DNA of 64,000 nucleotides. Origin: Candidatus Sulfotelmatobacter sp. GTDB lineage: Bacteria > Vulcanimicrobiota > Vulcanimicrobiia > Vulcanimicrobiales > Vulcanimicrobiaceae. The stretch is from the NCBI GenBank assembly GCA_035504415.1, contig DATJRY010000021.1, positions 62,001 through 126,000 of the forward strand, given 5' to 3'. The position numbers and the translations under genes are program-made. Of the stretch, positions 1 to 64,000 are shown piece after piece (within the stretch, counting starts at the first letter, position 1; each line of letters opens with the position of its first letter). The notes beneath the pieces are model-generated. The model was not told where the DNA came from, ran no database searches, and saw only the letters and a list, made by a program, of their open reading frames with translations.

Positions 1-16
1 GGACCGGCGCTCGAGG

Positions 17-847
17 TTACTCGGCCGCGAGCGCGATCTTGGCGGGGGTGTTCAGCTCCCCCGGGCCGGCCCGCTCCAGCAACGTCCCGACCGTGACGAA
101 GGTGTACCCCGCGCGGCGGAAACGGTCCACCAGCTCGGGCAGGATCGCGACCGTGGCCGTCCGGCCACTGTGGAGGAGCACGATCTCGGGCGCCGTCGCG
201 TGGTGCAGCAGGTGGTCCAGGAGCGTCGGGGCGCCGACGGCACGCCAATCGCCGGGATCGTCGTTCCACAAGATCGTGTCGAAGCCCGCGGCCTGCGCGG
301 CCCGGATGGTCGCCAGGGTGTAGCGCCCGTGGGGCGGACGGAAGAAGCGCGTCTCGGTCGCCTGGGGGGCGATCGCCTCCAGCATCGCCGCTCCGCCGCG
401 CAGCTCGGCCGTCACCTGGGCCGGGTCCAGCTTGTCGAGGTCGGGGTGGGTCAGGGTGTGGTCGCCGATCTCGCCGCCGGCCGCCGCGATCTCCCGCGCC
501 AGGTCGGGGAACTGCTGCGCGTCCCGCCCGATCAGGAAGAACGTCGCCGGCACGCCGAGGTCGTGCAGCGTCTGCAGCAAGAGCGGCGTCTGGATCGGGT
601 AGGGCCCGTCGTCGAAGGTCAGGGCGACCAGCTTCGGCCGGTCGGCCGCGGCCGCGCGGGCACCGCCCCGCAGCGCCGCCAGGCGCGCGCCCAGCGACGG
701 CCGCACCAGCGCCGCCGCGTCGGCGTCGCGGAGGATGACGGCCGGGCTGAGCAGATCGTCGCTCTTGATCCACAGGCGCCGGCCCGCGTACGCGCACAGC
801 GCCAGCACGAGCAGCGCCGCCCCGGCCAGCACCATCCGGCGGTTCAT
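17..847 (-). CDS. Polysaccharide deacetylase (NodB-homology, CE4)
   Basis: 276 aa, predicted exported or membrane-anchored metal-dependent deacetylase of cell-wall or exopolysaccharide N-acetyl groups. A hydrophobic N-terminal segment (about residues 5-21) fits a signal anchor. The NodB domain shows TFDDGP (77-82, with the catalytic and metal-binding Asp pair), the metal-binding HTLTH motif (H130, H134), RPPHGRY (170-176) and a late LHSG motif (225-228), so all five CE4 landmarks are present. It is the last gene of a minus-strand run, 4 nt after the LCP gene, which fits a shared role in envelope polysaccharide maturation. The exact substrate (peptidoglycan, chitin-like or other glycan) cannot be told from sequence. 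Confidence 0.9.
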   Translation of the reverse strand: MNRRMVLAGAALLVLALCAYAGRRLWIKSDDLLSPAVILRDADAAALVRPSLGARLAALRGGARAAAADRPKLVALTFDDGPYPIQTPLLLQTLHDLGVPATFFLIGRDAQQFPDLAREIAAAGGEIGDHTLTHPDLDKLDPAQVTAELRGGAAMLEAIAPQATETRFFRPPHGRYTLATIRAAQAAGFDTILWNDDPGDWRAVGAPTLLDHLLHHATAPEIVLLHSGRTATVAILPELVDRFRRAGYTFVTVGTLLERAGPGELNTPAKIALAAE

Positions 848-851
848 CGGC

Positions 852-2270
852 CTACGGCCGTGGGGTCGACGGGGTCGCGACGGCCGTCGCCGCGCTCAGC
901 GCGGCCGCCAGGTCCTGACCGGCGATCACCGTCACGACCGGGTGCGGCCCCGGCGTCGCGTCGGTTGCCGGCGAGACGACCGCGGCCGGCAGACCGAGGT
1001 CCTGGCGCACCCGCTCGCCCACCAGCGGCACGGTGGTCGCCGGGCGGATCTGGGTCGTGTCGTAGGTGAAGGCGTCGGCGTTTCCGACCGAGTCGACCGT
1101 GTAGCCGGCCTTGCGCAGCTTGGCCGCGACCGCGCCGGCCAGCCCCTTGACGCCGCTGCCGTTCTCGACGACCACGTGGATGCCGACCGGCTTCACCGCG
1201 GCCAGCGCGCTGGGCGGCGGCGACGGCGGCGTCCCGTACACGCCCAGCAGGTCGGCCACGAAGCGCGCCTTCTGCGCCTCGTCGGGGATGAGCACTTCGC
1301 CGTCGCGCGTCATCTGCGTGCCGGTGTAGCCGATGGTATCCATTTTGCTGAGCAGCTGCGCCGGCTTGACGTCCTTGAACGCGACCGCCAGCGACTTCTC
1401 CTGATCGAAGGTCAGGTCGGTCTTGATGTTGCGGTTCATCACGCCGATCAGCTCCGGGATGTGCGCGATGTCGTTGAACTTGTTCGCCTGCAGCTTGGCC
1501 AAGATGATCCGGATGACTTGCTGCTGCCGTTTGGTGCGGCACGGATCGCTGCACGCGTCGTGCCGGAAGCGGCTGTAGGCCTGCGCCTGATACCCGTTCA
1601 TGTGGTACACGCCCGGCTTGAAGTGGATGTGCAGATGCCCCCAGCTGTCGTCGTAGTTCATCGTCTCGGTCACCGGCACGTCGATTCCGCCGATCGCGTC
1701 GACCACGTCCTTGAGGCCGGCCGTGTTGATGACGACGTACTTGTCGAAGTGGCGGCCGTTGGGCAGCGTCGGCATCCCCAGGAAACTCCCGATCACCTGA
1801 TCGGCTTCCTTGGCGCCGCCGTCCGAGTACGCGCCGTTGATCTTCGCCAGGTGCCCGTTGAGCAGGACGCCGGTATCGCGCAGAACGGAGAACACCTTGA
1901 CGGTACGCGAGGGGAAGTCCATCCCGGCGACCATGATCGTGTCGCTGCGCGAGTGCGACGAGAACGGCTGATCGGTGAGCGTGTAGTCGTAGTCGATGCC
2001 CAGGATCATCACGTAGATGCGATCCTTGCCGAACGCCTCTTGCGGGGTGGCGACGAAATAACTGATCGCGGCGTCGGAAAAGCTGCGATGGGTTTGCAGC
2101 ATGCGCAGCGCGATCGCGCCGAACGCGACGCCGATCAGGATCAGCAGCGCGCCGGCCAGGTACTGCATGAAGTGGCGCACGCCGCCGCCGCCCGAAGGAG
2201 GCTGCGAACGCCGCCGCGGCCCGCCGGGGGGCGCCGGCGGCGGCGGATCGGCGATCAAGTACTTGCTCAC
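852..2270 (-). CDS. LytR-CpsA-Psr (LCP) family protein with LytR_C domain
   Basis: 472 aa. LCP enzymes transfer undecaprenyl-linked glycopolymers onto peptidoglycan or another acceptor outside the membrane. A proline-rich cytoplasmic N-terminus is followed by one membrane helix (about residues 36-57), then the LCP catalytic domain with the LGIDYD, RSDTIMVAGMD and SVLRDTGV segments that carry the Asp and Arg residues of the pyrophosphate site, and RFRHD further on. A C-terminal LytR_C domain (about 375-455, starting VVVENGSGVKGLA) follows. The start is a GTG whose GTGA overlaps the rimO stop, implying translational coupling. Its position beside a deacetylase supports an envelope role, although it is the rimO operon that drives it. 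Confidence 0.9.
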   Translation of the reverse strand: MSKYLIADPPPPAPPGGPRRRSQPPSGGGGVRHFMQYLAGALLILIGVAFGAIALRMLQTHRSFSDAAISYFVATPQEAFGKDRIYVMILGIDYDYTLTDQPFSSHSRSDTIMVAGMDFPSRTVKVFSVLRDTGVLLNGHLAKINGAYSDGGAKEADQVIGSFLGMPTLPNGRHFDKYVVINTAGLKDVVDAIGGIDVPVTETMNYDDSWGHLHIHFKPGVYHMNGYQAQAYSRFRHDACSDPCRTKRQQQVIRIILAKLQANKFNDIAHIPELIGVMNRNIKTDLTFDQEKSLAVAFKDVKPAQLLSKMDTIGYTGTQMTRDGEVLIPDEAQKARFVADLLGVYGTPPSPPPSALAAVKPVGIHVVVENGSGVKGLAGAVAAKLRKAGYTVDSVGNADAFTYDTTQIRPATTVPLVGERVRQDLGLPAAVVSPATDATPGPHPVVTVIAGQDLAAALSAATAVATPSTPRP

Positions 2271-3661
2271 CGCGCGGCGACCGCCGCCGGCACGAGCGTC
2301 CCGTAGAAGTCGAAGGCGGTGTTGCCGTCCAGGCGCACGTCGACGAAGGTCCCCGGCTCCGCCTCGCCGGCGAACGCGATCACGCCGTCGACCCCGGGCG
2401 CCTCGCCCATCGAACGGCCGACCAGCACCGACTGCGTGCGCAGCCCGACCGCCAGCGGATCGGTGCGGCGCAGCGTGCGCCGCTCTTCGACCAGCACCGG
2501 CACGACCTGACCCAGCCGCGCGGCGCGCGCGCGCTCCGAGGCGCGACGCTGCGCGTCACGCAGGCGCAGCAGCCGGCGCCGCTTCTCGCGCTCGGCGACC
2601 TGACCGCCGAGCTGCGCGCCCGGCGTTCCGTCCTCGCGTGAATACGTGAAGAACCCGACCCGGTCGAGCGCGGCGCGCTCGATCCACGACTCCAGCTCGG
2701 CGACGTGCTCCTCGGTCTCGCCGGGGAAGCCGACGATGAACGTCGAGCGCATCGTGATGCCGGGGACGCGCCGGCGGAAGTCCTCGACGATCTCGAGGTA
2801 TCGCTCGCCGTTCGCGGGCCGCAGCATCCCGCGCAGCACGGCCGGGCTGACGTGCTGCAGCGGCATGTCCATGTAGGTGCAGACCTTCGGCAGCGACGCC
2901 ATCGCGTCGATCAGCTCGCTGTCGACGGTCGCCGGGTAGAGGTACAGCAGGCGAATCCAGACCAGCCCGTCGATCTCGTGCAGCCGGTGCAGCAGGTGCG
3001 CCAAGCCGCCGCGGCGCCAGCCGCGGTCGCGGCCCCACATCGAGGTGTCCTGCGCGATGAGGATCAGCTCTTTGGTGCCGCTGGCCGCCAGCGCGCGCGC
3101 CTCGGCCAGGATCGACTCCTCGCTGCGCGAGCGGAAGCCGCCGCGCAGCTGCGGGATGATGCAGAACGTGCACGGGTGATCGCAGCCTTCGGCGATCTTC
3201 AGGTACGCGGTCGCCGAGGGCGTGGTGATCAGGCGCGGCAGAAAGTCGTGCTCGGGCTCGGCTTCGAAGCCCAGCCGCACCGGTTTGCGCCCGGCGCGCG
3301 CGTCGTCGAGCAGGTCGACGATCGAAGCGTACGCGCCGGTTCCGATGACGCCGTCGATCTCGGGGATCAGCGATTGCAGCTCGTCCCCGAAGCGCTGCGA
3401 GAGACAGCCGGCGACGATCAGCTGCTGCCCGGCGCGTTTGCGCTCGGCGTGCTCGAGGATCGTCTCGGTCGACTCGGCCTTGGCCGGGTCGATGAACGCG
3501 CAGGTGTTGATGACGACCGCGTCCGCCTCGTCGGCGTCGGGCACGAGCGACCACCCGGCGGCACCGAGCTTCGCGATCATCACCTCGGAATCGACGAGGT
3601 TCTTCGCGCAGCCCAGCGACACGAACGAAACGGTGGGGGTCTTCTCTGCGAGAGCGCTCAC
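2267..3661 (-). CDS. rimO: Ribosomal protein S12 methylthiotransferase RimO
   Basis: 464 aa radical-SAM enzyme that methylthiolates a conserved aspartate of ribosomal protein S12. The N-terminal UPF0004 domain has three cluster cysteines (C18 in SLGCAKN, C54 in INTCAF, C86 in VAGCLSQ). The radical-SAM motif is CDHPCTFC (C160, C164, C167), and a C-terminal TRAM-like domain ends the protein. SLGCAKN and AEGCDHPCTFCIIP are diagnostic of RimO rather than MiaB. The frame is open for another 106 codons upstream, but that part lies over yajQ and is not coding. The GTG at 3661 puts the conserved SFVSLGCAKN at the normal distance from the N-terminus and sits 11 nt after the yajQ stop. Confidence 0.95.
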   Translation of the reverse strand: MSALAEKTPTVSFVSLGCAKNLVDSEVMIAKLGAAGWSLVPDADEADAVVINTCAFIDPAKAESTETILEHAERKRAGQQLIVAGCLSQRFGDELQSLIPEIDGVIGTGAYASIVDLLDDARAGRKPVRLGFEAEPEHDFLPRLITTPSATAYLKIAEGCDHPCTFCIIPQLRGGFRSRSEESILAEARALAASGTKELILIAQDTSMWGRDRGWRRGGLAHLLHRLHEIDGLVWIRLLYLYPATVDSELIDAMASLPKVCTYMDMPLQHVSPAVLRGMLRPANGERYLEIVEDFRRRVPGITMRSTFIVGFPGETEEHVAELESWIERAALDRVGFFTYSREDGTPGAQLGGQVAEREKRRRLLRLRDAQRRASERARAARLGQVVPVLVEERRTLRRTDPLAVGLRTQSVLVGRSMGEAPGVDGVIAFAGEAEPGTFVDVRLDGNTAFDFYGTLVPAAVAAR

Positions 3662-3672
3662 GCCGACAACAA

Positions 3673-4164
3673 CTACCTGTAATTCACGAACTGCAGGGGC
3701 AGCTCGTAGTCCAGCCCCTTGAGGAGCTGAATCACCTTTTGCAGATCGTCCTTGGACTTGGCTGAGACCCGGATCTGCTCGTCCTGGTATTGCGCCTGGA
3801 CTTTCAGCTTGGCGGCCTTGATGGCCTCGATCAGCGCTTTGGATTTGTCTTTCGGAATCCCGGCGCGCACGACAACTTTTTGCCGCAGTGCTCCGCCCGA
3901 GGCGTTCTCCGGCTCTTTCACCTCGAAGGCCTTCAGGTCGATCCCTCGCTTGACCGCCTTGGACTGGACGATGTCCCACACGTTCTTGAGCTTGAGCGCG
4001 TCGTCGGCGAGCAGCGTGATCGTTCCGTTCGCTTCTTCGATCGACGCGATCGAGTTCTTGAAATCGAAGCGGCCCGCGATCTCTTTGCGGGCCTGGTTGA
4101 GGGCGTTGTCGAGCTCTTGCTCATCGACGCGCGAAACGACGTCGAACGAGGAGTCGGAGGGCAT
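3673..4164 (-). CDS. yajQ: YajQ family nucleotide-binding protein (DUF520)
   Basis: 163 aa, the usual length of the family. It begins MPSDSSFDVVSRVDEQEL and shows the typical KNSIASIE and RVSAKSKDDLQKVI segments, ending at LQFVNYR. YajQ proteins bind nucleotides; in Xanthomonas a member is a cyclic-di-GMP receptor, which is worth noting because a c-di-GMP locus occurs later in the window, but no link is shown here. It lies between rodZ (21 nt upstream) and rimO (11 nt downstream) in one minus-strand run. The start ATG is preceded by GAGGA about 10 nt upstream. Confidence 0.93.
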   Translation of the reverse strand: MPSDSSFDVVSRVDEQELDNALNQARKEIAGRFDFKNSIASIEEANGTITLLADDALKLKNVWDIVQSKAVKRGIDLKAFEVKEPENASGGALRQKVVVRAGIPKDKSKALIEAIKAAKLKVQAQYQDEQIRVSAKSKDDLQKVIQLLKGLDYELPLQFVNYR

Positions 4165-4185
4165 AGCGGGTGGGTCCTCGGGGTC

Positions 4186-4929
4186 TTACAGGGTGTAGCG
4201 CTGTTCGACGACGTCGCCCGATTTGCCGAGCGGCGGGAGCGTCCGTCCGTCGACCACGAGCCGAACCCCGCCGGCGTTGCCGATCCGAACGTCGGCGACG
4301 TGGCCGGTGAACGACTTGGCGGTTCCGGCCGGTAACGTTCCTTCGACGACGGTCGTCCCGTCGACCGTGACCCGCACCCAGGAGGGCTCGGTCACGTGCA
4401 GCGCCAGCTGGTGCTTGGGCGCCGGCGTCGGGCTGACGGTCGGCGCCGGGCTGGGACTGGCCGACGAGGCCGCGTCGGGCGCCGTCCCGGCCTGGGACCC
4501 GCTCGCCGTCCCCTGCGGTTGCGGCGCGGCCGTGGCCTGGGCGACGTCGCTCGGACCGTTCTGGGTGTACGAGAAATATTCGAAGGCGACGAACCCGACC
4601 AGCAGCAGCGCGACCAGAATCCCGCCGATCGCCCACGGCGAGAGCCCGCTGCGCTCGCGCTCGGCGGTGACGACCGGCGCCGTCGCCGGGCGCTCGCTGG
4701 GCGCCGTCTCGTTGAACTCGGCGACGGCTGCCTCGGCGTCGAGACCGAGGAAGCGCGCGTAGGTGCGGATGAAGCCGCGCACGTAGACCGGGGCCCCGAT
4801 CGCGGGCCAGTCTTCCGTCTCGATGGCGTGCAGATAGACCGAACGGATGTGGATCTGTTCGGCGACGTCCGAGAGGCTGAGCCCGCGCGCTTCCCGCGCG
4901 CTTCGGAATCTCTCCCCGAGCGCAGGCAT
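4186..4929 (-). CDS. rodZ: RodZ-like HTH membrane protein (HTH_25 + DUF4115)
   Basis: 247 aa. Residues 5-68 form the RodZ/HTH_25 helix-turn-helix (GERFRSAREARGLSLSDVAE and VYLHAIETEDW). A single membrane helix at about 97-117 follows, then a Pro/Ala/Ser/Thr-rich extracytoplasmic linker (130-172) and a C-terminal DUF4115 domain (175-245, VTEPSWVRVTVDG). RodZ anchors MreB to the membrane in cell-shape control; the architecture matches, but no mre genes are in the window, so the role is assigned by domain order alone. First gene of the minus-strand envelope/translation run, divergent from mnmA with a 50 nt gap that must hold both promoters. Confidence 0.85.
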   Translation of the reverse strand: MPALGERFRSAREARGLSLSDVAEQIHIRSVYLHAIETEDWPAIGAPVYVRGFIRTYARFLGLDAEAAVAEFNETAPSERPATAPVVTAERERSGLSPWAIGGILVALLLVGFVAFEYFSYTQNGPSDVAQATAAPQPQGTASGSQAGTAPDAASSASPSPAPTVSPTPAPKHQLALHVTEPSWVRVTVDGTTVVEGTLPAGTAKSFTGHVADVRIGNAGGVRLVVDGRTLPPLGKSGDVVEQRYTL

Positions 4930-4979
4930 GACCGCACCTTTGCGGGCGCACCCCGTTCTCCTGGTCGCGTGTTACAGTC

Positions 4980-6068
4980 GTGGAGACGATGACGGAGCGC
5001 GTGCGCGTCGTCGCCGCGATGAGCGGCGGCGTCGATTCGGCGGTGGCGGCCGGCCTCTTGGTGGAGGCCGGCTTCGACGTGCTCGGCGTCACCATGAAGA
5101 TGTACGCGCCGACGAAGCCCGCGCACGCGAAGTCGTGCTGCGGCGCCGACGACTTCGACGACGCCCGGCGCAGCGCGGCGGCGCTGGGGATTCCGCACTA
5201 CGTGCTCGACTTCGAGGAAGCGTTCCGGCGCGGCGTCGTCGAGCGCTTCGCGCGCGACTACGCCGCCGGCCGCACGCCTAACCCGTGCGTCTCCTGCAAC
5301 AACGAGGTCAAGCTGGGCACGCTGCGCGCCTACGCCGACCGGCTGGGCGCGCGCTACGTCGCCACCGGCCACTACGCGCGGCTCGAGCACGGCACCGACG
5401 GCCCCCACTTGTATCGCAGCGCGTCGGCCAAGGACCAGGCCTACGCGCTGGCGCAGCTGACGCCGGCCCAGCTGGGCAGCCTTCTCCTTCCGCTCGGCGA
5501 GGCGACCAAGGAACAGACGCGCGCGCATGCCGCCCGCCTCGGACTGCCGGTGGCCGAAAAGACCGAGTCGCAGGACATCTGCTTCGTCGAGGGCGGCGAC
5601 TACCGCGACGTGCTGGCGCGATTGGCGCCGCAGACCGCGCGGCCGGGCGTCGTGGTCACCAGCGACGGCGCGGTGGTCGGCGCGCACGCCGGGATCGGCG
5701 GCTACACGGTCGGCCAGCGACGCGGCTTGCCGGCCGGCGAGGGGCCGCGTTACGTGACGCGCGTCGACGCCGCGACGAACACGATCGTCATCGGGCGTGA
5801 AGACGAGCTGGGCGTCGACGGTCTGATCGCCGACGAGCTCAACCTGATCCGCCCCGAACGTTTCGCCGGCGGCGCCGCCGACGTGCTGGCGATGACGCGG
5901 TATCGCGCTCGTCCGGCCGCGGCGCGCGCGACCGTCGCCGGCGACGGCACGCTGCGGCTCGCGTTCTTGGAACCGCAGCGCGCGGTCAGCCCGGGCCAGC
6001 TGGTCGCGCTGCTCGATCTCGGCGGCGACGAAGTGCTCGGCGCGGCGACGATCCGCTCCACCACCTGA
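4980..6068 (+). CDS. mnmA: tRNA-specific 2-thiouridylase MnmA
   Basis: 362 aa enzyme that puts sulfur on U34 of tRNA(Lys, Glu, Gln). The PP-loop SGGVDSAV is at 15-22. The catalytic cysteines are C103 (in [11 protein letters not shown]) and C201 (in SQDICFVEG), the expected positions for the persulfide/disulfide pair. HYAR, KDQAY and the C-terminal barrel ([24 protein letters not shown]) are conserved. The start is either GTG 4980 or ATG 4989; neither has a strong Shine-Dalgarno sequence, and the longer form is given. A strong terminator follows 20 nt after the stop, so it is probably monocistronic. Confidence 0.95.
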
Positions 6069-6088
6069 GCCGCGTCGCAACAAAAAGA

Positions 6089-6120
6089 AAGAACCCCCGC
6101 CGGAGCGGGGGTTCTTCGTT
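6089..6120. terminator. Bidirectional intrinsic terminator between mnmA and the lipoprotein gene
   Basis: A 12-bp perfect stem with arms AAGAACCCCCGC (6089-6100) and GCGGGGGTTCTT (6105-6116), and loop CGGA. An A-rich flank lies on the left (CAAAAAGAAA, giving a U-rich run for the minus strand) and T-rich sequence on the right. It separates two convergent genes. Confidence 0.9.
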
Positions 6121-6133
6121 ACACCCGGTGGTG

Positions 6134-7714
6134 TTAGTGGATGGCGGGGAGGCTGCTGAGGTGCACCGCGTGGAGCCGTGCCGGCTTGCGGAGCTTCTGC
6201 ACCGCACCCGTGTACGGGCCGGCCACGCCGTATTGGTAGTACACCGGCACGCCGATCGAGATGTCGGCTTGACCGTTGGCGCCCGTGATCGTCGGGGCTT
6301 GCTTCCCGTACTGCTGCGAAGCTTCGTAGAGCGGGAAGTCGAGCCCGATGACCTGGACGCTGTAGATGTCGCCCGGGGTCGCCGTGCCGCCGTTCGCGGT
6401 CGTATTGGCCGTCGCGGTGCAGAGCGTCGGTGACGCTTGCAGCGTGTGCGAGGTGCCGTAGTTGATGTTCGGCCCCAAGGTGTCGCCGAGCGCTCCCGTC
6501 GACCCTCCTTCGATCACGACCGTGTACGACACGTACGGCGCGATCGCGCCGCTGAGGCTCGGTCCGAGCGTCCCTTGGCAGTTCGCGTTCGAACTGGCGG
6601 TCGGGGTCGGGCCGACGTCGCTGATGTTGACGATGGCCTCGGTCACGCCGGCTGGCAGCGTATACGGGGTCGTCGTTCCGGCGACCACGACCTCGGTCGC
6701 GCCGCCGTTTCCGTCTTCGAGCAACGCCGCGGGCGGCATTGCCGGAAGCAGAGCGGAGGACGCGATGTTCGCGGTCCTCGTAAGCGTCGCGTACGAGGAA
6801 GAACCGCTCGAGCTCTGGCCGGTCGGAACGGTCAGGTTGAGCGTGTACGTCCCGACCGGTTGCGTGACGTTCTCGAAGACGGTCATGCCTTCGATCGCGC
6901 CGTTGACCGCACCGAGGTCCGTCGTACCGTCACGATCGCCCATGTCATTGGGCCCCGGATAGGCCGGCGGGCCTCCCCACTCGACCGACGGACCCGCGGC
7001 AAGCGTGCCGTCGTCGTAGAGCGGCAACGGGTACGGTGAGTAGCTGAACGCCGTCCCGTTGCTCTGCGAGTTCGCCGGCATGAGGCCCATGCCGAACACG
7101 CCGCCCGACTGCCCGAACGTGGTCGTATTCGGAAGGACCGTGCCGCCGTTCACCGTGCACGGCGTGGTGGAATCGCAGATCAGCGAGGTCGGACGAACGC
7201 TTTGCGGCGTTCCTTCGATCTCGCCGGTGCCGCTGGTCGACGACGCGAGAATCTCCGAGCCGCTCGGGCCGCTCGGAGTGGTCGCACCGGCGCTTGCGGC
7301 GTTCGGTGTCGGCGGGAAGGTCGGCGTGTAGCCGTTCGCCCCGAGGGTCGGGCACGTTCCACCAAACGCGGTGGTGAAGTCCGGTTGTCCCGCGGCGTTC
7401 CCAGGTCCGCCACCGGCGCAGCCTTGCAACGGTGCCGCCCCGGAGATCGAGAACGGGCCGGTGATCTGCGGCGTGCTCACCAGCACGGCGCTCAAGCCGT
7501 TGCTCTGGCGATACGTCGCGATGACCTGCAAGCCGCTCGCCTGACCGTAAATGTTCGCGGTTCCGACGGCGAATTGCAGCGTCCCGTAGTTCGGAGACAC
7601 TGGATTCACGCTGTGCGTGGCCGGCGGCCCCTGCGCGCCCTGGCCGCAAGCGGCCAGGGCGAGCGCGGCGGCGCCGCTGAGGAACAGGAGATATGGATTT
7701 ACTCTAGCGTTCAT
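6134..7714 (-). CDS. Large secreted lipoprotein of unknown function
   Basis: 526 aa. A type II signal peptide with lipobox LAAC (C23) is clear, so the mature protein should be lipid-anchored. The rest is low in charged residues and rich in Gly, Ser, Thr, Pro and Asn, with several predicted beta-rich stretches and no motif I can assign to a family. It starts 4 nt after the stop of the TonB-type receptor gene and is almost certainly co-transcribed with it. The receptor-lipoprotein order is like SusC/SusD pairs, but no SusD helical repeat signature is visible, so function as a surface ligand-binding partner is only an inference. Confidence 0.8.
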   Translation of the reverse strand: MNARVNPYLLFLSGAAALALAACGQGAQGPPATHSVNPVSPNYGTLQFAVGTANIYGQASGLQVIATYRQSNGLSAVLVSTPQITGPFSISGAAPLQGCAGGGPGNAAGQPDFTTAFGGTCPTLGANGYTPTFPPTPNAASAGATTPSGPSGSEILASSTSGTGEIEGTPQSVRPTSLICDSTTPCTVNGGTVLPNTTTFGQSGGVFGMGLMPANSQSNGTAFSYSPYPLPLYDDGTLAAGPSVEWGGPPAYPGPNDMGDRDGTTDLGAVNGAIEGMTVFENVTQPVGTYTLNLTVPTGQSSSGSSSYATLTRTANIASSALLPAMPPAALLEDGNGGATEVVVAGTTTPYTLPAGVTEAIVNISDVGPTPTASSNANCQGTLGPSLSGAIAPYVSYTVVIEGGSTGALGDTLGPNINYGTSHTLQASPTLCTATANTTANGGTATPGDIYSVQVIGLDFPLYEASQQYGKQAPTITGANGQADISIGVPVYYQYGVAGPYTGAVQKLRKPARLHAVHLSSLPAIH

Positions 7715-7718
7715 CCAG

Positions 7719-10700
7719 CTAGAACTTTCTCTGTACGTAGAAATTGAAGTTGATCCCGGCGTTGTACGGGAGCAGGAACGCGCCGTTCGGCCCGCCGTTG
7801 TAGTAGCCTTCGTCGCGCACGCCGGCCTCGTAGTACGAGTAGAACGGGCTCGCCGGATTGGAGTCCGTGATGTTCTGCCCCGTCTGCGGACCGGCCACGC
7901 CCGTCGCGACCGCCTGATACTTCGGGTTGTCGTACGGGATGCCGTAGTGATTGTTGGTGACGTTGGCGATGTAGACGCCGATCGTCGTGCGCTGATCCTG
8001 GCCCATGTTGTACTCGAGGTCGAGGTTCAGCGTGTCGGTCGGGTTCGAGAGCGCACCGCCCGGCAGCGGCGCACCGTTGTAGCCGCGCGTCGCGGCGATG
8101 TTCGGGTGCAGGTACGAGCCCGGATTCGACGGGTCGACGTACGAGAACGCGTTGTTCGCCTGGAACGGCAGGCCGTAGCCGCCGATCGGTCCAGCCGCGC
8201 CGAAATTGGTCGACGGAATTTCGGTGACGAAGCCGTTGACCGAGGAGAAGGTCTCGTTGCCGACGCCGATCGGGTAGCCGGTGCTGGCCATGAAGATCGG
8301 GGTGATCTTGAAGCCCTTGCGGGTCTTGTACGAGACGGCCGTGTCGACGTTGAACGGCGGCAGCGTGTTGGTGCGGTACACCTGGCTGGTGCCGGTCAAG
8401 AGCAACGAGGGGACGAGGCCCGGCAGCGAGTCGGACGCGTATTGCGCGTTCTGACCGCAGCAGGCCGGGGGAACGGTGGTGAACTCGCTCAGGTAGTTCG
8501 CGGTCAGGTAGCCGCCCCAGCCGTACGGCCGGTCCGGCGCCGTGATGTTGAACTCCATGCCGAACGCCTTCTCGATGCCGTCCGGACGGACGTTGAAGAC
8601 GGAGCCCGAGACGATACCGGTCGCCGGGTCCGGGGGACCCGTCGAGAGCAGCACGTCCTCGTAGACGTTGAAGCCGCGGCGCCACCACCCGGTGAGCTTG
8701 GTGCCCCAGCCCGTCAGGAAGCCCTTCGTGAACTGGTGGCTGTACTCGACGTCGTAGTTGCTGAACGTTTCTTGCGCGGTGCCGCCGTAGTCCGGCGCGT
8801 CGCCGAGCTGATCCCACGCCCAGAACAACTGCTGCGCGTAGTTCGCGCAGGGGAAGAAGTAGCCCGCATACGGGGCCGAGGTCGCGATGCCGGGGTTCAG
8901 CTTCGCGCCGGGCACGTTGGGCGTGTTGTTGAAGCCGGATCCGCAGGTCGGACTCGTCGTCTGGTCACCCAGCGGCGCGAGCTGATTGAGGATCGGATTC
9001 ACGTCCGAGATGTTGAACGGCGTACCGCCGGTCTGACCGTACGCGAACTCGACCGAACGGCCGTACGAGGCGCGCAGCGCGTCGTTCGGCGTGAGGTCGT
9101 ACACCGCGGCGAAACGCGGCTGGATGATGTGCGGCTGCAGGAAGCCCGCGCCGAGCTGCGGCGTGCCCAGGTCGGACGGGTTGTAATCGGCTTCCGCACC
9201 GGCGTAGGGGTTGGCGCCCCACTTGTAGTTCGCGATGTCCTCGCGCAGACCGTAGTCGAGCTTCAGCTTCGGCGTGACGGTCCACTGGTCGCGGATGCCG
9301 ATGCCGTAGTTCTGGAAGTCCGACCCGTGGTAGTCGATGCCGAACAGCGGGATCTGCACCGGAACGCCACCGTCGTGGTCGTAGATGTAGCAGCCGCCCG
9401 CGGTCGGGCAGACGCCGCCCACCGGAACCTGGAAGTCGGCGTACGACGGCATTCCGCCCACGCCGTAGATCGCGTCCTGGTCCAGGTACAGCAGCAACGC
9501 GCTGTAGGTCGGCTCTTCGGCCGTCCAGCGCGGGTGGTCGTTCTCCAAACGCGTCGCCAGCGTCACCAGGTGATTGGTTCCGAACTGGTGGCTGAGGTTG
9601 AGGTCGAAGCCCGCGCGCGAGCCGCCGATGTCCTCATAGAGCGGCGTGTCCGCGAACGCGCCGGTATCTGCCTGGTTGGTGATCTGGTCCTGTGCCCAGT
9701 TGAACCAGTCCGCCGTCAGGAACGTCGTCGAGTTCAACGCGTTCGTGTAGCCCAGCTTGAAGAAGTGGGTGTTCGAGGACTGGTAGATCGTCGGGCTGGC
9801 CGGCGTGGTCGCCTGCGAGCCGTAGGGCAGCGGGGCGAACAGGCTCGAGTCGAACCCGAACTGGGTGAAGTTCGCCTCTTGAATCGGGTTCGCGTTGTAG
9901 TACGGCACCAGCGCGCCGTAATCGCCGTAAACGTCCTCGACGGTGTCGCGGTACAGGATCTGCACCGACTGATTCTGATTCTTGCCGAAGCGGACGATCA
10001 GGTTGTCGAGGAAGTCGCTGTGGTTGATCGCGCTCGGGCCGCCGTACTCGCCGAGCGAGGCCGCGGACGCGCCGAACGGCGCATAGAGCGGAGCGTAGTC
10101 GTCCATGTCGATCGCGAGATAGTTCGAGATCGAGCCGTTACGCGTCGCGATACCGTAGTCGAGGTCGTACTGACCGTTGCGGTACGGATTGCCGAACGTG
10201 TAGCTGGCGATGCCGCCGGCCGGATAGGTGCCGCGCGGCGGGATGATGTTGATCACGCCGGCACCGATGTTGCCCTGCGTGGCGTCACCCGCGCCGGAGA
10301 TGACCTGCACCGAACCACCGGTGCCCGAAGCGAAGCCGTTCAGGTAACCGCCGGTGCGGAACAGACCGGCGCCGCCGTTCGCGTCGAAGAACGGCGCGGT
10401 GTAGTTCACGCCGTCGAGCTGGTAGCCGATTTCCGTGCCTTGCGAGCCGCGGATCGCGATGCTGCCGCTGCTGTCCTCTTGGACACCCGGCGCGGCGAGC
10501 AGCAGCTGCCGCTCGTCGGTGTTCGTCGCGGTGCCGAGGGCCTGCGCGATGCGCTGTCCGCTCAGCGTCGTCTGGTCGATCGTCTGCGACGGCTGGAAGG
10601 CCGAGTTCGGCGAGTGGACCGAGACGCGGCCGATGACGCGCCGGCTCATCGTGATCGTGTTGAGGTTCTGGTTCTGGTCGCCCAGAATGGTAACACCGGT

Positions 10701-11006
10701 GACCGTCTGCGTCTGATATCCGACGCGTTCGATCGATACGGTGTAGGTGTCAGCCGGAAGACCCAGCAGCGAGAAGAAGCCTTTCGCGTCGGTCCTTGCA
10801 TGATAGGACCCCGACGGAGAAGCCGCCGTCACTGTGGCATCCGTAACTGGTTCGTGCTGATCGTTCACGACGATGCCGGTCAAGGTACCGGTTTGGCCAC
10901 CGACTGCGAGAGCCGGTGCGCGCATCGAAAGGAACGAGCCAAGCACAAAGGTGGCGACGATCAGCGCAGACGCGAGTCTGCGCAGCGTCGCCTGAGCTTT
11001 GCTCAT
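7719..11006 (-). CDS. TonB-dependent receptor-like outer-membrane protein with N-terminal carboxypeptidase-regulatory domain
   Basis: 1095 aa. A signal peptide (about 1-34) is followed by a CarboxypepD_reg-like beta-sandwich (about 38-125, GTLTGIVVNDQHEPVTDATV and GFFSLLGLPADTYTV), a plug domain (about 150-270, LLLAAPGVQEDSSGSIAIRG and YQLDGVNYT) and a long 22-strand-type barrel. It ends in aromatic-alternating NFNFYVQRKF with a terminal Phe, the outer-membrane insertion signal. No obvious TonB box was seen. The ATG has a GGAGG Shine-Dalgarno sequence 5 nt upstream. The upstream 238 bp are AT-rich and carry a palindrome, suggesting regulated transcription. The substrate is unknown. Confidence 0.9.
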   Translation of the reverse strand: MSKAQATLRRLASALIVATFVLGSFLSMRAPALAVGGQTGTLTGIVVNDQHEPVTDATVTAASPSGSYHARTDAKGFFSLLGLPADTYTVSIERVGYQTQTVTGVTILGDQNQNLNTITMSRRVIGRVSVHSPNSAFQPSQTIDQTTLSGQRIAQALGTATNTDERQLLLAAPGVQEDSSGSIAIRGSQGTEIGYQLDGVNYTAPFFDANGGAGLFRTGGYLNGFASGTGGSVQVISGAGDATQGNIGAGVINIIPPRGTYPAGGIASYTFGNPYRNGQYDLDYGIATRNGSISNYLAIDMDDYAPLYAPFGASAASLGEYGGPSAINHSDFLDNLIVRFGKNQNQSVQILYRDTVEDVYGDYGALVPYYNANPIQEANFTQFGFDSSLFAPLPYGSQATTPASPTIYQSSNTHFFKLGYTNALNSTTFLTADWFNWAQDQITNQADTGAFADTPLYEDIGGSRAGFDLNLSHQFGTNHLVTLATRLENDHPRWTAEEPTYSALLLYLDQDAIYGVGGMPSYADFQVPVGGVCPTAGGCYIYDHDGGVPVQIPLFGIDYHGSDFQNYGIGIRDQWTVTPKLKLDYGLREDIANYKWGANPYAGAEADYNPSDLGTPQLGAGFLQPHIIQPRFAAVYDLTPNDALRASYGRSVEFAYGQTGGTPFNISDVNPILNQLAPLGDQTTSPTCGSGFNNTPNVPGAKLNPGIATSAPYAGYFFPCANYAQQLFWAWDQLGDAPDYGGTAQETFSNYDVEYSHQFTKGFLTGWGTKLTGWWRRGFNVYEDVLLSTGPPDPATGIVSGSVFNVRPDGIEKAFGMEFNITAPDRPYGWGGYLTANYLSEFTTVPPACCGQNAQYASDSLPGLVPSLLLTGTSQVYRTNTLPPFNVDTAVSYKTRKGFKITPIFMASTGYPIGVGNETFSSVNGFVTEIPSTNFGAAGPIGGYGLPFQANNAFSYVDPSNPGSYLHPNIAATRGYNGAPLPGGALSNPTDTLNLDLEYNMGQDQRTTIGVYIANVTNNHYGIPYDNPKYQAVATGVAGPQTGQNITDSNPASPFYSYYEAGVRDEGYYNGGPNGAFLLPYNAGINFNFYVQRKF

Positions 11007-11244
11007 AGACGCCTCCGAGAAAGTGACAAAATCCCCTGAGGCCCACGAGACGCGGCCCCCAGATTGCGGGCGTCGTTAGCAGCACTGATTAAGGTTTCCT
11101 TTGGTACCTTAATCGAAAACAGAACTCCTAATTTAGCAAGAGTCTGATGCGCGTTGACGCTTATAAATATAATTCGAAACGCGCACCGAATTTCGTAAGA
11201 CGCGGTTCCGTTTACTAAATCCGTAAGTCTTGGAGGAAGCTGGG
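11007..11244 (-). promoter_or_regulatory. AT-rich promoter/leader region of the receptor operon
   Basis: These 238 bp contain no gene and are clearly richer in A+T than their surroundings, especially 11085-11180. The region serves the minus-strand receptor gene that starts at 11006. AT-rich sequences such as AATTAT and TATAAG lie on the minus strand, but I could not fix one -35/-10 pair with confidence. Confidence 0.6.
11087..11114. promoter_or_regulatory. Perfect 9-bp inverted repeat upstream of the TonB-type receptor (candidate operator)
   Basis: Arms GATTAAGGT (11087-11095) and ACCTTAATC (11106-11114) are perfect reverse complements separated by 10 nt. The centre lies about 95 nt upstream of the receptor start codon. 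It could be a DNA-binding site for a dimeric regulator or a leader hairpin in the mRNA; no T-run follows, so it is not an intrinsic terminator. Confidence 0.55.
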
Positions 11245-12327
11245 TTACGCGGTCGCGAGCGCGACGTCGTCGCGCAGATTCCAATACGTGTCGCGCACGA
11301 CCGGAACGAAGCCGGCACCGCGGATCGTCTGCTCGAGCTGCGCCCGCGTCGCCTCGTTACCGCCGCCCGCGTCGTGCACGACTTGCTCTTCGAGGATCGT
11401 GCCGCCCATGTCGTCGCAGCCGTAGAACAACGCGAGCTGACCGAGCTTGAGCCCAGGAGTAAGCCAAGACGCCTGCAGGTGCGGCACGTTGTCGAGGAAC
11501 AGCCGCGAGACGGCCAGCACGCGCAGATACTCGACGCCGCTGGCCTCGCGCCCGCGCAGCGGCGTCTTGAACGGCACGTAGTACCACGGGATGAACGCGG
11601 TGAAGCCGCCCGTCTCGTCCTGCAGGTCGCGGATGACGCGCAGGTGCTCGATCCGTTCTTCGTCGGTTTCGATCGAGCCGAACATCATGGTCGCCGTGGT
11701 GGGCATGCCGAGCAGCTGCGCCTCGCGCATGACGCCGATCCAGTCCTGCGGCTTGATCTTGCGCGCGGAGATCCGCTTGCGCACGCGTTCGACCAAGATC
11801 TCGGCGCCGGCGCCCGGCAGCGACTTCATTCCGGCCGCCTTGAGCCGCGTGAGGATCTCGCACGGCGAGCTGTTCTCGATCTGCGCCAAGCCCGCGATCT
11901 CGGAAACGGAAAGCGAGTGGATGTCCACGCGCGGATACTCGGCCGCGACGCGCCGGAAGAGCTGCTCGAACCACGCCAGACCCAGCTCCGGATTGACGCC
12001 GCCCTGGATCATGATCTGCGTGGCGCCTTGGTCGGCCGCCGAGCGGACGTGCTCGAGCACGACGTCGTGCGACATCGTGTAGCCCTGCGCGTGGTGCTCG
12101 GGCCGGAAGAAGGCGCAGAACGTGCAGTGCACGTTGCAGACGTTGGTGTAGTTGATGGTCGTGTCGATGACGTAGGTGACGTCCTGCGTCGGGTAGAGGG
12201 CCATCCGGCGCGCGTGCGCCGCCGCGCCCAGCGCGTGCAGCGACGCCTCTTTGTAGAGGCGCACGCCCTCGGCTTCGGTCAGCCGGCCGCCCGTGGCGGC
12301 GCGATCGAGCAGATCAGCCAGCGACAC
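11245..12327 (-). CDS. mqnC: Cyclic dehypoxanthinyl futalosine synthase MqnC
   Basis: 360 aa radical-SAM enzyme that cyclises dehypoxanthine futalosine in the futalosine menaquinone pathway. The cluster motif is CNVHCTFCAF (Cys-x3-Cys-x2-Cys), with IMIQGGVNPELG, SLPGAGAEIL, MMFGSIET and PWYYVPFKTP segments typical of the MqnC/CofH group. A longer in-frame opening exists, but GTG 12327 is chosen because an excellent AGGAGG sits 6 nt upstream and this start overlaps the mqnA stop by 14 nt. Third gene of mqnE-mqnA-mqnC. Confidence 0.93.
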   Translation of the reverse strand: MSLADLLDRAATGGRLTEAEGVRLYKEASLHALGAAAHARRMALYPTQDVTYVIDTTINYTNVCNVHCTFCAFFRPEHHAQGYTMSHDVVLEHVRSAADQGATQIMIQGGVNPELGLAWFEQLFRRVAAEYPRVDIHSLSVSEIAGLAQIENSSPCEILTRLKAAGMKSLPGAGAEILVERVRKRISARKIKPQDWIGVMREAQLLGMPTTATMMFGSIETDEERIEHLRVIRDLQDETGGFTAFIPWYYVPFKTPLRGREASGVEYLRVLAVSRLFLDNVPHLQASWLTPGLKLGQLALFYGCDDMGGTILEEQVVHDAGGGNEATRAQLEQTIRGAGFVPVVRDTYWNLRDDVALATA

Positions 12328-13113
12328 GAAGCGCCTCCTCCGGCGGGAGCAGCTCGGCGAAGTGCTCGAGCCCGCGGCGGGCCCGATCGCCGAGCGTGTA
12401 CGAGAGGCAGGTGAAGTAGTCGTCGTAGAGCTCGCGCGAGAAGGGACGCTGCACGAAGGCGGCATCGATGACCGTCTCGCGGTTGACGGCACCCCACGCG
12501 CGCGCCTCCGTCAGCGCCGCCCTCAAGGCCTCGACGTCGTCCGGGCGGCTCGCGAGCAGGTCGCGGCGCACGCACCACAGACCGAAGACGAACGGCAGAC
12601 CGGTCCAGCCGCGCCATGCCTCGCCGAGATCGAAGACCTGTTCGGGCGGCAGCTCCGCGCGCGCGCTCAGCGCGTCGTCGCCGATCAGCAGCGTCGGACG
12701 GTGCGCGCGCGCCTGCGCGAGCGCGTCGTCGACGACGTCGTAGCTCGGCTGCGCGTGCGGATAGCGGCGCAGAATCGTCTCGAGCAGCGCGCGTCCCGAG
12801 GCGGAGTCGCGCGTCACCGCGATCGAGATTTCGCCGACCGCTTCAGGAGCGACCGGCGAGGCGAAAACGACCGAACGCACCGGCCCGTCGGCCGCGATGC
12901 ACAGGTCGCCCAGCGGCACGAAGCGGTCGCGGTGGCGCAAATAGTGCGCCGCGCTGATCGCGGCGACGTCGATCTCGCCGGCGGCCAACGCCGCATTGAG
13001 CGCGGTCGGCACGCCGCGCACGACCTCGACCGCGCGCGTCACCGCGCCCCGATCGAAGGCCGTCTCGACGGGCGCGACGTTGACGTACGGGATGCGCCCG
13101 TAGCGGAGCGGGT

Positions 13114-13117
<4 letters not shown>
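12314..13117 (-). CDS. mqnA: Chorismate dehydratase MqnA
   Basis: 267 aa periplasmic-binding-protein-fold enzyme that removes water from chorismate to give 3-[(1-carboxyvinyl)oxy]benzoate, the first futalosine-pathway step. The sequence opens with RYGRIPYVNVAPVETAF and has the DVAAISAAHYL, FASPVAPEA and LLIGDDAL segments typical of MqnA. The frame runs on upstream over mqnE, but GTG 13117 overlaps the mqnE stop as GTGA and gives the normal length. mqnB and mqnD are not in the window. Confidence 0.92.
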
Positions 13118-14271
<1,154 letters not shown>

Positions 14272-14410
14272 CCTCCTACAGAACTCCCCGCCAGCCTACG
14301 GGGATGGGGTCGGTCGAACAAGGACGTTCGTCGGCGGCTTCTCCGTTTGCAAAAAGACTTCCGGCGGGCAGCGGGAGGGCAGCCCTTCCGCGCCTCCCGA
14401 ATCGGGCCGG

Positions 14411-14542
14411 ATGGCGAAACGGACGGGGAAGTGCCCACGCTGCGGTCACTCCTACGCCTTCCATACCTATGCGGACGGCGAGCTGGTGTGCAGCCAGTGC
14501 GTCGACAACGATCCGATGGCGCCGTGCGCGCCGCAGCCCTGA
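14411..14542 (+). CDS. Small zinc-ribbon-like protein
   Basis: 43 aa, beginning MAKRTGKCPRCGHSY and carrying CPRC and CSQC knuckles 19 residues apart, a plausible four-cysteine zinc site. It is basic at the N-terminus and ends near the M61 gene on the other strand. The ATG is the first codon that gives a compact product; the larger open frame upstream overlaps mqnE and has no coding character. Function unknown; small ribbons of this kind often bind nucleic acid or ribosomes, but nothing here proves it. Confidence 0.5.
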   Translation: MAKRTGKCPRCGHSYAFHTYADGELVCSQCVDNDPMAPCAPQP

Positions 14543-14559
14543 ACGCGCGTCGAGGGGGG

Positions 14560-16458
14560 CTAGGGACTCAGCGGCTTCGCGATCTCGCCCAGCACGTCGG
14601 GCGCGCCGGCGACTCGCTCGAAGTGCGGGTAGCGCGGACCGCCGCCGTAGTTCAGCGAGACGGTTCGGTAGACGTTCCCGGCTTCGAGCAGCAGGACGAT
14701 CGGCGTGCCGTTCTTCGCTTCGCGCAGGGCGGCGTCGCACTGCTCCTGGCCCTTGAACGCGCGGCCGTCGATCGCGACGACCTTCTCGCCCGGCCCGACG
14801 GTCGCGTCGTAGGCGACCGAGCCGGGGATGACGTCGGTGACCGTTCCCGCCGCGTTGAGTGAGAGTCCCAGCGAGTAGCGCAGGTCGACGATGTGGCGCA
14901 CGCCGTTGACGAGCTTCTCGAACTCGTTGGGCTTGTCGGTCCACACCAGCCGGTAACCGCTGCCGGTCACGAAGTCGGGCGGATGCGGCGCGATCTCGTC
15001 GACGCGCTGGTGGAAGAACGTCGCCCAGTCGTATGGCGCGACCGTGTTCATCGCGGCGATCAGATCGGCGCGCGTGTACGGCAGGACCATCGGCCCCGTG
15101 TCGTGACCGTTGCCGAAGAACAGCTGGGCCACGTCGTCGAGCGACTTGCGATTGCCGGTCAGCTTCTTGATCAGCACGTCGGCCTCGAGCCACATCAGCG
15201 CGCCCTCGCCGTAATAATCGACGCTGCGGCGCTCGTTCATCCACGCCCCGCGGGTCCCGTAGAGGAACGACGAGGAGGTCGCGGTGTCGACCAGCGGACG
15301 CCAATCGCGGCCGCGCTCCGCGTCATAGCCGGCGTAGTCCAGCGCGAGCGAGTCGATCCACTGCTGTGCGGTCGAGAAGCCGGCGCGCTCGGCCTGCAGG
15401 TTGCCGTAGAACTGCGTCATGCCTTCGTAGACCCAGAGCAGGTCGTCGATCATCGGCGCGTTCAGGTTGGGCGTCGCCAAATCCGCCGGGCGGCGATACT
15501 TGCCGTCCCACGAGTGATTGAACTCGTGCGTGAGCAGCGCGCCGCCGGCGGCCAAGTTGCCCTCGTTGGTCAGGTACGAACCGCCCGACCCGTCGTCGCT
15601 GGACTGATGGTGCTCGACGCCCTGGCCGCGCATCACGTCGCTGACCGTCAGCAGGAACGTGTAGTGGTTGAAGTGCCGGTACCGGTAGAGCGCGCGCATC
15701 TGCGTGGTGATGTTGCGCAGGTGCGCGATCGTCTTGTCGCTGGCGTCGAGCTCGTCGGGTGTGTCGGCGAAGGCCGCCAGCGTCACCGGGGCGCCGTTGA
15801 AGTCGCCGAGCGCGAAGACGCGTTCGTTGAGCCCGGCGTCGAGCGGCGAGTCGACCAGCATCTCTTGTGAGACCGGCGCGAAGGCGACGTCGGCACCGCT
15901 GTGCGAGCGCTCGTCGAGCGCGGTCGCGTATTTCCAATCGGCACCCGGCAGCGTCACCGACGGCGCGATGATCTGCGTGGAATAGTCCTGAACGGCCGGC
16001 GTGAGGATGACCTTGTTCCAAGTCAGCGTGAAGATGTTCGGCGTCGCCAAACGGCTCGCGCTGTTGAGCTCGCCCTGCGCGCCCAGGTACTCGTACGAGA
16101 CGTCGAGCTCCCTCGTCGACGCCGGCACGGTCAGGTGGAACGCGTACAGGTCGACCAGATCGCGCGTCCACGGAACGCGCGGACCGGTCGGGCCGCCGGC
16201 CCGGATGACGACGCCGGCCAGGTTCTGGATCTCGCCGTTGGGCGCGTGCTCGCCGGGAATCCACTTGGGGTACCACAGCGTCAGCGCGCCCGGCGCGACC
16301 GGGATCGTCTCGTGAACGAACAGGATCCCTTGCACGACGCGACTCGCGTCGACGTGCAGCCGGATCGGAGGGACCGGCGATTGCGCCGAGACGGTCGGCA
16401 TCGGCAGCGTCGCGGTCAGCGCCGCCGCCATGGCGGCGGCGAGCAACGAGCGGGTCAT
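14560..16458 (-). CDS. M61 family metallopeptidase with PDZ domain (copy 1)
   Basis: 632 aa from ATG 16458, or 637 aa from ATG 16473. Exported zinc aminopeptidase of the glycyl-aminopeptidase group: signal peptide ending near VSA, M61 N-terminal beta domain (IRLHVDASRVVQG), zinc motif HEFNH in LLTHEFNHSWDGKYRRP, third ligand Glu in WVYEGMTQFYG, and a C-terminal PDZ (about 520-590, VGPGEKVVAIDGR). ATG 16458 is preferred because AAAGGA lies 6 nt upstream, but ATG 16473 makes an ATGA overlap with the upstream paralogue. It is a clear tandem duplicate of the next gene. Confidence 0.9.
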   Translation of the reverse strand: MTRSLLAAAMAAALTATLPMPTVSAQSPVPPIRLHVDASRVVQGILFVHETIPVAPGALTLWYPKWIPGEHAPNGEIQNLAGVVIRAGGPTGPRVPWTRDLVDLYAFHLTVPASTRELDVSYEYLGAQGELNSASRLATPNIFTLTWNKVILTPAVQDYSTQIIAPSVTLPGADWKYATALDERSHSGADVAFAPVSQEMLVDSPLDAGLNERVFALGDFNGAPVTLAAFADTPDELDASDKTIAHLRNITTQMRALYRYRHFNHYTFLLTVSDVMRGQGVEHHQSSDDGSGGSYLTNEGNLAAGGALLTHEFNHSWDGKYRRPADLATPNLNAPMIDDLLWVYEGMTQFYGNLQAERAGFSTAQQWIDSLALDYAGYDAERGRDWRPLVDTATSSSFLYGTRGAWMNERRSVDYYGEGALMWLEADVLIKKLTGNRKSLDDVAQLFFGNGHDTGPMVLPYTRADLIAAMNTVAPYDWATFFHQRVDEIAPHPPDFVTGSGYRLVWTDKPNEFEKLVNGVRHIVDLRYSLGLSLNAAGTVTDVIPGSVAYDATVGPGEKVVAIDGRAFKGQEQCDAALREAKNGTPIVLLLEAGNVYRTVSLNYGGGPRYPHFERVAGAPDVLGEIAKPLSP

Positions 16459-16469
16459 GCGGCGTCCTT

Positions 16470-18383
16470 TCATCGCGCCACCGCCGGGTACGAGGCGGCG
16501 ATCGCGCTCAGCTCGTCGGGCGTGCCCGGGAGCCGCTCCAGATGCGGATAGCGCGGGCCGCCGGTATACGGCACCGCGACCGTGCGGAACGTCTCGCCCC
16601 CGCTGATCAGCACGCGCAGGGGCGGTCCGCTGCGATGCGCCTTGAGCGCGTCGTCGAGCTGCGAGGCGCCGTCGGTCAGCGCGCGGTCGTCGAGTGCGAC
16701 GATCTTGTCGCCGGGTCCGATCCCGGCCTGATACGCGGGCGAGCCCGGCACGACGTCGACGACCGTACCGTCGGTGCGCAGCATCAGCCCGAGCGAGTAG
16801 CGCGCGTCGATTCCCTTGCGCACCGTCGCTTGGATCTTCTCCATTCCGGAGGGCGTGTCGGTGTAGACGAGCTTGTAGCCGCCGGTCGTGATCGGATCCG
16901 GCGGGTGCGCGGTGATCTCGTCGACGTTGCGGTGGAAGAACCCGGCCCAGTCGTAGGGCTGCACCGCGTTCATCGCGCGCACGAGGTCGGCACGGTCGTA
17001 GGTGACGACCTGCGGGCCGGTGTCGTGGCCGTTGCCGAAGAAGCGGCGGGCGACGTCGTCGAGCGACTTGTGGCCGCCCGACATGCGGCGGATCATGACG
17101 TCGGCTTCGAGCCACATCAGCGCGCCTTCCGGGTAGTAATCGACGCTGCGCCGCTCCGACTCCCACTGGTCGGGCGCGGAGTAGAGGACCGAGGCGGCTG
17201 TCGCAGTGTCGAGCAGCGGACGCCAGTCGCGCCCAGGCGTCGTGTCGAGGAAGGCGTAGGTTCCGGCCAGGTTGTCGAGCCACTGCTGCTTGGTCCACAG
17301 ACCGCTGCGCTCGGCTTGCAGCTCGCCGTAGAACTGCGTCATCCCCTCGTAGACCCACAGCAGATCGTCGATCTCGGGGTCTTGCAGGTTCCGCTTGGCC
17401 AGATCGTACGGCCGGCGATACTTGCCGTCCCACGAGTGGTTCCACTCGTGGCACAGCAGGTCACCGTCGCTGACCAGTTGCGCCTCGTCGGTGAGAAACC
17501 CGCCGCCGCTGCCGTCGTCGCTGGACTGATGGTGCTCGACGCCTTCGCCGGGCATCACGTCGCTGACGGTGAGCAGAAACGTGTAGTGGTTGAAGTGCCG
17601 GTACCGGTAGACGCCGTGCATCTGCGCGACCAGCTTGCGGAACTTCGCGATCGTCTTGTCGCTCGCGTCGAGTTGTTGCGGCGTGTCCGCGAAGGCGGCC
17701 AAGTCGACCGGTGCGCCGTTGAAGGTCCCCAAGTGCCAGGTGCGGGCGTTGATGCCGGCGTCGAGCGGCGAGTCGATCAGCATCTCCTGGGTCACCGGCT
17801 TGAAGGTGACGTCGGCGCCGACGTGCGAGACCGTTTCGAGCGCGGTCGCGTACTTCCAGAGCGCGCCGGGCAGCGTGATCGACGGCGCGATGGTCTGGTC
17901 CGCGTAGTCCTCGACCTTGGGCGTGAGGATGACCTTGTTCCAGGTCAGCGAGAGCAGATTCGGCGTCGAGGTGCGTGCGCTCGAGTAATTCCCGCTGTTC
18001 GCCGCCAGGTAGAGGAAGTCGACGCTCAACGAGGTCGTCCCGCTCGGCACGTCGAGGTGGAAGGCGTAGAGATCGACCGGGTCGCGAGTCCACGCAAGGG
18101 TTTGCGTTCCGGCGTGGATCTGGATGCCGGCCAGGTTCGGAATCGGGCCGCTGGGCGAGTGCTCGCCGGGAATCCAGCGCGGATACATCAGCGTGAGCGC
18201 TCCCGGACTGACCGGGATCGTCTCGTGCATCGCAAGCAGGCCTTGCACGGCGCGCGAGGCGTCGACGTGCAGGGTGATGGGCGGCGTTCCCTGCGCTCGC
18301 GTCGGCGCCGCGGAGAACCCGAATCCCACAACGACAAATGAAAGCGCGGCAGCGAGCGCGGCCGCGCGAGGCGGGATCGACAT
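16470..18383 (-). CDS. M61 family metallopeptidase with PDZ domain (copy 2)
   Basis: 637 aa, collinear with copy 1. Signal peptide about 1-30, M61 N-terminal domain, zinc site HEWNH (H312, E313, H316), third ligand E346 in WVYEGMTQ, and PDZ domain near 520-595 (GPGDKIVALDDRAL). It probably trims peptides outside the cytoplasm. Many blocks are identical in the two copies (VEHHQSSDDGSGG, HSWDGKYRRP, RRSVDYY, GALMWLEADV), showing a tandem duplication that has since diverged, including Cys-His-Glu-Trp-Asn-His here versus Thr-His-Glu-Phe-Asn-His in copy 1. It lies 67 nt after the dehydrogenase gene. Confidence 0.92.
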   Translation of the reverse strand: MSIPPRAAALAAALSFVVVGFGFSAAPTRAQGTPPITLHVDASRAVQGLLAMHETIPVSPGALTLMYPRWIPGEHSPSGPIPNLAGIQIHAGTQTLAWTRDPVDLYAFHLDVPSGTTSLSVDFLYLAANSGNYSSARTSTPNLLSLTWNKVILTPKVEDYADQTIAPSITLPGALWKYATALETVSHVGADVTFKPVTQEMLIDSPLDAGINARTWHLGTFNGAPVDLAAFADTPQQLDASDKTIAKFRKLVAQMHGVYRYRHFNHYTFLLTVSDVMPGEGVEHHQSSDDGSGGGFLTDEAQLVSDGDLLCHEWNHSWDGKYRRPYDLAKRNLQDPEIDDLLWVYEGMTQFYGELQAERSGLWTKQQWLDNLAGTYAFLDTTPGRDWRPLLDTATAASVLYSAPDQWESERRSVDYYPEGALMWLEADVMIRRMSGGHKSLDDVARRFFGNGHDTGPQVVTYDRADLVRAMNAVQPYDWAGFFHRNVDEITAHPPDPITTGGYKLVYTDTPSGMEKIQATVRKGIDARYSLGLMLRTDGTVVDVVPGSPAYQAGIGPGDKIVALDDRALTDGASQLDDALKAHRSGPPLRVLISGGETFRTVAVPYTGGPRYPHLERLPGTPDELSAIAASYPAVAR

Positions 18384-18450
18384 GGGCGCGCCTTCGCGGC
18401 ACGCCCCGCCTCTCCTACTGTTTCTTACCGAGTCCCTCGCCGATTCGGCG

Positions 18451-19527
18451 TCAGAGCGTCGCCCAGACGTCGAGCTTGGTCTTCACCTTGGCGATCACGG
18501 CGTCGGTGAACTCGGTCGTCGAAGCGTGCCCGTTGAGGTCGCTGGTCGCGATGCCGCCGCGCACGGTCTCCAGCACCGACTCGTAGATCGCGCGCGAGGC
18601 GGTGGTCGCGCGGCGGTCGTCGATGAAGCCCAGCAACGCGGCCGCGGCCAAAATCATCGCCATGGGGTTGGCGACGTTCTTTCCGTACAGTCGCGGCGCC
18701 GTTCCGTGCGGCGCCTCGGTCATGACGACGTCCGGTTTGCCCTCGGCCGTGAACGACATCAGCGTCGACTCGGCGCCGGCGATCGAGCCGAACAGCTGCA
18801 TGACCAGGTCGGAGAGGCAGTCGCCGTCGCGGTTGAGCGAGGGGATGACCAGCGGCGTGTCACCGGCCGACGAGATCAGCAGCGCGTAGGTCGCGTCGAT
18901 CAGCTGCGGATCGTAGGCGACGTCCGGATAGCGGGTGGCCGCGGCGTCCATCTCCTCCTTCAGCATCCCTTCGTAGACGGGGCTGACGGTGTACTTGGGG
19001 CCGCCGAAGACCTTCGCTCCCGTGCGCCGCGCGTGAAAGAACGAATATTCGGCGACGACGCGGCAAATCGAGCGTTCGATGCGCTCGGTCCGGTAGGCGA
19101 TCTCGTCGCCGTTCTCGGTCTCGCGCCACTCCTTGGCGCCGTACGCGTCGCCGACGGCCATGCGCACGACCGAGATCGGCGCGTGGATGCCCGCCACCGG
19201 TCGGACCCCGGGGATGCGCCGTCCGGTGCGCACGATCACCTTGCCGTCGATCTCGCGGCGCAAGATCGCGTTGGGCGACCCGACGTCACCTTTCGTCTCG
19301 GGCGTGATCGTCGCGGCCTTGAGCCCCAGCTTGGTGCGCCGCATCGCCGCGGCCGCGTCGTGCACGATTTGATTTTTCGTCTCACGGCGCTTCTCGAGCG
19401 AGAGGTCGAAGAACTCGAAGTCCAGGTCGAAGCCAACCACCTCCGGGGCGAGGACGCGCAGTGCTTCGTCGAGCAGCTCTTGGCCGGTTTGGTCGCCTCC
19501 GAGGACGACGATGGTGGGCTTGGACAC
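18451..19527 (-). CDS. Isocitrate/isopropylmalate dehydrogenase family protein
   Basis: 358 aa, beta-decarboxylating dehydrogenase. The N-terminal VVLGGDQTGQELLDEA matches the GDGIGPE-type opening in modified form. ETKGDVGSPNAILRREID, RTGRRIPGV and the late EAPHGTAPRLYGKNVANPMAMILAAA (metal and cofactor segments of the family) are conserved. Isocitrate dehydrogenase is more likely than isopropylmalate dehydrogenase because no leucine genes are near and the substrate loop is not leuB-like, but the exact substrate is not settled. Divergent from ftsK with a 92-bp gap. Confidence 0.82.
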   Translation of the reverse strand: MSKPTIVVLGGDQTGQELLDEALRVLAPEVVGFDLDFEFFDLSLEKRRETKNQIVHDAAAAMRRTKLGLKAATITPETKGDVGSPNAILRREIDGKVIVRTGRRIPGVRPVAGIHAPISVVRMAVGDAYGAKEWRETENGDEIAYRTERIERSICRVVAEYSFFHARRTGAKVFGGPKYTVSPVYEGMLKEEMDAAATRYPDVAYDPQLIDATYALLISSAGDTPLVIPSLNRDGDCLSDLVMQLFGSIAGAESTLMSFTAEGKPDVVMTEAPHGTAPRLYGKNVANPMAMILAAAALLGFIDDRRATTASRAIYESVLETVRGGIATSDLNGHASTTEFTDAVIAKVKTKLDVWATL

Positions 19528-19619
19528 GACCGGCGGCGTTCGCGCCGGCTGCTGGCGACTCCGCCCCGTGCGCGCCGCCGACAGGTCCGCGCCCCCCGAC
19601 CCAGGGAACCGTACGGGGA

Positions 19620-22013
19620 ATGGCTCGCGTCCGACGCAAGACCAGCGCGGCGACGCGTTGGAACCTGGAGATCGCCGGCATCCTGGCGCTCGGGTTCGCG
19701 CTCCTCTTGGGGATCGCGCTGGTCGCGCCGCCGTCGCGAACGGGGATCGTCGGCGCGTCGACGGCCTCGCTGCTGCACGTGCTGTTCGGTGCGGCCGCCG
19801 GATTGTTCGTGCTGCTGATCGCGCTGATCGCCGCGATCGTGTTCCTCGAGATCAACGTGCCGCGCACGATCGCGACGCTGGGCGGCGCCGCGTGCGCGTA
19901 CTTCCTCATCGCCGACGTCGCGATCGCCGCGGCCGGACGCGCCGGCGGACGCGTCGGCAACGCGCTCGAGCACGGCGTGCGCGCGCTGCTCGGCGACACC
20001 GGGCTATGGGTGCTGCTGTGCGTCGCCACCGTCGCGCTGACGGTCGCGATCACCGGCGTCTCGCTCAAGAAAGTCATCGGTTGGGTGGTGGCGCGGTTCG
20101 CGGCGCTCCGCGCGCAGCGGGCAGCCGAACGCCCGGCGGCGGAGCCGCCGAAGTCGTTGCGCGAAGCCTTCCACCTGCCCGCGTCGCTCGCGCGGACGTC
20201 GGCGCCGCCGGCGCTCGGCGAGATCCCCGTCCCCACGCAAACCGTCGTCCCGCCGCCGCCGCTGCGTTTCTACGACGAGCCGGTCGACGAAGACGAGTTC
20301 GACGACGACGAGTACGAGGGCGAGGACGAGTACGACGACGAGGAGCTCGACGAGGACGAGCTCGAGGACGAGGTCGACGACGAGGAGATCGACGACGAAG
20401 ACGACCTCGAGGACGACGAGGACGAGGACGAACCGTCGGACGAGCCCGAGGAAGACGAGTTCGACGACGTCGAGACGGGCGTCGAGGACGAGCTGCTGGC
20501 GCCGGCGCTGATCGGTGCCGCGGTCAGCGGCGAGTACGAGCCGGTCGCGCGCCGCGTCTACAAGCTCCCCGACCTCACCCTCTTCGACGCGCCGCAGGCG
20601 CAGAAGAACGACGACACCAACCGTGGCCACGTCCTCGAGGACACGCTGGCCTCGTTCGGCGTCGGCGCGAAGGTGACGCACATCGAGCGTGGTCCCTCGA
20701 TCACGCGCTACGAGCTCAAGCCCGAGCGCGGCGTCAAGATCTCGCGCATCTCCTCGCTGGCCGACGACCTCGCGCTGGCGCTGGCGGCGACCTCGGTGCG
20801 CATCGAGGCGCCGATCCCGGGCAAATCGGCGGTCGGGATCGAGGTGCCCAACACCAGCGTCTCGGTCGTCGCGATCCGCGAGATCCTCGAGAACATCCCC
20901 AAGGGCGTGCCGCCGCTCTCGATGGCGCTCGGCAAGGACATCACCGGCCGGCCGGTCTTCGGCGACCTCGGCAAGATGCCGCACTTGCTGGTCGCCGGCG
21001 CGACCGGCGCCGGCAAGTCCGTCTGCCTGAACTGCATCATCGCCTCGCTGCTCTACACGGCGACGCCCGATCAGCTCGAGCTGTTGATGATCGACCCCAA
21101 GCGGGTCGAGCTGACCGTCTACAACGGCATCCCGCACCTCAAGAACGAGGTCATCACCGATCCGTCGCTGGCCGCCGGGGCGCTGGCGATGATCACGCGC
21201 GAGATGGATCAGCGCTACGAGCGCTTCGCCAAGGCCGGCGTACGCAAGATCGAGGAATACAACGCCAAGTTCCCCGACGAGACGCTGCCGTATATCGTCG
21301 TCGTCATCGACGAGCTGGCCGACCTGATGCTGGTCGCGCCGGCCAAGGTCGAGATGCTGATCATGCGTCTTGCTCAGCTGGCGCGCGCGACCGGCATCCA
21401 CTTGGTCGTGGCGACGCAGCGGCCGTCGGTCGACGTCATCACCGGCCTGATCAAGGCCAACATCCCATCGCGCATCGCCTTCGCCGTCTCCTCGCAGGTC
21501 GACTCGCGCACGATCCTCGACATGGGCGGCGCGGAGCGGCTGCTCGGGCGCGGCGACATGCTGTACTTGCCGATCGACGCGCCCAAGCCGATCCGCACCC
21601 AGGGCGCGTTCATCAACGGCGCCGAGATCGAGCGGCTGGTGGAGTTCTGGAAGCGTCAGGCCAAACCCGACGATCACAAGGCGATGGAGATCGTCCCGAT
21701 CCGCGAGGACGACGAGCGCGGCGGCAACGGCGAGCGCAAAGTCGACGACCTCTGGTACGACGCCTCCAAGTTCTTGCTCGACGCGCGCGTCGCCAAGGGT
21801 GACGCCGGCGTCGGCTCGACGGCCGCGCTGCAAGCGCGCTTCTCGATCGGTCACCCGCGCGCCGTCCGGCTGATGCGTCAGCTCGAAGAGTTCGGCATCG
21901 TCGGCCCCAACGAGGGCACCAAGCCGCGCAACGTCGTCATCGAGTCGCCGGCCGACCTCGAGCGCATCGCCGATCGCATCGGCAAGCCGCCGCAGCAAGA
22001 CCTCTTCGCCTAG
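19620..22013 (+). CDS. ftsK: FtsK/SpoIIIE-type DNA translocase with very acidic linker
   Basis: 797 aa motor that pumps chromosome termini through the division septum. Four hydrophobic helices lie in residues 15-165. A linker follows with an extraordinary acidic block at residues 218-292 (54 of 75 residues are Asp or Glu, with no Lys or Arg). The FtsK alpha/beta motor has Walker A GATGAGKS near 460-467, the VVIDELADLM Walker B region, and a C-terminal gamma winged helix (RAVRLMRQLEEFGIVGPNEG) that reads polar DNA sequences. The open frame extends upstream to 19461, but ATG 19620 is just after GGGGA and avoids the divergent promoter area. Confidence 0.95.
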   Translation: MARVRRKTSAATRWNLEIAGILALGFALLLGIALVAPPSRTGIVGASTASLLHVLFGAAAGLFVLLIALIAAIVFLEINVPRTIATLGGAACAYFLIADVAIAAAGRAGGRVGNALEHGVRALLGDTGLWVLLCVATVALTVAITGVSLKKVIGWVVARFAALRAQRAAERPAAEPPKSLREAFHLPASLARTSAPPALGEIPVPTQTVVPPPPLRFYDEPVDEDEFDDDEYEGEDEYDDEELDEDELEDEVDDEEIDDEDDLEDDEDEDEPSDEPEEDEFDDVETGVEDELLAPALIGAAVSGEYEPVARRVYKLPDLTLFDAPQAQKNDDTNRGHVLEDTLASFGVGAKVTHIERGPSITRYELKPERGVKISRISSLADDLALALAATSVRIEAPIPGKSAVGIEVPNTSVSVVAIREILENIPKGVPPLSMALGKDITGRPVFGDLGKMPHLLVAGATGAGKSVCLNCIIASLLYTATPDQLELLMIDPKRVELTVYNGIPHLKNEVITDPSLAAGALAMITREMDQRYERFAKAGVRKIEEYNAKFPDETLPYIVVVIDELADLMLVAPAKVEMLIMRLAQLARATGIHLVVATQRPSVDVITGLIKANIPSRIAFAVSSQVDSRTILDMGGAERLLGRGDMLYLPIDAPKPIRTQGAFINGAEIERLVEFWKRQAKPDDHKAMEIVPIREDDERGGNGERKVDDLWYDASKFLLDARVAKGDAGVGSTAALQARFSIGHPRAVRLMRQLEEFGIVGPNEGTKPRNVVIESPADLERIADRIGKPPQQDLFA

Positions 22014-22015
22014 CG

Positions 22016-22624
22016 ATGCCCGCGCTGCGCTTCCTGGGCATCGCGCTGGTCGCGGCGGCCCTCTACGCGTGGCTCGGCGTCACGGTATCGCATGCGCCGC
22101 CGACGGGAATCGACGTCGTGGGCGCCGCGCTGTCGGGCGAGGCCGTACACGTGGCGCTCGTGTTCACGGCGTCGTGCTGGTTCCCGGTGCTGATCGGCTT
22201 CGGCGTCGTCGGTTTGGTCGTCGCGTACTTCGCGCCCTCGTGGCGCGAACGGATCTTCACCTCGGTCCTGACGACGCTCGTCTTTTGGAAGGTCAGCGAT
22301 TTCCTCAAAGACGTCTTCCATCGCCCGCGGCCGCCGGACTGGCACCTGATCCACGAGACGTCCTGGTCCTACTCGAGCGGCCACGCGATGTTCGCGACCA
22401 TCGTCTATTGGTTGTGGGCCTACTTCGTGTGGAACAGCGCGCTGCCGCGCGCCGTGCGGATCACGGTCGCGCCGCTCTTGGCGCTGTGGGGCTGCGGCGT
22501 GATCTGGTCGCGGCTCGCGCTGGGCGCGCACTACGTGACCGACCTCGCCGGCGGGGTGCTGCTGGGCATCGTCGCGCTCTCGCTCGGCGCCGCGGCGCGC
22601 GCGACGTTGCCCGTCCGCCGTTAG
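22016..22624 (+). CDS. PAP2 superfamily membrane phosphatase
   Basis: 202 aa integral membrane protein, five to six helices. The three phosphatase motifs are present: K-x6-RP in KDVFHRPRP, SSGH in SYSSGHAMF, and SR-x5-H-x3-D in SRLALGAHYVTD. Likely removes a phosphate from a lipid phosphate such as undecaprenyl pyrophosphate or phosphatidic acid at the outer membrane leaflet. It starts 3 nt after the ftsK stop, so it is probably co-transcribed, and its stop overlaps the convergent amidase stop. Confidence 0.88.
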   Translation: MPALRFLGIALVAAALYAWLGVTVSHAPPTGIDVVGAALSGEAVHVALVFTASCWFPVLIGFGVVGLVVAYFAPSWRERIFTSVLTTLVFWKVSDFLKDVFHRPRPPDWHLIHETSWSYSSGHAMFATIVYWLWAYFVWNSALPRAVRITVAPLLALWGCGVIWSRLALGAHYVTDLAGGVLLGIVALSLGAAARATLPVRR

Positions 22625-24009
22625 AGCGGCGGGCGCTTGCGGTGGAAGTCGGTCGCGCGCTGATATTTGGCGCCCAGCGCCGCGAGCGCGGCTTCGCTCC
22701 AGCCTTTTCCGAGCAGCGCGAACGACGTCGGGAGGCCGTGCTGGCCGAAGCCGTTGGGCATCGCCAGCGCCGGCAGACCTGCGGCGTTGCCCGGTGAGAT
22801 CAGCGAGGGCGAGCTGCCGTACTTGGGATAGGCTTTGTCGAACGGGACGCCGATCGGGAAGGTGACGGTGTCGAGCGTCGGCGAGACGACTGCGTCGTAG
22901 CCGGCCATCGCCGTCTCGAGCGCGGCGTTGAGCTTGGCGCGCTGGCGCTGCGCGTCGATGTAGTCGACCGCCGGCGTGGCGTAGGCGACGTATCCGCCGA
23001 GCTTGTCTTGTGTGTTGCGCAGCTGGCGCGAGCGACCCGATTCGATCAGGTCGCGGAACGCGGCCGCGCCTTCGGCGTTGACGATCGTGCCGACGAGCGG
23101 CTCCCACGGCCCTTTCGGCAGCGCGACCTCGCCGGCCAGGTCGCACAGCTCACCGAGCGTCTTCAGCGTGGCGCGAAAGTTGGCGGCGACCTCGGGCATC
23201 GCGCCTTTGGTCGCGTTGCGGAGCACGGCGACGCGCAACGGTCGGCGCGGGACCGCCAGCGGCGCGTCGACCGCCGTCGGGTCATGCGGATCGCTGCCCG
23301 CGATCGCCGCGAGGACGACCTGCGTATCGCGCGCGCTGCGCGCCATCGGGCCGAGCTTGTCGAGCGTCCAGCACAGCGCCATCGCGCCGTGGCGTGAGAC
23401 GCGGCCGTAGCTGGGCCGCAAGCCGGTGATGCCGCAGGCCGTCGACGGAAACAGGATCGAGCCCGACGTCTCCGACCCGATCGCGAAGCCGACCAGACCC
23501 GCGCTGACCGCGATCCCCGAGCCGCTCGAGGAGCCGCCGCTCCAAAACTCGCGGTTCCACGGCGTGCGGCCGGGACCGGTGAACGACGCATCGGCGTCGT
23601 CGTAGCCGAAACCGCCCGCCAGCTCGACCATCGCGAGCTTCGCCAAGAGCACCGCGCCGGCGTCGCTGAGCTTGCGCACCACGGTCGCGTCGAAGGCGAA
23701 GCGCTGCGAGCGGTACGGCTGCGCGCCCCAGGTGGTCGGCGCGTCGGGCGTCGCCAGCAGATCCTTCACGCCGTAGGGGATGCCGTGCAGCGGGCTGCGC
23801 ACGACGCCGCGCGCGCGCTCGCGGTCGGCCCGCCGCGCTTCGCGGCGGGCGCGCTCGTGCAGGATCGTCACCACGCCGTTGTAGACCGGCCCGTACCGTT
23901 CGAGCCGCGCGAGGTAGAGGTTCGTTAGCTCCAGCGACGAGACGCGCTTCGCGCCGAGCAGCCGCTGCAGCTCGACGACGTCGGCGTAGGCCAGATCCTC
24001 GTCGGTCAT
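22621..24009 (-). CDS. Amidase signature-family hydrolase, no signal peptide of its own
   Basis: 462 aa. The amidase-signature domain shows the catalytic Lys in GIPYGVKDLL (K82), the Ser-rich loop SGGSSSGSG (cis-Ser about S160/S161) and the nucleophile Ser in GSETSGSI (about S184), so the Ser-Ser-Lys triad looks complete. The start ATG overlaps the stop of the upstream small ORF as ATGA. The N-terminal EDLAYADVVELQRLLGAKRV matches the region that in many exported amidases follows an N-terminal leader module; here that module is on a separate ORF (24006-24332). Substrate unknown; a GatA role is unlikely because no gatB or gatC is near. Confidence 0.88.
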   Translation of the reverse strand: MTDEDLAYADVVELQRLLGAKRVSSLELTNLYLARLERYGPVYNGVVTILHERARREARRADRERARGVVRSPLHGIPYGVKDLLATPDAPTTWGAQPYRSQRFAFDATVVRKLSDAGAVLLAKLAMVELAGGFGYDDADASFTGPGRTPWNREFWSGGSSSGSGIAVSAGLVGFAIGSETSGSILFPSTACGITGLRPSYGRVSRHGAMALCWTLDKLGPMARSARDTQVVLAAIAGSDPHDPTAVDAPLAVPRRPLRVAVLRNATKGAMPEVAANFRATLKTLGELCDLAGEVALPKGPWEPLVGTIVNAEGAAAFRDLIESGRSRQLRNTQDKLGGYVAYATPAVDYIDAQRQRAKLNAALETAMAGYDAVVSPTLDTVTFPIGVPFDKAYPKYGSSPSLISPGNAAGLPALAMPNGFGQHGLPTSFALLGKGWSEAALAALGAKYQRATDFHRKRPPL

Positions 24010-24332
24010 CGCGGCCCCGCCACGCGAAAGCGCGTGACCGGTTCGTCGGCGTTGCGCAGCGCGGTCGCGCGGTGGGGGTTGAGCACCGGCCCGGCAGCGT
24101 TCGCGTCGATGCCGCGCGCGATGGTCTCGATCTCGGCGTCGCTGAGGTGCGGATCGAAGCGCCGCATCGTGGCGGCGACCGCGAGCGCCACGGCCGACGG
24201 CGGCTGCGCCGGCGACGCCGAGGGCCGGGGAAGGGTCGGCGCCGCCGTCGATTGCGCATCGGCGGTACCGGTCAACAAAAGGGTCGTCGCGACGCCGGAT
24301 ACCGCGCCGAGAAAGCTCCGCCGATCAGCCAT
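24006..24332 (-). CDS. Small exported protein with Tat-like signal, probable split N-terminus of the amidase
   Basis: 108 aa. It starts MADRRSFLGAVSGVATTLLL, a twin-arginine-like signal (DRRSFLG then a hydrophobic stretch and ADA), then a Pro/Ala-rich linker and a helix plus HLSDAEIETIARGID, ending DEPVTRFRV. The last part resembles the short segment that precedes the catalytic domain in single-chain secreted amidases (from memory of the family, not checked). Its TGA overlaps the amidase ATG by ATGA. It is either a genuine two-gene arrangement or a frameshifted single gene. Confidence 0.6.
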   Translation of the reverse strand: MADRRSFLGAVSGVATTLLLTGTADAQSTAAPTLPRPSASPAQPPSAVALAVAATMRRFDPHLSDAEIETIARGIDANAAGPVLNPHRATALRNADEPVTRFRVAGPR

Positions 24333-24392
24333 GCCTTCCCCTTCGCACATCCCCGCGAGGCCTCCGGCCGCCGGACGGGGTACGAAGACGGT

Positions 24393-25037
24393 ATGGAAAG
24401 CTCGGTCGCGCGGCTCGATTGCGAGCGCCGTGAGCGCACCGGCGTTCCCGAGGTGATCTTCGCCGCCGGGAAGACGCTGGAGCAGAACATCGCCTTGGTC
24501 GGCGCGCTGTACGCGCGCACCGGCTTCGCTTTGGCGACGCGCATTCCGGCCGAGCAGCGGGCGCCGTTGGCGGCCGCTTATCCCGATGCCGTGCTCGACG
24601 AGGTCGCCGGCGCGCTGCGGCGCGGCGCGTTGCCGCGCACCCGCCAACGGGTCGCCGTCGTCTGCGCCGGAACCTCCGATCTGCCGGTCGCGCGCGAAGC
24701 GGCCTTCACGCTCGACGCGCTCGGCGAGGACGTCCTGCAGGCGACCGACGTCGGCGTCGCCGGCGTGCATCGGTTGTTCGACGTCCTCGACGACGTGCGG
24801 GCCTGCCGCGCGGTGATCGTCGTCGCCGGGATGGAGGGCGCGTTGCCCAGCGTCGTCGCCGGTTTGGTCACCGCGCCGGTCGTCGCGGTCCCGACCAGCG
24901 TCGGCTACGGCGCCGCCTTCGAAGGGATGGCGGCGCTGCTCGGGATGCTGACGGCGTGCGCGCCGGGCATCGGCGTCGTCAACATCGACAACGGCTTCGG
25001 CGCCGCCGCGCTCGCGCACAAGATCGTCTGCGCATGA
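24393..25037 (+). CDS. larB: Nickel-pincer cofactor biosynthesis protein LarB
   Basis: 214 aa, carboxylates and hydrolyses nicotinic acid adenine dinucleotide to pyridinium-3,5-biscarboxylic acid mononucleotide. The AIR-carboxylase-like fold shows VPEVIFAAGKT, CAGTSDLPVAREA, DVGVAGVHRL, VVAGMEGALPSVV and PTSVGYG, all typical of LarB. The N-terminus is shorter than in many homologues (the conserved R-x2-RTG-x-PEVIF begins near residue 13). Upstream codons in frame would read into the 60-bp divergent gap, so the short ATG form is preferred. First gene of larB-larC-larE. Confidence 0.9.
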   Translation: MESSVARLDCERRERTGVPEVIFAAGKTLEQNIALVGALYARTGFALATRIPAEQRAPLAAAYPDAVLDEVAGALRRGALPRTRQRVAVVCAGTSDLPVAREAAFTLDALGEDVLQATDVGVAGVHRLFDVLDDVRACRAVIVVAGMEGALPSVVAGLVTAPVVAVPTSVGYGAAFEGMAALLGMLTACAPGIGVVNIDNGFGAAALAHKIVCA

Positions 25038-26263
25038 CCGCGTCGACGCGCGTCGCCTACGTCGAGATGATCGGTGGCGCGGCCGGCGACATGCTGTTGG
25101 CGGCCTTCTTGGACGCCGGCCTCGACGCAACGGCGCTCGAAACGGCGCTGCGCGGCGTCGTCGCCGACGGTTGGAGCTTCACGCCGGAACGGGTCGTCAA
25201 GCGCGGCATCGCCGCCACCTACGCGCGACTGGTCGTGCCCGGCGAAGACGGCGCGCCCGATCACGATCACCACCATCACCGCGGACCGCGCCGCACGCTG
25301 GCCGACGTGTTGGCGATCGTCGAACGCAGCGGGTTGACGCCGCGCCAGCGCGAGCGCGCGAGCCGCGTCTACCGGCGGCTCGCCGAAGCGGAAGCGCGCG
25401 TCCACGGCGTCGACGTCGACCGCATCCACTTCCACGAGATCGGGCAGATCGACGCGATCCTCGACGTGGCCGCGTTCTGCGTCGCGCTCGACCTGCTGGA
25501 GATCGACGAGGTGCGCTGCTCGGCGTTCCCGATCGGACACGGCACGATCCGCATGGAACACGGCACCTATCCGAACCCGCCGCCGGCGACGGCCGAGCTG
25601 CTGCGCGGCTGGCCCACCCACGCGGTCGACGTCGCCGGCGAGCTGGTGACGACGACGGCGGCCGCGATCCTGACGACGCTCGCCGCGCCGGGCGGCCGTC
25701 CGGACGTGGTCGTCGAGCGCATCGGCTACGGCGCGGGGACGAGCGACTTCTCCGTCCCCAACGTGACGCGCGTCTCGATCGGGACGCTGACCGCCGCCGC
25801 GGCGCCGCCGGACGCCGAGCGCGACGAGATCGTCGTGCTGGAAGCGAACGTCGACGACCTCGCGCCGCAGCACTTCGAGCTCGCGCTCGAACGGATCTTC
25901 GCGGCCGGCGCGCGCGACGCGTGGCTGACGCCGATCGTGATGAAGAAAGGCCGCCCCGCGATCTTGCTCTCCGCCATCGCCGATCCGTCGGCCGAGGACG
26001 CCGTCGCTCGCGCGATCCTGCGCGAGACGACGACGATCGGCGTGCGCGTGCGCACCCAACGCCGCTACGTCTTGCCGCGCCGCATCGTGACGATCGAAAC
26101 CGCCTACGGTCCGGTGCGCGTCAAAGAGGTCTCACTCGACGGCACCGTGCGCGCGCAGCCCGAGCACGACGACCTGGTGCGCATCGCGCGCGAGCGCGGC
26201 GTACCGCTGCCCGAGGTCGCGCGCACCGTCGCGCGCGCGATCGACGCCGGGGCGCGCGTATGA
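25034..26263 (+). CDS. larC: Nickel insertion protein LarC
   Basis: 409 aa. LarC uses CTP to insert nickel into the pincer nucleotide. It begins MTASTRVAYVEMIGGAAGDMLLAAFLDAG; a histidine-rich loop DHDHHHHRG (near residues 76-84) is the expected nickel-handling element. VHFHEIGQIDAI-like sequence, ATAELLRG and VLEANVDDLAPQHFE follow. A single uninterrupted ORF here contrasts with the frameshifted larC1/larC2 of Lactobacillus. The start overlaps the larB stop as ATGA. Confidence 0.92.
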   Translation: MTASTRVAYVEMIGGAAGDMLLAAFLDAGLDATALETALRGVVADGWSFTPERVVKRGIAATYARLVVPGEDGAPDHDHHHHRGPRRTLADVLAIVERSGLTPRQRERASRVYRRLAEAEARVHGVDVDRIHFHEIGQIDAILDVAAFCVALDLLEIDEVRCSAFPIGHGTIRMEHGTYPNPPPATAELLRGWPTHAVDVAGELVTTTAAAILTTLAAPGGRPDVVVERIGYGAGTSDFSVPNVTRVSIGTLTAAAAPPDAERDEIVVLEANVDDLAPQHFELALERIFAAGARDAWLTPIVMKKGRPAILLSAIADPSAEDAVARAILRETTTIGVRVRTQRRYVLPRRIVTIETAYGPVRVKEVSLDGTVRAQPEHDDLVRIARERGVPLPEVARTVARAIDAGARV

Positions 26264-27084
26264 TCGAAGCGGCCGCGACGCTGGCCGACAAGGAGGCGCG
26301 TCTGCGCGCGATCCTGCGCGAGCTGGACAGCTGCATCGTCGCCTTCTCGGGCGGCGTCGACTCGGCGCTGGTGCTGCACGTCGCCTCGCAGGAGCTGGGC
26401 GAACGCGCGATCGGGATCACCGCGCGCAGCGAGTCGCTGGCCGAGCGCGAGTACGCCGGCGCGCTGGACTTCGCGCAGACGACCGCCGCGCGGCACGAGG
26501 TCGTCGAGACGCGCGAGCTGGCCGATCCGAACTACGCGGCGAACCCGGCCGACCGCTGCTACTTCTGCAAGAGCGAGCTGTACGGGACGCTCGAGCGGAT
26601 CGCGCGCGAGCGCGGCGTCGCGGCCATCGTCGACGGCTTCAACCGCGACGACGACGGCGATTGGCGGCCGGGTCGCAAGGCCGCGCGCGAGCACGGGGTT
26701 CGCAGTCCGCTCCACGAGGCCGGCCTGACCAAAGCCGACGTGCGTGCGCTGGCCCGTTCGCTGGGGCTGGCCGTGTGGGACAAACCCGCGCTGGCGTGTC
26801 TGTCCTCGCGCTTCCCGCACGGCACGCCGATCACGCTCGAGCTGCTGCGCCAAGTCGACCGCGCCGAGCAGGCCGTCCACGACGCCGGCCTGCGCGCGTG
26901 CCGCGTGCGCCATCACGGCGAGCTGGCCCGCATCGAGGTGCCGCCGCCGGACATCGCCGCCGTCGCCGACCCCGCGCGGCGCGAACGCATCGTCGCCGGC
27001 GTGCGCGCCGCCGGCTACCGCTACGTGACCCTCGACCTCGGCGGCTACGCGACCGGCGGCGGCTTCAACGCGCCGATCGGCTAA
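26260..27084 (+). CDS. larE: Pincer cofactor sulfur transferase LarE
   Basis: 274 aa, PP-loop enzyme that adds the two sulfur atoms to the pincer precursor. The PP-loop is SGGVDSA (30-36). Three cysteines are notable: C100 and C103 in DRCYFCKSELY and C180 in ALACLSSRFPHG. In family members with three such cysteines an iron-sulfur cluster is thought to feed sulfur, instead of a single sacrificial cysteine, so this copy is probably of the cluster type (inference). Overlaps larC as ATGA and meets the Uma2 stop by 4 nt. No larA follows. Confidence 0.92.
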   Translation: MIEAAATLADKEARLRAILRELDSCIVAFSGGVDSALVLHVASQELGERAIGITARSESLAEREYAGALDFAQTTAARHEVVETRELADPNYAANPADRCYFCKSELYGTLERIARERGVAAIVDGFNRDDDGDWRPGRKAAREHGVRSPLHEAGLTKADVRALARSLGLAVWDKPALACLSSRFPHGTPITLELLRQVDRAEQAVHDAGLRACRVRHHGELARIEVPPPDIAAVADPARRERIVAGVRAAGYRYVTLDLGGYATGGGFNAPIG

Positions 27085-27620
27085 CGGCGCAGCCGCGCGA
27101 AGAACGCCTCGATGTCGAGGGTGAAGCCGGGCAGCGCATCGAGCGTCACGACTTCTCCGCTCCAGTAGGTACGCGACCCGGCGGCATCGTGGGTGGTGAC
27201 GGTCCGGCTTTTCGGGTTCACGACGACGACGGCCGACGTTCCCGCGGCGAGATAGGTGGCGATCTTGTGCGAGACGTCAGCCGGACGATCGTCGGGCGAC
27301 AATACCTCGACCGCAAGGGTCGGGGCACCGATCGGCACCTGCACCGCGTCGTCGGGCGCATCTTCCGCCAATGCCTCGTAGGAGAGATAGGCGACATCCG
27401 GAACCAGCGGACGGACGATCTCGCCGGGCGGAGCGATGCGGAAGCGCCACTCCGTGCCGACCCGGCCGCACCGACCCGCATCCGCCCAATCCGCCAGCGC
27501 GCTGAACAGCAGGCCTTGCAGCCGCGCGTGATCGTAGGTCGGGCTCACTTTTTGCAGCGCCCGGCCGCGGACCCACTCGGTCTCCGGCTTGGTTTCCGGC
27601 AGAACGATCTCGTGCAGCAT
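27081..27620 (-). CDS. Uma2 family protein (DUF820), copy 1
   Basis: 179 aa, PD-(D/E)xK nuclease-fold protein. Visible family elements are VPDVAYLSYEAL, LAVEVLSPDDRP (Asp and Glu of the active site), HKIATYLAAG (Lys) and a late VVVVNPKSRTV strand. Its start LHEIVLPETKPETEW and RGRALQKVSPTYDHARLQ are identical in the copy at 31532-32071. Uma2 proteins are often present in many copies per genome; their natural function is unsettled. Convergent with larE. Confidence 0.88.
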   Translation of the reverse strand: MLHEIVLPETKPETEWVRGRALQKVSPTYDHARLQGLLFSALADWADAGRCGRVGTEWRFRIAPPGEIVRPLVPDVAYLSYEALAEDAPDDAVQVPIGAPTLAVEVLSPDDRPADVSHKIATYLAAGTSAVVVVNPKSRTVTTHDAAGSRTYWSGEVVTLDALPGFTLDIEAFFARLRR

Positions 27621-27703
27621 CTCACGTCACTCTATCACGCCGGTCACCCCGCCCGGCAAGAGTCGAGCGGCGAGGACCGCACGGGCGTCGAACCGGCGTG
27701 ATC

Positions 27704-27979
27704 GTGCCCCACACGATCCATGAGAAGACGAAGCTGCTCAACCGCGCGCGCCGGATCGGCGGGCAGGTCGACGCGATCGAGCGCGCGCTGGACGCCGAAA
27801 AGCCCTGCGGCGACATCCTCAACCTGATCGTCGCCGCCCGCGGCGCGATGAACGCGCTGATGGCCGAGCTGGTCGAGGAACACGTGCGCTCGCACCTGCT
27901 CTCGGGCGCCAAGCCCGGCTCCGCCCGTACGCAAGCCGCCGAAGAGCTGATCGACGTCGTCCGCGGCTACCTGAAGTAA
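27704..27979 (+). CDS. rcnR: RcnR-type metal-responsive repressor (CsoR/RcnR/FrmR family)
   Basis: 91 aa all-helical DNA-binding repressor. Two GTG starts are possible (27698 and 27704); 27704 gives MPHTIHEK, which places His at position 3 and lines up with E. coli RcnR (MSHTIRDK). With that start the metal ligands known for RcnR are all present at the same numbers: H3, C35 (EKPCGDIL), H60 and H64 (EEHVRSH). FrmR lacks H3 and H64, so nickel or cobalt sensing is more likely than formaldehyde. A perfect G-tract palindrome lies 20 nt downstream, before mgtC. The name is a family call and not a claim of orthology. Confidence 0.85.
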   Translation: MPHTIHEKTKLLNRARRIGGQVDAIERALDAEKPCGDILNLIVAARGAMNALMAELVEEHVRSHLLSGAKPGSARTQAAEELIDVVRGYLK

Positions 27980-27998
27980 GGGTCGCCTCACTTCCATG

Positions 27999-28023
27999 TA
28001 GGATACCCTAGGGGGGTATCCTA
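27999..28023. promoter_or_regulatory. Predicted RcnR/CsoR-type operator
   Basis: Perfect 10-bp inverted arms TAGGATACCC (27999-28008) and GGGTATCCTA (28014-28023) around TAGGG. The site contains a six-G run (28011-28016) next to A/T-flanked ends, the pattern of RcnR and CsoR operators (G/C tract within an inverted repeat). It lies between the repressor gene and the mgtC promoter, 10 bp upstream of the -35. Confidence 0.8.
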
Positions 28024-28032
28024 TTCTGAGGA

Positions 28033-28060
28033 TTGACTTACGGCGTCGACTGAGTATGAT
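28033..28060 (+). promoter_or_regulatory. Sigma70-type promoter for mgtC
   Basis: -35 TTGACT (28033-28038) and -10 TATGAT (28055-28060) with 16-bp spacing; the mgtC ATG is at 28102, so the predicted leader is about 35 nt. The adjacent operator gives a straightforward way for the repressor to control transcription. Confidence 0.7.
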
Positions 28061-28101
28061 TGGCGGGGCTCGCACGCGCGTGCCGGCTTTGGAGCCACCT
28101 T

Positions 28102-28827
28102 ATGACGATCATCGAGTTCGCGACGCGTCTGGTCGTGGCGGTGCTCTTGGGCACGGTCATCGGACTCGAGCGTCAATATCGCCAGCGTATGGCCGGCCTG
28201 CGCACCAACGCCCTGGTCGCGACCGGGACCTGCCTGTTCGTTACCATCACGCCGCTGGTCGGCGGGGGCGCGCTCAACGCGACGCAGATTCCCGCCTACG
28301 TCGTCTCCGGCATCGGCTTTCTGGCCGGTGGCGTCATCTTCAAGGAACGCTTGAGCGTCAGCGGACTCAACACGGCGGCGACGATCTGGTGCACGGCGGC
28401 CATCGGCGCGCTGGTCGGGATCGGCGCGATCTGGTACGCCGTGATCGGTGCCGCCGGCATCTTGTTCGCCAACGTCGTGCTGCGCCCGATCGCGCAGACG
28501 ATCAACCGGCAGTCCGCCGAAGACACCGAGATCGTCTCGAGCTACGAAGTCCGCGCCGTGTGCCGCGGCGACGCCGAGGATCGCGTGCGGGCCGCCGCGA
28601 TCGCGGCGATCAAGGGCAACGGTATCGTCTTGCAGGCCGTGTACAGCGCGGATCTCGACCCGGCCGAACGGGTCGAAATCGTCCTGGACGCGAGCGCGAC
28701 CGGCCGCGCCGACGCGCGGATGGAGACGATCGTGCAGCGGATCGCCGTCGAACCGGGCGTCACCGCCGTCAGCTGGAAGCTCGTCCCGACCGAGGACGAC
28801 GAGAAAACGCTGCTCGCCGAGGCGTGA
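28102..28827 (+). CDS. mgtC: MgtC/SapB family membrane protein
   Basis: 241 aa. Four to five membrane helices fill residues 5-130, with the MgtC signature GLERQYRQRMAGLRTNALVATG and YVVSGIGFLAGGVIFKE. A soluble ACT-like C-terminal domain covers about 148-235. MgtC proteins are linked to low-magnesium growth and to membrane-potential or ATP-synthase control in pathogens; here control by a putative nickel/cobalt-type repressor is unusual. The ATG at 28102 is chosen because GGAG lies 7 nt upstream; a longer frame reads back into the promoter. Followed after 46 nt, with no terminator, by the barrel gene. Confidence 0.92.
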   Translation: MTIIEFATRLVVAVLLGTVIGLERQYRQRMAGLRTNALVATGTCLFVTITPLVGGGALNATQIPAYVVSGIGFLAGGVIFKERLSVSGLNTAATIWCTAAIGALVGIGAIWYAVIGAAGILFANVVLRPIAQTINRQSAEDTEIVSSYEVRAVCRGDAEDRVRAAAIAAIKGNGIVLQAVYSADLDPAERVEIVLDASATGRADARMETIVQRIAVEPGVTAVSWKLVPTEDDEKTLLAEA

Positions 28828-28873
28828 GTATCCTTACTGTCGCGATAACGTCAACCAGGGAGCCTTCGCAGAG

Positions 28874-30814
28874 ATGACACCGGGAGCACTCCGGCTACTG
28901 CTCGCCGCCGGCACCGCGGGCGCGTTCGTCGCCGCCGGCACCGCCGGCGCGCGTGCCCAGCCCGCGGCGACGCCGAGTCCGGCCGCATCGACCGCACCGA
29001 CCACGACGGCAGCCTCACCGACGCCACGGCCGGGGACGATTCGCCTGGGCATCGACGCGCACACCAGCTTCATCAGCGACGGCACGGCCGGTCCGGGACA
29101 GTTGCCGCCGGAGCGGTTCGGGTTCGCAAACGGCAACCCGCTCTCGCCCGAAGTACCGTACGACACGCTCTCGAGCGCGCCGCTGGTCCCCGGCAACGCC
29201 GCCGAGTCCGCGCTCTATCTGCGCCCGACGTACTACGGCCGCGCGTTCGACCTCGCGGCGACGCTCGGCGTGGGCTACGTCGACGGCAGCGTGACCAACG
29301 CGGCGTACTGGGGCGAGCCGATCTTCCCCACCCTCAACCCGCACGCCGGCAGCCAGGCGCTGCCGTATGCGATCGTCTTTCCGACGCACCCCGGCCAAGA
29401 CGACGGCGACGCCTTCGTCGCGTCGGTCCTCTCCGGTTCGATCGCGACCAAAGACGGCAACCTCGTGCTGCGCGGCGGCTGGTTCGACCTCACCCAGAGC
29501 GCGCAATTCGTGTTCGTGCAGCCCGCGTTGACCAGCGTGAATCCCGCGATCGGCGTGGCCACGCCGGAAACGCTCGGTGACGGGCCCGCCAATCTGGACG
29601 CGTGGACGGCGTCGCCGGCAGCGCTCTCGCTGCACGGCGTCGACTTGGTCGCCAAGCACGACCTCGCGACGCTCGAGCTCGCCGACGCCTCGCTGCCGAC
29701 GCTGCCGACGACGCCGGCCCGTATGCGCACGATCTCGCTGGTCGTCGACCACGGCGAAGGCACCCGCTACACGCTGCAGTACCTGCAAGTCGGTACCGGC
29801 GGCGACCTGGTTCCGACGACGATCCTCTTCGGCAGCGATCCGACGATCGAGACGACGCCGCAAGGCCCGTTGCCCAGCAGCGAGATCGGCGCGCAGACGC
29901 AGCACGTCTTCGGCGCGTCGGCGACCTTCCACGCCACGCGCGCGTTCGACGGTATCGTCGAGCTGGGTGACTCGACGTATGCCGCCGACGACGTCGCGGA
30001 GCCCGGGACCGGCCACGCCGGCAGCTACCTGCACGCCGGCCTCTCACGCACGATCGGACGCTTCAGCGCGAACCTGGACGTCTATCGTAACAGCGCGTAC
30101 TACGCCGACATCCTGCTCCCGTACGGCGTCCCCGAGAACGTCTGGAGCGTCGCGTGGTCCTGGCCCGGACAGTGGCTCAAGTCGAACTATCAGCTGATCG
30201 ACGACTATCCCGTCAACATCGACCGGCAGGGCTATCGCATCCGGGCGAACCTCAAAGGGCCCGGCAGCCCGCTCGACGTGCGCGTCTCGTACGCGAACTT
30301 CGGGCAGATCAGCCCGATCACGTACGCGAACGCGCTGACGACCGGCTTCATCGACGGCTTCTTTCTGCCGCAGCCCGACGACGCGGCGACGCTCGGCCGC
30401 CAGCACCAATACGCGCTCTTCGCGGGCTGGCACCCCGCCTTCGGCGATCTGACGCTCGATCTCACCGAGGACACGATGCGCCGCCCGTTCCTCACCGGCG
30501 ACGCCGCCGACAACGTCGGCTACGACACCAATGCCGCCGTCTTGAGCTTCTCGCGCCGCGTCTCGACACGATTGCTGGCGACCGTGGGGTTGGCGCGTTA
30601 CGGCATGCGCGGCAGCTTCGGCGCCGCGACGACCAACGTCGACTTCTGGCAGCGGACCGGCTTCGCCGGCGTCGAGCTCGTCGAGAGCCCGCGGTTCAGC
30701 GCGCTGCTGTCCGTGCGCCGCGGCGCGTTCTGGGGCATCCCCACCGTCCCCGAGGGGCCGCCGCCGAGCTTCACCGGCACGCTGCTCGTCTTCGAGCAGC
30801 GCTTCCACGTATAA
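28874..30814 (+). CDS. Predicted outer-membrane beta-barrel protein, unknown function
   Basis: 646 aa. A signal peptide (about 1-29, ending near ARA) is followed by an Ala/Thr/Pro-rich linker to about residue 53. The rest alternates polar and hydrophobic residues, with many Tyr, Trp and Phe at regular spacing, as in a porin barrel, and it ends FEQRFHV. No annotated family was recognised. The gene lies 46 nt after mgtC without a terminator, so it is probably in the same transcription unit and under the same operator. That makes it a candidate metal or solute channel, but the cargo is not shown. Confidence 0.7.
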   Translation: MTPGALRLLLAAGTAGAFVAAGTAGARAQPAATPSPAASTAPTTTAASPTPRPGTIRLGIDAHTSFISDGTAGPGQLPPERFGFANGNPLSPEVPYDTLSSAPLVPGNAAESALYLRPTYYGRAFDLAATLGVGYVDGSVTNAAYWGEPIFPTLNPHAGSQALPYAIVFPTHPGQDDGDAFVASVLSGSIATKDGNLVLRGGWFDLTQSAQFVFVQPALTSVNPAIGVATPETLGDGPANLDAWTASPAALSLHGVDLVAKHDLATLELADASLPTLPTTPARMRTISLVVDHGEGTRYTLQYLQVGTGGDLVPTTILFGSDPTIETTPQGPLPSSEIGAQTQHVFGASATFHATRAFDGIVELGDSTYAADDVAEPGTGHAGSYLHAGLSRTIGRFSANLDVYRNSAYYADILLPYGVPENVWSVAWSWPGQWLKSNYQLIDDYPVNIDRQGYRIRANLKGPGSPLDVRVSYANFGQISPITYANALTTGFIDGFFLPQPDDAATLGRQHQYALFAGWHPAFGDLTLDLTEDTMRRPFLTGDAADNVGYDTNAAVLSFSRRVSTRLLATVGLARYGMRGSFGAATTNVDFWQRTGFAGVELVESPRFSALLSVRRGAFWGIPTVPEGPPPSFTGTLLVFEQRFHV

Positions 30815-30830
30815 CGGGCGGACCGGCCGC

Positions 30831-31511
30831 TCACATGGGCGGGACGGCGCCTTTTTCCCCGACCACGATGCGGCTCGCGACCCCGTTGACGTCGACGACG
30901 AAGACGTGCGCTCCCGGTTTCACCGCGGCGAGCGTCGCCGGACCCACCCGAACGATCGGCGTGCCGGGCTCGATCGCGATGACCTTCGAGCCTCCCTTGT
31001 AGCTGACGTCGACGACCTTCGCGCCGCCGGCGCTGGTCATGTGGGTGACGTTGGCGTTGGTCATCGAGGAGCCGCTCATCGCCATCGAACCGGACATCGA
31101 CGACATCGAGCCGCCGCCGACGGTGCCGTTGGTCATCGAGGACATGTGGCTGCCGCCGCCGGGGAGATCCCACGGATAGTCGCCCTCGCCGGTGCCGCGC
31201 ATGGCGGCGGGAAACACGACCACTTCGAGCGCGCGCGCGGTCTTGCCGGCCGGCACGTTGGCGCTGCCGATGAACGTCCCCGGCTTGACGTCGGCGATGC
31301 TGGCCGGGACGACGCCCGCGACGCGGACGGACGGCGCGAGCGGCAGCGAGACGTCGCCGTGCGCGGTCGCGACGGTGATCTGCTTGGCGGTGATCGCCTT
31401 GACCGTGCCGCGCACGTGCGTCATGGCGGGCGGCGCCGCCAGCGCGTCGGCACCGAGCGCGAGCACGGCCAGCGAAGAGACGAGAGCGGCGAGGGGACGG
31501 CGCAGTGACAC
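30831..31511 (-). CDS. Secreted Met/His-rich protein with DUF5666-like beta repeats
   Basis: 226 aa. A signal peptide ends near ALA (about residue 25). Two beta-rich segments (about 31-100 and 163-222) share the pattern of a Pro followed by V-KPG, suggesting an internal duplication of a small beta domain. Between them residues 122-158 hold 8 Met and 2 His in a Ser/Gly/Asn background, the pattern of soft-metal (copper or silver) binding loops. It is convergent with the barrel gene and starts beside the second Uma2. Metal binding is inferred from composition only. Confidence 0.7.
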   Translation of the reverse strand: MSLRRPLAALVSSLAVLALGADALAAPPAMTHVRGTVKAITAKQITVATAHGDVSLPLAPSVRVAGVVPASIADVKPGTFIGSANVPAGKTARALEVVVFPAAMRGTGEGDYPWDLPGGGSHMSSMTNGTVGGGSMSSMSGSMAMSGSSMTNANVTHMTSAGGAKVVDVSYKGGSKVIAIEPGTPIVRVGPATLAAVKPGAHVFVVDVNGVASRIVVGEKGAVPPM

Positions 31512-31531
31512 GGGTAGCTCCTTTGCGAAAA

Positions 31532-32071
31532 TCAGCGACGAGCGCGCGCGAAGAGCGCACCCACGTCGAGTGTGAACCCGGGTAATGAAGGATGTCTGAG
31601 CGTATCGCCCTCGCGCAGTACGGCGGTCGCGCCGTCGCGGACGATGATGGACTGCTGGCTCGGGTCGACGACGATGACGGCGCGCGTTCCGGCTGCGAGA
31701 TAGGTCGCAATCTTGTCCTCGACGTCCGGCCGGCGGTCGTCGGGCGAGAGCACCTCGACCGCGACCGTCGGCGGGGCCAGAGGAACTTGCACGGCGTCGT
31801 GCGGTGCGTCGGCTGCCAGATCATCGTACGAGAGATAGCCGACATCGGGAACGAGCGGGCGAATGACCTCGCCGGGAGGAGCAACCCGAAACCGCCACTC
31901 CGTGCCCACGCGACCGCGGTCACCGGCATCGGCCCACGCGGTGAGGGCGATCACCAGCAGCGACTGCAATCTGGCGTGGTCGTAGGTCGGGCTCACCTTT
32001 TGCAGCGCCCGGCCGCGGACCCATTCGGTCTCGGGTTTGGTTTCGGGAAGGACGATCTCGTGCAGCGACAT
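31532..32071 (-). CDS. Uma2 family protein (DUF820), copy 2
   Basis: 179 aa, the same length as copy 1 and nearly identical in its first 34 residues, including LPETKPETEWVRGRALQKV. It keeps VPDVGYLSYDDL, VAVEVLSPDDRR and DKIATYLAAG for the PD-(D/E)xK fold. ATG 32071 is preferred over an upstream GTG because GGGAGG sits 8 nt before it and the length then matches copy 1. Separated from RNase J on the same strand by 23 nt. Confidence 0.88.
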   Translation of the reverse strand: MSLHEIVLPETKPETEWVRGRALQKVSPTYDHARLQSLLVIALTAWADAGDRGRVGTEWRFRVAPPGEVIRPLVPDVGYLSYDDLAADAPHDAVQVPLAPPTVAVEVLSPDDRRPDVEDKIATYLAAGTRAVIVVDPSQQSIIVRDGATAVLREGDTLRHPSLPGFTLDVGALFARARR

Positions 32072-32094
32072 CTCACGCACCTCCCTTCACGACG

Positions 32095-33789
32095 TCAGAC
32101 CTCCATGACAACCGGGATGACGATCGGGCGACGGCGCGACTTCTCGAACACGGCCTTGGCCAGCCCCGAGCGGATGTGCTCCTTGACGTTGGCGATGTCG
32201 CGGATGCCTTCGACGCTGCAGTCGTCGAGGATGCGAGCCAGCTTCTCCTTCAGCTCGTCGACCAGCTCGCCGGACTCGGGCAGGTAGAACACGCCGCGCG
32301 AGATGAGGTCGGGACCGGCGACGACGCGCGCTTCCTCGGCGTCGACGGTGACGACGACCATCATGATCCCGTCGGCCGAGAGGTGCTTACGATCGCGCAG
32401 CACCGCGTCGCCGACGTCGCCGACGCCCGAGCCGTCGACCAGCACGTTGCCGCCGTACGTGCGGCCGATCTTTTCGGCCCCCTCGCGGGTGAACTCGAGC
32501 ACGTCGCCGTTTTCGGAGACGAAGACGTTGTCCCCGGCCACGCCGGTCTGCTGTGCCAACCGTCCGTGCGTGACCAGCATGCGATACTCACCGTGGACCG
32601 GCACGAAGTACTTCGGTCGCACCAGGTTGAGCATCAGCAGCAGCTCTTCTTGCGAGGCGTGCCCGGAGACGTGCGCGTTACCGCTCGAGCCGTGGATGAC
32701 GTTCGCCCCCAAGCGGTACAGGTTGTTGATGGTCTTGGCGACGCTCTTCTCGTTGCCGGGGATCGGCGTTGCCGAGATGACGACCGTGTCGCCCGGCACG
32801 ATCTTGAACTGCTTGTGGTCGCGCACCGAGAGGCGCGAGAGCGCCGACATCGGCTCGCCCTGCGAGCCGGTCGTCATCACGCACACCTGCTGGGGCGGGA
32901 ACTCGTCGACCTCGTCGAGCCGGATGACGATGTCCTCGGGGATCTCGAGGTAGTCGAGCTGGCGCGCGAACTGGACGACGTTCTGCAGCGAGCGCCCGAG
33001 GAACGCGACCTTGCGGCCGTAGCGCTTGGCCTGATCGACGACCTGCTGGATGCGCGGGACGTTCGAGGCGAACGAGGTGACGATGATGCGCCCCTTGGCA
33101 CGCGCGAAGATGTTCGAGAACGCCTCGCCGACGATGCGCTCGGAGAGCGTGTGTCCCGGACGCTCGGCGTTGGTCGAGTCCGAGAGCATGACCAGTACGC
33201 CCTCGTCGCCGACTTTGGCGATGCCGGCGAAGTCGGCCGGGTCGCCGTCGATCGGCGTCTGATCGAACTTGAAGTCGCCGGTGTGGAACACGGTGCCGAC
33301 CGGCGTGCGAATCGCCAGCGAGCACGCGCCCGCGAGCGAGTGGTTGATGTGGATGAACTGCGCCTCGATCGCGCCGTAGCGCACGCGATCGCCGGGTTCG
33401 ACGGCGCGCGACTCCCACTCGCCCGGCTTGTGCTCCTTGAGCTTGGCGCGGATCAGCGCCAGCGAGAGCGGCGTGCCGACCACCGGCAGCTGCGGAAACT
33501 CGCGCAGCAGGTAGGGGATGCCGCCGATGTGGTCTTCGTGGCCGTGGGTGACCAACAGCGCGCGCAGCTTGTGGCGGCGCTCGCGCAGATAGGTGAAGTC
33601 GTTGATGACGATGTCGACGCCGAACATCTCCTCGTCGGGAAACATCAAGCCGCAGTCGACGACGACCATGTCGTCGTTCGTCTCGATGACGGTCATGTTG
33701 CGGCCGATTTCGCCGCAGCCGCCCAAGGGGACGACGCGCAGGTAGGGTTCGTCCGGCGGCGCCGGGACGACGAAGGTATCGGGAGACAA
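32095..33789 (-). CDS. rnj: Ribonuclease J
   Basis: 564 aa from a TTG start. Metallo-beta-lactamase/beta-CASP RNase with 5'-exo and endonuclease activity in mRNA and rRNA processing. Visible motifs are the zinc-binding THGHEDHIGG, HTGDFKFDQTP, the beta-CASP segments FASNVPRI and TTGSQGEPMSAL, GNAHVSGHAS and VPVHGEYRML, and a C-terminal dimerisation domain. Longer ORFs exist, but TTG 33789 has AAGGA exactly 6 nt upstream and gives the usual length, while leaving the divergent small gene (starting 33818) free. Homologues of this length are typical of single-copy RNase J. Confidence 0.92.
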   Translation of the reverse strand: MSPDTFVVPAPPDEPYLRVVPLGGCGEIGRNMTVIETNDDMVVVDCGLMFPDEEMFGVDIVINDFTYLRERRHKLRALLVTHGHEDHIGGIPYLLREFPQLPVVGTPLSLALIRAKLKEHKPGEWESRAVEPGDRVRYGAIEAQFIHINHSLAGACSLAIRTPVGTVFHTGDFKFDQTPIDGDPADFAGIAKVGDEGVLVMLSDSTNAERPGHTLSERIVGEAFSNIFARAKGRIIVTSFASNVPRIQQVVDQAKRYGRKVAFLGRSLQNVVQFARQLDYLEIPEDIVIRLDEVDEFPPQQVCVMTTGSQGEPMSALSRLSVRDHKQFKIVPGDTVVISATPIPGNEKSVAKTINNLYRLGANVIHGSSGNAHVSGHASQEELLLMLNLVRPKYFVPVHGEYRMLVTHGRLAQQTGVAGDNVFVSENGDVLEFTREGAEKIGRTYGGNVLVDGSGVGDVGDAVLRDRKHLSADGIMMVVVTVDAEEARVVAGPDLISRGVFYLPESGELVDELKEKLARILDDCSVEGIRDIANVKEHIRSGLAKAVFEKSRRRPIVIPVVMEV

Positions 33790-33817
33790 ATGGGGTCCTT
33801 GACGGTGGGAAGCGCCG

Positions 33818-34141
33818 GTGGGAATGACGGGCGTGAGAAACGCGCTCTTCACCGGCACCATAGCGGTGCTCTTTTGTTCACTCCTCGCGACCCCGCCCGG
33901 GCACGCGACGGTTCCACCCGCGCACCCGACGGCTCGTCCTTCGGCCCGGGCGACGCGCGCGGCCACCCCCGACCAAGCGAGCCTCTACTCGCGTCGCGCC
34001 CGACGGCTCGTACAGTCCTATCTGCGCATGAAGCTCTGGCAGATGCGCTTGCTCGACCTCGACCGCGCTCGCCTGGTTATCAATCGGAAGCTCGGAATTG
34101 ACGGCCTTCTCGGCGAAACTCCCCCGCCCAGCGCCCGGTAG
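33818..34141 (+). CDS. Small secreted basic protein, unknown
   Basis: 107 aa. GTG 33818 follows GGTGGGA by 7 nt; ATG 33824 is the alternative. The N-terminal RNALFTGTIAVLFCSLLA with Ala-rich cleavage region is a good signal peptide. A Pro/Ala/Arg-rich middle and a basic helical C-terminus (QSYLRMKLWQMRLLDLDRARLVINRKLG) follow. Divergent from RNase J with only 28 nt between starts, so each promoter must lie inside the other gene. Not recognised as a known family. Confidence 0.55.
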   Translation: MGMTGVRNALFTGTIAVLFCSLLATPPGHATVPPAHPTARPSARATRAATPDQASLYSRRARRLVQSYLRMKLWQMRLLDLDRARLVINRKLGIDGLLGETPPPSAR

Positions 34142-34183
34142 CTCCGGGTGCCTTCGTCGCGCAGCACCTCAGGAGCAGCGGGT

Positions 34184-34918
34184 TTGAGCACCTCCGAGCC
34201 AACCATCGAGCCGCGCAGCGGCTTGCTGAACGTCGTCGACATCATCGTCGCACCGAACGCCGCGTTCGCCCGCTTGAGCGTCGTCCCGACCTGGGGCTGG
34301 GCGTTCCTGGTCGCGACGCTCGCCGGCATCGCGGGGTCACTCCTCGCCGGGCCGGCCACGCTGCACGCCTTCGAGCAGTGGGGGCCGCCGCTCTATGCGC
34401 AGTCGTTCCAGCATCTGGGCAGCGCGGAGCGCGATCAGCAAGTCGCGCGTGCCATGTCCGTCGGCCGGATCTTCGTCCAGTTCGGCTGGGTCGGAGTTCC
34501 GATCGCCTTGCTGGTGGGCTCGCTGGTCCAGGCCGTCGTGCTGCTGATCGGCAACGCGATCGGCAAAGGCCAAGGCAGTTTCGCGAAATTCTACGCGCTC
34601 TCGATGACGGCGGCGGTCGTCGGGGTCGGCTTGACGTACCTGCTCGCCGGCGTGATCGCGTTGATCCGCGGTCCGGGCGCCTATGACACCCCGACCGGCG
34701 TCGTCTCGGCGGTTCCGGGGCTGGCCATGCTCGTGCCCGGTGCGACCGGCAAGCTGCAAGCGTTCCTGAGCACGCTCAGCGTGACCGCGCTCTGGTCGAC
34801 GGCGCTAGTCGCGCTCGGCATGGTCGCGATCGCGCGCGTTTCGCGCCCCGTCGCTTGGACGACGGCGCTGGTGACCCTCCTGGGCGGCGCGCTCATCGCC
34901 ACGGCAGCCGTCCACTGA
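34184..34918 (+). CDS. Yip1/YIP1-domain-like membrane protein
   Basis: 244 aa (256 aa if GTG 34148 is used). Five hydrophobic helices with the opening GLLNVVDIIVAPNAAFARLSVVPTWGWAF, which is the typical first helix region of bacterial Yip1-domain proteins. The TTG at 34184 is preferred because AGGAG lies 8 nt upstream. It precedes an export operon by 2 nt and may be co-transcribed with it; bacterial Yip1 proteins have no firmly known role. Confidence 0.75.
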   Translation: MSTSEPTIEPRSGLLNVVDIIVAPNAAFARLSVVPTWGWAFLVATLAGIAGSLLAGPATLHAFEQWGPPLYAQSFQHLGSAERDQQVARAMSVGRIFVQFGWVGVPIALLVGSLVQAVVLLIGNAIGKGQGSFAKFYALSMTAAVVGVGLTYLLAGVIALIRGPGAYDTPTGVVSAVPGLAMLVPGATGKLQAFLSTLSVTALWSTALVALGMVAIARVSRPVAWTTALVTLLGGALIATAAVH

Positions 34919-34920
34919 GC

Positions 34921-36363
34921 GTGTCCTCGCGCCGCGCGATCGCCGCGCTGCTGGTGGCGTTGTTCGCCGCGTCGCCGGCGGGACAGGCACGGGCCGCGAC
35001 GCCCGCCACCAGCGGGCCGCTCGACCTGCCCGGTGCCGTGCGCTACGCGCTCGCGCACGACCCCACCGTGCTGAGCGACCGGGCGACGGCGGAGCAAGAC
35101 GAAGTGACCTTCGTCGAAGACCACGCCGCGGAGTTTCCGACCTTGGCCGGCCAGCTGCAGAACCAGCTGCAGAAGACCAACGGCTATGCCGGCGGAACGC
35201 TGCTGCAGTACGGGATTCAGCCCGAAACCGTGTTCTCGCTCAACACCGCGCAGATCACCTCGACCTGGGGGTTCTACAACGGCGCCGCGCAGCTGCAAGC
35301 ACAGTCGGCGAAGCGCACGGTCGAGGCCGCGCTCGACTCGTTGACGCGCGCGCAGCAGCAACTGGCGCAAGACGTCGCCACCGCGTGGTACACGGCGGTC
35401 CAGAAACGCGACGCGGTGCGGCTGGCGCAGGGCGACCTCGCTTACCAGCAGGCGCTGCTGGCCACGGCCCAAGCCGAAGAGAAAGTCGGCCGGGTCGCGG
35501 GCGTCGACGTGCTGCGCGCGCAGGCCAACGAGCTGCACAGCGCGGCGAACCTGGTCGGCGCGCAAGCCGACGACGCCAACGCGCGCGATGCCCTCGCGCA
35601 GCGAATCGGCGCACCCGCGGGGACCGCGTTCGCGCTGCCCGACGCGTTGCCCGAGCCCGCGTTTCCCACCGCGAGCGTCGACACGCTGGTCGCGATCGCG
35701 AAGGCCGGGCGGCCCGACGTCGCCGCCGCCGACGCGCAAGTCGCCGTCGCTCGGCTCGCCGAGGCGCAGATCGACACCGACCTGCGCCCGCAGTTCCAAC
35801 TGTCGGGCTCGTTCGGCAACCAAACCTCGCCGACGGCGTTCGGCTACGCTGCCGCCAACGCGGCGGAGAACGCGGCGCTGTATCGTCAACTGGGCCTGCC
35901 GATCCCCTCGACGACCATCGTGCGCGGCGTCCCCGGGTTCTGGACGATCGCCGCGCAAGAGACGTTCACCTTGCCGCTGATGGACTACGGGACGCGACGC
36001 GCCAAACACCGCGCCGCGCGCGCGCAGCTCGACGCGGCGCTGGCGCAGCTGAACTCGACCGAGGGCGCCGTCGAGACCGGCGTGCGCCAAGCCTACCGCA
36101 GCGCGCGCGCCGCGCAGGCGACGGTCACCTATTCCGAAGAGGCGGAGCGATTGGGCGCCGAGTCGGCGCGCATCGCGCAGCTCCAATACCGCAACGGCCT
36201 CATTTCGCTGACCGACGTGCTCTCGGCCCAACAGACGGCATTGACCAACGCCAACGACCTCATCGCCTCGCGCGTTTCGTATCTCGAATCGCTGATCGCC
36301 CTGCGGGTGTCGATCGGCGTCGCCGATCCCGTCGCGCTCGTCCAAGCCGGAGCCCTCCCGTGA
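34921..36363 (+). CDS. TolC-family outer-membrane efflux protein
   Basis: 480 aa. Signal peptide (about 1-27, cleavage near ARAAT), then two long helical coiled-coil repeats with the TolC/OEP pattern (for example LAQDVATAWYTAVQKRDAVRLAQ and LSAQQTALTNANDLI). GTG start 2 nt after the Yip1-like stop. It is the channel of the export system encoded by the next four genes: adaptor, two permeases and ATPase. Confidence 0.9.
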   Translation: MSSRRAIAALLVALFAASPAGQARAATPATSGPLDLPGAVRYALAHDPTVLSDRATAEQDEVTFVEDHAAEFPTLAGQLQNQLQKTNGYAGGTLLQYGIQPETVFSLNTAQITSTWGFYNGAAQLQAQSAKRTVEAALDSLTRAQQQLAQDVATAWYTAVQKRDAVRLAQGDLAYQQALLATAQAEEKVGRVAGVDVLRAQANELHSAANLVGAQADDANARDALAQRIGAPAGTAFALPDALPEPAFPTASVDTLVAIAKAGRPDVAAADAQVAVARLAEAQIDTDLRPQFQLSGSFGNQTSPTAFGYAAANAAENAALYRQLGLPIPSTTIVRGVPGFWTIAAQETFTLPLMDYGTRRAKHRAARAQLDAALAQLNSTEGAVETGVRQAYRSARAAQATVTYSEEAERLGAESARIAQLQYRNGLISLTDVLSAQQTALTNANDLIASRVSYLESLIALRVSIGVADPVALVQAGALP

Positions 36364-37934
36364 GCACCCACCTCTCCACGTCCGCGCGCGTCTCGCACCG
36401 CCGCCGCAATCTGGTCATCGTGGTGGGCGCGCTCGTGCTCCTGATCGCGATCGCCGTCCTGGCGCGGCCGCGGCACGGCGGCCGGACGGTCGAGACCGTC
36501 ACCCTCGCGCCGAGCAGCTTCGAGGTCAAGCTGCCGGAGACGGGCGTCGTGCAACGCCCGCGCACCGACGTCCTGGCCGCGCTCGTCGCCGGCAACCTCG
36601 AACGCATCGCCGTCAAGCCCGGTCAGCACGTCGCGGCGGGGACGTTGCTCGCCTCGATCGCGAACCCGCAACTCGTCAACGCCGAGCAGGACGCGCACGA
36701 CGCCTACCTCTCGGCGCTGGGTCACGCCCGCAGCACCTCGTCGACCAGCGCGGCGTTGCCGGCACAGAACCGTTCGGCCGTCGTGCAGGCGGAGGCCAAC
36801 CTCGAGCAGGCGCGCTTCAACCTCAGCCAAGCCGTGCAGGACGCGCGCTCGGGCACCCAGTCGGGGCTGGGATACGGCGGCCAGTCGGCGGCGGCGCAGC
36901 GCGCGCAAGCCGACGCGCAGGTCGAGAACGCCCTCACCGATCTGCGCGAGCAGCAGCGGCTGGCCGACGCCGACCGCGATCTCTACGCGCAGAAGGCGCT
37001 CTCGAAGGACGCGCTCGACCAGCAGTCGGCGAAGGCGGCCGAAGCGCAGGTCACTTACAACCAGCAAAAGAGCTTGCGCGACGAGACCTACGCGCAGCTC
37101 GCGCGCCAGACGCCGGTGCTCTCCGATCGCGTCCGCGCGGCGCGTGACGCCGTTACGCAAGCGCAAGCGGCGCTCAGCGCCGCCCAGGCCGATGCCGCGG
37201 AAGACAAGAGCGGCGACGTTCAGGCCGCCGACGCCGACGCGGCGCAGCGGCTCGCCGACTGGCGCTATGCCGCCGACCAGGTCGCTCGGCTGCGCATCGT
37301 CGCGCCGTTCGCCGGCACCGTGCAGAGCGTCGCGACCGAAAGCAACGACACGCTGCGGCCGCTGCAGACCGGCGATCCGGTGACCGTCGGACAGGCGATC
37401 GTCACCCTGGCCGGCGACGAGGGTTTCATCGTCCGCGCCCGCGTCGACGAGCAGGACATCGCCGGCGTTCGGCTCGGCCAACTGGCGTTGATCTCGGGTG
37501 AAGACCTGGGCACGACGACGCTGCCGGGCCACGTGGCGACGATCGGCGCCGTCGCGCAGAAGAGCGACGATCCCGCGAACACCGCGCGCCAGATCGTCAC
37601 CACCATCGCACTCGACCGCACCACGCCGTACTTGCGCGACGGCATGAGCGTCGACGTCGACATCGTCACCGATCGTCGCGCGCACGCGCTCGTAGTCCCG
37701 AACAGCGCTCTGCGCCACGACGCCGGCGGGGCGACCTACGTGCTCGTCGTACGCGGCGGTACGGCGCAACGGCGTTCGGTGCGCGTCGGCCCGACCAACG
37801 ACGTCGCAACCGTTCTGCTGGCCGGCGTGCGCGCCGGCGACGTGGTCGTCACCAGTCCCGACACGACCATCGTCGCCGGGCTCGCCGTCGTCCCGACCAG
37901 TGCGCCCAAGGCGTCCCCCTCGCCCAAACCGTGA
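36360..37934 (+). CDS. HlyD/MacA-like periplasmic adaptor protein
   Basis: 524 aa. Cytoplasmic Arg-rich start and a membrane helix (about 18-36), a lipoyl/biotinyl-like hairpin half (LERIAVKPGQHVAAGTLLA), a long coiled-coil alpha-hairpin (about 120-290, Ala/Gln-rich), the second half (RIVAPFAGTVQSV), and beta-barrel and membrane-proximal domains (GFIVRARVDEQDIAGVRLG). It bridges the inner-membrane ABC permeases to the TolC-like channel. GTGA overlap with the TolC gene. Confidence 0.9.
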   Translation: MSTHLSTSARVSHRRRNLVIVVGALVLLIAIAVLARPRHGGRTVETVTLAPSSFEVKLPETGVVQRPRTDVLAALVAGNLERIAVKPGQHVAAGTLLASIANPQLVNAEQDAHDAYLSALGHARSTSSTSAALPAQNRSAVVQAEANLEQARFNLSQAVQDARSGTQSGLGYGGQSAAAQRAQADAQVENALTDLREQQRLADADRDLYAQKALSKDALDQQSAKAAEAQVTYNQQKSLRDETYAQLARQTPVLSDRVRAARDAVTQAQAALSAAQADAAEDKSGDVQAADADAAQRLADWRYAADQVARLRIVAPFAGTVQSVATESNDTLRPLQTGDPVTVGQAIVTLAGDEGFIVRARVDEQDIAGVRLGQLALISGEDLGTTTLPGHVATIGAVAQKSDDPANTARQIVTTIALDRTTPYLRDGMSVDVDIVTDRRAHALVVPNSALRHDAGGATYVLVVRGGTAQRRSVRVGPTNDVATVLLAGVRAGDVVVTSPDTTIVAGLAVVPTSAPKASPSPKP

Positions 37935-39124
37935 CCCGCGTCCTCGCCTACCTGCAAGAAGCCTTCGCCGCGATCTGGCGCAACCGGACACGCTCGATCC
38001 TCACGCTGCTCGGGATGATCATCGGGACGTCCTCGATCATCACGGTGCTCGGCATCAGCCACGCGGCCTCGGGCGGGATCGGCTCGACGCTGAACTCGTT
38101 CGGCGACCAGGGCATCTCGATCGCGCCGGATCCCGGCCAAGACGATCCGCGCGCCGCGGCGATCCAGTACCGCGACGTGCGCGCCGTCGCGGACGCGACA
38201 CCGGGCTTGATCGACGAGGTCGAGCCGAACTACGTGCGCAACCTGACGCTGCGCTCGAACGGTGTCACGGTGACGACCTTCGTCGGCGAAGGGAGCGGCT
38301 TCTACCGCGACCACGTGCTGCTCGCCGAGGGCCGGCGGTTGACGCGCGACGACGTGCTGAGCGGAGCGCACGTGTGCCTGCTCACCCAACCGCTGGCGCG
38401 CCAGTTCTACGGTGACGCCTCGGCCCTCGGCCAGGTCGTCTCGCTCGGCGGCACGCGCTGCACCGTGATCGGCGTCTACGCCGAGCTCAAGGGGGGCCTG
38501 TTCAACTCGATCGGCGGCAATCAGTTCCTCGAGCTCCCGTACACCGTCTTCCACGAGATCGCGCCCGGCCCGACCGACGGTCTGGTCGCGTACACCGCTC
38601 CCGGCGTCACCGTCGGGCAGCTCTCGGACGCGGTGAACCCCGTGCTGCGCTCGCTGCACGGGCCGCACGCCGAGTACACGTATACGGACACGACCGCGCA
38701 GATCAGCGCCTTCGGCGCGGTCATCAACGTCATCGCCGTCGCGCTGACGGGGATCGGCGGGGTCGCGCTGCTCGTCGCCGGGATCGGGATCATGAACATC
38801 ATGCTCGTCTCGGTGACCGAACGCACCCGTGAGATCGGGCTGCGCAAAGCGATCGGCGCGACGTTCACCGACATCGCGTTGCAATTTCTGCTCGAAGCGG
38901 TGCTGCTCTCGCTCCTGGGCGGCGGGATCGGGACGCTGATCGGCTTCGCGGTGACGCTGGCCGCCTATTCGTCGGTCACCGCGCTCGTCGGCCCGGCGCC
39001 GATTCCGTACCTGCTGATCATCTCGATCGCCGTCGGCTTCTCCGTCTCCGTCGGCTGCATCTTCGGGAGCTGGCCGGCGATCCGCGCCGCGCGGCTCGAT
39101 CCGATCGTGGCGCTGCGCTCGTGA
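37931..39124 (+). CDS. MacB-like ABC permease 1 (FtsX + MacB_PCD domains)
   Basis: 397 aa. N-terminal helix (LTLLGMIIGTSSIITVLG), large periplasmic MacB_PCD domain (about 45-260), and three C-terminal helices of the FtsX domain with the family motif [15 protein letters not shown] near 300. In E. coli MacB the ATPase is fused; here it is separate and two different permeases are present, so the transporter is a heterodimer. GTGA overlap with the adaptor gene. Confidence 0.92.
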   Translation: MTRVLAYLQEAFAAIWRNRTRSILTLLGMIIGTSSIITVLGISHAASGGIGSTLNSFGDQGISIAPDPGQDDPRAAAIQYRDVRAVADATPGLIDEVEPNYVRNLTLRSNGVTVTTFVGEGSGFYRDHVLLAEGRRLTRDDVLSGAHVCLLTQPLARQFYGDASALGQVVSLGGTRCTVIGVYAELKGGLFNSIGGNQFLELPYTVFHEIAPGPTDGLVAYTAPGVTVGQLSDAVNPVLRSLHGPHAEYTYTDTTAQISAFGAVINVIAVALTGIGGVALLVAGIGIMNIMLVSVTERTREIGLRKAIGATFTDIALQFLLEAVLLSLLGGGIGTLIGFAVTLAAYSSVTALVGPAPIPYLLIISIAVGFSVSVGCIFGSWPAIRAARLDPIVALRS

Positions 39125-40332
39125 CGCTCGGCATCGGCGCGTACGTGCGCGAAGCGCTCGCGGTCCTGGCCGCGAACCGCGTCCGCACGCTCTTGACGGC
39201 GCTGGGGTTGGTGATCGGGGTGACGGCGGTCATCGCGATCCAAGTGCTCGGCGCGGGGATGGCCAGCGCCGTCGGCGGGATCCTGGGCGGGATGAGCGAG
39301 CACTCGTTCTTCGTCATCGCGAACGTGCAGCAGTCCGACTTCACCCGCGCTGCGATTCGGCTGAGCGATCTCCAACGACTGCACACGGCGGTGCCGAACG
39401 TCGTCGACGCGATTCCGGCTCCCGGCGGCACGCGCGTGCGTGTCGCGTACGGACACGTCACACCGCGGCTGACCTTCGGCCCGATCGCCGACGAGCGCTT
39501 CGCCAGCTCGACGCCGGTGCGCTACGGGCGCAAGATCGACGCCGACGACGTCGCCGCGGCGCGCCACGTCTGCGTGCTTTCCGACGAGGCGTACACCAAG
39601 CTCGGCATCGACGGCGATCCGACCGGAACCTCGCTACGGATCGGTGACTACCGCTACGCGATCGTCGGCGTGCTCGGCAAGTCGACGCGCGGCGTCTTGC
39701 CGGCGATCGCCGACGCGCAGGTCGCCATCCCGTACACGACCTACGAGCGGGAGTACGCGCGCGGTCGGCCGATCGTCGTCTTCTCGGTCTTGCTCGACGA
39801 CCCGAGTCAGGTCGAGAAGACGGAAGGCGCGGTCATGGATTGGCTGCACGCCCTCAAAGGCGGCCGCGTGCGTTACCAAACGTTCGACCGCAAGACGTTC
39901 GGGAAGGCGATCGACAACATCTTCACCCTCGTGACGGTCGTCATCGCGTTGATCGGCGCCGTCTCGCTGCTCGTCGCCGGGATCGGCGTGCTCAACATCA
40001 TGCTGGTCAGCGTCGCCGAGCGCACGCGCGAGATCGGCCTGCGCAAGGCGATCGGCGCCACGCGGTTCCAGGTGCTGCTGCAATTCTTCATCGAGTCGTT
40101 GGCGCTCTCGAGCTTCGGCTGCCTGGTGGGGCTGCTGCTCGGCCTCGGGATCGGCGCGCTCGTCGACGGACTGGCGATCGTGAAGCTCTCCGGGGTCGTG
40201 CCGCCGATCCCGTGGCTGCTGTGTCTGGCCATCACGGCCGGCTTCGCCGTGCTCGTCACGCTGGCGTTCGGAACCTATCCGGCCTGGCGGGCGGCGAACT
40301 TGGACCCGATCGAGGCGCTGCGCTATGAGTGA
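39121..40332 (+). CDS. MacB-like ABC permease 2 (FtsX + MacB_PCD domains)
   Basis: 403 aa. Same architecture as permease 1: first helix [20 protein letters not shown], a MacB_PCD domain, then [23 protein letters not shown] and three C-terminal helices. Overlaps permease 1 as GTGA and the ATPase start by 8 nt. Partner half of the heterodimeric exporter. Confidence 0.92.
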
Positions 40333-41041
40333 AGCGCACGACGCACGGCCGGTGATCGCCGTCGAGCAGGTCACCAAGATCTACCGGCTCGGGACGGTGG
40401 AGGTGCCGGCGCTGCGCGGCGTCTCGTTCACGATCGCACCGGGCGAGTACGTCGCGATCATGGGGCCGTCGGGCTCGGGCAAGTCGACGCTGATGAACCT
40501 GCTGGGGTGTCTCGACCGTCCGACGACGGGGCGCTATCTGCTCGACGGGGTCGACGTCTCGGCGCTGAGCGACGACGAGCTCGCGCACATCCGCCTGCGC
40601 AAGCTCGGCTTCATCTTCCAGGGCTTCAACCTGCTGGCGCGCACCAACGCGCTGCGCAACGTCGCGCTGCCGCTGTTCTACGCCGGTTTGGGCACGCGCG
40701 AGCGCAACGCGCGGGCCGCGGCACAGTTGACGGCGGTCGGCCTGGGCGATCGCATGGGACACGCGCCCGCCGAGCTCTCCGGCGGGCAGCAGCAACGGGT
40801 CGCGATCGCCCGCGCGCTGGTCAACGACCCAGCCGTCCTACTGGCCGACGAGCCGACCGGTAACCTGGACTCGCAGACGAGCGAGGAGATCATGGCCCTG
40901 TTCGGGGACTTGAACGCGGCCGGCCGGACGATCATCATGGTGACCCATGACGAAGACGTCGCTCGCCACGCCAAGCGGATCATCCGGGTCCGGGACGGCC
41001 GGATAGTCGGCGACGAAGCGGCTGGAACCGATCCAAAATGA
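40325..41041 (+). CDS. MacB/LolD-like ABC ATPase
   Basis: 238 aa. Walker [10 protein letters not shown], signature [15 protein letters not shown], Walker [13 protein letters not shown] and the switch His in MVTHDE. The [16 protein letters not shown] segment is typical of the LolD/MacB class that drives mechanotransmission without moving substrate across the membrane. Last gene of the tolC-adaptor-permease-permease-ATPase operon, so the whole exporter is in one unit; candidate cargoes are a periplasmic peptide or lipid, not decided by sequence. Confidence 0.93.
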
Positions 41042-41140
41042 GAATTCGGGGAAAATGGCCGCTTGCAACGCTACCGTGGAGCGGATTCGTTAGTAGTGGC
41101 GTCCGTCACCCCACCTAGCAGTTAGGAGTCCAAAGCAACC

Positions 41141-42379
41141 GTGAAGTCTCGTAGCGTTTTCGGGACGGCCGTTGTCGGGCTGATCGGCGCGATCATCGGG
41201 AGCTTCTCGATGATGCTCTTCGCGAGCACCCATTTCGCAGGAGTCGCCGGGCCCGGAAACACGCCTCCGTCCGTCAGCGCGGCGCCGCTCCCCGCGGCCG
41301 CCGGCACGACCGACCAAGACCGCATCATCAACGCCGTCCGCCGGGTCGAACCCTCGGTGGTCGCCCTCGAAGTCGTCGTCAACGGAACGCAGGTCGTCCC
41401 GCTCGACCCCTTCGCCCAGCTCTTCGGCCAGCAAGGCCCGACTCAAGAGCGCCACGTCCGCGAGCGCGCATCGGGCTCGGGCTTCGTCTATTCGAAGGAC
41501 GGCCTGATCCTGACCAACGCGCACGTGGTCCCCAAGGGCACCAGCTCGATCACCGTCGTGTTCCGTAACGGCGACAAGGTCAAGGGCCACCTCTACTCGT
41601 CAAACCCCGCGGCCGACCTTGCGCTGGTGAAGGTCGACAACTACGCCAAGCTGCCGCCTCCCGTCGCTTTCGCCAACAGCGCGCGCGTCGCGGCCGGTCA
41701 GTGGGCGATCGCCATCGGCGAGCCGCTCGAGCTCCAGGACTCGGTGACGGTGGGCGTCGTCTCGGGCTTCAACCGCGACGAGCCGATTCAAGGCGAGGAC
41801 GGCACGCTGCACCTCTTCAAGGGGCTGCTGCAGACCTCGGCACCGATCAACCCTGGCAACTCCGGTGGCCCGCTGGTCGACTACGACGGCCGCGTCATCG
41901 GCGTCAACCAGTCGACCGCCAGCCCGGGCTCGGCACAAGGAATCGGTTTCGCGATTCCGGCGGACACCGTCTCGCAGACGGCCGTCGCGCTTCTCAAGAA
42001 CCCCGGTAAGACGATCGACGCGAACGGCACGGGGACCGGCAAGGGCTTCCTCGGCGTCGGGGACGTCACCATCACCGGCAACGTGCGCACCCAGCTCGGC
42101 GGCTACGCCGACCAGGGTGGTGTGGCGGTCGCCCAGGTGGTCAGCGGCTCGCCGGCCGACAGCGCCGGAATCGAGCCGGGCGACGTGATCCAAGCGATCA
42201 ACGGCAAGGCCGTCAACACGCCGCAGGACCTGGCCGGCACCATCGGCGCGATGAAGCCGGGGACCAAGGTCACCCTGCGCGTCTGGTCGCAGGGCGTCAA
42301 GAAGAACGTGGAGGTTACCCTGGCCGAGCAACCGGTCACCCAGTACCTTCAGAACCAGCAGCAACAGCAGAGCCCCTAG
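41141..42379 (+). CDS. htrA: HtrA/DegP-type trypsin-like serine protease with one PDZ domain
   Basis: 412 aa. Uncleaved N-terminal membrane helix (about 8-30), then a trypsin-like domain with triad His in LTNAHVV, Asp in AADLALV and Ser in NPGNSGGPL, and one C-terminal PDZ (about 315-395, ADSAGIEPGDVIQAINGKAV). It degrades or refolds damaged extracytoplasmic proteins. GTG start with AGGAG 12 nt upstream. A terminator follows 21 nt after the stop. It is next to the chaperone operon, which fits a stress-response neighbourhood. Confidence 0.93.
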   Translation: MKSRSVFGTAVVGLIGAIIGSFSMMLFASTHFAGVAGPGNTPPSVSAAPLPAAAGTTDQDRIINAVRRVEPSVVALEVVVNGTQVVPLDPFAQLFGQQGPTQERHVRERASGSGFVYSKDGLILTNAHVVPKGTSSITVVFRNGDKVKGHLYSSNPAADLALVKVDNYAKLPPPVAFANSARVAAGQWAIAIGEPLELQDSVTVGVVSGFNRDEPIQGEDGTLHLFKGLLQTSAPINPGNSGGPLVDYDGRVIGVNQSTASPGSAQGIGFAIPADTVSQTAVALLKNPGKTIDANGTGTGKGFLGVGDVTITGNVRTQLGGYADQGGVAVAQVVSGSPADSAGIEPGDVIQAINGKAVNTPQDLAGTIGAMKPGTKVTLRVWSQGVKKNVEVTLAEQPVTQYLQNQQQQQSP

Positions 42380-42400
42380 TCGTACCCCGTGAGGGACGGG

Positions 42401-42437
42401 AAGGGCGTCGGCGGAGCCGGCGCCCTTCTGCTTTTTC
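42401..42437 (+). terminator. Intrinsic terminator after htrA
   Basis: A 12-bp stem with one G-T wobble: arms AAGGGCGTCGGC (42401-42412) and GCCGGCGCCCTT (42416-42427), loop GGA, then CTGCTTTTT. Confidence 0.85.
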
Positions 42438-42644
42438 TCGCCGGCCGGTCCGCAACCAAAGTGCCAGCAAAACTGTCACAGGGAGGGAGTGGAACACCGT
42501 TGCCTCGACGGCGTATCATAGGCGATGCGCTCAGGCGAGGCCGCGGCGCTCACATCCCTTGAGCGGCGGTAAGCGGCAAGGCCCGAGCGGGACTCGATCC
42601 CTGACGGCTGGTCCACGCTGCTCGGAAAGCGAGAACAACAACAC

Positions 42645-44504
<1,860 letters not shown>

Positions 44505-44510
44505 GCGCAC

Positions 44511-45050
44511 GTGCACGACGACACCGCGACCACGGCGCCCGTCGACGCGACGGTGACGCCGAACGGCGCGGGCCAGCCTGGCGGCGAGGGTGACCTCGCC
44601 GCCGAGCTGACGGCCGCGCGCGCCAAAGCGGAGGAGAACTACAACAAGTTCCTCTACGCGATGGCCGACTTCGAGAACTACAAGAAGCGCATCGAACGCC
44701 AGCTGGCGGAGATCGCGCTGGCGGGCCGGCGCGCCGTCCTCGTCAAGATGCTGCCCGTGCTCGACAACCTCGAGCGCGCGCTCGCGTTCGACGACTCCGA
44801 GGGGCTGCGCGGCGGCCTGCAAGCGACGCTGCGCCAGTTCGAAGCGGCGCTCGAGTCCGAGAACGTCAAGCCCGTGACGGTCAAGGGGCTGCGGTTCGAT
44901 CCGAAGCTCGCCGAGGCCATCGCGACCCAGCCGGCACCCGCCGGCGTCGCCGAAGACACGGTGCTGGAAGAGGCCCGCAAGGGTTACACGATCGGCGACG
45001 AGGTACTGCGTCCCGCGCAAGTCGTCGTCGCCAAAGGGCATGGCTCTTGA
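44511..45050 (+). CDS. grpE: Nucleotide exchange factor GrpE
   Basis: 179 aa cofactor of DnaK. Long N-terminal helix with YAMADFENYKKRIERQL (about 48-64), then the beta-wing domain (VKGLRFDPKLAEAIATQPAPA, VLEEARKGYTIGDEVLRPAQVVVAK). GTG start 6 nt after the dnaK stop. The N-terminal tail is shorter and less acidic than in many homologues. Confidence 0.95.
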   Translation: MHDDTATTAPVDATVTPNGAGQPGGEGDLAAELTAARAKAEENYNKFLYAMADFENYKKRIERQLAEIALAGRRAVLVKMLPVLDNLERALAFDDSEGLRGGLQATLRQFEAALESENVKPVTVKGLRFDPKLAEAIATQPAPAGVAEDTVLEEARKGYTIGDEVLRPAQVVVAKGHGS

Positions 45051-45109
45051 GCGCGCCCTCGGGGCATCGCGACATGTGGTGGTTCGTGAGCGCGCATACG
45101 GTCGGGGGG

Positions 45110-45157
45110 CCCCACGCGCAGCGTGGGGGGCGCGGAGCCGGGGGCGGAGCGCCTTTT
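45110..45157 (+). repeat. Structured spacer between grpE and dnaJ (two hairpins)
   Basis: The first hairpin is perfect: arms CCCCACGC (45110-45117) and GCGTGGGG (45121-45128) with loop GCA. The second pairs GGCGC (45129-45133) with GCGCC (45149-45153) and is followed by four T residues and then the dnaJ ATG at 45160. The only Shine-Dalgarno-like GGAG for dnaJ lies inside the second loop. Possible attenuation, mRNA processing or a repetitive palindromic element; a terminator function is doubtful because the T-run is short. Confidence 0.5.
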
Positions 45158-45159
45158 AA

Positions 45160-46182
45160 ATGAACTACAAAGACTACTATGCTGCTCTAGGTGTTCCGAA
45201 GACCGCCGCCGAGAAAGACATCAAGTCGGCGTATCGGAAGCTCGCGCGCAAGTGGCATCCGGATGCGAATCCGACCAACACGCGCGAAGCCGAAGAGAAG
45301 TTCAAGGACATCCAGGAAGCGTACGAGGTGCTCGGCGATCCCGAGAAGCGCCGCAAGTACGACGCGCTGGGGTCGGATTGGCAGCGCGCGGCGCGCGAGG
45401 CCGAGCAGCAACGCTCGTACCGGACCGCGCAAGACACGGACTTCGGCAGCTTCAACTTCGGCGGCGGCGCGGCGGGCGCGAGCGGCTTCTCCGACTTCTT
45501 CGACATGTTCTTCTCCGGCATCGGACGCCGTCCGGGCGCCGGTGCGACGAACTTCGGGGGCGCGACGGCGCAGCGCGGGGAGGACCTCGAGTCCACCATC
45601 GAGCTCTCGCTGCACGACGCCTACGAAGGCGGCAAAAAGACGGTCACGCTGCAGGTCGAGGATCTCTGCCCGCGCTGTCACGGCACCGGCACCGACCGTA
45701 ACCGCATCTGTCCGCAGTGCCACGGCACCGGCCGTATTCGAGAGACGAAGAAGTTCGACGTCACGATCCCGCGCGGGGTTCGCGACGGCCAGCGCATTCG
45801 TCTGGCCAAGCAAGGCGCCAGCGGCGCGAACGGCGGTCCGCGCGGCGACCTGTACCTGGTCGTGCACTTGACCGACGACGACCGCTACGAGCGCAAGGGC
45901 GACGACCTGTACCTCGACCTCCCGGTCAGCATCTACGATCTGGCGCTGGGAGCCGAAGTGCGCGTGCCGACCCTCAACGGCGACGTCACCATGACGATCC
46001 CCGCCGGGACGCAGAACAACAAGATGCTGCGCCTCTCCGGCAAGGGGATGCCCAAGCTCAAGGACGGCGGCTACGGCGACGAATACGTCCGCCTCATCGG
46101 CCAGCTGCCCACCAACCTGACCGATAAGGAAACGAAGCTGTTCCGCGAGCTCGCCGGCTTGCGGAACGGCAAGGCCAAATAG
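45160..46182 (+). CDS. dnaJ: DnaJ-type co-chaperone with half zinc finger
   Basis: 340 aa. J domain 1-66 with WHPDANP (HPD motif), Gly/Phe-rich region (about 90-135), zinc region with only two CxxCxGxG repeats (CPRCHGTG and CPQCHGTG, near residues 169-192) instead of four, then the C-terminal peptide-binding domains ([20 protein letters not shown] and [17 protein letters not shown]). With two repeats at most one zinc site can form. The spacing of the rest is normal, so it is a compact DnaJ rather than a fragment. Confidence 0.92.
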
Positions 46183-46185
46183 ACG

Positions 46186-46213
46186 GCGCCCGCATGCGGG
46201 CGCTATTCTATTT
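46186..46213. terminator. Terminator after dnaJ, shared with the EthD-like gene
   Basis: Palindrome with arms GCGCCCGC (46186-46193) and GCGGGCGC (46196-46203) followed by T-rich TATTCTATTTT on the plus strand. It starts 4 nt after the dnaJ stop and touches the EthD-like stop on the minus strand. Confidence 0.75.
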
Positions 46214-46508
46214 TGCCGATCATCACCTCGGCTTCGCCGCCGTAGAAGTTCGGGATGTCCTTCACGATCGCGCGCCCTTCGGGCGAGCCGAACGCGGCGC
46301 CGACGGCGCCCATGTCGTCGAAATAGAGCGAGGTCACGACCTGATAGCGGCCGGGCGCGCCGGTCGGCGTGCCGGTGATCGTGCGGACCTCGTCCTTGCG
46401 CAAACCGAACTTGCCGAAGCCCTCGCGCACCATCGGCATGTGCTTGCTGGCGTAGTAGTCGGCGTCGAAGCTGGCGCCGGTCGGATAGCAGACGGTCACG
46501 GCGATCAT
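46203..46508 (-). CDS. EthD-like stress-responsive A/B-barrel protein
   Basis: 101 aa ferredoxin-like dimeric barrel. The typical EthD opening VTVCYPTGASFDADYYASKHMPMV and a late GEAEVMIGKIE are visible. Such proteins are linked to ether or alkyl degradation or to unknown oxidations. Divergent from the oxidoreductase gene with a 76-bp gap; a related pathway is possible but unproven. Confidence 0.85.
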   Translation of the reverse strand: MIAVTVCYPTGASFDADYYASKHMPMVREGFGKFGLRKDEVRTITGTPTGAPGRYQVVTSLYFDDMGAVGAAFGSPEGRAIVKDIPNFYGGEAEVMIGKIE

Positions 46509-46584
46509 GCTCGCGGCTTGGCGCGGCCGATCGGCCGTCCCTGCGCGGCAGGCTCCCGCATGCGCACCCGGTAAGCTCGGCGGC

Positions 46585-47601
46585 ATGAGCACGACGAGCG
46601 ATACCGTGACCAGCCGTGAGATCCGCCTCGCGAGCCGCCCGACGGGCGAGCCGGGGCCGGAACACTTCGAGCTGGCGAACGCGACCGTCGGCCCGCCGGG
46701 CGAGGGCGAAGTGCTGGTGCGCACGACCCTCATGTCGGTCGAACCGTACATGCGCGGCCGCATGAACGCCGGCAAGTCGTACGTGCCGCCGTTCGCGGTC
46801 GGCGAGGCCCTCTCGGGCTCGGCGATCGGCGAGGTCGTCGCGTCGCGCGCGGACGACGTGCCGGTCGGCACCGTGGTCCTGCACAACTTGGGTTGGCGCG
46901 AGTATGCCGTGATGCCGGCCGCGCACGTGAAGGCGATCGACGTCCGCCAGGTGCCGCCCGACGTGTACCTGGGTGCGTTCGGCGTACCGGGGTTCACCGC
47001 GTGGGTGGGGCTGCGCATCATCGCGCAGGTCGCGGCCGGGCAGACGCTGTTCGTCTCGGGCGCCGCGGGCGCGGTCGGCTCGATGGCGGTCCAGCTCGCC
47101 AAGCGCGCCGGCCTCACCGTCGTCGGTTCCGCGTCCTCACCGCAGAAGGTCGCGTACGTGCGCGACGAGCTGGGCGCCGACTTCGCCTTCGACTATCACG
47201 ACGGTCCGACCAAGAAGCTGCGCGAGCTGGTGCCCGACGGGATCGACGTCTACTTCGACAACGTCGGCGGCGAGCAGCTGGAAGCGGCGATGATCGCCAT
47301 GCGCGACTTCGGCACGATCGTGCTCTGCGGCGCGGTCTCGCAGTACAACGCGACCGTGCCGGAAGGGCCGCGCACGCTCGGCATCGCGATCCAGCGCCGC
47401 CTGAAGCTGCAGGGCTTCATCGTCATCGACCACTTCAAGCGTTACGACGAGTTCGTCGCCGAGGTCGCGCCGCTGATCGCGGCCGGCGTGATCAAAGCAC
47501 CCTCGACCTTCGTCGAGGGGATCGAGAACGCGCCGCGGGCGCTGATGGACATCCTGCGCCCCAACGCGTCGATCGGGAAGATGATCGTCCGGCTGGCTTG
47601 A
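46585..47601 (+). CDS. NADP-dependent MDR-family oxidoreductase (PTGR/CurA-like)
   Basis: 338 aa. No catalytic zinc ligands. Opening REIRLASRPTGEPGPEHFEL, Rossmann fold with the nucleotide-binding FVSGAAGAVGSMAVQLAKRAG, then GIDVYFDNVGGEQLEAAM and LQGFIVIDHFKRYDEF, all typical of the YncB/CurA/prostaglandin-reductase group that reduces alkenals and enones. The stop overlaps the next start by 1 nt. Confidence 0.9.
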   Translation: MSTTSDTVTSREIRLASRPTGEPGPEHFELANATVGPPGEGEVLVRTTLMSVEPYMRGRMNAGKSYVPPFAVGEALSGSAIGEVVASRADDVPVGTVVLHNLGWREYAVMPAAHVKAIDVRQVPPDVYLGAFGVPGFTAWVGLRIIAQVAAGQTLFVSGAAGAVGSMAVQLAKRAGLTVVGSASSPQKVAYVRDELGADFAFDYHDGPTKKLRELVPDGIDVYFDNVGGEQLEAAMIAMRDFGTIVLCGAVSQYNATVPEGPRTLGIAIQRRLKLQGFIVIDHFKRYDEFVAEVAPLIAAGVIKAPSTFVEGIENAPRALMDILRPNASIGKMIVRLA

Positions 47602-48425
47602 TGGTCGACGCGGCCCTCCAGATCACGCTCGTCGTCGTCAGCTTCGGCGCGATCTTCGTCGCGGTTCGCTACGCGCGCCCACTCACCGTCGCCGCGACGA
47701 TCGGCGCGCTGCTGGTCGCCGAGATCGTCGCCCTCAACGCGGGTGCGCCGCTCTCGATCGCCGCGTCGGCGGCGATCGCCGTCGAGATCGGCCTGGTCGC
47801 CGTTTGGTGGTACCGTGCGCGCGCGGGCATCCGCGCGTGGCGGGCCGAGGCGCGCGCGACGCCGCTGCTGCTGCGCTCGCCGTTCGTCGACCGGTGGCGC
47901 GTCGCGGCGGGCGGCCCGCTGCCCGGCCGGAACCATCATCTGCTCGCCGGCGACCAGCGCTTCGCGTACGACTTCGTCCACGTCGGCGGACGGTGCCTGG
48001 GCGAACCGATCCTCGCCCCGTGCGCGGGCACCGTCGTCGCCGCGGTGGACGAGCTGCCCGATCTGCCGCCGTCGATGAACCCGAACCGACCGGGCATCGC
48101 CGGCCGCGAGCTCGGCAACCACGTCGGCATCCAGACCGGCGGCACGACGGTGTTCCTCTGCCACCTCCAGCGCGGATCGCTGACGGTCGCGGCCGGCGAC
48201 CACGTCGCGGCCGGCACCCAGATCGGGCGCTGCGGGAACAGCGGCCGCACGACGCGGCCGCACCTGCACCTGCACGCGCAGGACCGGCCGGTCTACGCGC
48301 TCCGCGTCGCGCGCGGCGTGCCGGTCGCCTTCATCGATGCCGGTACGGCACGCGTGCTCGAGTTCGGCGACGTCCTGGACAGCGCGACGACGCGCGAACC
48401 CGAAGCGGCTTCGGCCGTGTTGTAG
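47601..48425 (+). CDS. Membrane-anchored M23 (LytM-like) peptidase
   Basis: 274 aa. Two to three hydrophobic helices in the first 70 residues, then an M23 beta domain with HHLLAGDQRFAYDFV, NHVGIQTGGTTVFLCHLQ and the metal motif HLHLH in RPHLHLHAQD. Peptidoglycan endopeptidase or a degenerate amidase activator. Starts directly at the end of the oxidoreductase gene and 7 nt before the ABC exporter. Confidence 0.82.
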   Translation: MVDAALQITLVVVSFGAIFVAVRYARPLTVAATIGALLVAEIVALNAGAPLSIAASAAIAVEIGLVAVWWYRARAGIRAWRAEARATPLLLRSPFVDRWRVAAGGPLPGRNHHLLAGDQRFAYDFVHVGGRCLGEPILAPCAGTVVAAVDELPDLPPSMNPNRPGIAGRELGNHVGIQTGGTTVFLCHLQRGSLTVAAGDHVAAGTQIGRCGNSGRTTRPHLHLHAQDRPVYALRVARGVPVAFIDAGTARVLEFGDVLDSATTREPEAASAVL

Positions 48426-48432
48426 GCAAGCA

Positions 48433-50253
48433 ATGCTCGGCGGCCCTCCGGTCCACCTCATGTGGTCCAACATGTTCAGCCCGAACCGCCCGAAGATCAC
48501 GCGGCGCGTCGAGCTGCGCCGCATCCTCGCGCTGTTTCGTCCGTACCTCGCCCAAATGCTGTTGGTGCTGGCCTGCATCCTGGTCGGCGCGCTGCTGGGG
48601 CTGTTGCCGCCGCTGTTCACCAAGTGGCTGATCGACAGCGCGATCCCGCAGCACAGCATGCACGCGGTGTGGCTGCTGGTCGGTGGGATGGTCGGCGTCG
48701 CGCTGGTCACCGGGGTCGTCGGCGTCTACCAGGGTTTCCTGAACTCGGTGCTGGGCGAAGGGATCATGCGCGACATCCGCACCAGCCTGGTCGCGCACCT
48801 GCACTGCATGCCGCTCTCGTTCTTCACCGGGACCAAGACCGGCGAGATCATGAACCGGGTCTCGAGCGACGTCGACAACATCGACAACGTCGTGACCGGC
48901 ACGCTGGTCACCATCGTCACCAACGTCTTCGTCATCTTGACGACGGTCGCCACGATCTTCGTGCTGAACTGGAAGCTGGCGCTGATCTCGCTGGCCGTCA
49001 TCCCGCTGATGATCTTGCCGCTCTCGCCGGTCGGCCGGCGCATGTACGACGTGCGCAAGCTGACCCGCGAAAAGCGCGACGAGATCGAGTCGATCACCCA
49101 GGAGACGCTCTCGATCTCCGGGATCACGCTGATCAAGTCGTTCGTGCGCGAGCGCTTCGAGCGCGACCGCTTCTACAAGGTCGGCACCGACCTGATGAAG
49201 CTCGAGATCAACCTGGCCATGGTCGGCCGCTGGTTCATCGCCGCGATCACGGCGATGGTCGTGGTCGGCCCGGCGATCGTGTGGCTGGTCGGCGCGTGGC
49301 TGGCGATTCGCGGCGACCTGACCGTCGGTACCATCGTCGCCTTCGTCGCGTATCTAGGCCGCCTCTACGGCCCGGCCTCGGCGCTGGCCGGCGTGCAGGT
49401 GCAGATCGTCTCGGCGCTGGCGGTGTTCGAGCGCATCTTCGAGTACCTCGACATGGCGCCCGAAGGGAACGAGCGGCCCGACGCGCTCGCGCTGCGCGAC
49501 GTGCGCGGCGAGGTCGCCTTCGAGGACGTCCACTTCTCGTACACGCCCGAGCGCGTCGCCCTCGACGGCGTGACGCTGCGCATCGCCCCCGGACAGATGG
49601 CTGCCTTCGTCGGACCGTCGGGCGCCGGCAAAACCACGATCACGCAGCTCGTGCCGCGCTTCTACGATCCGCAGTCGGGGACGATCCGCATCGACGGCTA
49701 CGACGTGCGCGACCTGACCCTGGCGAGCCTGCGCGAGAACATCGGCATCGTCACCCAGGAGACCTATCTCTTCCACGACACGATCGCGTCGAATCTGCGC
49801 TACGCACGGCCCGACGCGACCCAAGAGCAGGTCGTCGCGGCGGCCCGCGCCGCCAACATCCACGACTTCATCGCCTCGCTGCCCGACGGCTACGACACGA
49901 TCGTCGGCGAACGCGGCCACAAGCTCTCCGGCGGCGAGCGCCAGCGCCTCGCGATCGCACGCGTGCTGCTCAAGAACCCGTGCATCCTGATCCTCGACGA
50001 GGCGACCAGCGCGCTCGACTCCGGCAACGAAGCCGCCATCCAAGCCGCGCTCGTCCCGTTGATGGAAGGCCGCACCAGCTTGGTGATCGCGCACCGCCTC
50101 TCGACGATCTTGCACGCCGACGTCATCTTCGTCGTCGAGCACGGCCGCATCGTCGAGCAAGGCACGCACGAGCAGCTGCTCGCCCGCGACGGCGCCTACG
50201 CCCAGCTCTATTGGAAGCAGTTCCGCGACCGCGCCGAAGCGGTCGCGACCTGA
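48433..50253 (+). CDS. ABC transporter, fused permease-ATPase (MsbA/multidrug type)
   Basis: 606 aa. Six membrane helices (about 30-320) with PLSFFTGTKTGEIMNRVSSDV, then an ATPase with Walker A GPSGAGKTT, Q-loop VTQETYLF, signature LSGGERQRLAIARVL, Walker B CILILDEATSALD and switch His in IAHRLS. A half transporter acting as a homodimer. Substrate lipid or drug, unassigned. Convergent with the LuxR-type regulator by 1 nt. Confidence 0.93.
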   Translation: MLGGPPVHLMWSNMFSPNRPKITRRVELRRILALFRPYLAQMLLVLACILVGALLGLLPPLFTKWLIDSAIPQHSMHAVWLLVGGMVGVALVTGVVGVYQGFLNSVLGEGIMRDIRTSLVAHLHCMPLSFFTGTKTGEIMNRVSSDVDNIDNVVTGTLVTIVTNVFVILTTVATIFVLNWKLALISLAVIPLMILPLSPVGRRMYDVRKLTREKRDEIESITQETLSISGITLIKSFVRERFERDRFYKVGTDLMKLEINLAMVGRWFIAAITAMVVVGPAIVWLVGAWLAIRGDLTVGTIVAFVAYLGRLYGPASALAGVQVQIVSALAVFERIFEYLDMAPEGNERPDALALRDVRGEVAFEDVHFSYTPERVALDGVTLRIAPGQMAAFVGPSGAGKTTITQLVPRFYDPQSGTIRIDGYDVRDLTLASLRENIGIVTQETYLFHDTIASNLRYARPDATQEQVVAAARAANIHDFIASLPDGYDTIVGERGHKLSGGERQRLAIARVLLKNPCILILDEATSALDSGNEAAIQAALVPLMEGRTSLVIAHRLSTILHADVIFVVEHGRIVEQGTHEQLLARDGAYAQLYWKQFRDRAEAVAT

Positions 50254-50254
50254 C

Positions 50255-51163
50255 TCAGCCTTCGCCGTCCCAGCCCAGGACGCGGGCGGTCAGCTCGGTG
50301 CGATTGCGCGAGCCGGTCTTGCGCAGCAGCGCCTTGAGGTGGAAGGTCGCGGTCGAGCCGGAGATCGAGAGCGACTCGCCGATCTCGCTGCTGGAGAGGC
50401 CGCGCAGCACTTCGCCGAGCACCTGGCCTTCGCGACGGCTGAGCTGATAGCGCGACATCGCACGCAGGATCGTGCCGCGACGGCGCGCGGGTTCCACCGC
50501 GACCAGGTAATACGGCGTCGCCGCCCCGGCCAGCCGCGAGATCCGCACGAAGGCGAACGGCAGCGAACGCGTCGCGGCCGGCTCGGCGGGCCGTTCGCCC
50601 AGCTCGCGTACCAGGTCGCGCACGGTGTCGATCAGGAGCGGCGGGGTGCAGCCTTCGCGCGGGCGGTAGAGCGCGTGGAGCGGCGACTCGTCCGTCCCGG
50701 CCGCTTCGACCAGCGCCGGGCGCAGCCGCTCGTCGATGACGAAGCTGACGGTCGTGTTGTTGCGGCTCCACGAAGGGGTGCTGCCGTCGACGACCCAGTG
50801 GGTCAGCGCGCCGCCGTGCTCCTCGACGAACCGCCGCGTCTCGGCGATGCGCGCCGGCCGGAAACCGCGCTCGTCGTGGTCGAGCCGGACGACGGCCAAC
50901 GGTCCGCCGTGGCGGCCCAGTGCGATGAACATCGCGCCGCGGCTGCGACTGCGCACGACCAGCGCCGGCAACGGCGCGTCGCGCAGCTGCAGCTCCCGCA
51001 GCACGACGACCACGTCGTCGCTCTCGGGCTGCTCGCGCCGCGGCGGCCCCTCCGGGAACCATCGCACGTCGCGTCGGCTCGCACCGGAAATCGCTGCGAA
51101 CACGTCGGCCGCGTAGCCGAGCGCGCCCGATCGCGCGGCTTCTCCCGATACAGGAGCTTCCAC
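50255..51163 (-). CDS. LuxR-type transcriptional regulator
   Basis: 302 aa from GTG 51163. Unassigned alpha/beta sensor-like N-terminal region (about 15-230), then a LuxR/GerE helix-turn-helix at about 235-298 (YQLSRREGQVLGEVLRGLSSSEIGESLSISGSTATFHLKALLRKTG). The start is uncertain because TTGACT lies only a few bases upstream of this GTG; a downstream GTG near AADVF is possible. It follows the GGDEF-EAL gene with a 65-bp gap and may report on c-di-GMP signalling. Confidence 0.8.
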   Translation of the reverse strand: MEAPVSGEAARSGALGYAADVFAAISGASRRDVRWFPEGPPRREQPESDDVVVVLRELQLRDAPLPALVVRSRSRGAMFIALGRHGGPLAVVRLDHDERGFRPARIAETRRFVEEHGGALTHWVVDGSTPSWSRNNTTVSFVIDERLRPALVEAAGTDESPLHALYRPREGCTPPLLIDTVRDLVRELGERPAEPAATRSLPFAFVRISRLAGAATPYYLVAVEPARRRGTILRAMSRYQLSRREGQVLGEVLRGLSSSEIGESLSISGSTATFHLKALLRKTGSRNRTELTARVLGWDGEG

Positions 51164-51228
51164 ACCGAAAAAGTCAAGGGGCCGGCGCCACAATCCTGCC
51201 TGAGGAAGCGCTATCTTTCTCCGGCGGA

Positions 51229-52962
51229 CTACCAGCCGCCGACGGCTCGGGCGTGCCCGGAGGCGAGCCAGTCGGCGAAGTCGGGCGGGGTCATCGGCTG
51301 CCCGACCAGATAACCCTGGAGTTCCTCGACGCCGTTCGAGATCAGCCACTGCGCCTGCTCCCGGTCCTCGACACCCTCGGCGATCGCGCGGACGTTGAGC
51401 CCACGCGCGACTGCGACCGCCGCCGCGGCGACCCGCGTCCACTGGACGTCGCTGCCGCCCGCTCCGCGCGGGTTGATCTTGATGAAATCGAGCGGCAGCG
51501 CCGCCAGTGCTTGCAGCGAGGTGTGGGCCGCGCCGAAGCCGTCGATCCCGACCGGCACGCCCAGCCGACCGACCCGGCGCAGGAACGAGCCGCCCGCGTC
51601 GACGTCGGCCAGAGCCGTCGCCTCGCGGACTTCGAGAGCCAGCCGCTGCGGCGAGTCCGGGATCTCGCCGAAGAGCGTGTCCAGCGCGCGCCAGACCTCG
51701 TCGCTCCAGCTCGAGACGTTGATGTGGATGCGCGTGTCGATGCGGCGATCGCCGTTGATGCGCAGCACCTCGCCGATCGCACGGATCACCTTGACGTCGA
51801 GGGCCGACGAGGTCGCCGCCGTCCCCTCGGCCTGCAAGAACGAACGCGGCGCGAGCCAGCCGCGCTCCGGATGCCGCCAGCGCACCAGTGCTTCGGCGCC
51901 GACGACCCGATGCGAGCGCGTCGAGACGATCGGCTGGAAGCACAGCATGAAGTCGCGCTCGAAGTCGGCGCTGCGCAGGCCGGCACGGAACTCGCGGCGC
52001 GCGTTGACCGCGCGGCCGACGCCGTCGCGGTACCAGCGCACCCGGCCGCCGCCGAGCTGTTTGGCCGCGTAGAGCGCCTCGTCGGCGTGCCGCAGCAGCT
52101 CCTCTTGCGTCGAGCCGTCGTCGGGGAACACCGCGACCCCGATGCTGGTGCGCACCGTCAGCCGCAGGTCGCCCTCTTCGACGTTGATCACGACGCGTTC
52201 GAGGAAGCGCTGCGCCGCCTCGGCCATCTCGATCTCGTCTTCGCCCACGCTGAGCACCGCGACGAACTCGTCGCCGCCGTACCGGCCCAGCGTGTCGCCG
52301 CGCCGCAGCGCTTCGGCCATCCGCCGGCCGGCTTCGACCAGCGTCTCGTCGCCGACCGCGTGGCCGAAGCTGTCGTTGACGTCCTTGAAGCCGTCCAGGT
52401 CGATGAACAGCACGCCGACCCGCGCCCCGGTGCGCCGCGCGCCGGAGATCGCATCGTCGAGCGCGCGCACGACGTCGGCCCGGGTGGGCAGACCGGTCAG
52501 CGCGTCGGCATTGGGATCGGCGCTCTGCACGCTCTCTTGCGCCGCGCGCGCGAAGGCGCGGCCGAACGACATGCCGATCGCGCGCGCCAAGCGGTGACAG
52601 ACCGAGCGGCCGGGGTTCCAGCGCATCGCGAAGCGCAGCTCGGGGCCCAGCGACGCGATGTACGACGCGTCGCCGAAGCTCTCGGGACCGCGCGCTTGCA
52701 TCGCTTCGGCGGCCAGCTGCAGCGTGTCGTCCTCGACCACGCCGCCGCGCGTCTCGGAGGCGACGATCGTTCCGTCGGCCTGCGCGATCAGCGCGATCGA
52801 AGCGTCGGTGACGGCCAAGCCGCCACACAACAGAATGCTCAGGCGCTCTTCGAGCGCGTGCGGGGCTTCGGCGGCGGCGTCGAACACGGCCCGGATCGCG
52901 TCGATCTCCGCTTCGGCGGCCGAACCGGCCGCGCCGGTCCCGCGCACCGTCGGGATGCCCAT
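51229..52962 (-). CDS. GGDEF-EAL protein, c-di-GMP synthesis with degenerate EAL domain
   Basis: 577 aa. N-terminal sensor-like domain (about 20-145), GGDEF (about 155-310, intact GGDEF at 229-233 with RxxD I-site R220-D223 five residues before it), then EAL (about 330-570). The EAL has EAL at 357-359, INVSS and AEGVED intact, but the DDFG element reads DGFG (474-477) and the KID element reads KIN (495-497). Diguanylate cyclase activity looks likely and phosphodiesterase activity may be weak. ATG 52962 follows GGGGGG at 6 nt spacing, 14 nt after the upstream gene stop. Confidence 0.93.
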   Translation of the reverse strand: MGIPTVRGTGAAGSAAEAEIDAIRAVFDAAAEAPHALEERLSILLCGGLAVTDASIALIAQADGTIVASETRGGVVEDDTLQLAAEAMQARGPESFGDASYIASLGPELRFAMRWNPGRSVCHRLARAIGMSFGRAFARAAQESVQSADPNADALTGLPTRADVVRALDDAISGARRTGARVGVLFIDLDGFKDVNDSFGHAVGDETLVEAGRRMAEALRRGDTLGRYGGDEFVAVLSVGEDEIEMAEAAQRFLERVVINVEEGDLRLTVRTSIGVAVFPDDGSTQEELLRHADEALYAAKQLGGGRVRWYRDGVGRAVNARREFRAGLRSADFERDFMLCFQPIVSTRSHRVVGAEALVRWRHPERGWLAPRSFLQAEGTAATSSALDVKVIRAIGEVLRINGDRRIDTRIHINVSSWSDEVWRALDTLFGEIPDSPQRLALEVREATALADVDAGGSFLRRVGRLGVPVGIDGFGAAHTSLQALAALPLDFIKINPRGAGGSDVQWTRVAAAAVAVARGLNVRAIAEGVEDREQAQWLISNGVEELQGYLVGQPMTPPDFADWLASGHARAVGGW

Positions 52963-52976
52963 CTTCGTCCCCCCTT

Positions 52977-54533
52977 TCACAGCGCCACCGTGCGCGTGAG
53001 TGCCTGCGGAAGGTCGGCGGCGGCGACGTCGGGAGCGAGTCCCGGACCGCCGAGCACCGTCGCACCATGGCGCGCGAGCCAGCGCCCTTCGGCAAGAGAG
53101 GTCACCCCGAAGACGATCACCTGCGGTGCCAGAATCGAGCCGCACGCCAGCGCGGCCAACGTCCCCATGTGCGTACCGGCGTCGACGGTCACGAAGTCGA
53201 GATCGGGCGTGACGCCGCCGCGTTGCGCGAACGCCCCGGCGCACAGCGCGTCCATCCCGATCGCGATGCCGAGCGTGCGCAGCTGCCGCAACGCCGGCAG
53301 CTGCGCCGGATCGATCTCGGTGCAGCCGAGCGCGAGCGCCAGCCGGCGCACTCCTTCGCGCGAACGCGACTGTCCGAGCAGCTGCTCGAGCAGCTCGGCG
53401 GTGAGCTCGGCGACGCGAATGTAGACGCGCGGCCCCGGGCTCGGCATCGCCAGCGCCATCGCGGTGCGCACGGTCCAGCTGTCGATCGCACCGCGCACGT
53501 GCCGGCCCAGCGGCGCGACCGGCGGGAACGGTTCCTCCGGGCCGTCGGCCTCGACGAAGACGCCACACACCGCGCCGGTATACCCGTCGAAGGCGGGACG
53601 GCACCGCAGCGAGAGCGCCTGCGTCTCGGCCGCGTCGCGCAGATGTTTCTCGCCCTGCGCCTGACGGCGCAAGCGCGCGCCGGTCTCCTCGCGGAACCAG
53701 TACGGGAGCCCGCTGCCGGCCGAGGTCGCCGCCAACGCGGCCGCGCTGGCTTTTTCGAGTAGGTCTTCGACGCGCGCCCCGTCGTCGGGATAGACCGCGA
53801 CGCCGACGTGGGCGCACCAGCGCTCGCGCGCGGCGGCCAGGACGCGCTGCGCGGCGACGAACGCCTCGATCTCGTGCGCGTCGACCGCGACCAGCACCGC
53901 ATAGGCGTTGGCGCCGAGATAGCCGACGTGATCGGTCGCGCGCACGACGCGCCGCAACCCGCTCGCCAGCGCCTCACCGCGTTCGCCCACCGTTCGCACG
54001 GCATCTTCGATGTCGACGTGCAGCAGCGCGAAGCGGCGCCGGCCACGCAGCGCGCCGCGCACCAGCTGCTCGATGCGGCGCAGCGTCGCGGTGCGGTCGG
54101 CGGCGATCGCCGGCAGGCGCGCGAGGTCGGCGGCGTCGAGCGCCCAGCCGCACAGCGTCGCGAACGCCTGCGCGCGGTGGAAAACAGCCTCACCGGCGTC
54201 GCCCCACCGCATCGCGATGCGGCCCTGTCCGCGCCCACCGATCCGCGCCACGTAGTACGGCGGGACGAATTGCTCGGTCTCGAACACGCCGCGCACCCGG
54301 CGGTGCAGCCGCTCCGCGGCCCGGCCTTCGACGGTTCCCGGGAACGCGGCGACGACGACGTCGCCCACCAGCACCACGGCGTTCTCGACCCCGGCCAGCG
54401 CCGGGCCGAGCGCGAGCACGGCACGCAGACGATCCCGCTCCGGGACCTGCTCGAAAACGGCTGCAACGCGCCGAATCAAGAGTCCCGACGATTCGCCGGG
54501 CTCGGACTCGACGCGAACTTCTGGGGAGTTCAC
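52977..54533 (-). CDS. Pseudo-GGDEF/EAL protein, candidate c-di-GMP receptor
   Basis: 518 aa, same layout as its downstream neighbour. The GGDEF motif is replaced by GANAY (207-211), so cyclase activity is not expected. However, the RxxD inhibitory site is kept (R198 to D201) and the 5-residue spacing to the motif position (HVGYL) is unchanged. In the EAL half the EAL position reads VFV, the metal Asn becomes Arg in VYIRVAEL, and the general-base Glu is lost (IVFGVTSL). By comparison with PopA and PelD-type proteins it may bind c-di-GMP through the I-site only. First gene of the operon; GTG start. Confidence 0.85.
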   Translation of the reverse strand: MNSPEVRVESEPGESSGLLIRRVAAVFEQVPERDRLRAVLALGPALAGVENAVVLVGDVVVAAFPGTVEGRAAERLHRRVRGVFETEQFVPPYYVARIGGRGQGRIAMRWGDAGEAVFHRAQAFATLCGWALDAADLARLPAIAADRTATLRRIEQLVRGALRGRRRFALLHVDIEDAVRTVGERGEALASGLRRVVRATDHVGYLGANAYAVLVAVDAHEIEAFVAAQRVLAAARERWCAHVGVAVYPDDGARVEDLLEKASAAALAATSAGSGLPYWFREETGARLRRQAQGEKHLRDAAETQALSLRCRPAFDGYTGAVCGVFVEADGPEEPFPPVAPLGRHVRGAIDSWTVRTAMALAMPSPGPRVYIRVAELTAELLEQLLGQSRSREGVRRLALALGCTEIDPAQLPALRQLRTLGIAIGMDALCAGAFAQRGGVTPDLDFVTVDAGTHMGTLAALACGSILAPQVIVFGVTSLAEGRWLARHGATVLGGPGLAPDVAAADLPQALTRTVAL

Positions 54534-54600
54534 GGCTCGCTCACGAGTGTAGCGAAGCCGCGGCGGCGAGGGACCTCTCCGGCTGGGGAGGATCGCGGGC

Positions 54601-55836
54601 TTAGCGGACCGCCTGGTAGACGAGGTCGCGCAGCAGCGCGCGGTAGTGGATGCGCTGCAGCGGCGCCTGCAGCATCAGCACCGTCACCAGCTCTTCGGCC
54701 GGATCGACCCAGAAGTAGGTCCCCGAGATGCCCGACCAACACCAGTCGCCGACCGAGCCGGGCGAGGGATTGCGGCCCGGCGCGGTGCGCACCGCGACGC
54801 CCAAGCCGAAGCCTTGGCCCAACTCCGGCAGCGGCGCGCTGATCCCGAGCCGCGCGGTCCAGGGCGCGTAGGCGATCTGCGGCGGCAGATGGTCGGCGGT
54901 CATCAGGGCGACCGAGCTGCGCGCCAAGATGCGCGTCCCTTCGAGGATGCCGCCCTCGGCCAGCGCGTGCGCGAAGCGCGCGTAGTCGCCGGCCGTCGAG
55001 AGCAGCCCACCGCCGCCCATGATCCAGCGCGGCGGATTCACGGGATCGTACAGGTAGCGCAAATCAGGGCGTTCGCCGGTGCCGGGATCGACCTGCGGCC
55101 AAGCCAGCCGCGCATCATCGCCCTCGGGCAGCCGGAAGGCGGTGTCGTGCATCGCCAGCGGCCCGGTGATGCGCTCGGCGACGAACGCGTCGAGCGACAT
55201 CCCCGAGACGACCTCGACGACGCGCCCGAGCACGTCGATCGACATCCCGTACTCCCACGTGCTGCCGGGGTGCGAGGCCAGCGGCAGCGCGGCCAGCTTG
55301 ACGCTCATCTCCGCGTTCGTCTGGCGCGGATCGGTGACGTTGGCCGCGCGGTACGCGCGCTGCACGAGCGAGTCGCCGAACGCGCCGTACGTCAGCCCCG
55401 AGGTGTGACGCATGAGGTCCTGAACGGTGATGGCGCGGCGCGGCGTCACCAGCTCGAGCGTGCGATTCTCGCCTTCGCCGCGCTCGATGCCGACCTTGAC
55501 GTCACCCCATTCGGGCAAGTAGTCGGCGAGGTCGTGATAGGTCTGCAGGCGGCCTTCTTCCGCCAGCATCAGCGCCGCGACGACGACCATCGGTTTGGTC
55601 ATCGAGGCGGCTCGGAAGATCGTGTCGAGCGCCATCGGCGCTTCGGCCTCGCGGTCGCGGTACCCGAACGCGCGCAGATACGCGGTGCGGCCCTTGCGCG
55701 CGATCAGCACGACCGCGCCGGGGATCGCGCCGGCCGCGACGTCGCGTTCGAACGCGTCGGTCAGCCGCGCCAGGCGTTTGGCCGACAGGCCGACCGCCTT
55801 CGGCGCGACCGTTTCAGCGGCGGCGATCGATCGCAT
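54601..55836 (-). CDS. Serine hydrolase of the beta-lactamase family (class C-like/esterase VIII)
   Basis: 411 aa. The nucleophile motif SMTK (S in FRAASMTKPM), the Tyr motif WEYGMS and late GGGGLLSTAGDYARF are as in beta-lactamase-like esterases and D-aminopeptidases. No signal peptide. The stop-to-start order with the upstream acyl-CoA synthetase gene shows a 23-nt overlap, so it is translationally coupled and may act on a CoA- or lipid-derived product. True beta-lactamase activity is unlikely. Confidence 0.88.
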   Translation of the reverse strand: MRSIAAAETVAPKAVGLSAKRLARLTDAFERDVAAGAIPGAVVLIARKGRTAYLRAFGYRDREAEAPMALDTIFRAASMTKPMVVVAALMLAEEGRLQTYHDLADYLPEWGDVKVGIERGEGENRTLELVTPRRAITVQDLMRHTSGLTYGAFGDSLVQRAYRAANVTDPRQTNAEMSVKLAALPLASHPGSTWEYGMSIDVLGRVVEVVSGMSLDAFVAERITGPLAMHDTAFRLPEGDDARLAWPQVDPGTGERPDLRYLYDPVNPPRWIMGGGGLLSTAGDYARFAHALAEGGILEGTRILARSSVALMTADHLPPQIAYAPWTARLGISAPLPELGQGFGLGVAVRTAPGRNPSPGSVGDWCWSGISGTYFWVDPAEELVTVLMLQAPLQRIHYRALLRDLVYQAVR

Positions 55837-57781
55837 CGAGCGCTCCGGGGTTGTCGAGCGCGCTGAGGTCGCCCAGATCCGTCGCGCCGAGGTAGCGGCC
55901 GCGCGCCACGCGCCGCATCACTTTGAGATTGCGTGTCTTGGGCAAGTCGTCGACGAACTGGATCGCCTTGGGCCGCAGCGATTTGCCCATCACGCGATCG
56001 ACGATCGCGAACAGCTCGGCGCGCAGCGCGTCGCCCTCGTCGGCGGCGTTCTTGGCCACCGCCAGCACGACCACGACGTCGCCTTTGATCTCGTCGGGCA
56101 CCGCGATCGCCGCCGCCTCTTTGATCTTCGGGTGCGAAACGACGGCGCTCTCGAACTCGGCCGGCCCGACGCGCTTGCCGGCGACGTTGATCGTGTCGTC
56201 GCTGCGGCCGCGGATGAACCAGAAGCCGTCGGCGTCGACCTCGCACCAGTCGCCGTGCACCCACGTGTCGGGGAAGCGCTCCCAATACGTCGCCAAGTAG
56301 CGCGCATCGTCGGCCGTGTGCGGATCGCCGCCCCAGAACGACTGCGTCATCCCCGGCCAGGGCTGCGTGACGACCAGCTCGCCGACCGCGCCGCGCAGCG
56401 GCTTGCCCTGCGCGTCGTAGACGTCGGCGATCATACCGGGGACCGGGCCGTGGAACGAGTTGGGGACCAGCGGCAGGGTCGGCACGCAGCCGACGATGCC
56501 GCCGCCGATCTCCGTCCCGCCCGAGTAGTTGATGATCGGCGCGACGCCGCGTCCGACGTGCGTGGCGAACCACTTCCACGGCTCGGTGTTCCACGGCTCG
56601 CCGCTCGAGGCGAGGATGCGCAGCCCGGAGAGGTCGTGACGCGCCGGCCATTCGTCGCCGTGCGCCATCAGCGAGCGGATCGCGGTCGGCGCGATCCCCA
56701 AGTGGGTGACGGCATGGCGCGCGCAGATGCTCCACAGCCGATCGGGATGCGGATAGTCGGGCGTCCCCTCGTAGAGCATGATCGAGGCGCCCAGTCCGAG
56801 CGAACCGAACACCAGCCACGGGCCCATCATCCAGCCCATGTCGGTGAACCACAGCATGCGATCGCCCTCCTTCACGTCCATGAGGAGGTATTGATCGATC
56901 ATCGCTTTGAGCGGGAAGCCGCCGTGGACGTGGTTCGCGCCCTTCGGCTTGCCGGTCGAGCCGCTGGTGTAGAGCAGCATGATCTGGTCGTCGGCGCCGG
57001 TGTGCTCGTAGGTCGCGAGCGGCTGCGCCCGCGCGACGGCTTCGTCCCAGCGCACGTCGCGGCCGGGCGTCATCGGCACGTCCAGGCCGATGCGCGGATA
57101 GACGAGCACCGTCGTCACGCTGGGCGCCTGCGCGAGCGCTTCATCGGCGACGACTTTGCTGACCACCGGCTTGCCGCGGCGAGTCACGCCGTCGACCGTC
57201 ATCAGCACCTTCGCGCCGGCGTCGGCCAGCCGCGTCGCCAGCGCGTCGGGGCCGTACCCCGAGAACGCCGGCACCGCGATCGCGCCGATGTACGCGATCG
57301 CGAGCAGCCCGATCGCCGTCTCGGGGATCAGCGGCATGAAGATGCCGACCCGGTCGCCTTTGCGCACGCCGGCGTCGCGCAGCACCGTCCCCAACCGCGC
57401 GACCGCGTCGCGCAGCTCGCGGAACGTGTAGCGGCGCTCGGCGCCGTCTTCACCTTCCCAGACCAACGCTTCGGCCGAGCCCAGGCCACGGTCCACCCAA
57501 CGGTCGAGACAGTTCGCCGCCGCGTTCAGCCGCGCGCCGGGGAACCAGCGCGCGAACGGCTTGCCGCGCTCGAGGTCGAGCACGCGTTCCGCGGTCGTGT
57601 CCCACCGCAGCCGCAGCTTCTCGACGAGCCGCTCGTAGAAGCCGGGCAGATCGCGCTGTGCCGCGTCGAGCAAGCCGCGATATCCCTCGACGCCGAGGGT
57701 GTGCGCGAAGGCGGTCAGGTTCGCGCTCGCGACCTGTTCGGCGGTCGGGTTCCAGCGTTCCAAGGTCGGCGTCGCGCTCAT
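55814..57781 (-). CDS. Acyl-CoA synthetase of the acetyl-/acetoacetyl-CoA synthetase group
   Basis: 655 aa AMP-forming ligase. Motif A3 MLLYTSGSTGKPKG, A5-like YSGGTEIGGG, the WGDWCEVDADGFWFIRGRSDDTINVAGKRVGP hinge region, and the catalytic Lys in KTRNLKVMRR. The open frame continues 20 codons upstream, but MSATPTLERW is chosen. Length and N-terminal domain fit an acetyl-, propionyl- or acetoacetyl-CoA synthetase; the acyl pocket was not resolved. Divergent from the acyl-CoA dehydrogenase gene, fitting one carboxylate-degrading set. Confidence 0.92.
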   Translation of the reverse strand: MSATPTLERWNPTAEQVASANLTAFAHTLGVEGYRGLLDAAQRDLPGFYERLVEKLRLRWDTTAERVLDLERGKPFARWFPGARLNAAANCLDRWVDRGLGSAEALVWEGEDGAERRYTFRELRDAVARLGTVLRDAGVRKGDRVGIFMPLIPETAIGLLAIAYIGAIAVPAFSGYGPDALATRLADAGAKVLMTVDGVTRRGKPVVSKVVADEALAQAPSVTTVLVYPRIGLDVPMTPGRDVRWDEAVARAQPLATYEHTGADDQIMLLYTSGSTGKPKGANHVHGGFPLKAMIDQYLLMDVKEGDRMLWFTDMGWMMGPWLVFGSLGLGASIMLYEGTPDYPHPDRLWSICARHAVTHLGIAPTAIRSLMAHGDEWPARHDLSGLRILASSGEPWNTEPWKWFATHVGRGVAPIINYSGGTEIGGGIVGCVPTLPLVPNSFHGPVPGMIADVYDAQGKPLRGAVGELVVTQPWPGMTQSFWGGDPHTADDARYLATYWERFPDTWVHGDWCEVDADGFWFIRGRSDDTINVAGKRVGPAEFESAVVSHPKIKEAAAIAVPDEIKGDVVVVLAVAKNAADEGDALRAELFAIVDRVMGKSLRPKAIQFVDDLPKTRNLKVMRRVARGRYLGATDLGDLSALDNPGALDAIDRRR

Positions 57782-57939
57782 AGCTCGCCTGCGGTTCCCT
57801 GAGCGTCGAGCGCCCCCCTCGGACCCGAAACGGTGGAGCAAGGCAAGCGTACCGCCCGCGGGCTATTCGACACGAGCAAGGACGACCGTTCCGAGCGTCC
57901 GGCAGAGCCCTCGGCCAGGTGCGTCGAACCAGCTGGGCT

Positions 57940-59121
57940 ATGTCGATCGCTCCGCCTCGCACCACGGCCTCCGACGAAGAGGCGATGATCCTCGACGTCG
58001 TTCGCGACCTCGTGAAAGACCGCGTCGAACCGCGGGCCGCCGAGATCGACGCGACCGGCGAGTACCCGTGGGACATCCAGAAGCTGTTCGCCGAGAACGA
58101 CCTGCTGGGGATCCCGTTCCCGGCCGAGTTCGGCGGGTTGGGCGGCTCGTTCGTCACCTACGTCAAGGTCGTCGAGGAAGTCGCCAAGGCGTGCGCGTCG
58201 TCGGCGCTGATCATCGCGGTGCAAGAGCTGGGTGCGCTGCCGATCATCATCGGCGGCAGCGACGAGCAGAAGCAGCGCTGGATTCCGGACCTGGCCAGCG
58301 GCAAGAAGATCGCGGCCTACGCGTTGACCGAGCCGGGCTCGGGGTCCGACGCGGCCGGCTCCATGCGCACGCGCGCGGTCAAGGACGGCGAAGACTACGT
58401 TCTCGACGGCACCAAGATCTGGATCACGCAGGGCAGCGTCGCCGACGTCGTCACCGTGTTCGCGGTCACCGATCCGACCAAGGGCGCCAACGGCATCACG
58501 GCGTTCGTGGTCGAGAAGGGGACGCCGGGCTTCGTCGTCGGCAAGACGGAAAAGAAAATGGGGATCCGCGGGTCACCGACCAACGAGCTGGTCTTCACCG
58601 GCTGCCGCGTCCCCGCCGCCAACCGGCTCGGCGCCGACGGCGAGGGCTTCAAGATCGCGATGAAGGTGCTCGACAAGTCGCGGCCCGGTATCGCCGCGCA
58701 GGCGCTCGGCATCGCACAGGGCGCACTCGACTACGCCACCGAGTACACCAAACAGCGCGTCGCGTTCGGCAAACCGATCTCGCAGCAGCAGGGCCTGCAG
58801 TTCATGCTGGCCGACATGAAGACCGAGGTCGAAGCCGCACGCCTGCTGCTCTACACCTGCGCGCAGAAGTGCGACGAGGGCGCCGCCGACGTCACCACCT
58901 GGGCCGCGATGGCCAAGCTCAAGTGCGGCGACGTCGCGATGAGCGTCACCACCGACGCGGTGCAGCTGCTGGGCGGCTACGGATACTCGACCGAGTACCC
59001 CGTCGAGCGGATGATGCGCGACGCCAAGATCACGCAGATCTACGAAGGGACGCAGCAGATCCAGCGCGTCGTCATCGCGCGCGCGATGGTCGGAAAGTGG
59101 ACGCCGCCGAAGGCGGAGTGA
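57940..59121 (+). CDS. Acyl-CoA dehydrogenase
   Basis: 393 aa flavoprotein. The family segments ALTEPGSGSDA, KIWITQG, FVVEKGTPGF, MGIRGSPTNEL and YGYSTEYPVERMMRDAKITQIYEGT are conserved, with the base Glu in IYEGTQQIQ. Short- to medium-chain acyl specificity is plausible. ATG 57940 is preferred over GTG 57919 by alignment to the usual start; both have weak Shine-Dalgarno sequences. It may form a functional unit with the divergent acyl-CoA synthetase. Confidence 0.93.
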   Translation: MSIAPPRTTASDEEAMILDVVRDLVKDRVEPRAAEIDATGEYPWDIQKLFAENDLLGIPFPAEFGGLGGSFVTYVKVVEEVAKACASSALIIAVQELGALPIIIGGSDEQKQRWIPDLASGKKIAAYALTEPGSGSDAAGSMRTRAVKDGEDYVLDGTKIWITQGSVADVVTVFAVTDPTKGANGITAFVVEKGTPGFVVGKTEKKMGIRGSPTNELVFTGCRVPAANRLGADGEGFKIAMKVLDKSRPGIAAQALGIAQGALDYATEYTKQRVAFGKPISQQQGLQFMLADMKTEVEAARLLLYTCAQKCDEGAADVTTWAAMAKLKCGDVAMSVTTDAVQLLGGYGYSTEYPVERMMRDAKITQIYEGTQQIQRVVIARAMVGKWTPPKAE

Positions 59122-59149
59122 CCGCTCCCCACGGGTACGACACCAGCAC

Positions 59150-60934
59150 GTGAACCCGTCCGAGTCGGCACACCTTCCCCAAGTATCGCTCAATCGCTGG
59201 CAGTGGGCCCGGATGGTGGTCGTCGGCTTCTGCGCGGCGATCGTGCTGGGGCGGGCGGTGCCCGACGTGGTGCGCCTGGTCTACCCGCTGCATCTGTTCG
59301 GTTACGTGACCAACGGCAACGGCGTCGTCATCTCCGTCGAGCGCAACGGGCCGCCGCTCAAGGGCGGCGACCAGATCCAGCTCGGCGACCGCGTACGGAT
59401 CGACCGTATCCAACCCTTCGACCGCAAGGGCGGTCTGGTCGGGACCGGCTACACGTACGATAACCCCGAGCGCTTCTTGCCGGTCGAGCGGCACGGGCAA
59501 GAGCGCATCTTGCACCTGCTCTCACGCCCCGAGCCGTTCGTCAACCGCTTCCTCCTGCTGACCCGCATCCTGCTGCTGGTGATCGCGGTCGGCATGGGCG
59601 GCATCCTGTTCCTCGCCAAACCCAGCATCTCGACCGCGGCCTTCTTCGCCTACTGCTTGACGGGCGTCACCGCGCCCTCGACCTACGCCGACTACGCGAT
59701 CCCCAACCCGTGGCGGCCGATCGTGCCGTGGATCGGCGACGAGATCCAGGGCGCGGTGCGGCCCGCGCTGCTGCTGTTCGCGTTCTGTCTGATCGACGGC
59801 GACGCGGACGTCGCGCGCGAGCGGTTCATGGCCGTCGTGTGCGGCGTGCTCGCGCTGGCGCTGGGGACGCTGCAAGCCTACAGCTCGTGGCTGGTGACCT
59901 ACGCCGCCCGGCCGGCCGAGACGCTCACGCTGTTCACCAAAGAGGCCTCGCTGGCGGTCGGGGGCGTCTGCGTGATCGTGTTCGCGATCGCGTTCCTCAC
60001 CTCGCGCGGCGATCGGCAGCACCGCATCGGGTGGGTCGCGATCGCCTTCCTGGTCGCCGGCCTCGCGCACCTGATCTCCGACACGTTCTATCCGCAGCAC
60101 ATCTCCGGCTTCTTCAACGTGCTGCTGATCTCGACCGCGATCATCCCGGTCATCGTCGTCTGGATCGCCGTCGTGCGGCACCGTTTCTTCAACGTCGACT
60201 TCGTCGTCAGCCGCGCGGTCGTCTACGTCGCGCTCACCGCCGGGCTCATCGGGACGATCTCGATCACCGAGGAAGTCGGCACCTACATCTTCTACCAGAA
60301 CACCAACCTCGCGTACGGCGTCTTGATCGTCATCTCGATGGCGATCGGCTCGATGACCGGCAAGCTGGCCGAGCTGGTCGATGATTTCGCCGACCGCTTC
60401 CTCTTCCGCGGCCGCCGCGCGCAGCGCTTGGCGCTCGAGTTCATCGCCGGCTACATCCTCGACGCCGAGACCGAGGCCGACGTCCATCGCGCGCTCTTGC
60501 AGGACGCGGCGCACGCGCTGCAGCTCTCCTTCGGCGGCATCTTGGCGCGTCAGCCCGACGGCGGCTACGTGCTGGCCGATCACTTCGGCTGGCCGGAGGG
60601 CTTGGTCTTCAAGCTCGGACCGAACGACGAGCTGACCCGCGCCATCACCCGCACCCGCGGCGCACTGACCTTCAGCGGCAAGGACACGCGGCTGATCCAA
60701 ACCTCGTTCCCCAACGAGCAGCTGGCCTTCGCGGCGCCGCTCTTCTTCGACCGCGAGGTCAGCGGGATCGTCGTGTACGGCCACAACGTCAGCGGCCTGG
60801 ATCTCGACCCCGACGAGCGCGAGCACCTCGTCCGCGTCGTCGCCCACGCCTCGATCGCGCTCAACGGCATCGCGCTCGCCCGCTACCGCGCCGCCGCGCT
60901 GGCCGCGAGGTCGGCCGCCGCCGCGAGCGGCTAG
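59150..60934 (+). CDS. Membrane sensor protein: PDZ-like loop, multi-helix domain and GAF, no output domain
   Basis: 594 aa, GTG start. One helix (about 18-37), a PDZ-like extracytoplasmic loop (VISVERNGPPLKGGDQI and LGDRVRIDRIQPFD), then eight or so helices (about 128-395) including RHRFFNVDFVVSRAVVYVALT, a segment otherwise seen in membrane histidine kinases and phosphatases. A GAF-like domain (about 420-575, AETEADVHRALLQDAAHAL and PNEQLAFAAPLFFDREVSGIVVYG) closes the chain, with no kinase, phosphatase or cyclase domain after it. Function unknown. Confidence 0.8.
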   Translation: MNPSESAHLPQVSLNRWQWARMVVVGFCAAIVLGRAVPDVVRLVYPLHLFGYVTNGNGVVISVERNGPPLKGGDQIQLGDRVRIDRIQPFDRKGGLVGTGYTYDNPERFLPVERHGQERILHLLSRPEPFVNRFLLLTRILLLVIAVGMGGILFLAKPSISTAAFFAYCLTGVTAPSTYADYAIPNPWRPIVPWIGDEIQGAVRPALLLFAFCLIDGDADVARERFMAVVCGVLALALGTLQAYSSWLVTYAARPAETLTLFTKEASLAVGGVCVIVFAIAFLTSRGDRQHRIGWVAIAFLVAGLAHLISDTFYPQHISGFFNVLLISTAIIPVIVVWIAVVRHRFFNVDFVVSRAVVYVALTAGLIGTISITEEVGTYIFYQNTNLAYGVLIVISMAIGSMTGKLAELVDDFADRFLFRGRRAQRLALEFIAGYILDAETEADVHRALLQDAAHALQLSFGGILARQPDGGYVLADHFGWPEGLVFKLGPNDELTRAITRTRGALTFSGKDTRLIQTSFPNEQLAFAAPLFFDREVSGIVVYGHNVSGLDLDPDEREHLVRVVAHASIALNGIALARYRAAALAARSAAAASG

Positions 60935-61746
60935 TGCCCGACGCCCTGGTAGCGGTCCAGGCCGAAGCGCCAGAACGCGTAGGCGATCGCGACGAAGACG
61001 ACGCCGATGACCGGCGTCAACAGGCCGACGAGGGGCGGGAGCGAGAGCGCCGCTTCGGGCTTGCCCAGGAAGAACGTCGCCGGGAAATAGTTCATGAAGG
61101 CGAACGGGAAGACGAAGGTCAGCACGACGCGCACGGCGCGCGAGTAGATGCTCAGCGGGTAGCGGGTGAACTCCTGTTCGAGCTGCACGAAGATCCAGCG
61201 CATCGCGTCGACCCGCACGACCCAGAACGCGGCGGTCGAGATGGCCAGGTTGAGCGCCAGATCGATCAGCGCGCCGCCGATCACGATCAGCGGCACGAAC
61301 ACGACGAACAGCAGGTCGATGTGGACGCCGCTGTAGATGCAGGCGGCGACGAAGGTCAGGATCGCCAGGATCAGCTCGTCGGGGAAGACTTGGCCGGGCG
61401 TCGCGATCGCTTGGAAGAGCGCGTCGAGCGGGCGGACCATGATGCGGTCGAACTCGCCCTCGCGGATGTGGTCGGGCACGTCGGAGACGGCCGAGAAGAG
61501 CGTGTTGTGCAGCGCGTGCGCCAGCATCCACAGGGCGTACAGGAACGCCATCTGCTTGAAGTTCCAGCCGTTCATCTCGGGGAACCGGGTCAACACGATC
61601 CACAGCGCCGCCAGCGCCGAGCCGTGGTAGACGAACGTGAACAGAAACCAGATCAGGAAGTTCTCGCGGTACTCCAGCGTGGTGAGCACGTTGATGCGCC
61701 AGTACTCGCGATAGACGTTGGCCATGCGCGCCAGCGGAGAACGCAT
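60931..61746 (-). CDS. ABC-2 type permease, subunit 2
   Basis: 271 aa, six membrane helices, DUF990-like family with YREYWRINVLTTLEYRENFLIWF at the start and IREGEFDRIMVRPLDALF in the cytoplasmic loop. Third gene of the ATPase-permease-permease set; starts 2 nt after permease 1 and converges on the GAF protein gene, overlapping its stop by 4 nt. Substrate unknown. Confidence 0.85.
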   Translation of the reverse strand: MRSPLARMANVYREYWRINVLTTLEYRENFLIWFLFTFVYHGSALAALWIVLTRFPEMNGWNFKQMAFLYALWMLAHALHNTLFSAVSDVPDHIREGEFDRIMVRPLDALFQAIATPGQVFPDELILAILTFVAACIYSGVHIDLLFVVFVPLIVIGGALIDLALNLAISTAAFWVVRVDAMRWIFVQLEQEFTRYPLSIYSRAVRVVLTFVFPFAFMNYFPATFFLGKPEAALSLPPLVGLLTPVIGVVFVAIAYAFWRFGLDRYQGVGH

Positions 61747-61748
61747 CC

Positions 61749-62573
61749 TCAGCCGCCTTGCGCGACGATGCGCCGCGCGCCGGCCCGCCACATCAGCCCC
61801 GCCACGATCGCCAAGACGACCGCCCACACCGCTTGCACGCCGACCGCCGCGAGCCAGCCCGCGGGCGGAATGACGCCGACGTAGATCAACAGCGGGGTCG
61901 AGAACATGGCCGCGAACGGCAGCACGAAGACGATCTTCTGCAGCACGACCGGGAAGAGCACTAGCGGGATGATCTCGCCGCCCAACAGGTCGGTCAGCCA
62001 GGTGACGATCAGCTGGACCGCGCTGATCTCGAGCGTCCAGAAGGCCGTGCAGTTGAGGATGAAGTTGATCCAAAAACCGACCAGGTAGCCCAGCACGAAG
62101 CTGAGCGCGAACATCGCCAGGGTCGCCGCCGGCGGGACGTCGATGTGGACGACCAGCAGCGCCAGCACCAGCGACGGGACGATCAGCACCGCGTGGAAGA
62201 GCACCTCGCCGGTGCCGTCGGCGAAGAACCCCAACGCAACGTTGATCGGCTTGAGGAAGTCGCTCACGATCGTGCCGTCGTGCAGCCGGTCGTGCAGCGC
62301 GCGGGTCTGGTCGATGTCCATCACCAGGCCCATCAGCAGCGCCACCGCCGAGTAGGTGATCACCGCGTGCAGCGGCAGCTCGGCCGGCGTGGCATTGTGC
62401 GCGTAGAGCGCCGACCACACCATCTTCAACAGGTACAAGCGCACCAGCACCGAGCCGATGCTGGTGAACACGTCGAAGCGGTACGTCGCCTCGCGCGCCA
62501 TCGCCCGCGAGGCCAGCGCCAGGTACGGCGCCCAGCGAAATTTCGGCCGCGTCGTCGCGAGGGTGGCCGTCAC
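61749..62573 (-). CDS. ABC-2 type permease, subunit 1
   Basis: 274 aa, six helices, same DUF990-like family as its neighbour (LASRAMAREATYRFDVFTSIG and LHDGTIVSDFLKPIN). GTG 62573 gives a GTGA overlap with the ATPase stop, and the open frame further upstream is an ATPase shadow. Partner of the downstream permease in one heterodimeric exporter. Confidence 0.87.
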   Translation of the reverse strand: MTATLATTRPKFRWAPYLALASRAMAREATYRFDVFTSIGSVLVRLYLLKMVWSALYAHNATPAELPLHAVITYSAVALLMGLVMDIDQTRALHDRLHDGTIVSDFLKPINVALGFFADGTGEVLFHAVLIVPSLVLALLVVHIDVPPAATLAMFALSFVLGYLVGFWINFILNCTAFWTLEISAVQLIVTWLTDLLGGEIIPLVLFPVVLQKIVFVLPFAAMFSTPLLIYVGVIPPAGWLAAVGVQAVWAVVLAIVAGLMWRAGARRIVAQGG

Positions 62574-63577
62574 GACGGCGTCCCCGCCGCGCCGTCTTGG
62601 TAGCCCTCGAGGTAGATGCGGCGCACGATCCCGTCGATGTCGGGCTCGATCAGCTGCAAGTCGCTGATCTCGCAGCACGCCATCACCTGGCGGATGATCG
62701 CCTCGGCCGAGGTGCGGCGGCGCTCGAAGCGCAGCCGCACGACGTTGCCCTCGCGGCTTTCGACCTCCGCGCCCTGCACGTCGAGCGGCTGATCGGGGTT
62801 CGCCAGCGTCACGACCAGCGTGCGGTGGGTACCGTACTCCTCGCGCAGCCGCTCGAGGCCGCCGTCGTAGATCACCGCGCCCTCGTCGATCAGGATGACG
62901 CGCCGCGCCAGCCGCTCGACGTCGGCCAGGTCGTGGGTGGTCAAGATGACGGTCGTGCCGCGCTCGCGATTGATCTCCGCGATGAACGTGCGGATCGCTT
63001 CCTTCGCCAGCACGTCCAGGCCGATGGTGGGCTCGTCGAGGTAGACGATCGGCGGATCGTGCAGCATCGCGGCGGCGAAGTCGCCGCGCATCCGTTCGCC
63101 CAGCGAGAGCTGGCGCACCGGCGTGCTCAGGAACCGCTCGAGGTCGAGCAGCTCGGCGAACGCCTTCATGTTCGCGCGATAGCGGTCGGCCGGCACATCG
63201 TAGATCGCGCGCAGCAGCTCGAACGATTCGCGCAGCGGCAGGTCCCAGTACAGCTGGCTGCGCTGACCGAAGACGACGCCGATGTTCTGCGCGTTCGCCT
63301 GCCGCTGCTCGAACGGGACGACGCCGGCGACGCGCAGCTGCCCCGACGTCGGCACCAGGATGCCGGTCAGCATCTTGATGGTCGTCGATTTACCGGCACC
63401 GTTCGGACCGAGATAGCCGACCAGCTCGCCCGGCTGCAGCGTGAAGCTCACGCCGTCGACCGCGACGGTCTCTTCGAACTCGCGCGAGAAGAGCGCCTTG
63501 ACGGCGCCCGCCAGACCGGGCTGTCGTACGATCGAGCGATAGACCTTTCGCAGGTCGACGGCTTCGATGATCGCCAT
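62570..63577 (-). CDS. ABC-2 transporter ATPase (NatA/DrrA-like)
   Basis: 335 aa. Walker A GPNGAGKST, Q-loop VVFGQRSQLYWDL, signature SLGERMRGDFAAAML, Walker B IVYLDEPTIGLD, switch His in TTHDL, and a C-terminal regulatory tail. The GERMRGD form of the signature is typical of ATPases paired with DUF990 permeases. First gene of the minus-strand export operon; the ATG has no strong Shine-Dalgarno sequence. Confidence 0.92.
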   Translation of the reverse strand: MAIIEAVDLRKVYRSIVRQPGLAGAVKALFSREFEETVAVDGVSFTLQPGELVGYLGPNGAGKSTTIKMLTGILVPTSGQLRVAGVVPFEQRQANAQNIGVVFGQRSQLYWDLPLRESFELLRAIYDVPADRYRANMKAFAELLDLERFLSTPVRQLSLGERMRGDFAAAMLHDPPIVYLDEPTIGLDVLAKEAIRTFIAEINRERGTTVILTTHDLADVERLARRVILIDEGAVIYDGGLERLREEYGTHRTLVVTLANPDQPLDVQGAEVESREGNVVRLRFERRRTSAEAIIRQVMACCEISDLQLIEPDIDGIVRRIYLEGYQDGAAGTPS

Positions 63578-63746
63578 GCGTTGCGTGCGGCCTTTCCATG
63601 ACCTACGCGCTGAAGCATTGTGAGGGATGGGCGGGAGGTCCCGGCCCCGGCCGGGGGGAACCCGCCAGCACCGACATGCGTTGTCGGTCTCCCGGCTCGT
63701 CGTCTTCGACGGGGCCGAGGTCGCGTACGAAAGGGGGTGTCCCAGC

Positions 63747-63809
63747 ATGGCTGCCAAGAAGAAGGTCGCGAAGAAGAAGCCCGCCTCGAAGTCGAAGAAG
63801 AAGAAGTAA
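63747..63809 (+). CDS. Lysine-rich 20-residue peptide (histone H1 tail-like)
   Basis: 20 aa, 11 lysines, starting MAAKKKVAKKK and ending in four lysines. A strong Shine-Dalgarno-like GGGGGTG lies 7 nt before the ATG, and a perfect terminator follows 58 nt after the stop, so a short dedicated transcript is likely. The composition resembles the Ala/Lys-rich tails of histone H1 and H1-like bacterial nucleoid proteins. Too short for homology to prove function; RNA or DNA binding is an inference. Confidence 0.55.
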   Translation: MAAKKKVAKKKPASKSKKKK

Positions 63810-63867
63810 CCTCTTCTCCTCAAACTTCACCGATTATCGATACGAAGACTTTACGTCATTATTCGAG

Positions 63868-63906
63868 AGAAAGCGCGGCCGGCAACGACCGCGCTTTCTT
63901 GTTTGT
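63868..63906. terminator. Intrinsic terminator after the lysine-rich peptide gene
   Basis: 11-bp perfect stem: arms AGAAAGCGCGG (63868-63878) and CCGCGCTTTCT (63889-63899), a 10-nt loop, then TTGTTTG. It may also serve the minus-strand gene beginning beyond the window edge. Confidence 0.85.
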
Positions 63907-63917
63907 CTCGCGCGCGG

Positions 63918-64000
63918 TCACGAGCCGGTCGACGCGAGCTCGGTCAGGCGCCGCAGGTTCGACTCCATCCCGCCGGCGATGCGCCGCGCGGCCGGATCCA
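63918..64000 (-). CDS. 3' end of an unidentified gene (partial)
   Basis: The last 26 codons of a minus-strand frame, reading DPAARRIAGGMESNLRRL and ending in STGS before TGA. The frame is open to the window edge. The helix-like sequence is not enough for a family call; the terminator just beyond the stop supports a real gene end. Confidence 0.45.
   Translation of the reverse strand, partial: DPAARRIAGGMESNLRRLTELASTGS

Follow-up and report, generated by a model that had tools for sequence, protein, structure and literature searches.

The window analysed here is a stretch of 64 000 nucleotides (G000:C21:62001-126000) from a genome bin of 4.17 Mb that is 95.7 per cent complete. The host is a soil bacterium, and its phylum, Eremiobacterota, is little known. 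A repressor gene, rcnR, is followed in order by a palindrome, a promoter (TTGACT/TATGAT), mgtC and a gene for a beta-barrel. This anatomy is as an earlier, sequence-only reading had described it. The features of the locus are as follows.

24414–27084, + strand: larB-larC-larE, nickel-pincer cofactor genes (context); LarB, LarC1/C2 and LarE models above cut-off.
27081–27620, − strand: Uma2-family gene between larE and rcnR; PF05685, 5.9e-22; same place in the congener locus L083.
27670–28101, + strand: swapped segment, standing where the congener G096 has an M-box plus NRMT.
27704–27979, + strand: rcnR, CsoR/RcnR-family repressor of 91 aa with P2, H3, C35, H60 and H64; PF02583, 2.7e-21.
27999–28023, no strand: predicted RcnR-type operator, a perfect 10-bp inverted repeat with a G-tract; footprinting in relatives.
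28033–28060, + strand: predicted sigma-70-type promoter of mgtC-barrel, starting 9 nt past the operator; 10/12 of consensus.
28102–28827, + strand: mgtC, inner-membrane MgtC with a C-terminal domain; PF02308, 5e-34; PF21770, 6.7e-19.
28874–30814, + strand: barrel gene, predicted outer-membrane beta-barrel of 646 aa; from distribution, alignment and fold.

The unit had been described as lying directly after larBCE; this needs correction, because the opposite-strand Uma2-family gene separates larE from rcnR.

The rcnR gene runs from a GTG at 27704, from which residues are numbered here, to a stop at 27979. Its product belongs to the DUF156 family, with a PF02583 domain in which Cys35 is present. 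The residues H3, C35, H60 and H64 noticed in the earlier reading are all there; they form the ligand set of RcnR (PMC5146963), and in an alignment they are kept in all 18 close RcnR homologues found in 149 genomes of the phylum. Residue 2 is Ser in 16 of these homologues, Gly in one and Pro solely in the window protein. The curated model with the highest score is FrmR (86.5 bits), followed by RcnR (61.3 bits, against an NCBIfam RcnR equivalog cut-off of 138 bits), both being under cut-off. The best match among solved structures, 5lcy, is also an FrmR; since its sequence has His at position 64, it is apparently the E64H variant of PMC5016687.

Pro2 and Cys35 together are the formaldehyde-sensing pair of FrmR (PMC5016687), and one reading of the locus is that the repressor answers formaldehyde, alone or with a metal, and that MgtC and the barrel form an aldehyde- or metal-stress unit. 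The pair occurs in the window homologue and in none of its 17 relatives, which have Ser2 or Gly2, the FrmR model gives the top score, and the S2P variant of Salmonella RcnR is more formaldehyde-reactive in vitro (PMC5016687). In cells, however, that variant shows no formaldehyde response and keeps its response to cobalt (PMC5016687); the window repressor has Ile5 instead of the FrmR-specific Pro5 and retains His64, where FrmR has a residue other than His; and no formaldehyde dehydrogenase gene (frmA) adjoins rcnR in the window. We therefore regard this reading as very unlikely. Given the behaviour of RcnR S2P in cells, a metal is the better guess for the signal, while some formaldehyde reactivity of the protein is possible.

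The genomic company of the relatives bears on which metal this would be. Their rcnR mostly heads an operon with a membrane protein (family c7) or a heavy-metal P-type (P1B) ATPase (family c14). The c7 proteins, of 210 aa, share an HX4DH motif without exception, and some have a His-rich loop; they have no Pfam match and by motif are NiCoT/RcnA-like, that is, putative Ni/Co-type exporters. Most relatives thus have a Ni/Co exporter in the operon or behind the operator; the window does not, and no c7 homologue was found in its genome. The RcnR proteins nearest to that of the window (support 89/84) are from G091 and G099, the sole congeners having one, and in both rcnR heads an exporter operon at another genomic place. 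The company kept by rcnR in relatives, together with the ligand set, argues for Ni/Co sensing by the window repressor. Zn(II) or another divalent metal could be the effector instead: FrmR E64H, which has the same P2/H3/C35/H60/H64 set, responds in cells to Zn(II) and cobalt (PMC4528141, PMC5016687, PMC5146963). Against this, the ligand set is that of the Ni/Co sensor RcnR and relatives pair RcnR with the HX4DH exporter of Ni/Co type, so that we consider another metal improbable.

The palindrome, TAGGATACCC-TAGGG-GGGTATCCTA, starts 19 nt past the rcnR stop and has 10-bp arms without mismatch and six Gs; its pattern is expected 0.04 times per shuffled window. Its identity as an operator rests on phylogenetic footprinting. 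A G-tract inverted repeat of the ATACCC-N-GGGTAT type lies about 20–50 nt 5' of rcnR in 17 of 17 relatives in the phylum, and a scan of related loci totalling about 0.94 Mb for ATACCC-N5-GGGTAT with at most one mismatch gives 12 distinct sites, each of them just 5' of rcnR. The window genome has a single copy of the motif, before mgtC, and none before rcnR. No second RcnR target was found by pattern in this genome, and a weight matrix gave none near the Mg loci or the two NicO genes, which have no operator close by. With good confidence, the palindrome can be taken as the RcnR operator, which here stands in front of mgtC and not of rcnR.

The predicted mgtC promoter consists of TTGACT (28033–28038), a 16-nt spacer and TATGAT (28055–28060); two promoter-like sites were found, against 0.1 in shuffles. 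The operator is centred at about −56 relative to the predicted start, on the upstream side of the −35 element, and repression would consequently require DNA wrapping or another promoter. Wrapping has been proposed for this repressor family (PMC5146963). Placing the −10 of a promoter within the palindrome was considered and rejected, for want of an acceptable −35. In genus g5 of the phylum, rcnR and an M-box are divergent, and the operator lies between them, about 9–38 nt 5' of the barrel-cluster promoter.

The mgtC and barrel genes are separated by 46 nt, in which no terminator-like site was found. The window MgtC combines the PF02308 membrane domain with a C-terminal PF21770 domain (MgtC_SapB_C), scores under the NCBIfam MgtC cut-off and is 60–64 per cent identical to the cluster MgtC of congeners; a transporter role is not established for MgtC proteins. 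The barrel protein has no match in Pfam, NCBIfam or PHROG, nor, by sequence, among solved proteins. In the AlphaFold2 model (pLDDT 75) the protein folds as a beta-barrel, and Foldseek with this model retrieves outer-membrane porins and receptors at TM-scores of about 0.5 or less, so the product is a predicted outer-membrane protein. Its N-terminus resembles a signal peptide. The family is present in 43 of the 103 genomes of the order and at 35 loci in GTDB 220, whose labels are, with few exceptions, Eremiobacterota, WPS-2 or unnamed bins; it appears to be a new family, so far only in Eremiobacterota apart from the loosely labelled bins.

In relatives, the barrel gene usually belongs to a cluster with an M-box riboswitch, an NRAMP-type Mg2+ transporter (NRMT) and MgtC. 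The M-box (RF00380) scores 113–140 bits 5' of many such clusters, several times directly before the barrel. Of 44 barrel hits, 24 have a same-strand M-box 36–3675 nt upstream, and some of the others begin at a contig edge; the number expected by chance, roughly estimated, is about 0.001 per barrel. The cluster NRAMP has DxxG or DxxA and TxxA or TxxS in the TM1/TM6 motifs and Trp in place of the His after the TM6 Pro, and in these features resembles the Mg2+-transporting NRMT clade of PMC8806188; NRMT under M-box control is known to transport Mg2+ (PMC4072509). Since the M-box precedes these clusters far above chance, the barrel is most likely an outer-membrane protein induced at low Mg2+. By ancestry, barrel and MgtC would be magnesium genes and not nickel genes, and the window would show an exchange of regulators at a locus for magnesium. 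Among the literature searched, no M-box-controlled outer-membrane protein is reported.

The M-box occurs in 87 of the 103 genomes of the order and in all 10 other sampled congeners, and was not detected in the window genome, even with lax settings for window positions 24000–33000 and the surroundings of its two Mg-type loci. The second of these loci (contig C6) encodes an MgtE_N/CBS protein and another NRMT without an M-box; its counterparts in G093, G097 and G098 have one.

The congener G096 retains the cluster at the corresponding place (L083), in the order larB-larC-larE-Uma2-[M-box]-NRMT-mgtC-barrel-rnj. Window positions 24696–27669 align to L083 with 78 per cent DNA identity; homology ends at 27669 and resumes within mgtC. 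The parts that do not align are window 27670–28101, with rcnR and the operator, and L083 2996–5712, with the M-box (3171–3349) and NRMT (4043–5698). The window mgtC and barrel are thus orthologous to, and syntenic with, members of the M-box/NRMT cluster, with no M-box detected. Because the closest RcnR proteins are those of G091 and G099, whose exporter operon lies elsewhere, rcnR and its operator are likely to have moved within the genus, with loss of exporter, riboswitch and transporter. This alignment also disposes of a nickel link through larBCE, which the sequence-only reading had taken as a clue: larBCE stands beside the M-box version too (L083 and L090), and since the lar-Uma2 neighbourhood is common to both versions, the lar operon is no evidence for nickel.

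The cluster lacks parts in other congeners too, so that its decay seems to be under way in the genus: G100 has only an mgtC remnant without an M-box upstream, and NRMT or MgtC is lost in both G100 and G092. These losses make a chance neighbourhood the main rival explanation, in which M-box and NRMT were deleted from a decaying Mg2+ cluster, rcnR and its operator landed there, the exporter was lost, and the operator hardly affects mgtC and barrel. The position of the operator upstream of −35 and the restriction of the exact order to one genome fit this explanation as well. It accounts less well for an operator that has 10-bp arms without mismatch and lies 9 nt from a good promoter, for this operator being the sole genomic copy, outside its usual place before rcnR, and for the intactness of both mgtC and barrel. 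We give chance a minor but real weight.

Among the 149 genomes of the phylum, the exact order rcnR-mgtC-barrel is found in the window genome only. In seven others (G009, G010, G019, G021, G023, G025 and G118), rcnR adjoins the barrel or NRMT. The rcnR neighbourhood includes the barrel in five genomes of genus g5; G010 has lost barrel and M-box and kept NRMT, with rcnR beside it; and in G118, from another family, the barrel is divergent from rcnR-c7 and an M-box was not found. An apparent ABC-type nickel importer beside rcnR in g5 (families c6/c2/c11) was rejected, as the sequences look housekeeping (e.g. mutL and miaA). No joined same-strand rcnR-mgtC neighbours were found in 72 556 plasmid records, and no RcnR-MgtC link is described in the literature searched.

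The proposal that the locus is a new combination stands in that a Ni/Co-type RcnR with its own predicted operator before mgtC-barrel was not found elsewhere in the genomes, plasmid records and literature searched, but its ancestry is that of a magnesium locus. That every relative might show another gene order had been named in advance as counting against the proposal; the exact order is indeed in none of them, although linkage of mgtC to the barrel and nearness of rcnR to the barrel both recur. In g5 genomes, G118 and the window, rcnR adjoins the barrel or NRMT in three arrangements, which could also mean that barrel and MgtC handle Ni/Co, the barrel passing these metals in or out through the outer membrane as part of an RcnR-controlled metal gene set. 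Yet where the DNA upstream of a barrel can be read, most cases show a Mg2+ riboswitch and linkage to a Mg2+-type NRAMP, and in many genomes with a barrel a close RcnR is lacking; we think such a role unlikely.

The reading that we put forward, and for which we see the balance as even, is a swap of riboswitch for repressor that placed an MgtC/outer-membrane Mg2+-supply pair under Ni/Co-relieved repression. The ancestral cluster (M-box, NRMT, mgtC and barrel) would have been made at low Mg2+. In the window genome, the riboswitch and the transporter gene would have given way to an RcnR-type gene and its operator. RcnR, expressed from a promoter without an operator of its own, would bind the G-tract palindrome beside the mgtC promoter and repress it; the repressor would leave the operator when excess Ni(II) or Co(II) is coordinated by its N-terminal amine, H3, C35, H60 and H64. 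MgtC and barrel would then be made and would sustain the supply of Mg2+ and the physiology of the inner membrane while Ni/Co rival Mg2+ in uptake and at its sites. At transporters, Ni2+ and Co2+ are competitors of Mg2+, and it is from this competition and the M-box/NRMT ancestry that we infer Mg2+ supply as the benefit, and the barrel as its putative channel. The operator upstream of −35, the occurrence of the exact order in one genome and the decay of the cluster in congeners are points against the swap mechanism.

More tentatively, the barrels may be an Eremiobacterota family of outer-membrane channels for Mg2+ supply, controlled by the M-box and tied to RcnR in several lineages, with possible two-metal control in g5 and, the riboswitch having been lost, control by Ni/Co alone in the window. 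In g5, the operator adjoins the promoter of the M-box leader.

The locus can be set against several known systems. It shares with RcnR-RcnA and related DUF156 Ni/Co operons the repressor family, H3/C35/H60/H64 and the G-tract inverted-repeat operator, but its predicted target is mgtC-barrel and not an exporter, the operator lies downstream of rcnR, and Pro2 replaces Ser2. Like the FrmR(E64H) and RcnR(S2P) variants, the natural window protein unites features of FrmR and RcnR (P2, H3, C35, H60 and H64); it differs from FrmR and its variants in having Ile5 instead of Pro5 and no frmA neighbour. The M-box NRMT Mg2+ transporters of Clostridium acetobutylicum resemble the locus of the relatives, with its M-box plus NRMT, whereas the window has neither, and MgtC and an outer-membrane barrel are additional members of the cluster. 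The PF02308 and C-terminal PF21770 domains are shared with MgtC from Salmonella and others; for the window protein, under the NCBIfam MgtC cut-off, the predicted control is by a metal-sensing repressor and not by low Mg2+. General and substrate-specific porins (chitoporin, the Occ family) are likewise single large transmembrane barrels, as predicted here, but the window barrel has no sequence relation to them, has TM-scores of about 0.5 or less and has so far turned up in Eremiobacterota only.

The window would represent a clean natural replacement, within a single syntenic locus, of a riboswitch by a protein repressor that reads another metal, and such a case opens the evolution of metal regulons to testing. 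It contains a natural repressor with P2/H3/C35/H60/H64, a set earlier combined by mutagenesis in FrmR(E64H) and RcnR(S2P), and it points to a candidate family of Mg2+-linked outer-membrane channels.

The unit of rcnR, mgtC and the predicted outer-membrane barrel gene is flanked by two Uma2-family genes, the proteins of which are 70% identical:

Window 27081-27620, minus strand: Uma2-family gene on one side of the unit
Window 30831-31511: gene between the barrel and second Uma2 genes; its 226-aa product apparently carries a signal peptide
Window 31532-32080, minus strand: Uma2-family gene on the other side

No Pfam match was found for the 226-aa protein, and its gene is missing from the corresponding place in L083, the syntenic locus of a congener. 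The cluster is likewise bordered by Uma2 genes in several congeners. In some congeners the barrel/mgtC cluster is decaying: G100 carries a C-terminal mgtC remnant (L079 6679-6774) adjoining an intact barrel gene. Elsewhere, a P1B-type ATPase adjoining rcnR (L065 6824-8692) has an unusual metal-site motif: its TM4 reads GAC rather than CPC.

On another contig, C6, of the window's own genome (G000), an operon encoding an MgtE_N/CBS protein and the NRAMP-type Mg2+ transporter NRMT (L132 3081-5696) lacks the M-box, the Mg2+ riboswitch carried by its counterparts in G093, G097 and G098; G000 appears to have lost regulation by M-boxes entirely.

Terminator-like hairpins and short open frames of about 45 codons occur in leaders running from the RcnR operator to the barrel gene or NRMT in G118 (L199, about 9100-9400) and G010 (L071, operator-to-NRMT interval). 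No M-box was found in these leaders, and the hairpins and frames possibly represent another leader control.

M-boxes that immediately precede a predicted barrel gene occur across the order, for example:

L087 5498-5666: M-box directly 5' of a barrel gene
L093 5397-5581: M-box directly 5' of a barrel gene

The barrels are candidates for an Eremiobacterota family of outer-membrane channels linked to Mg2+.
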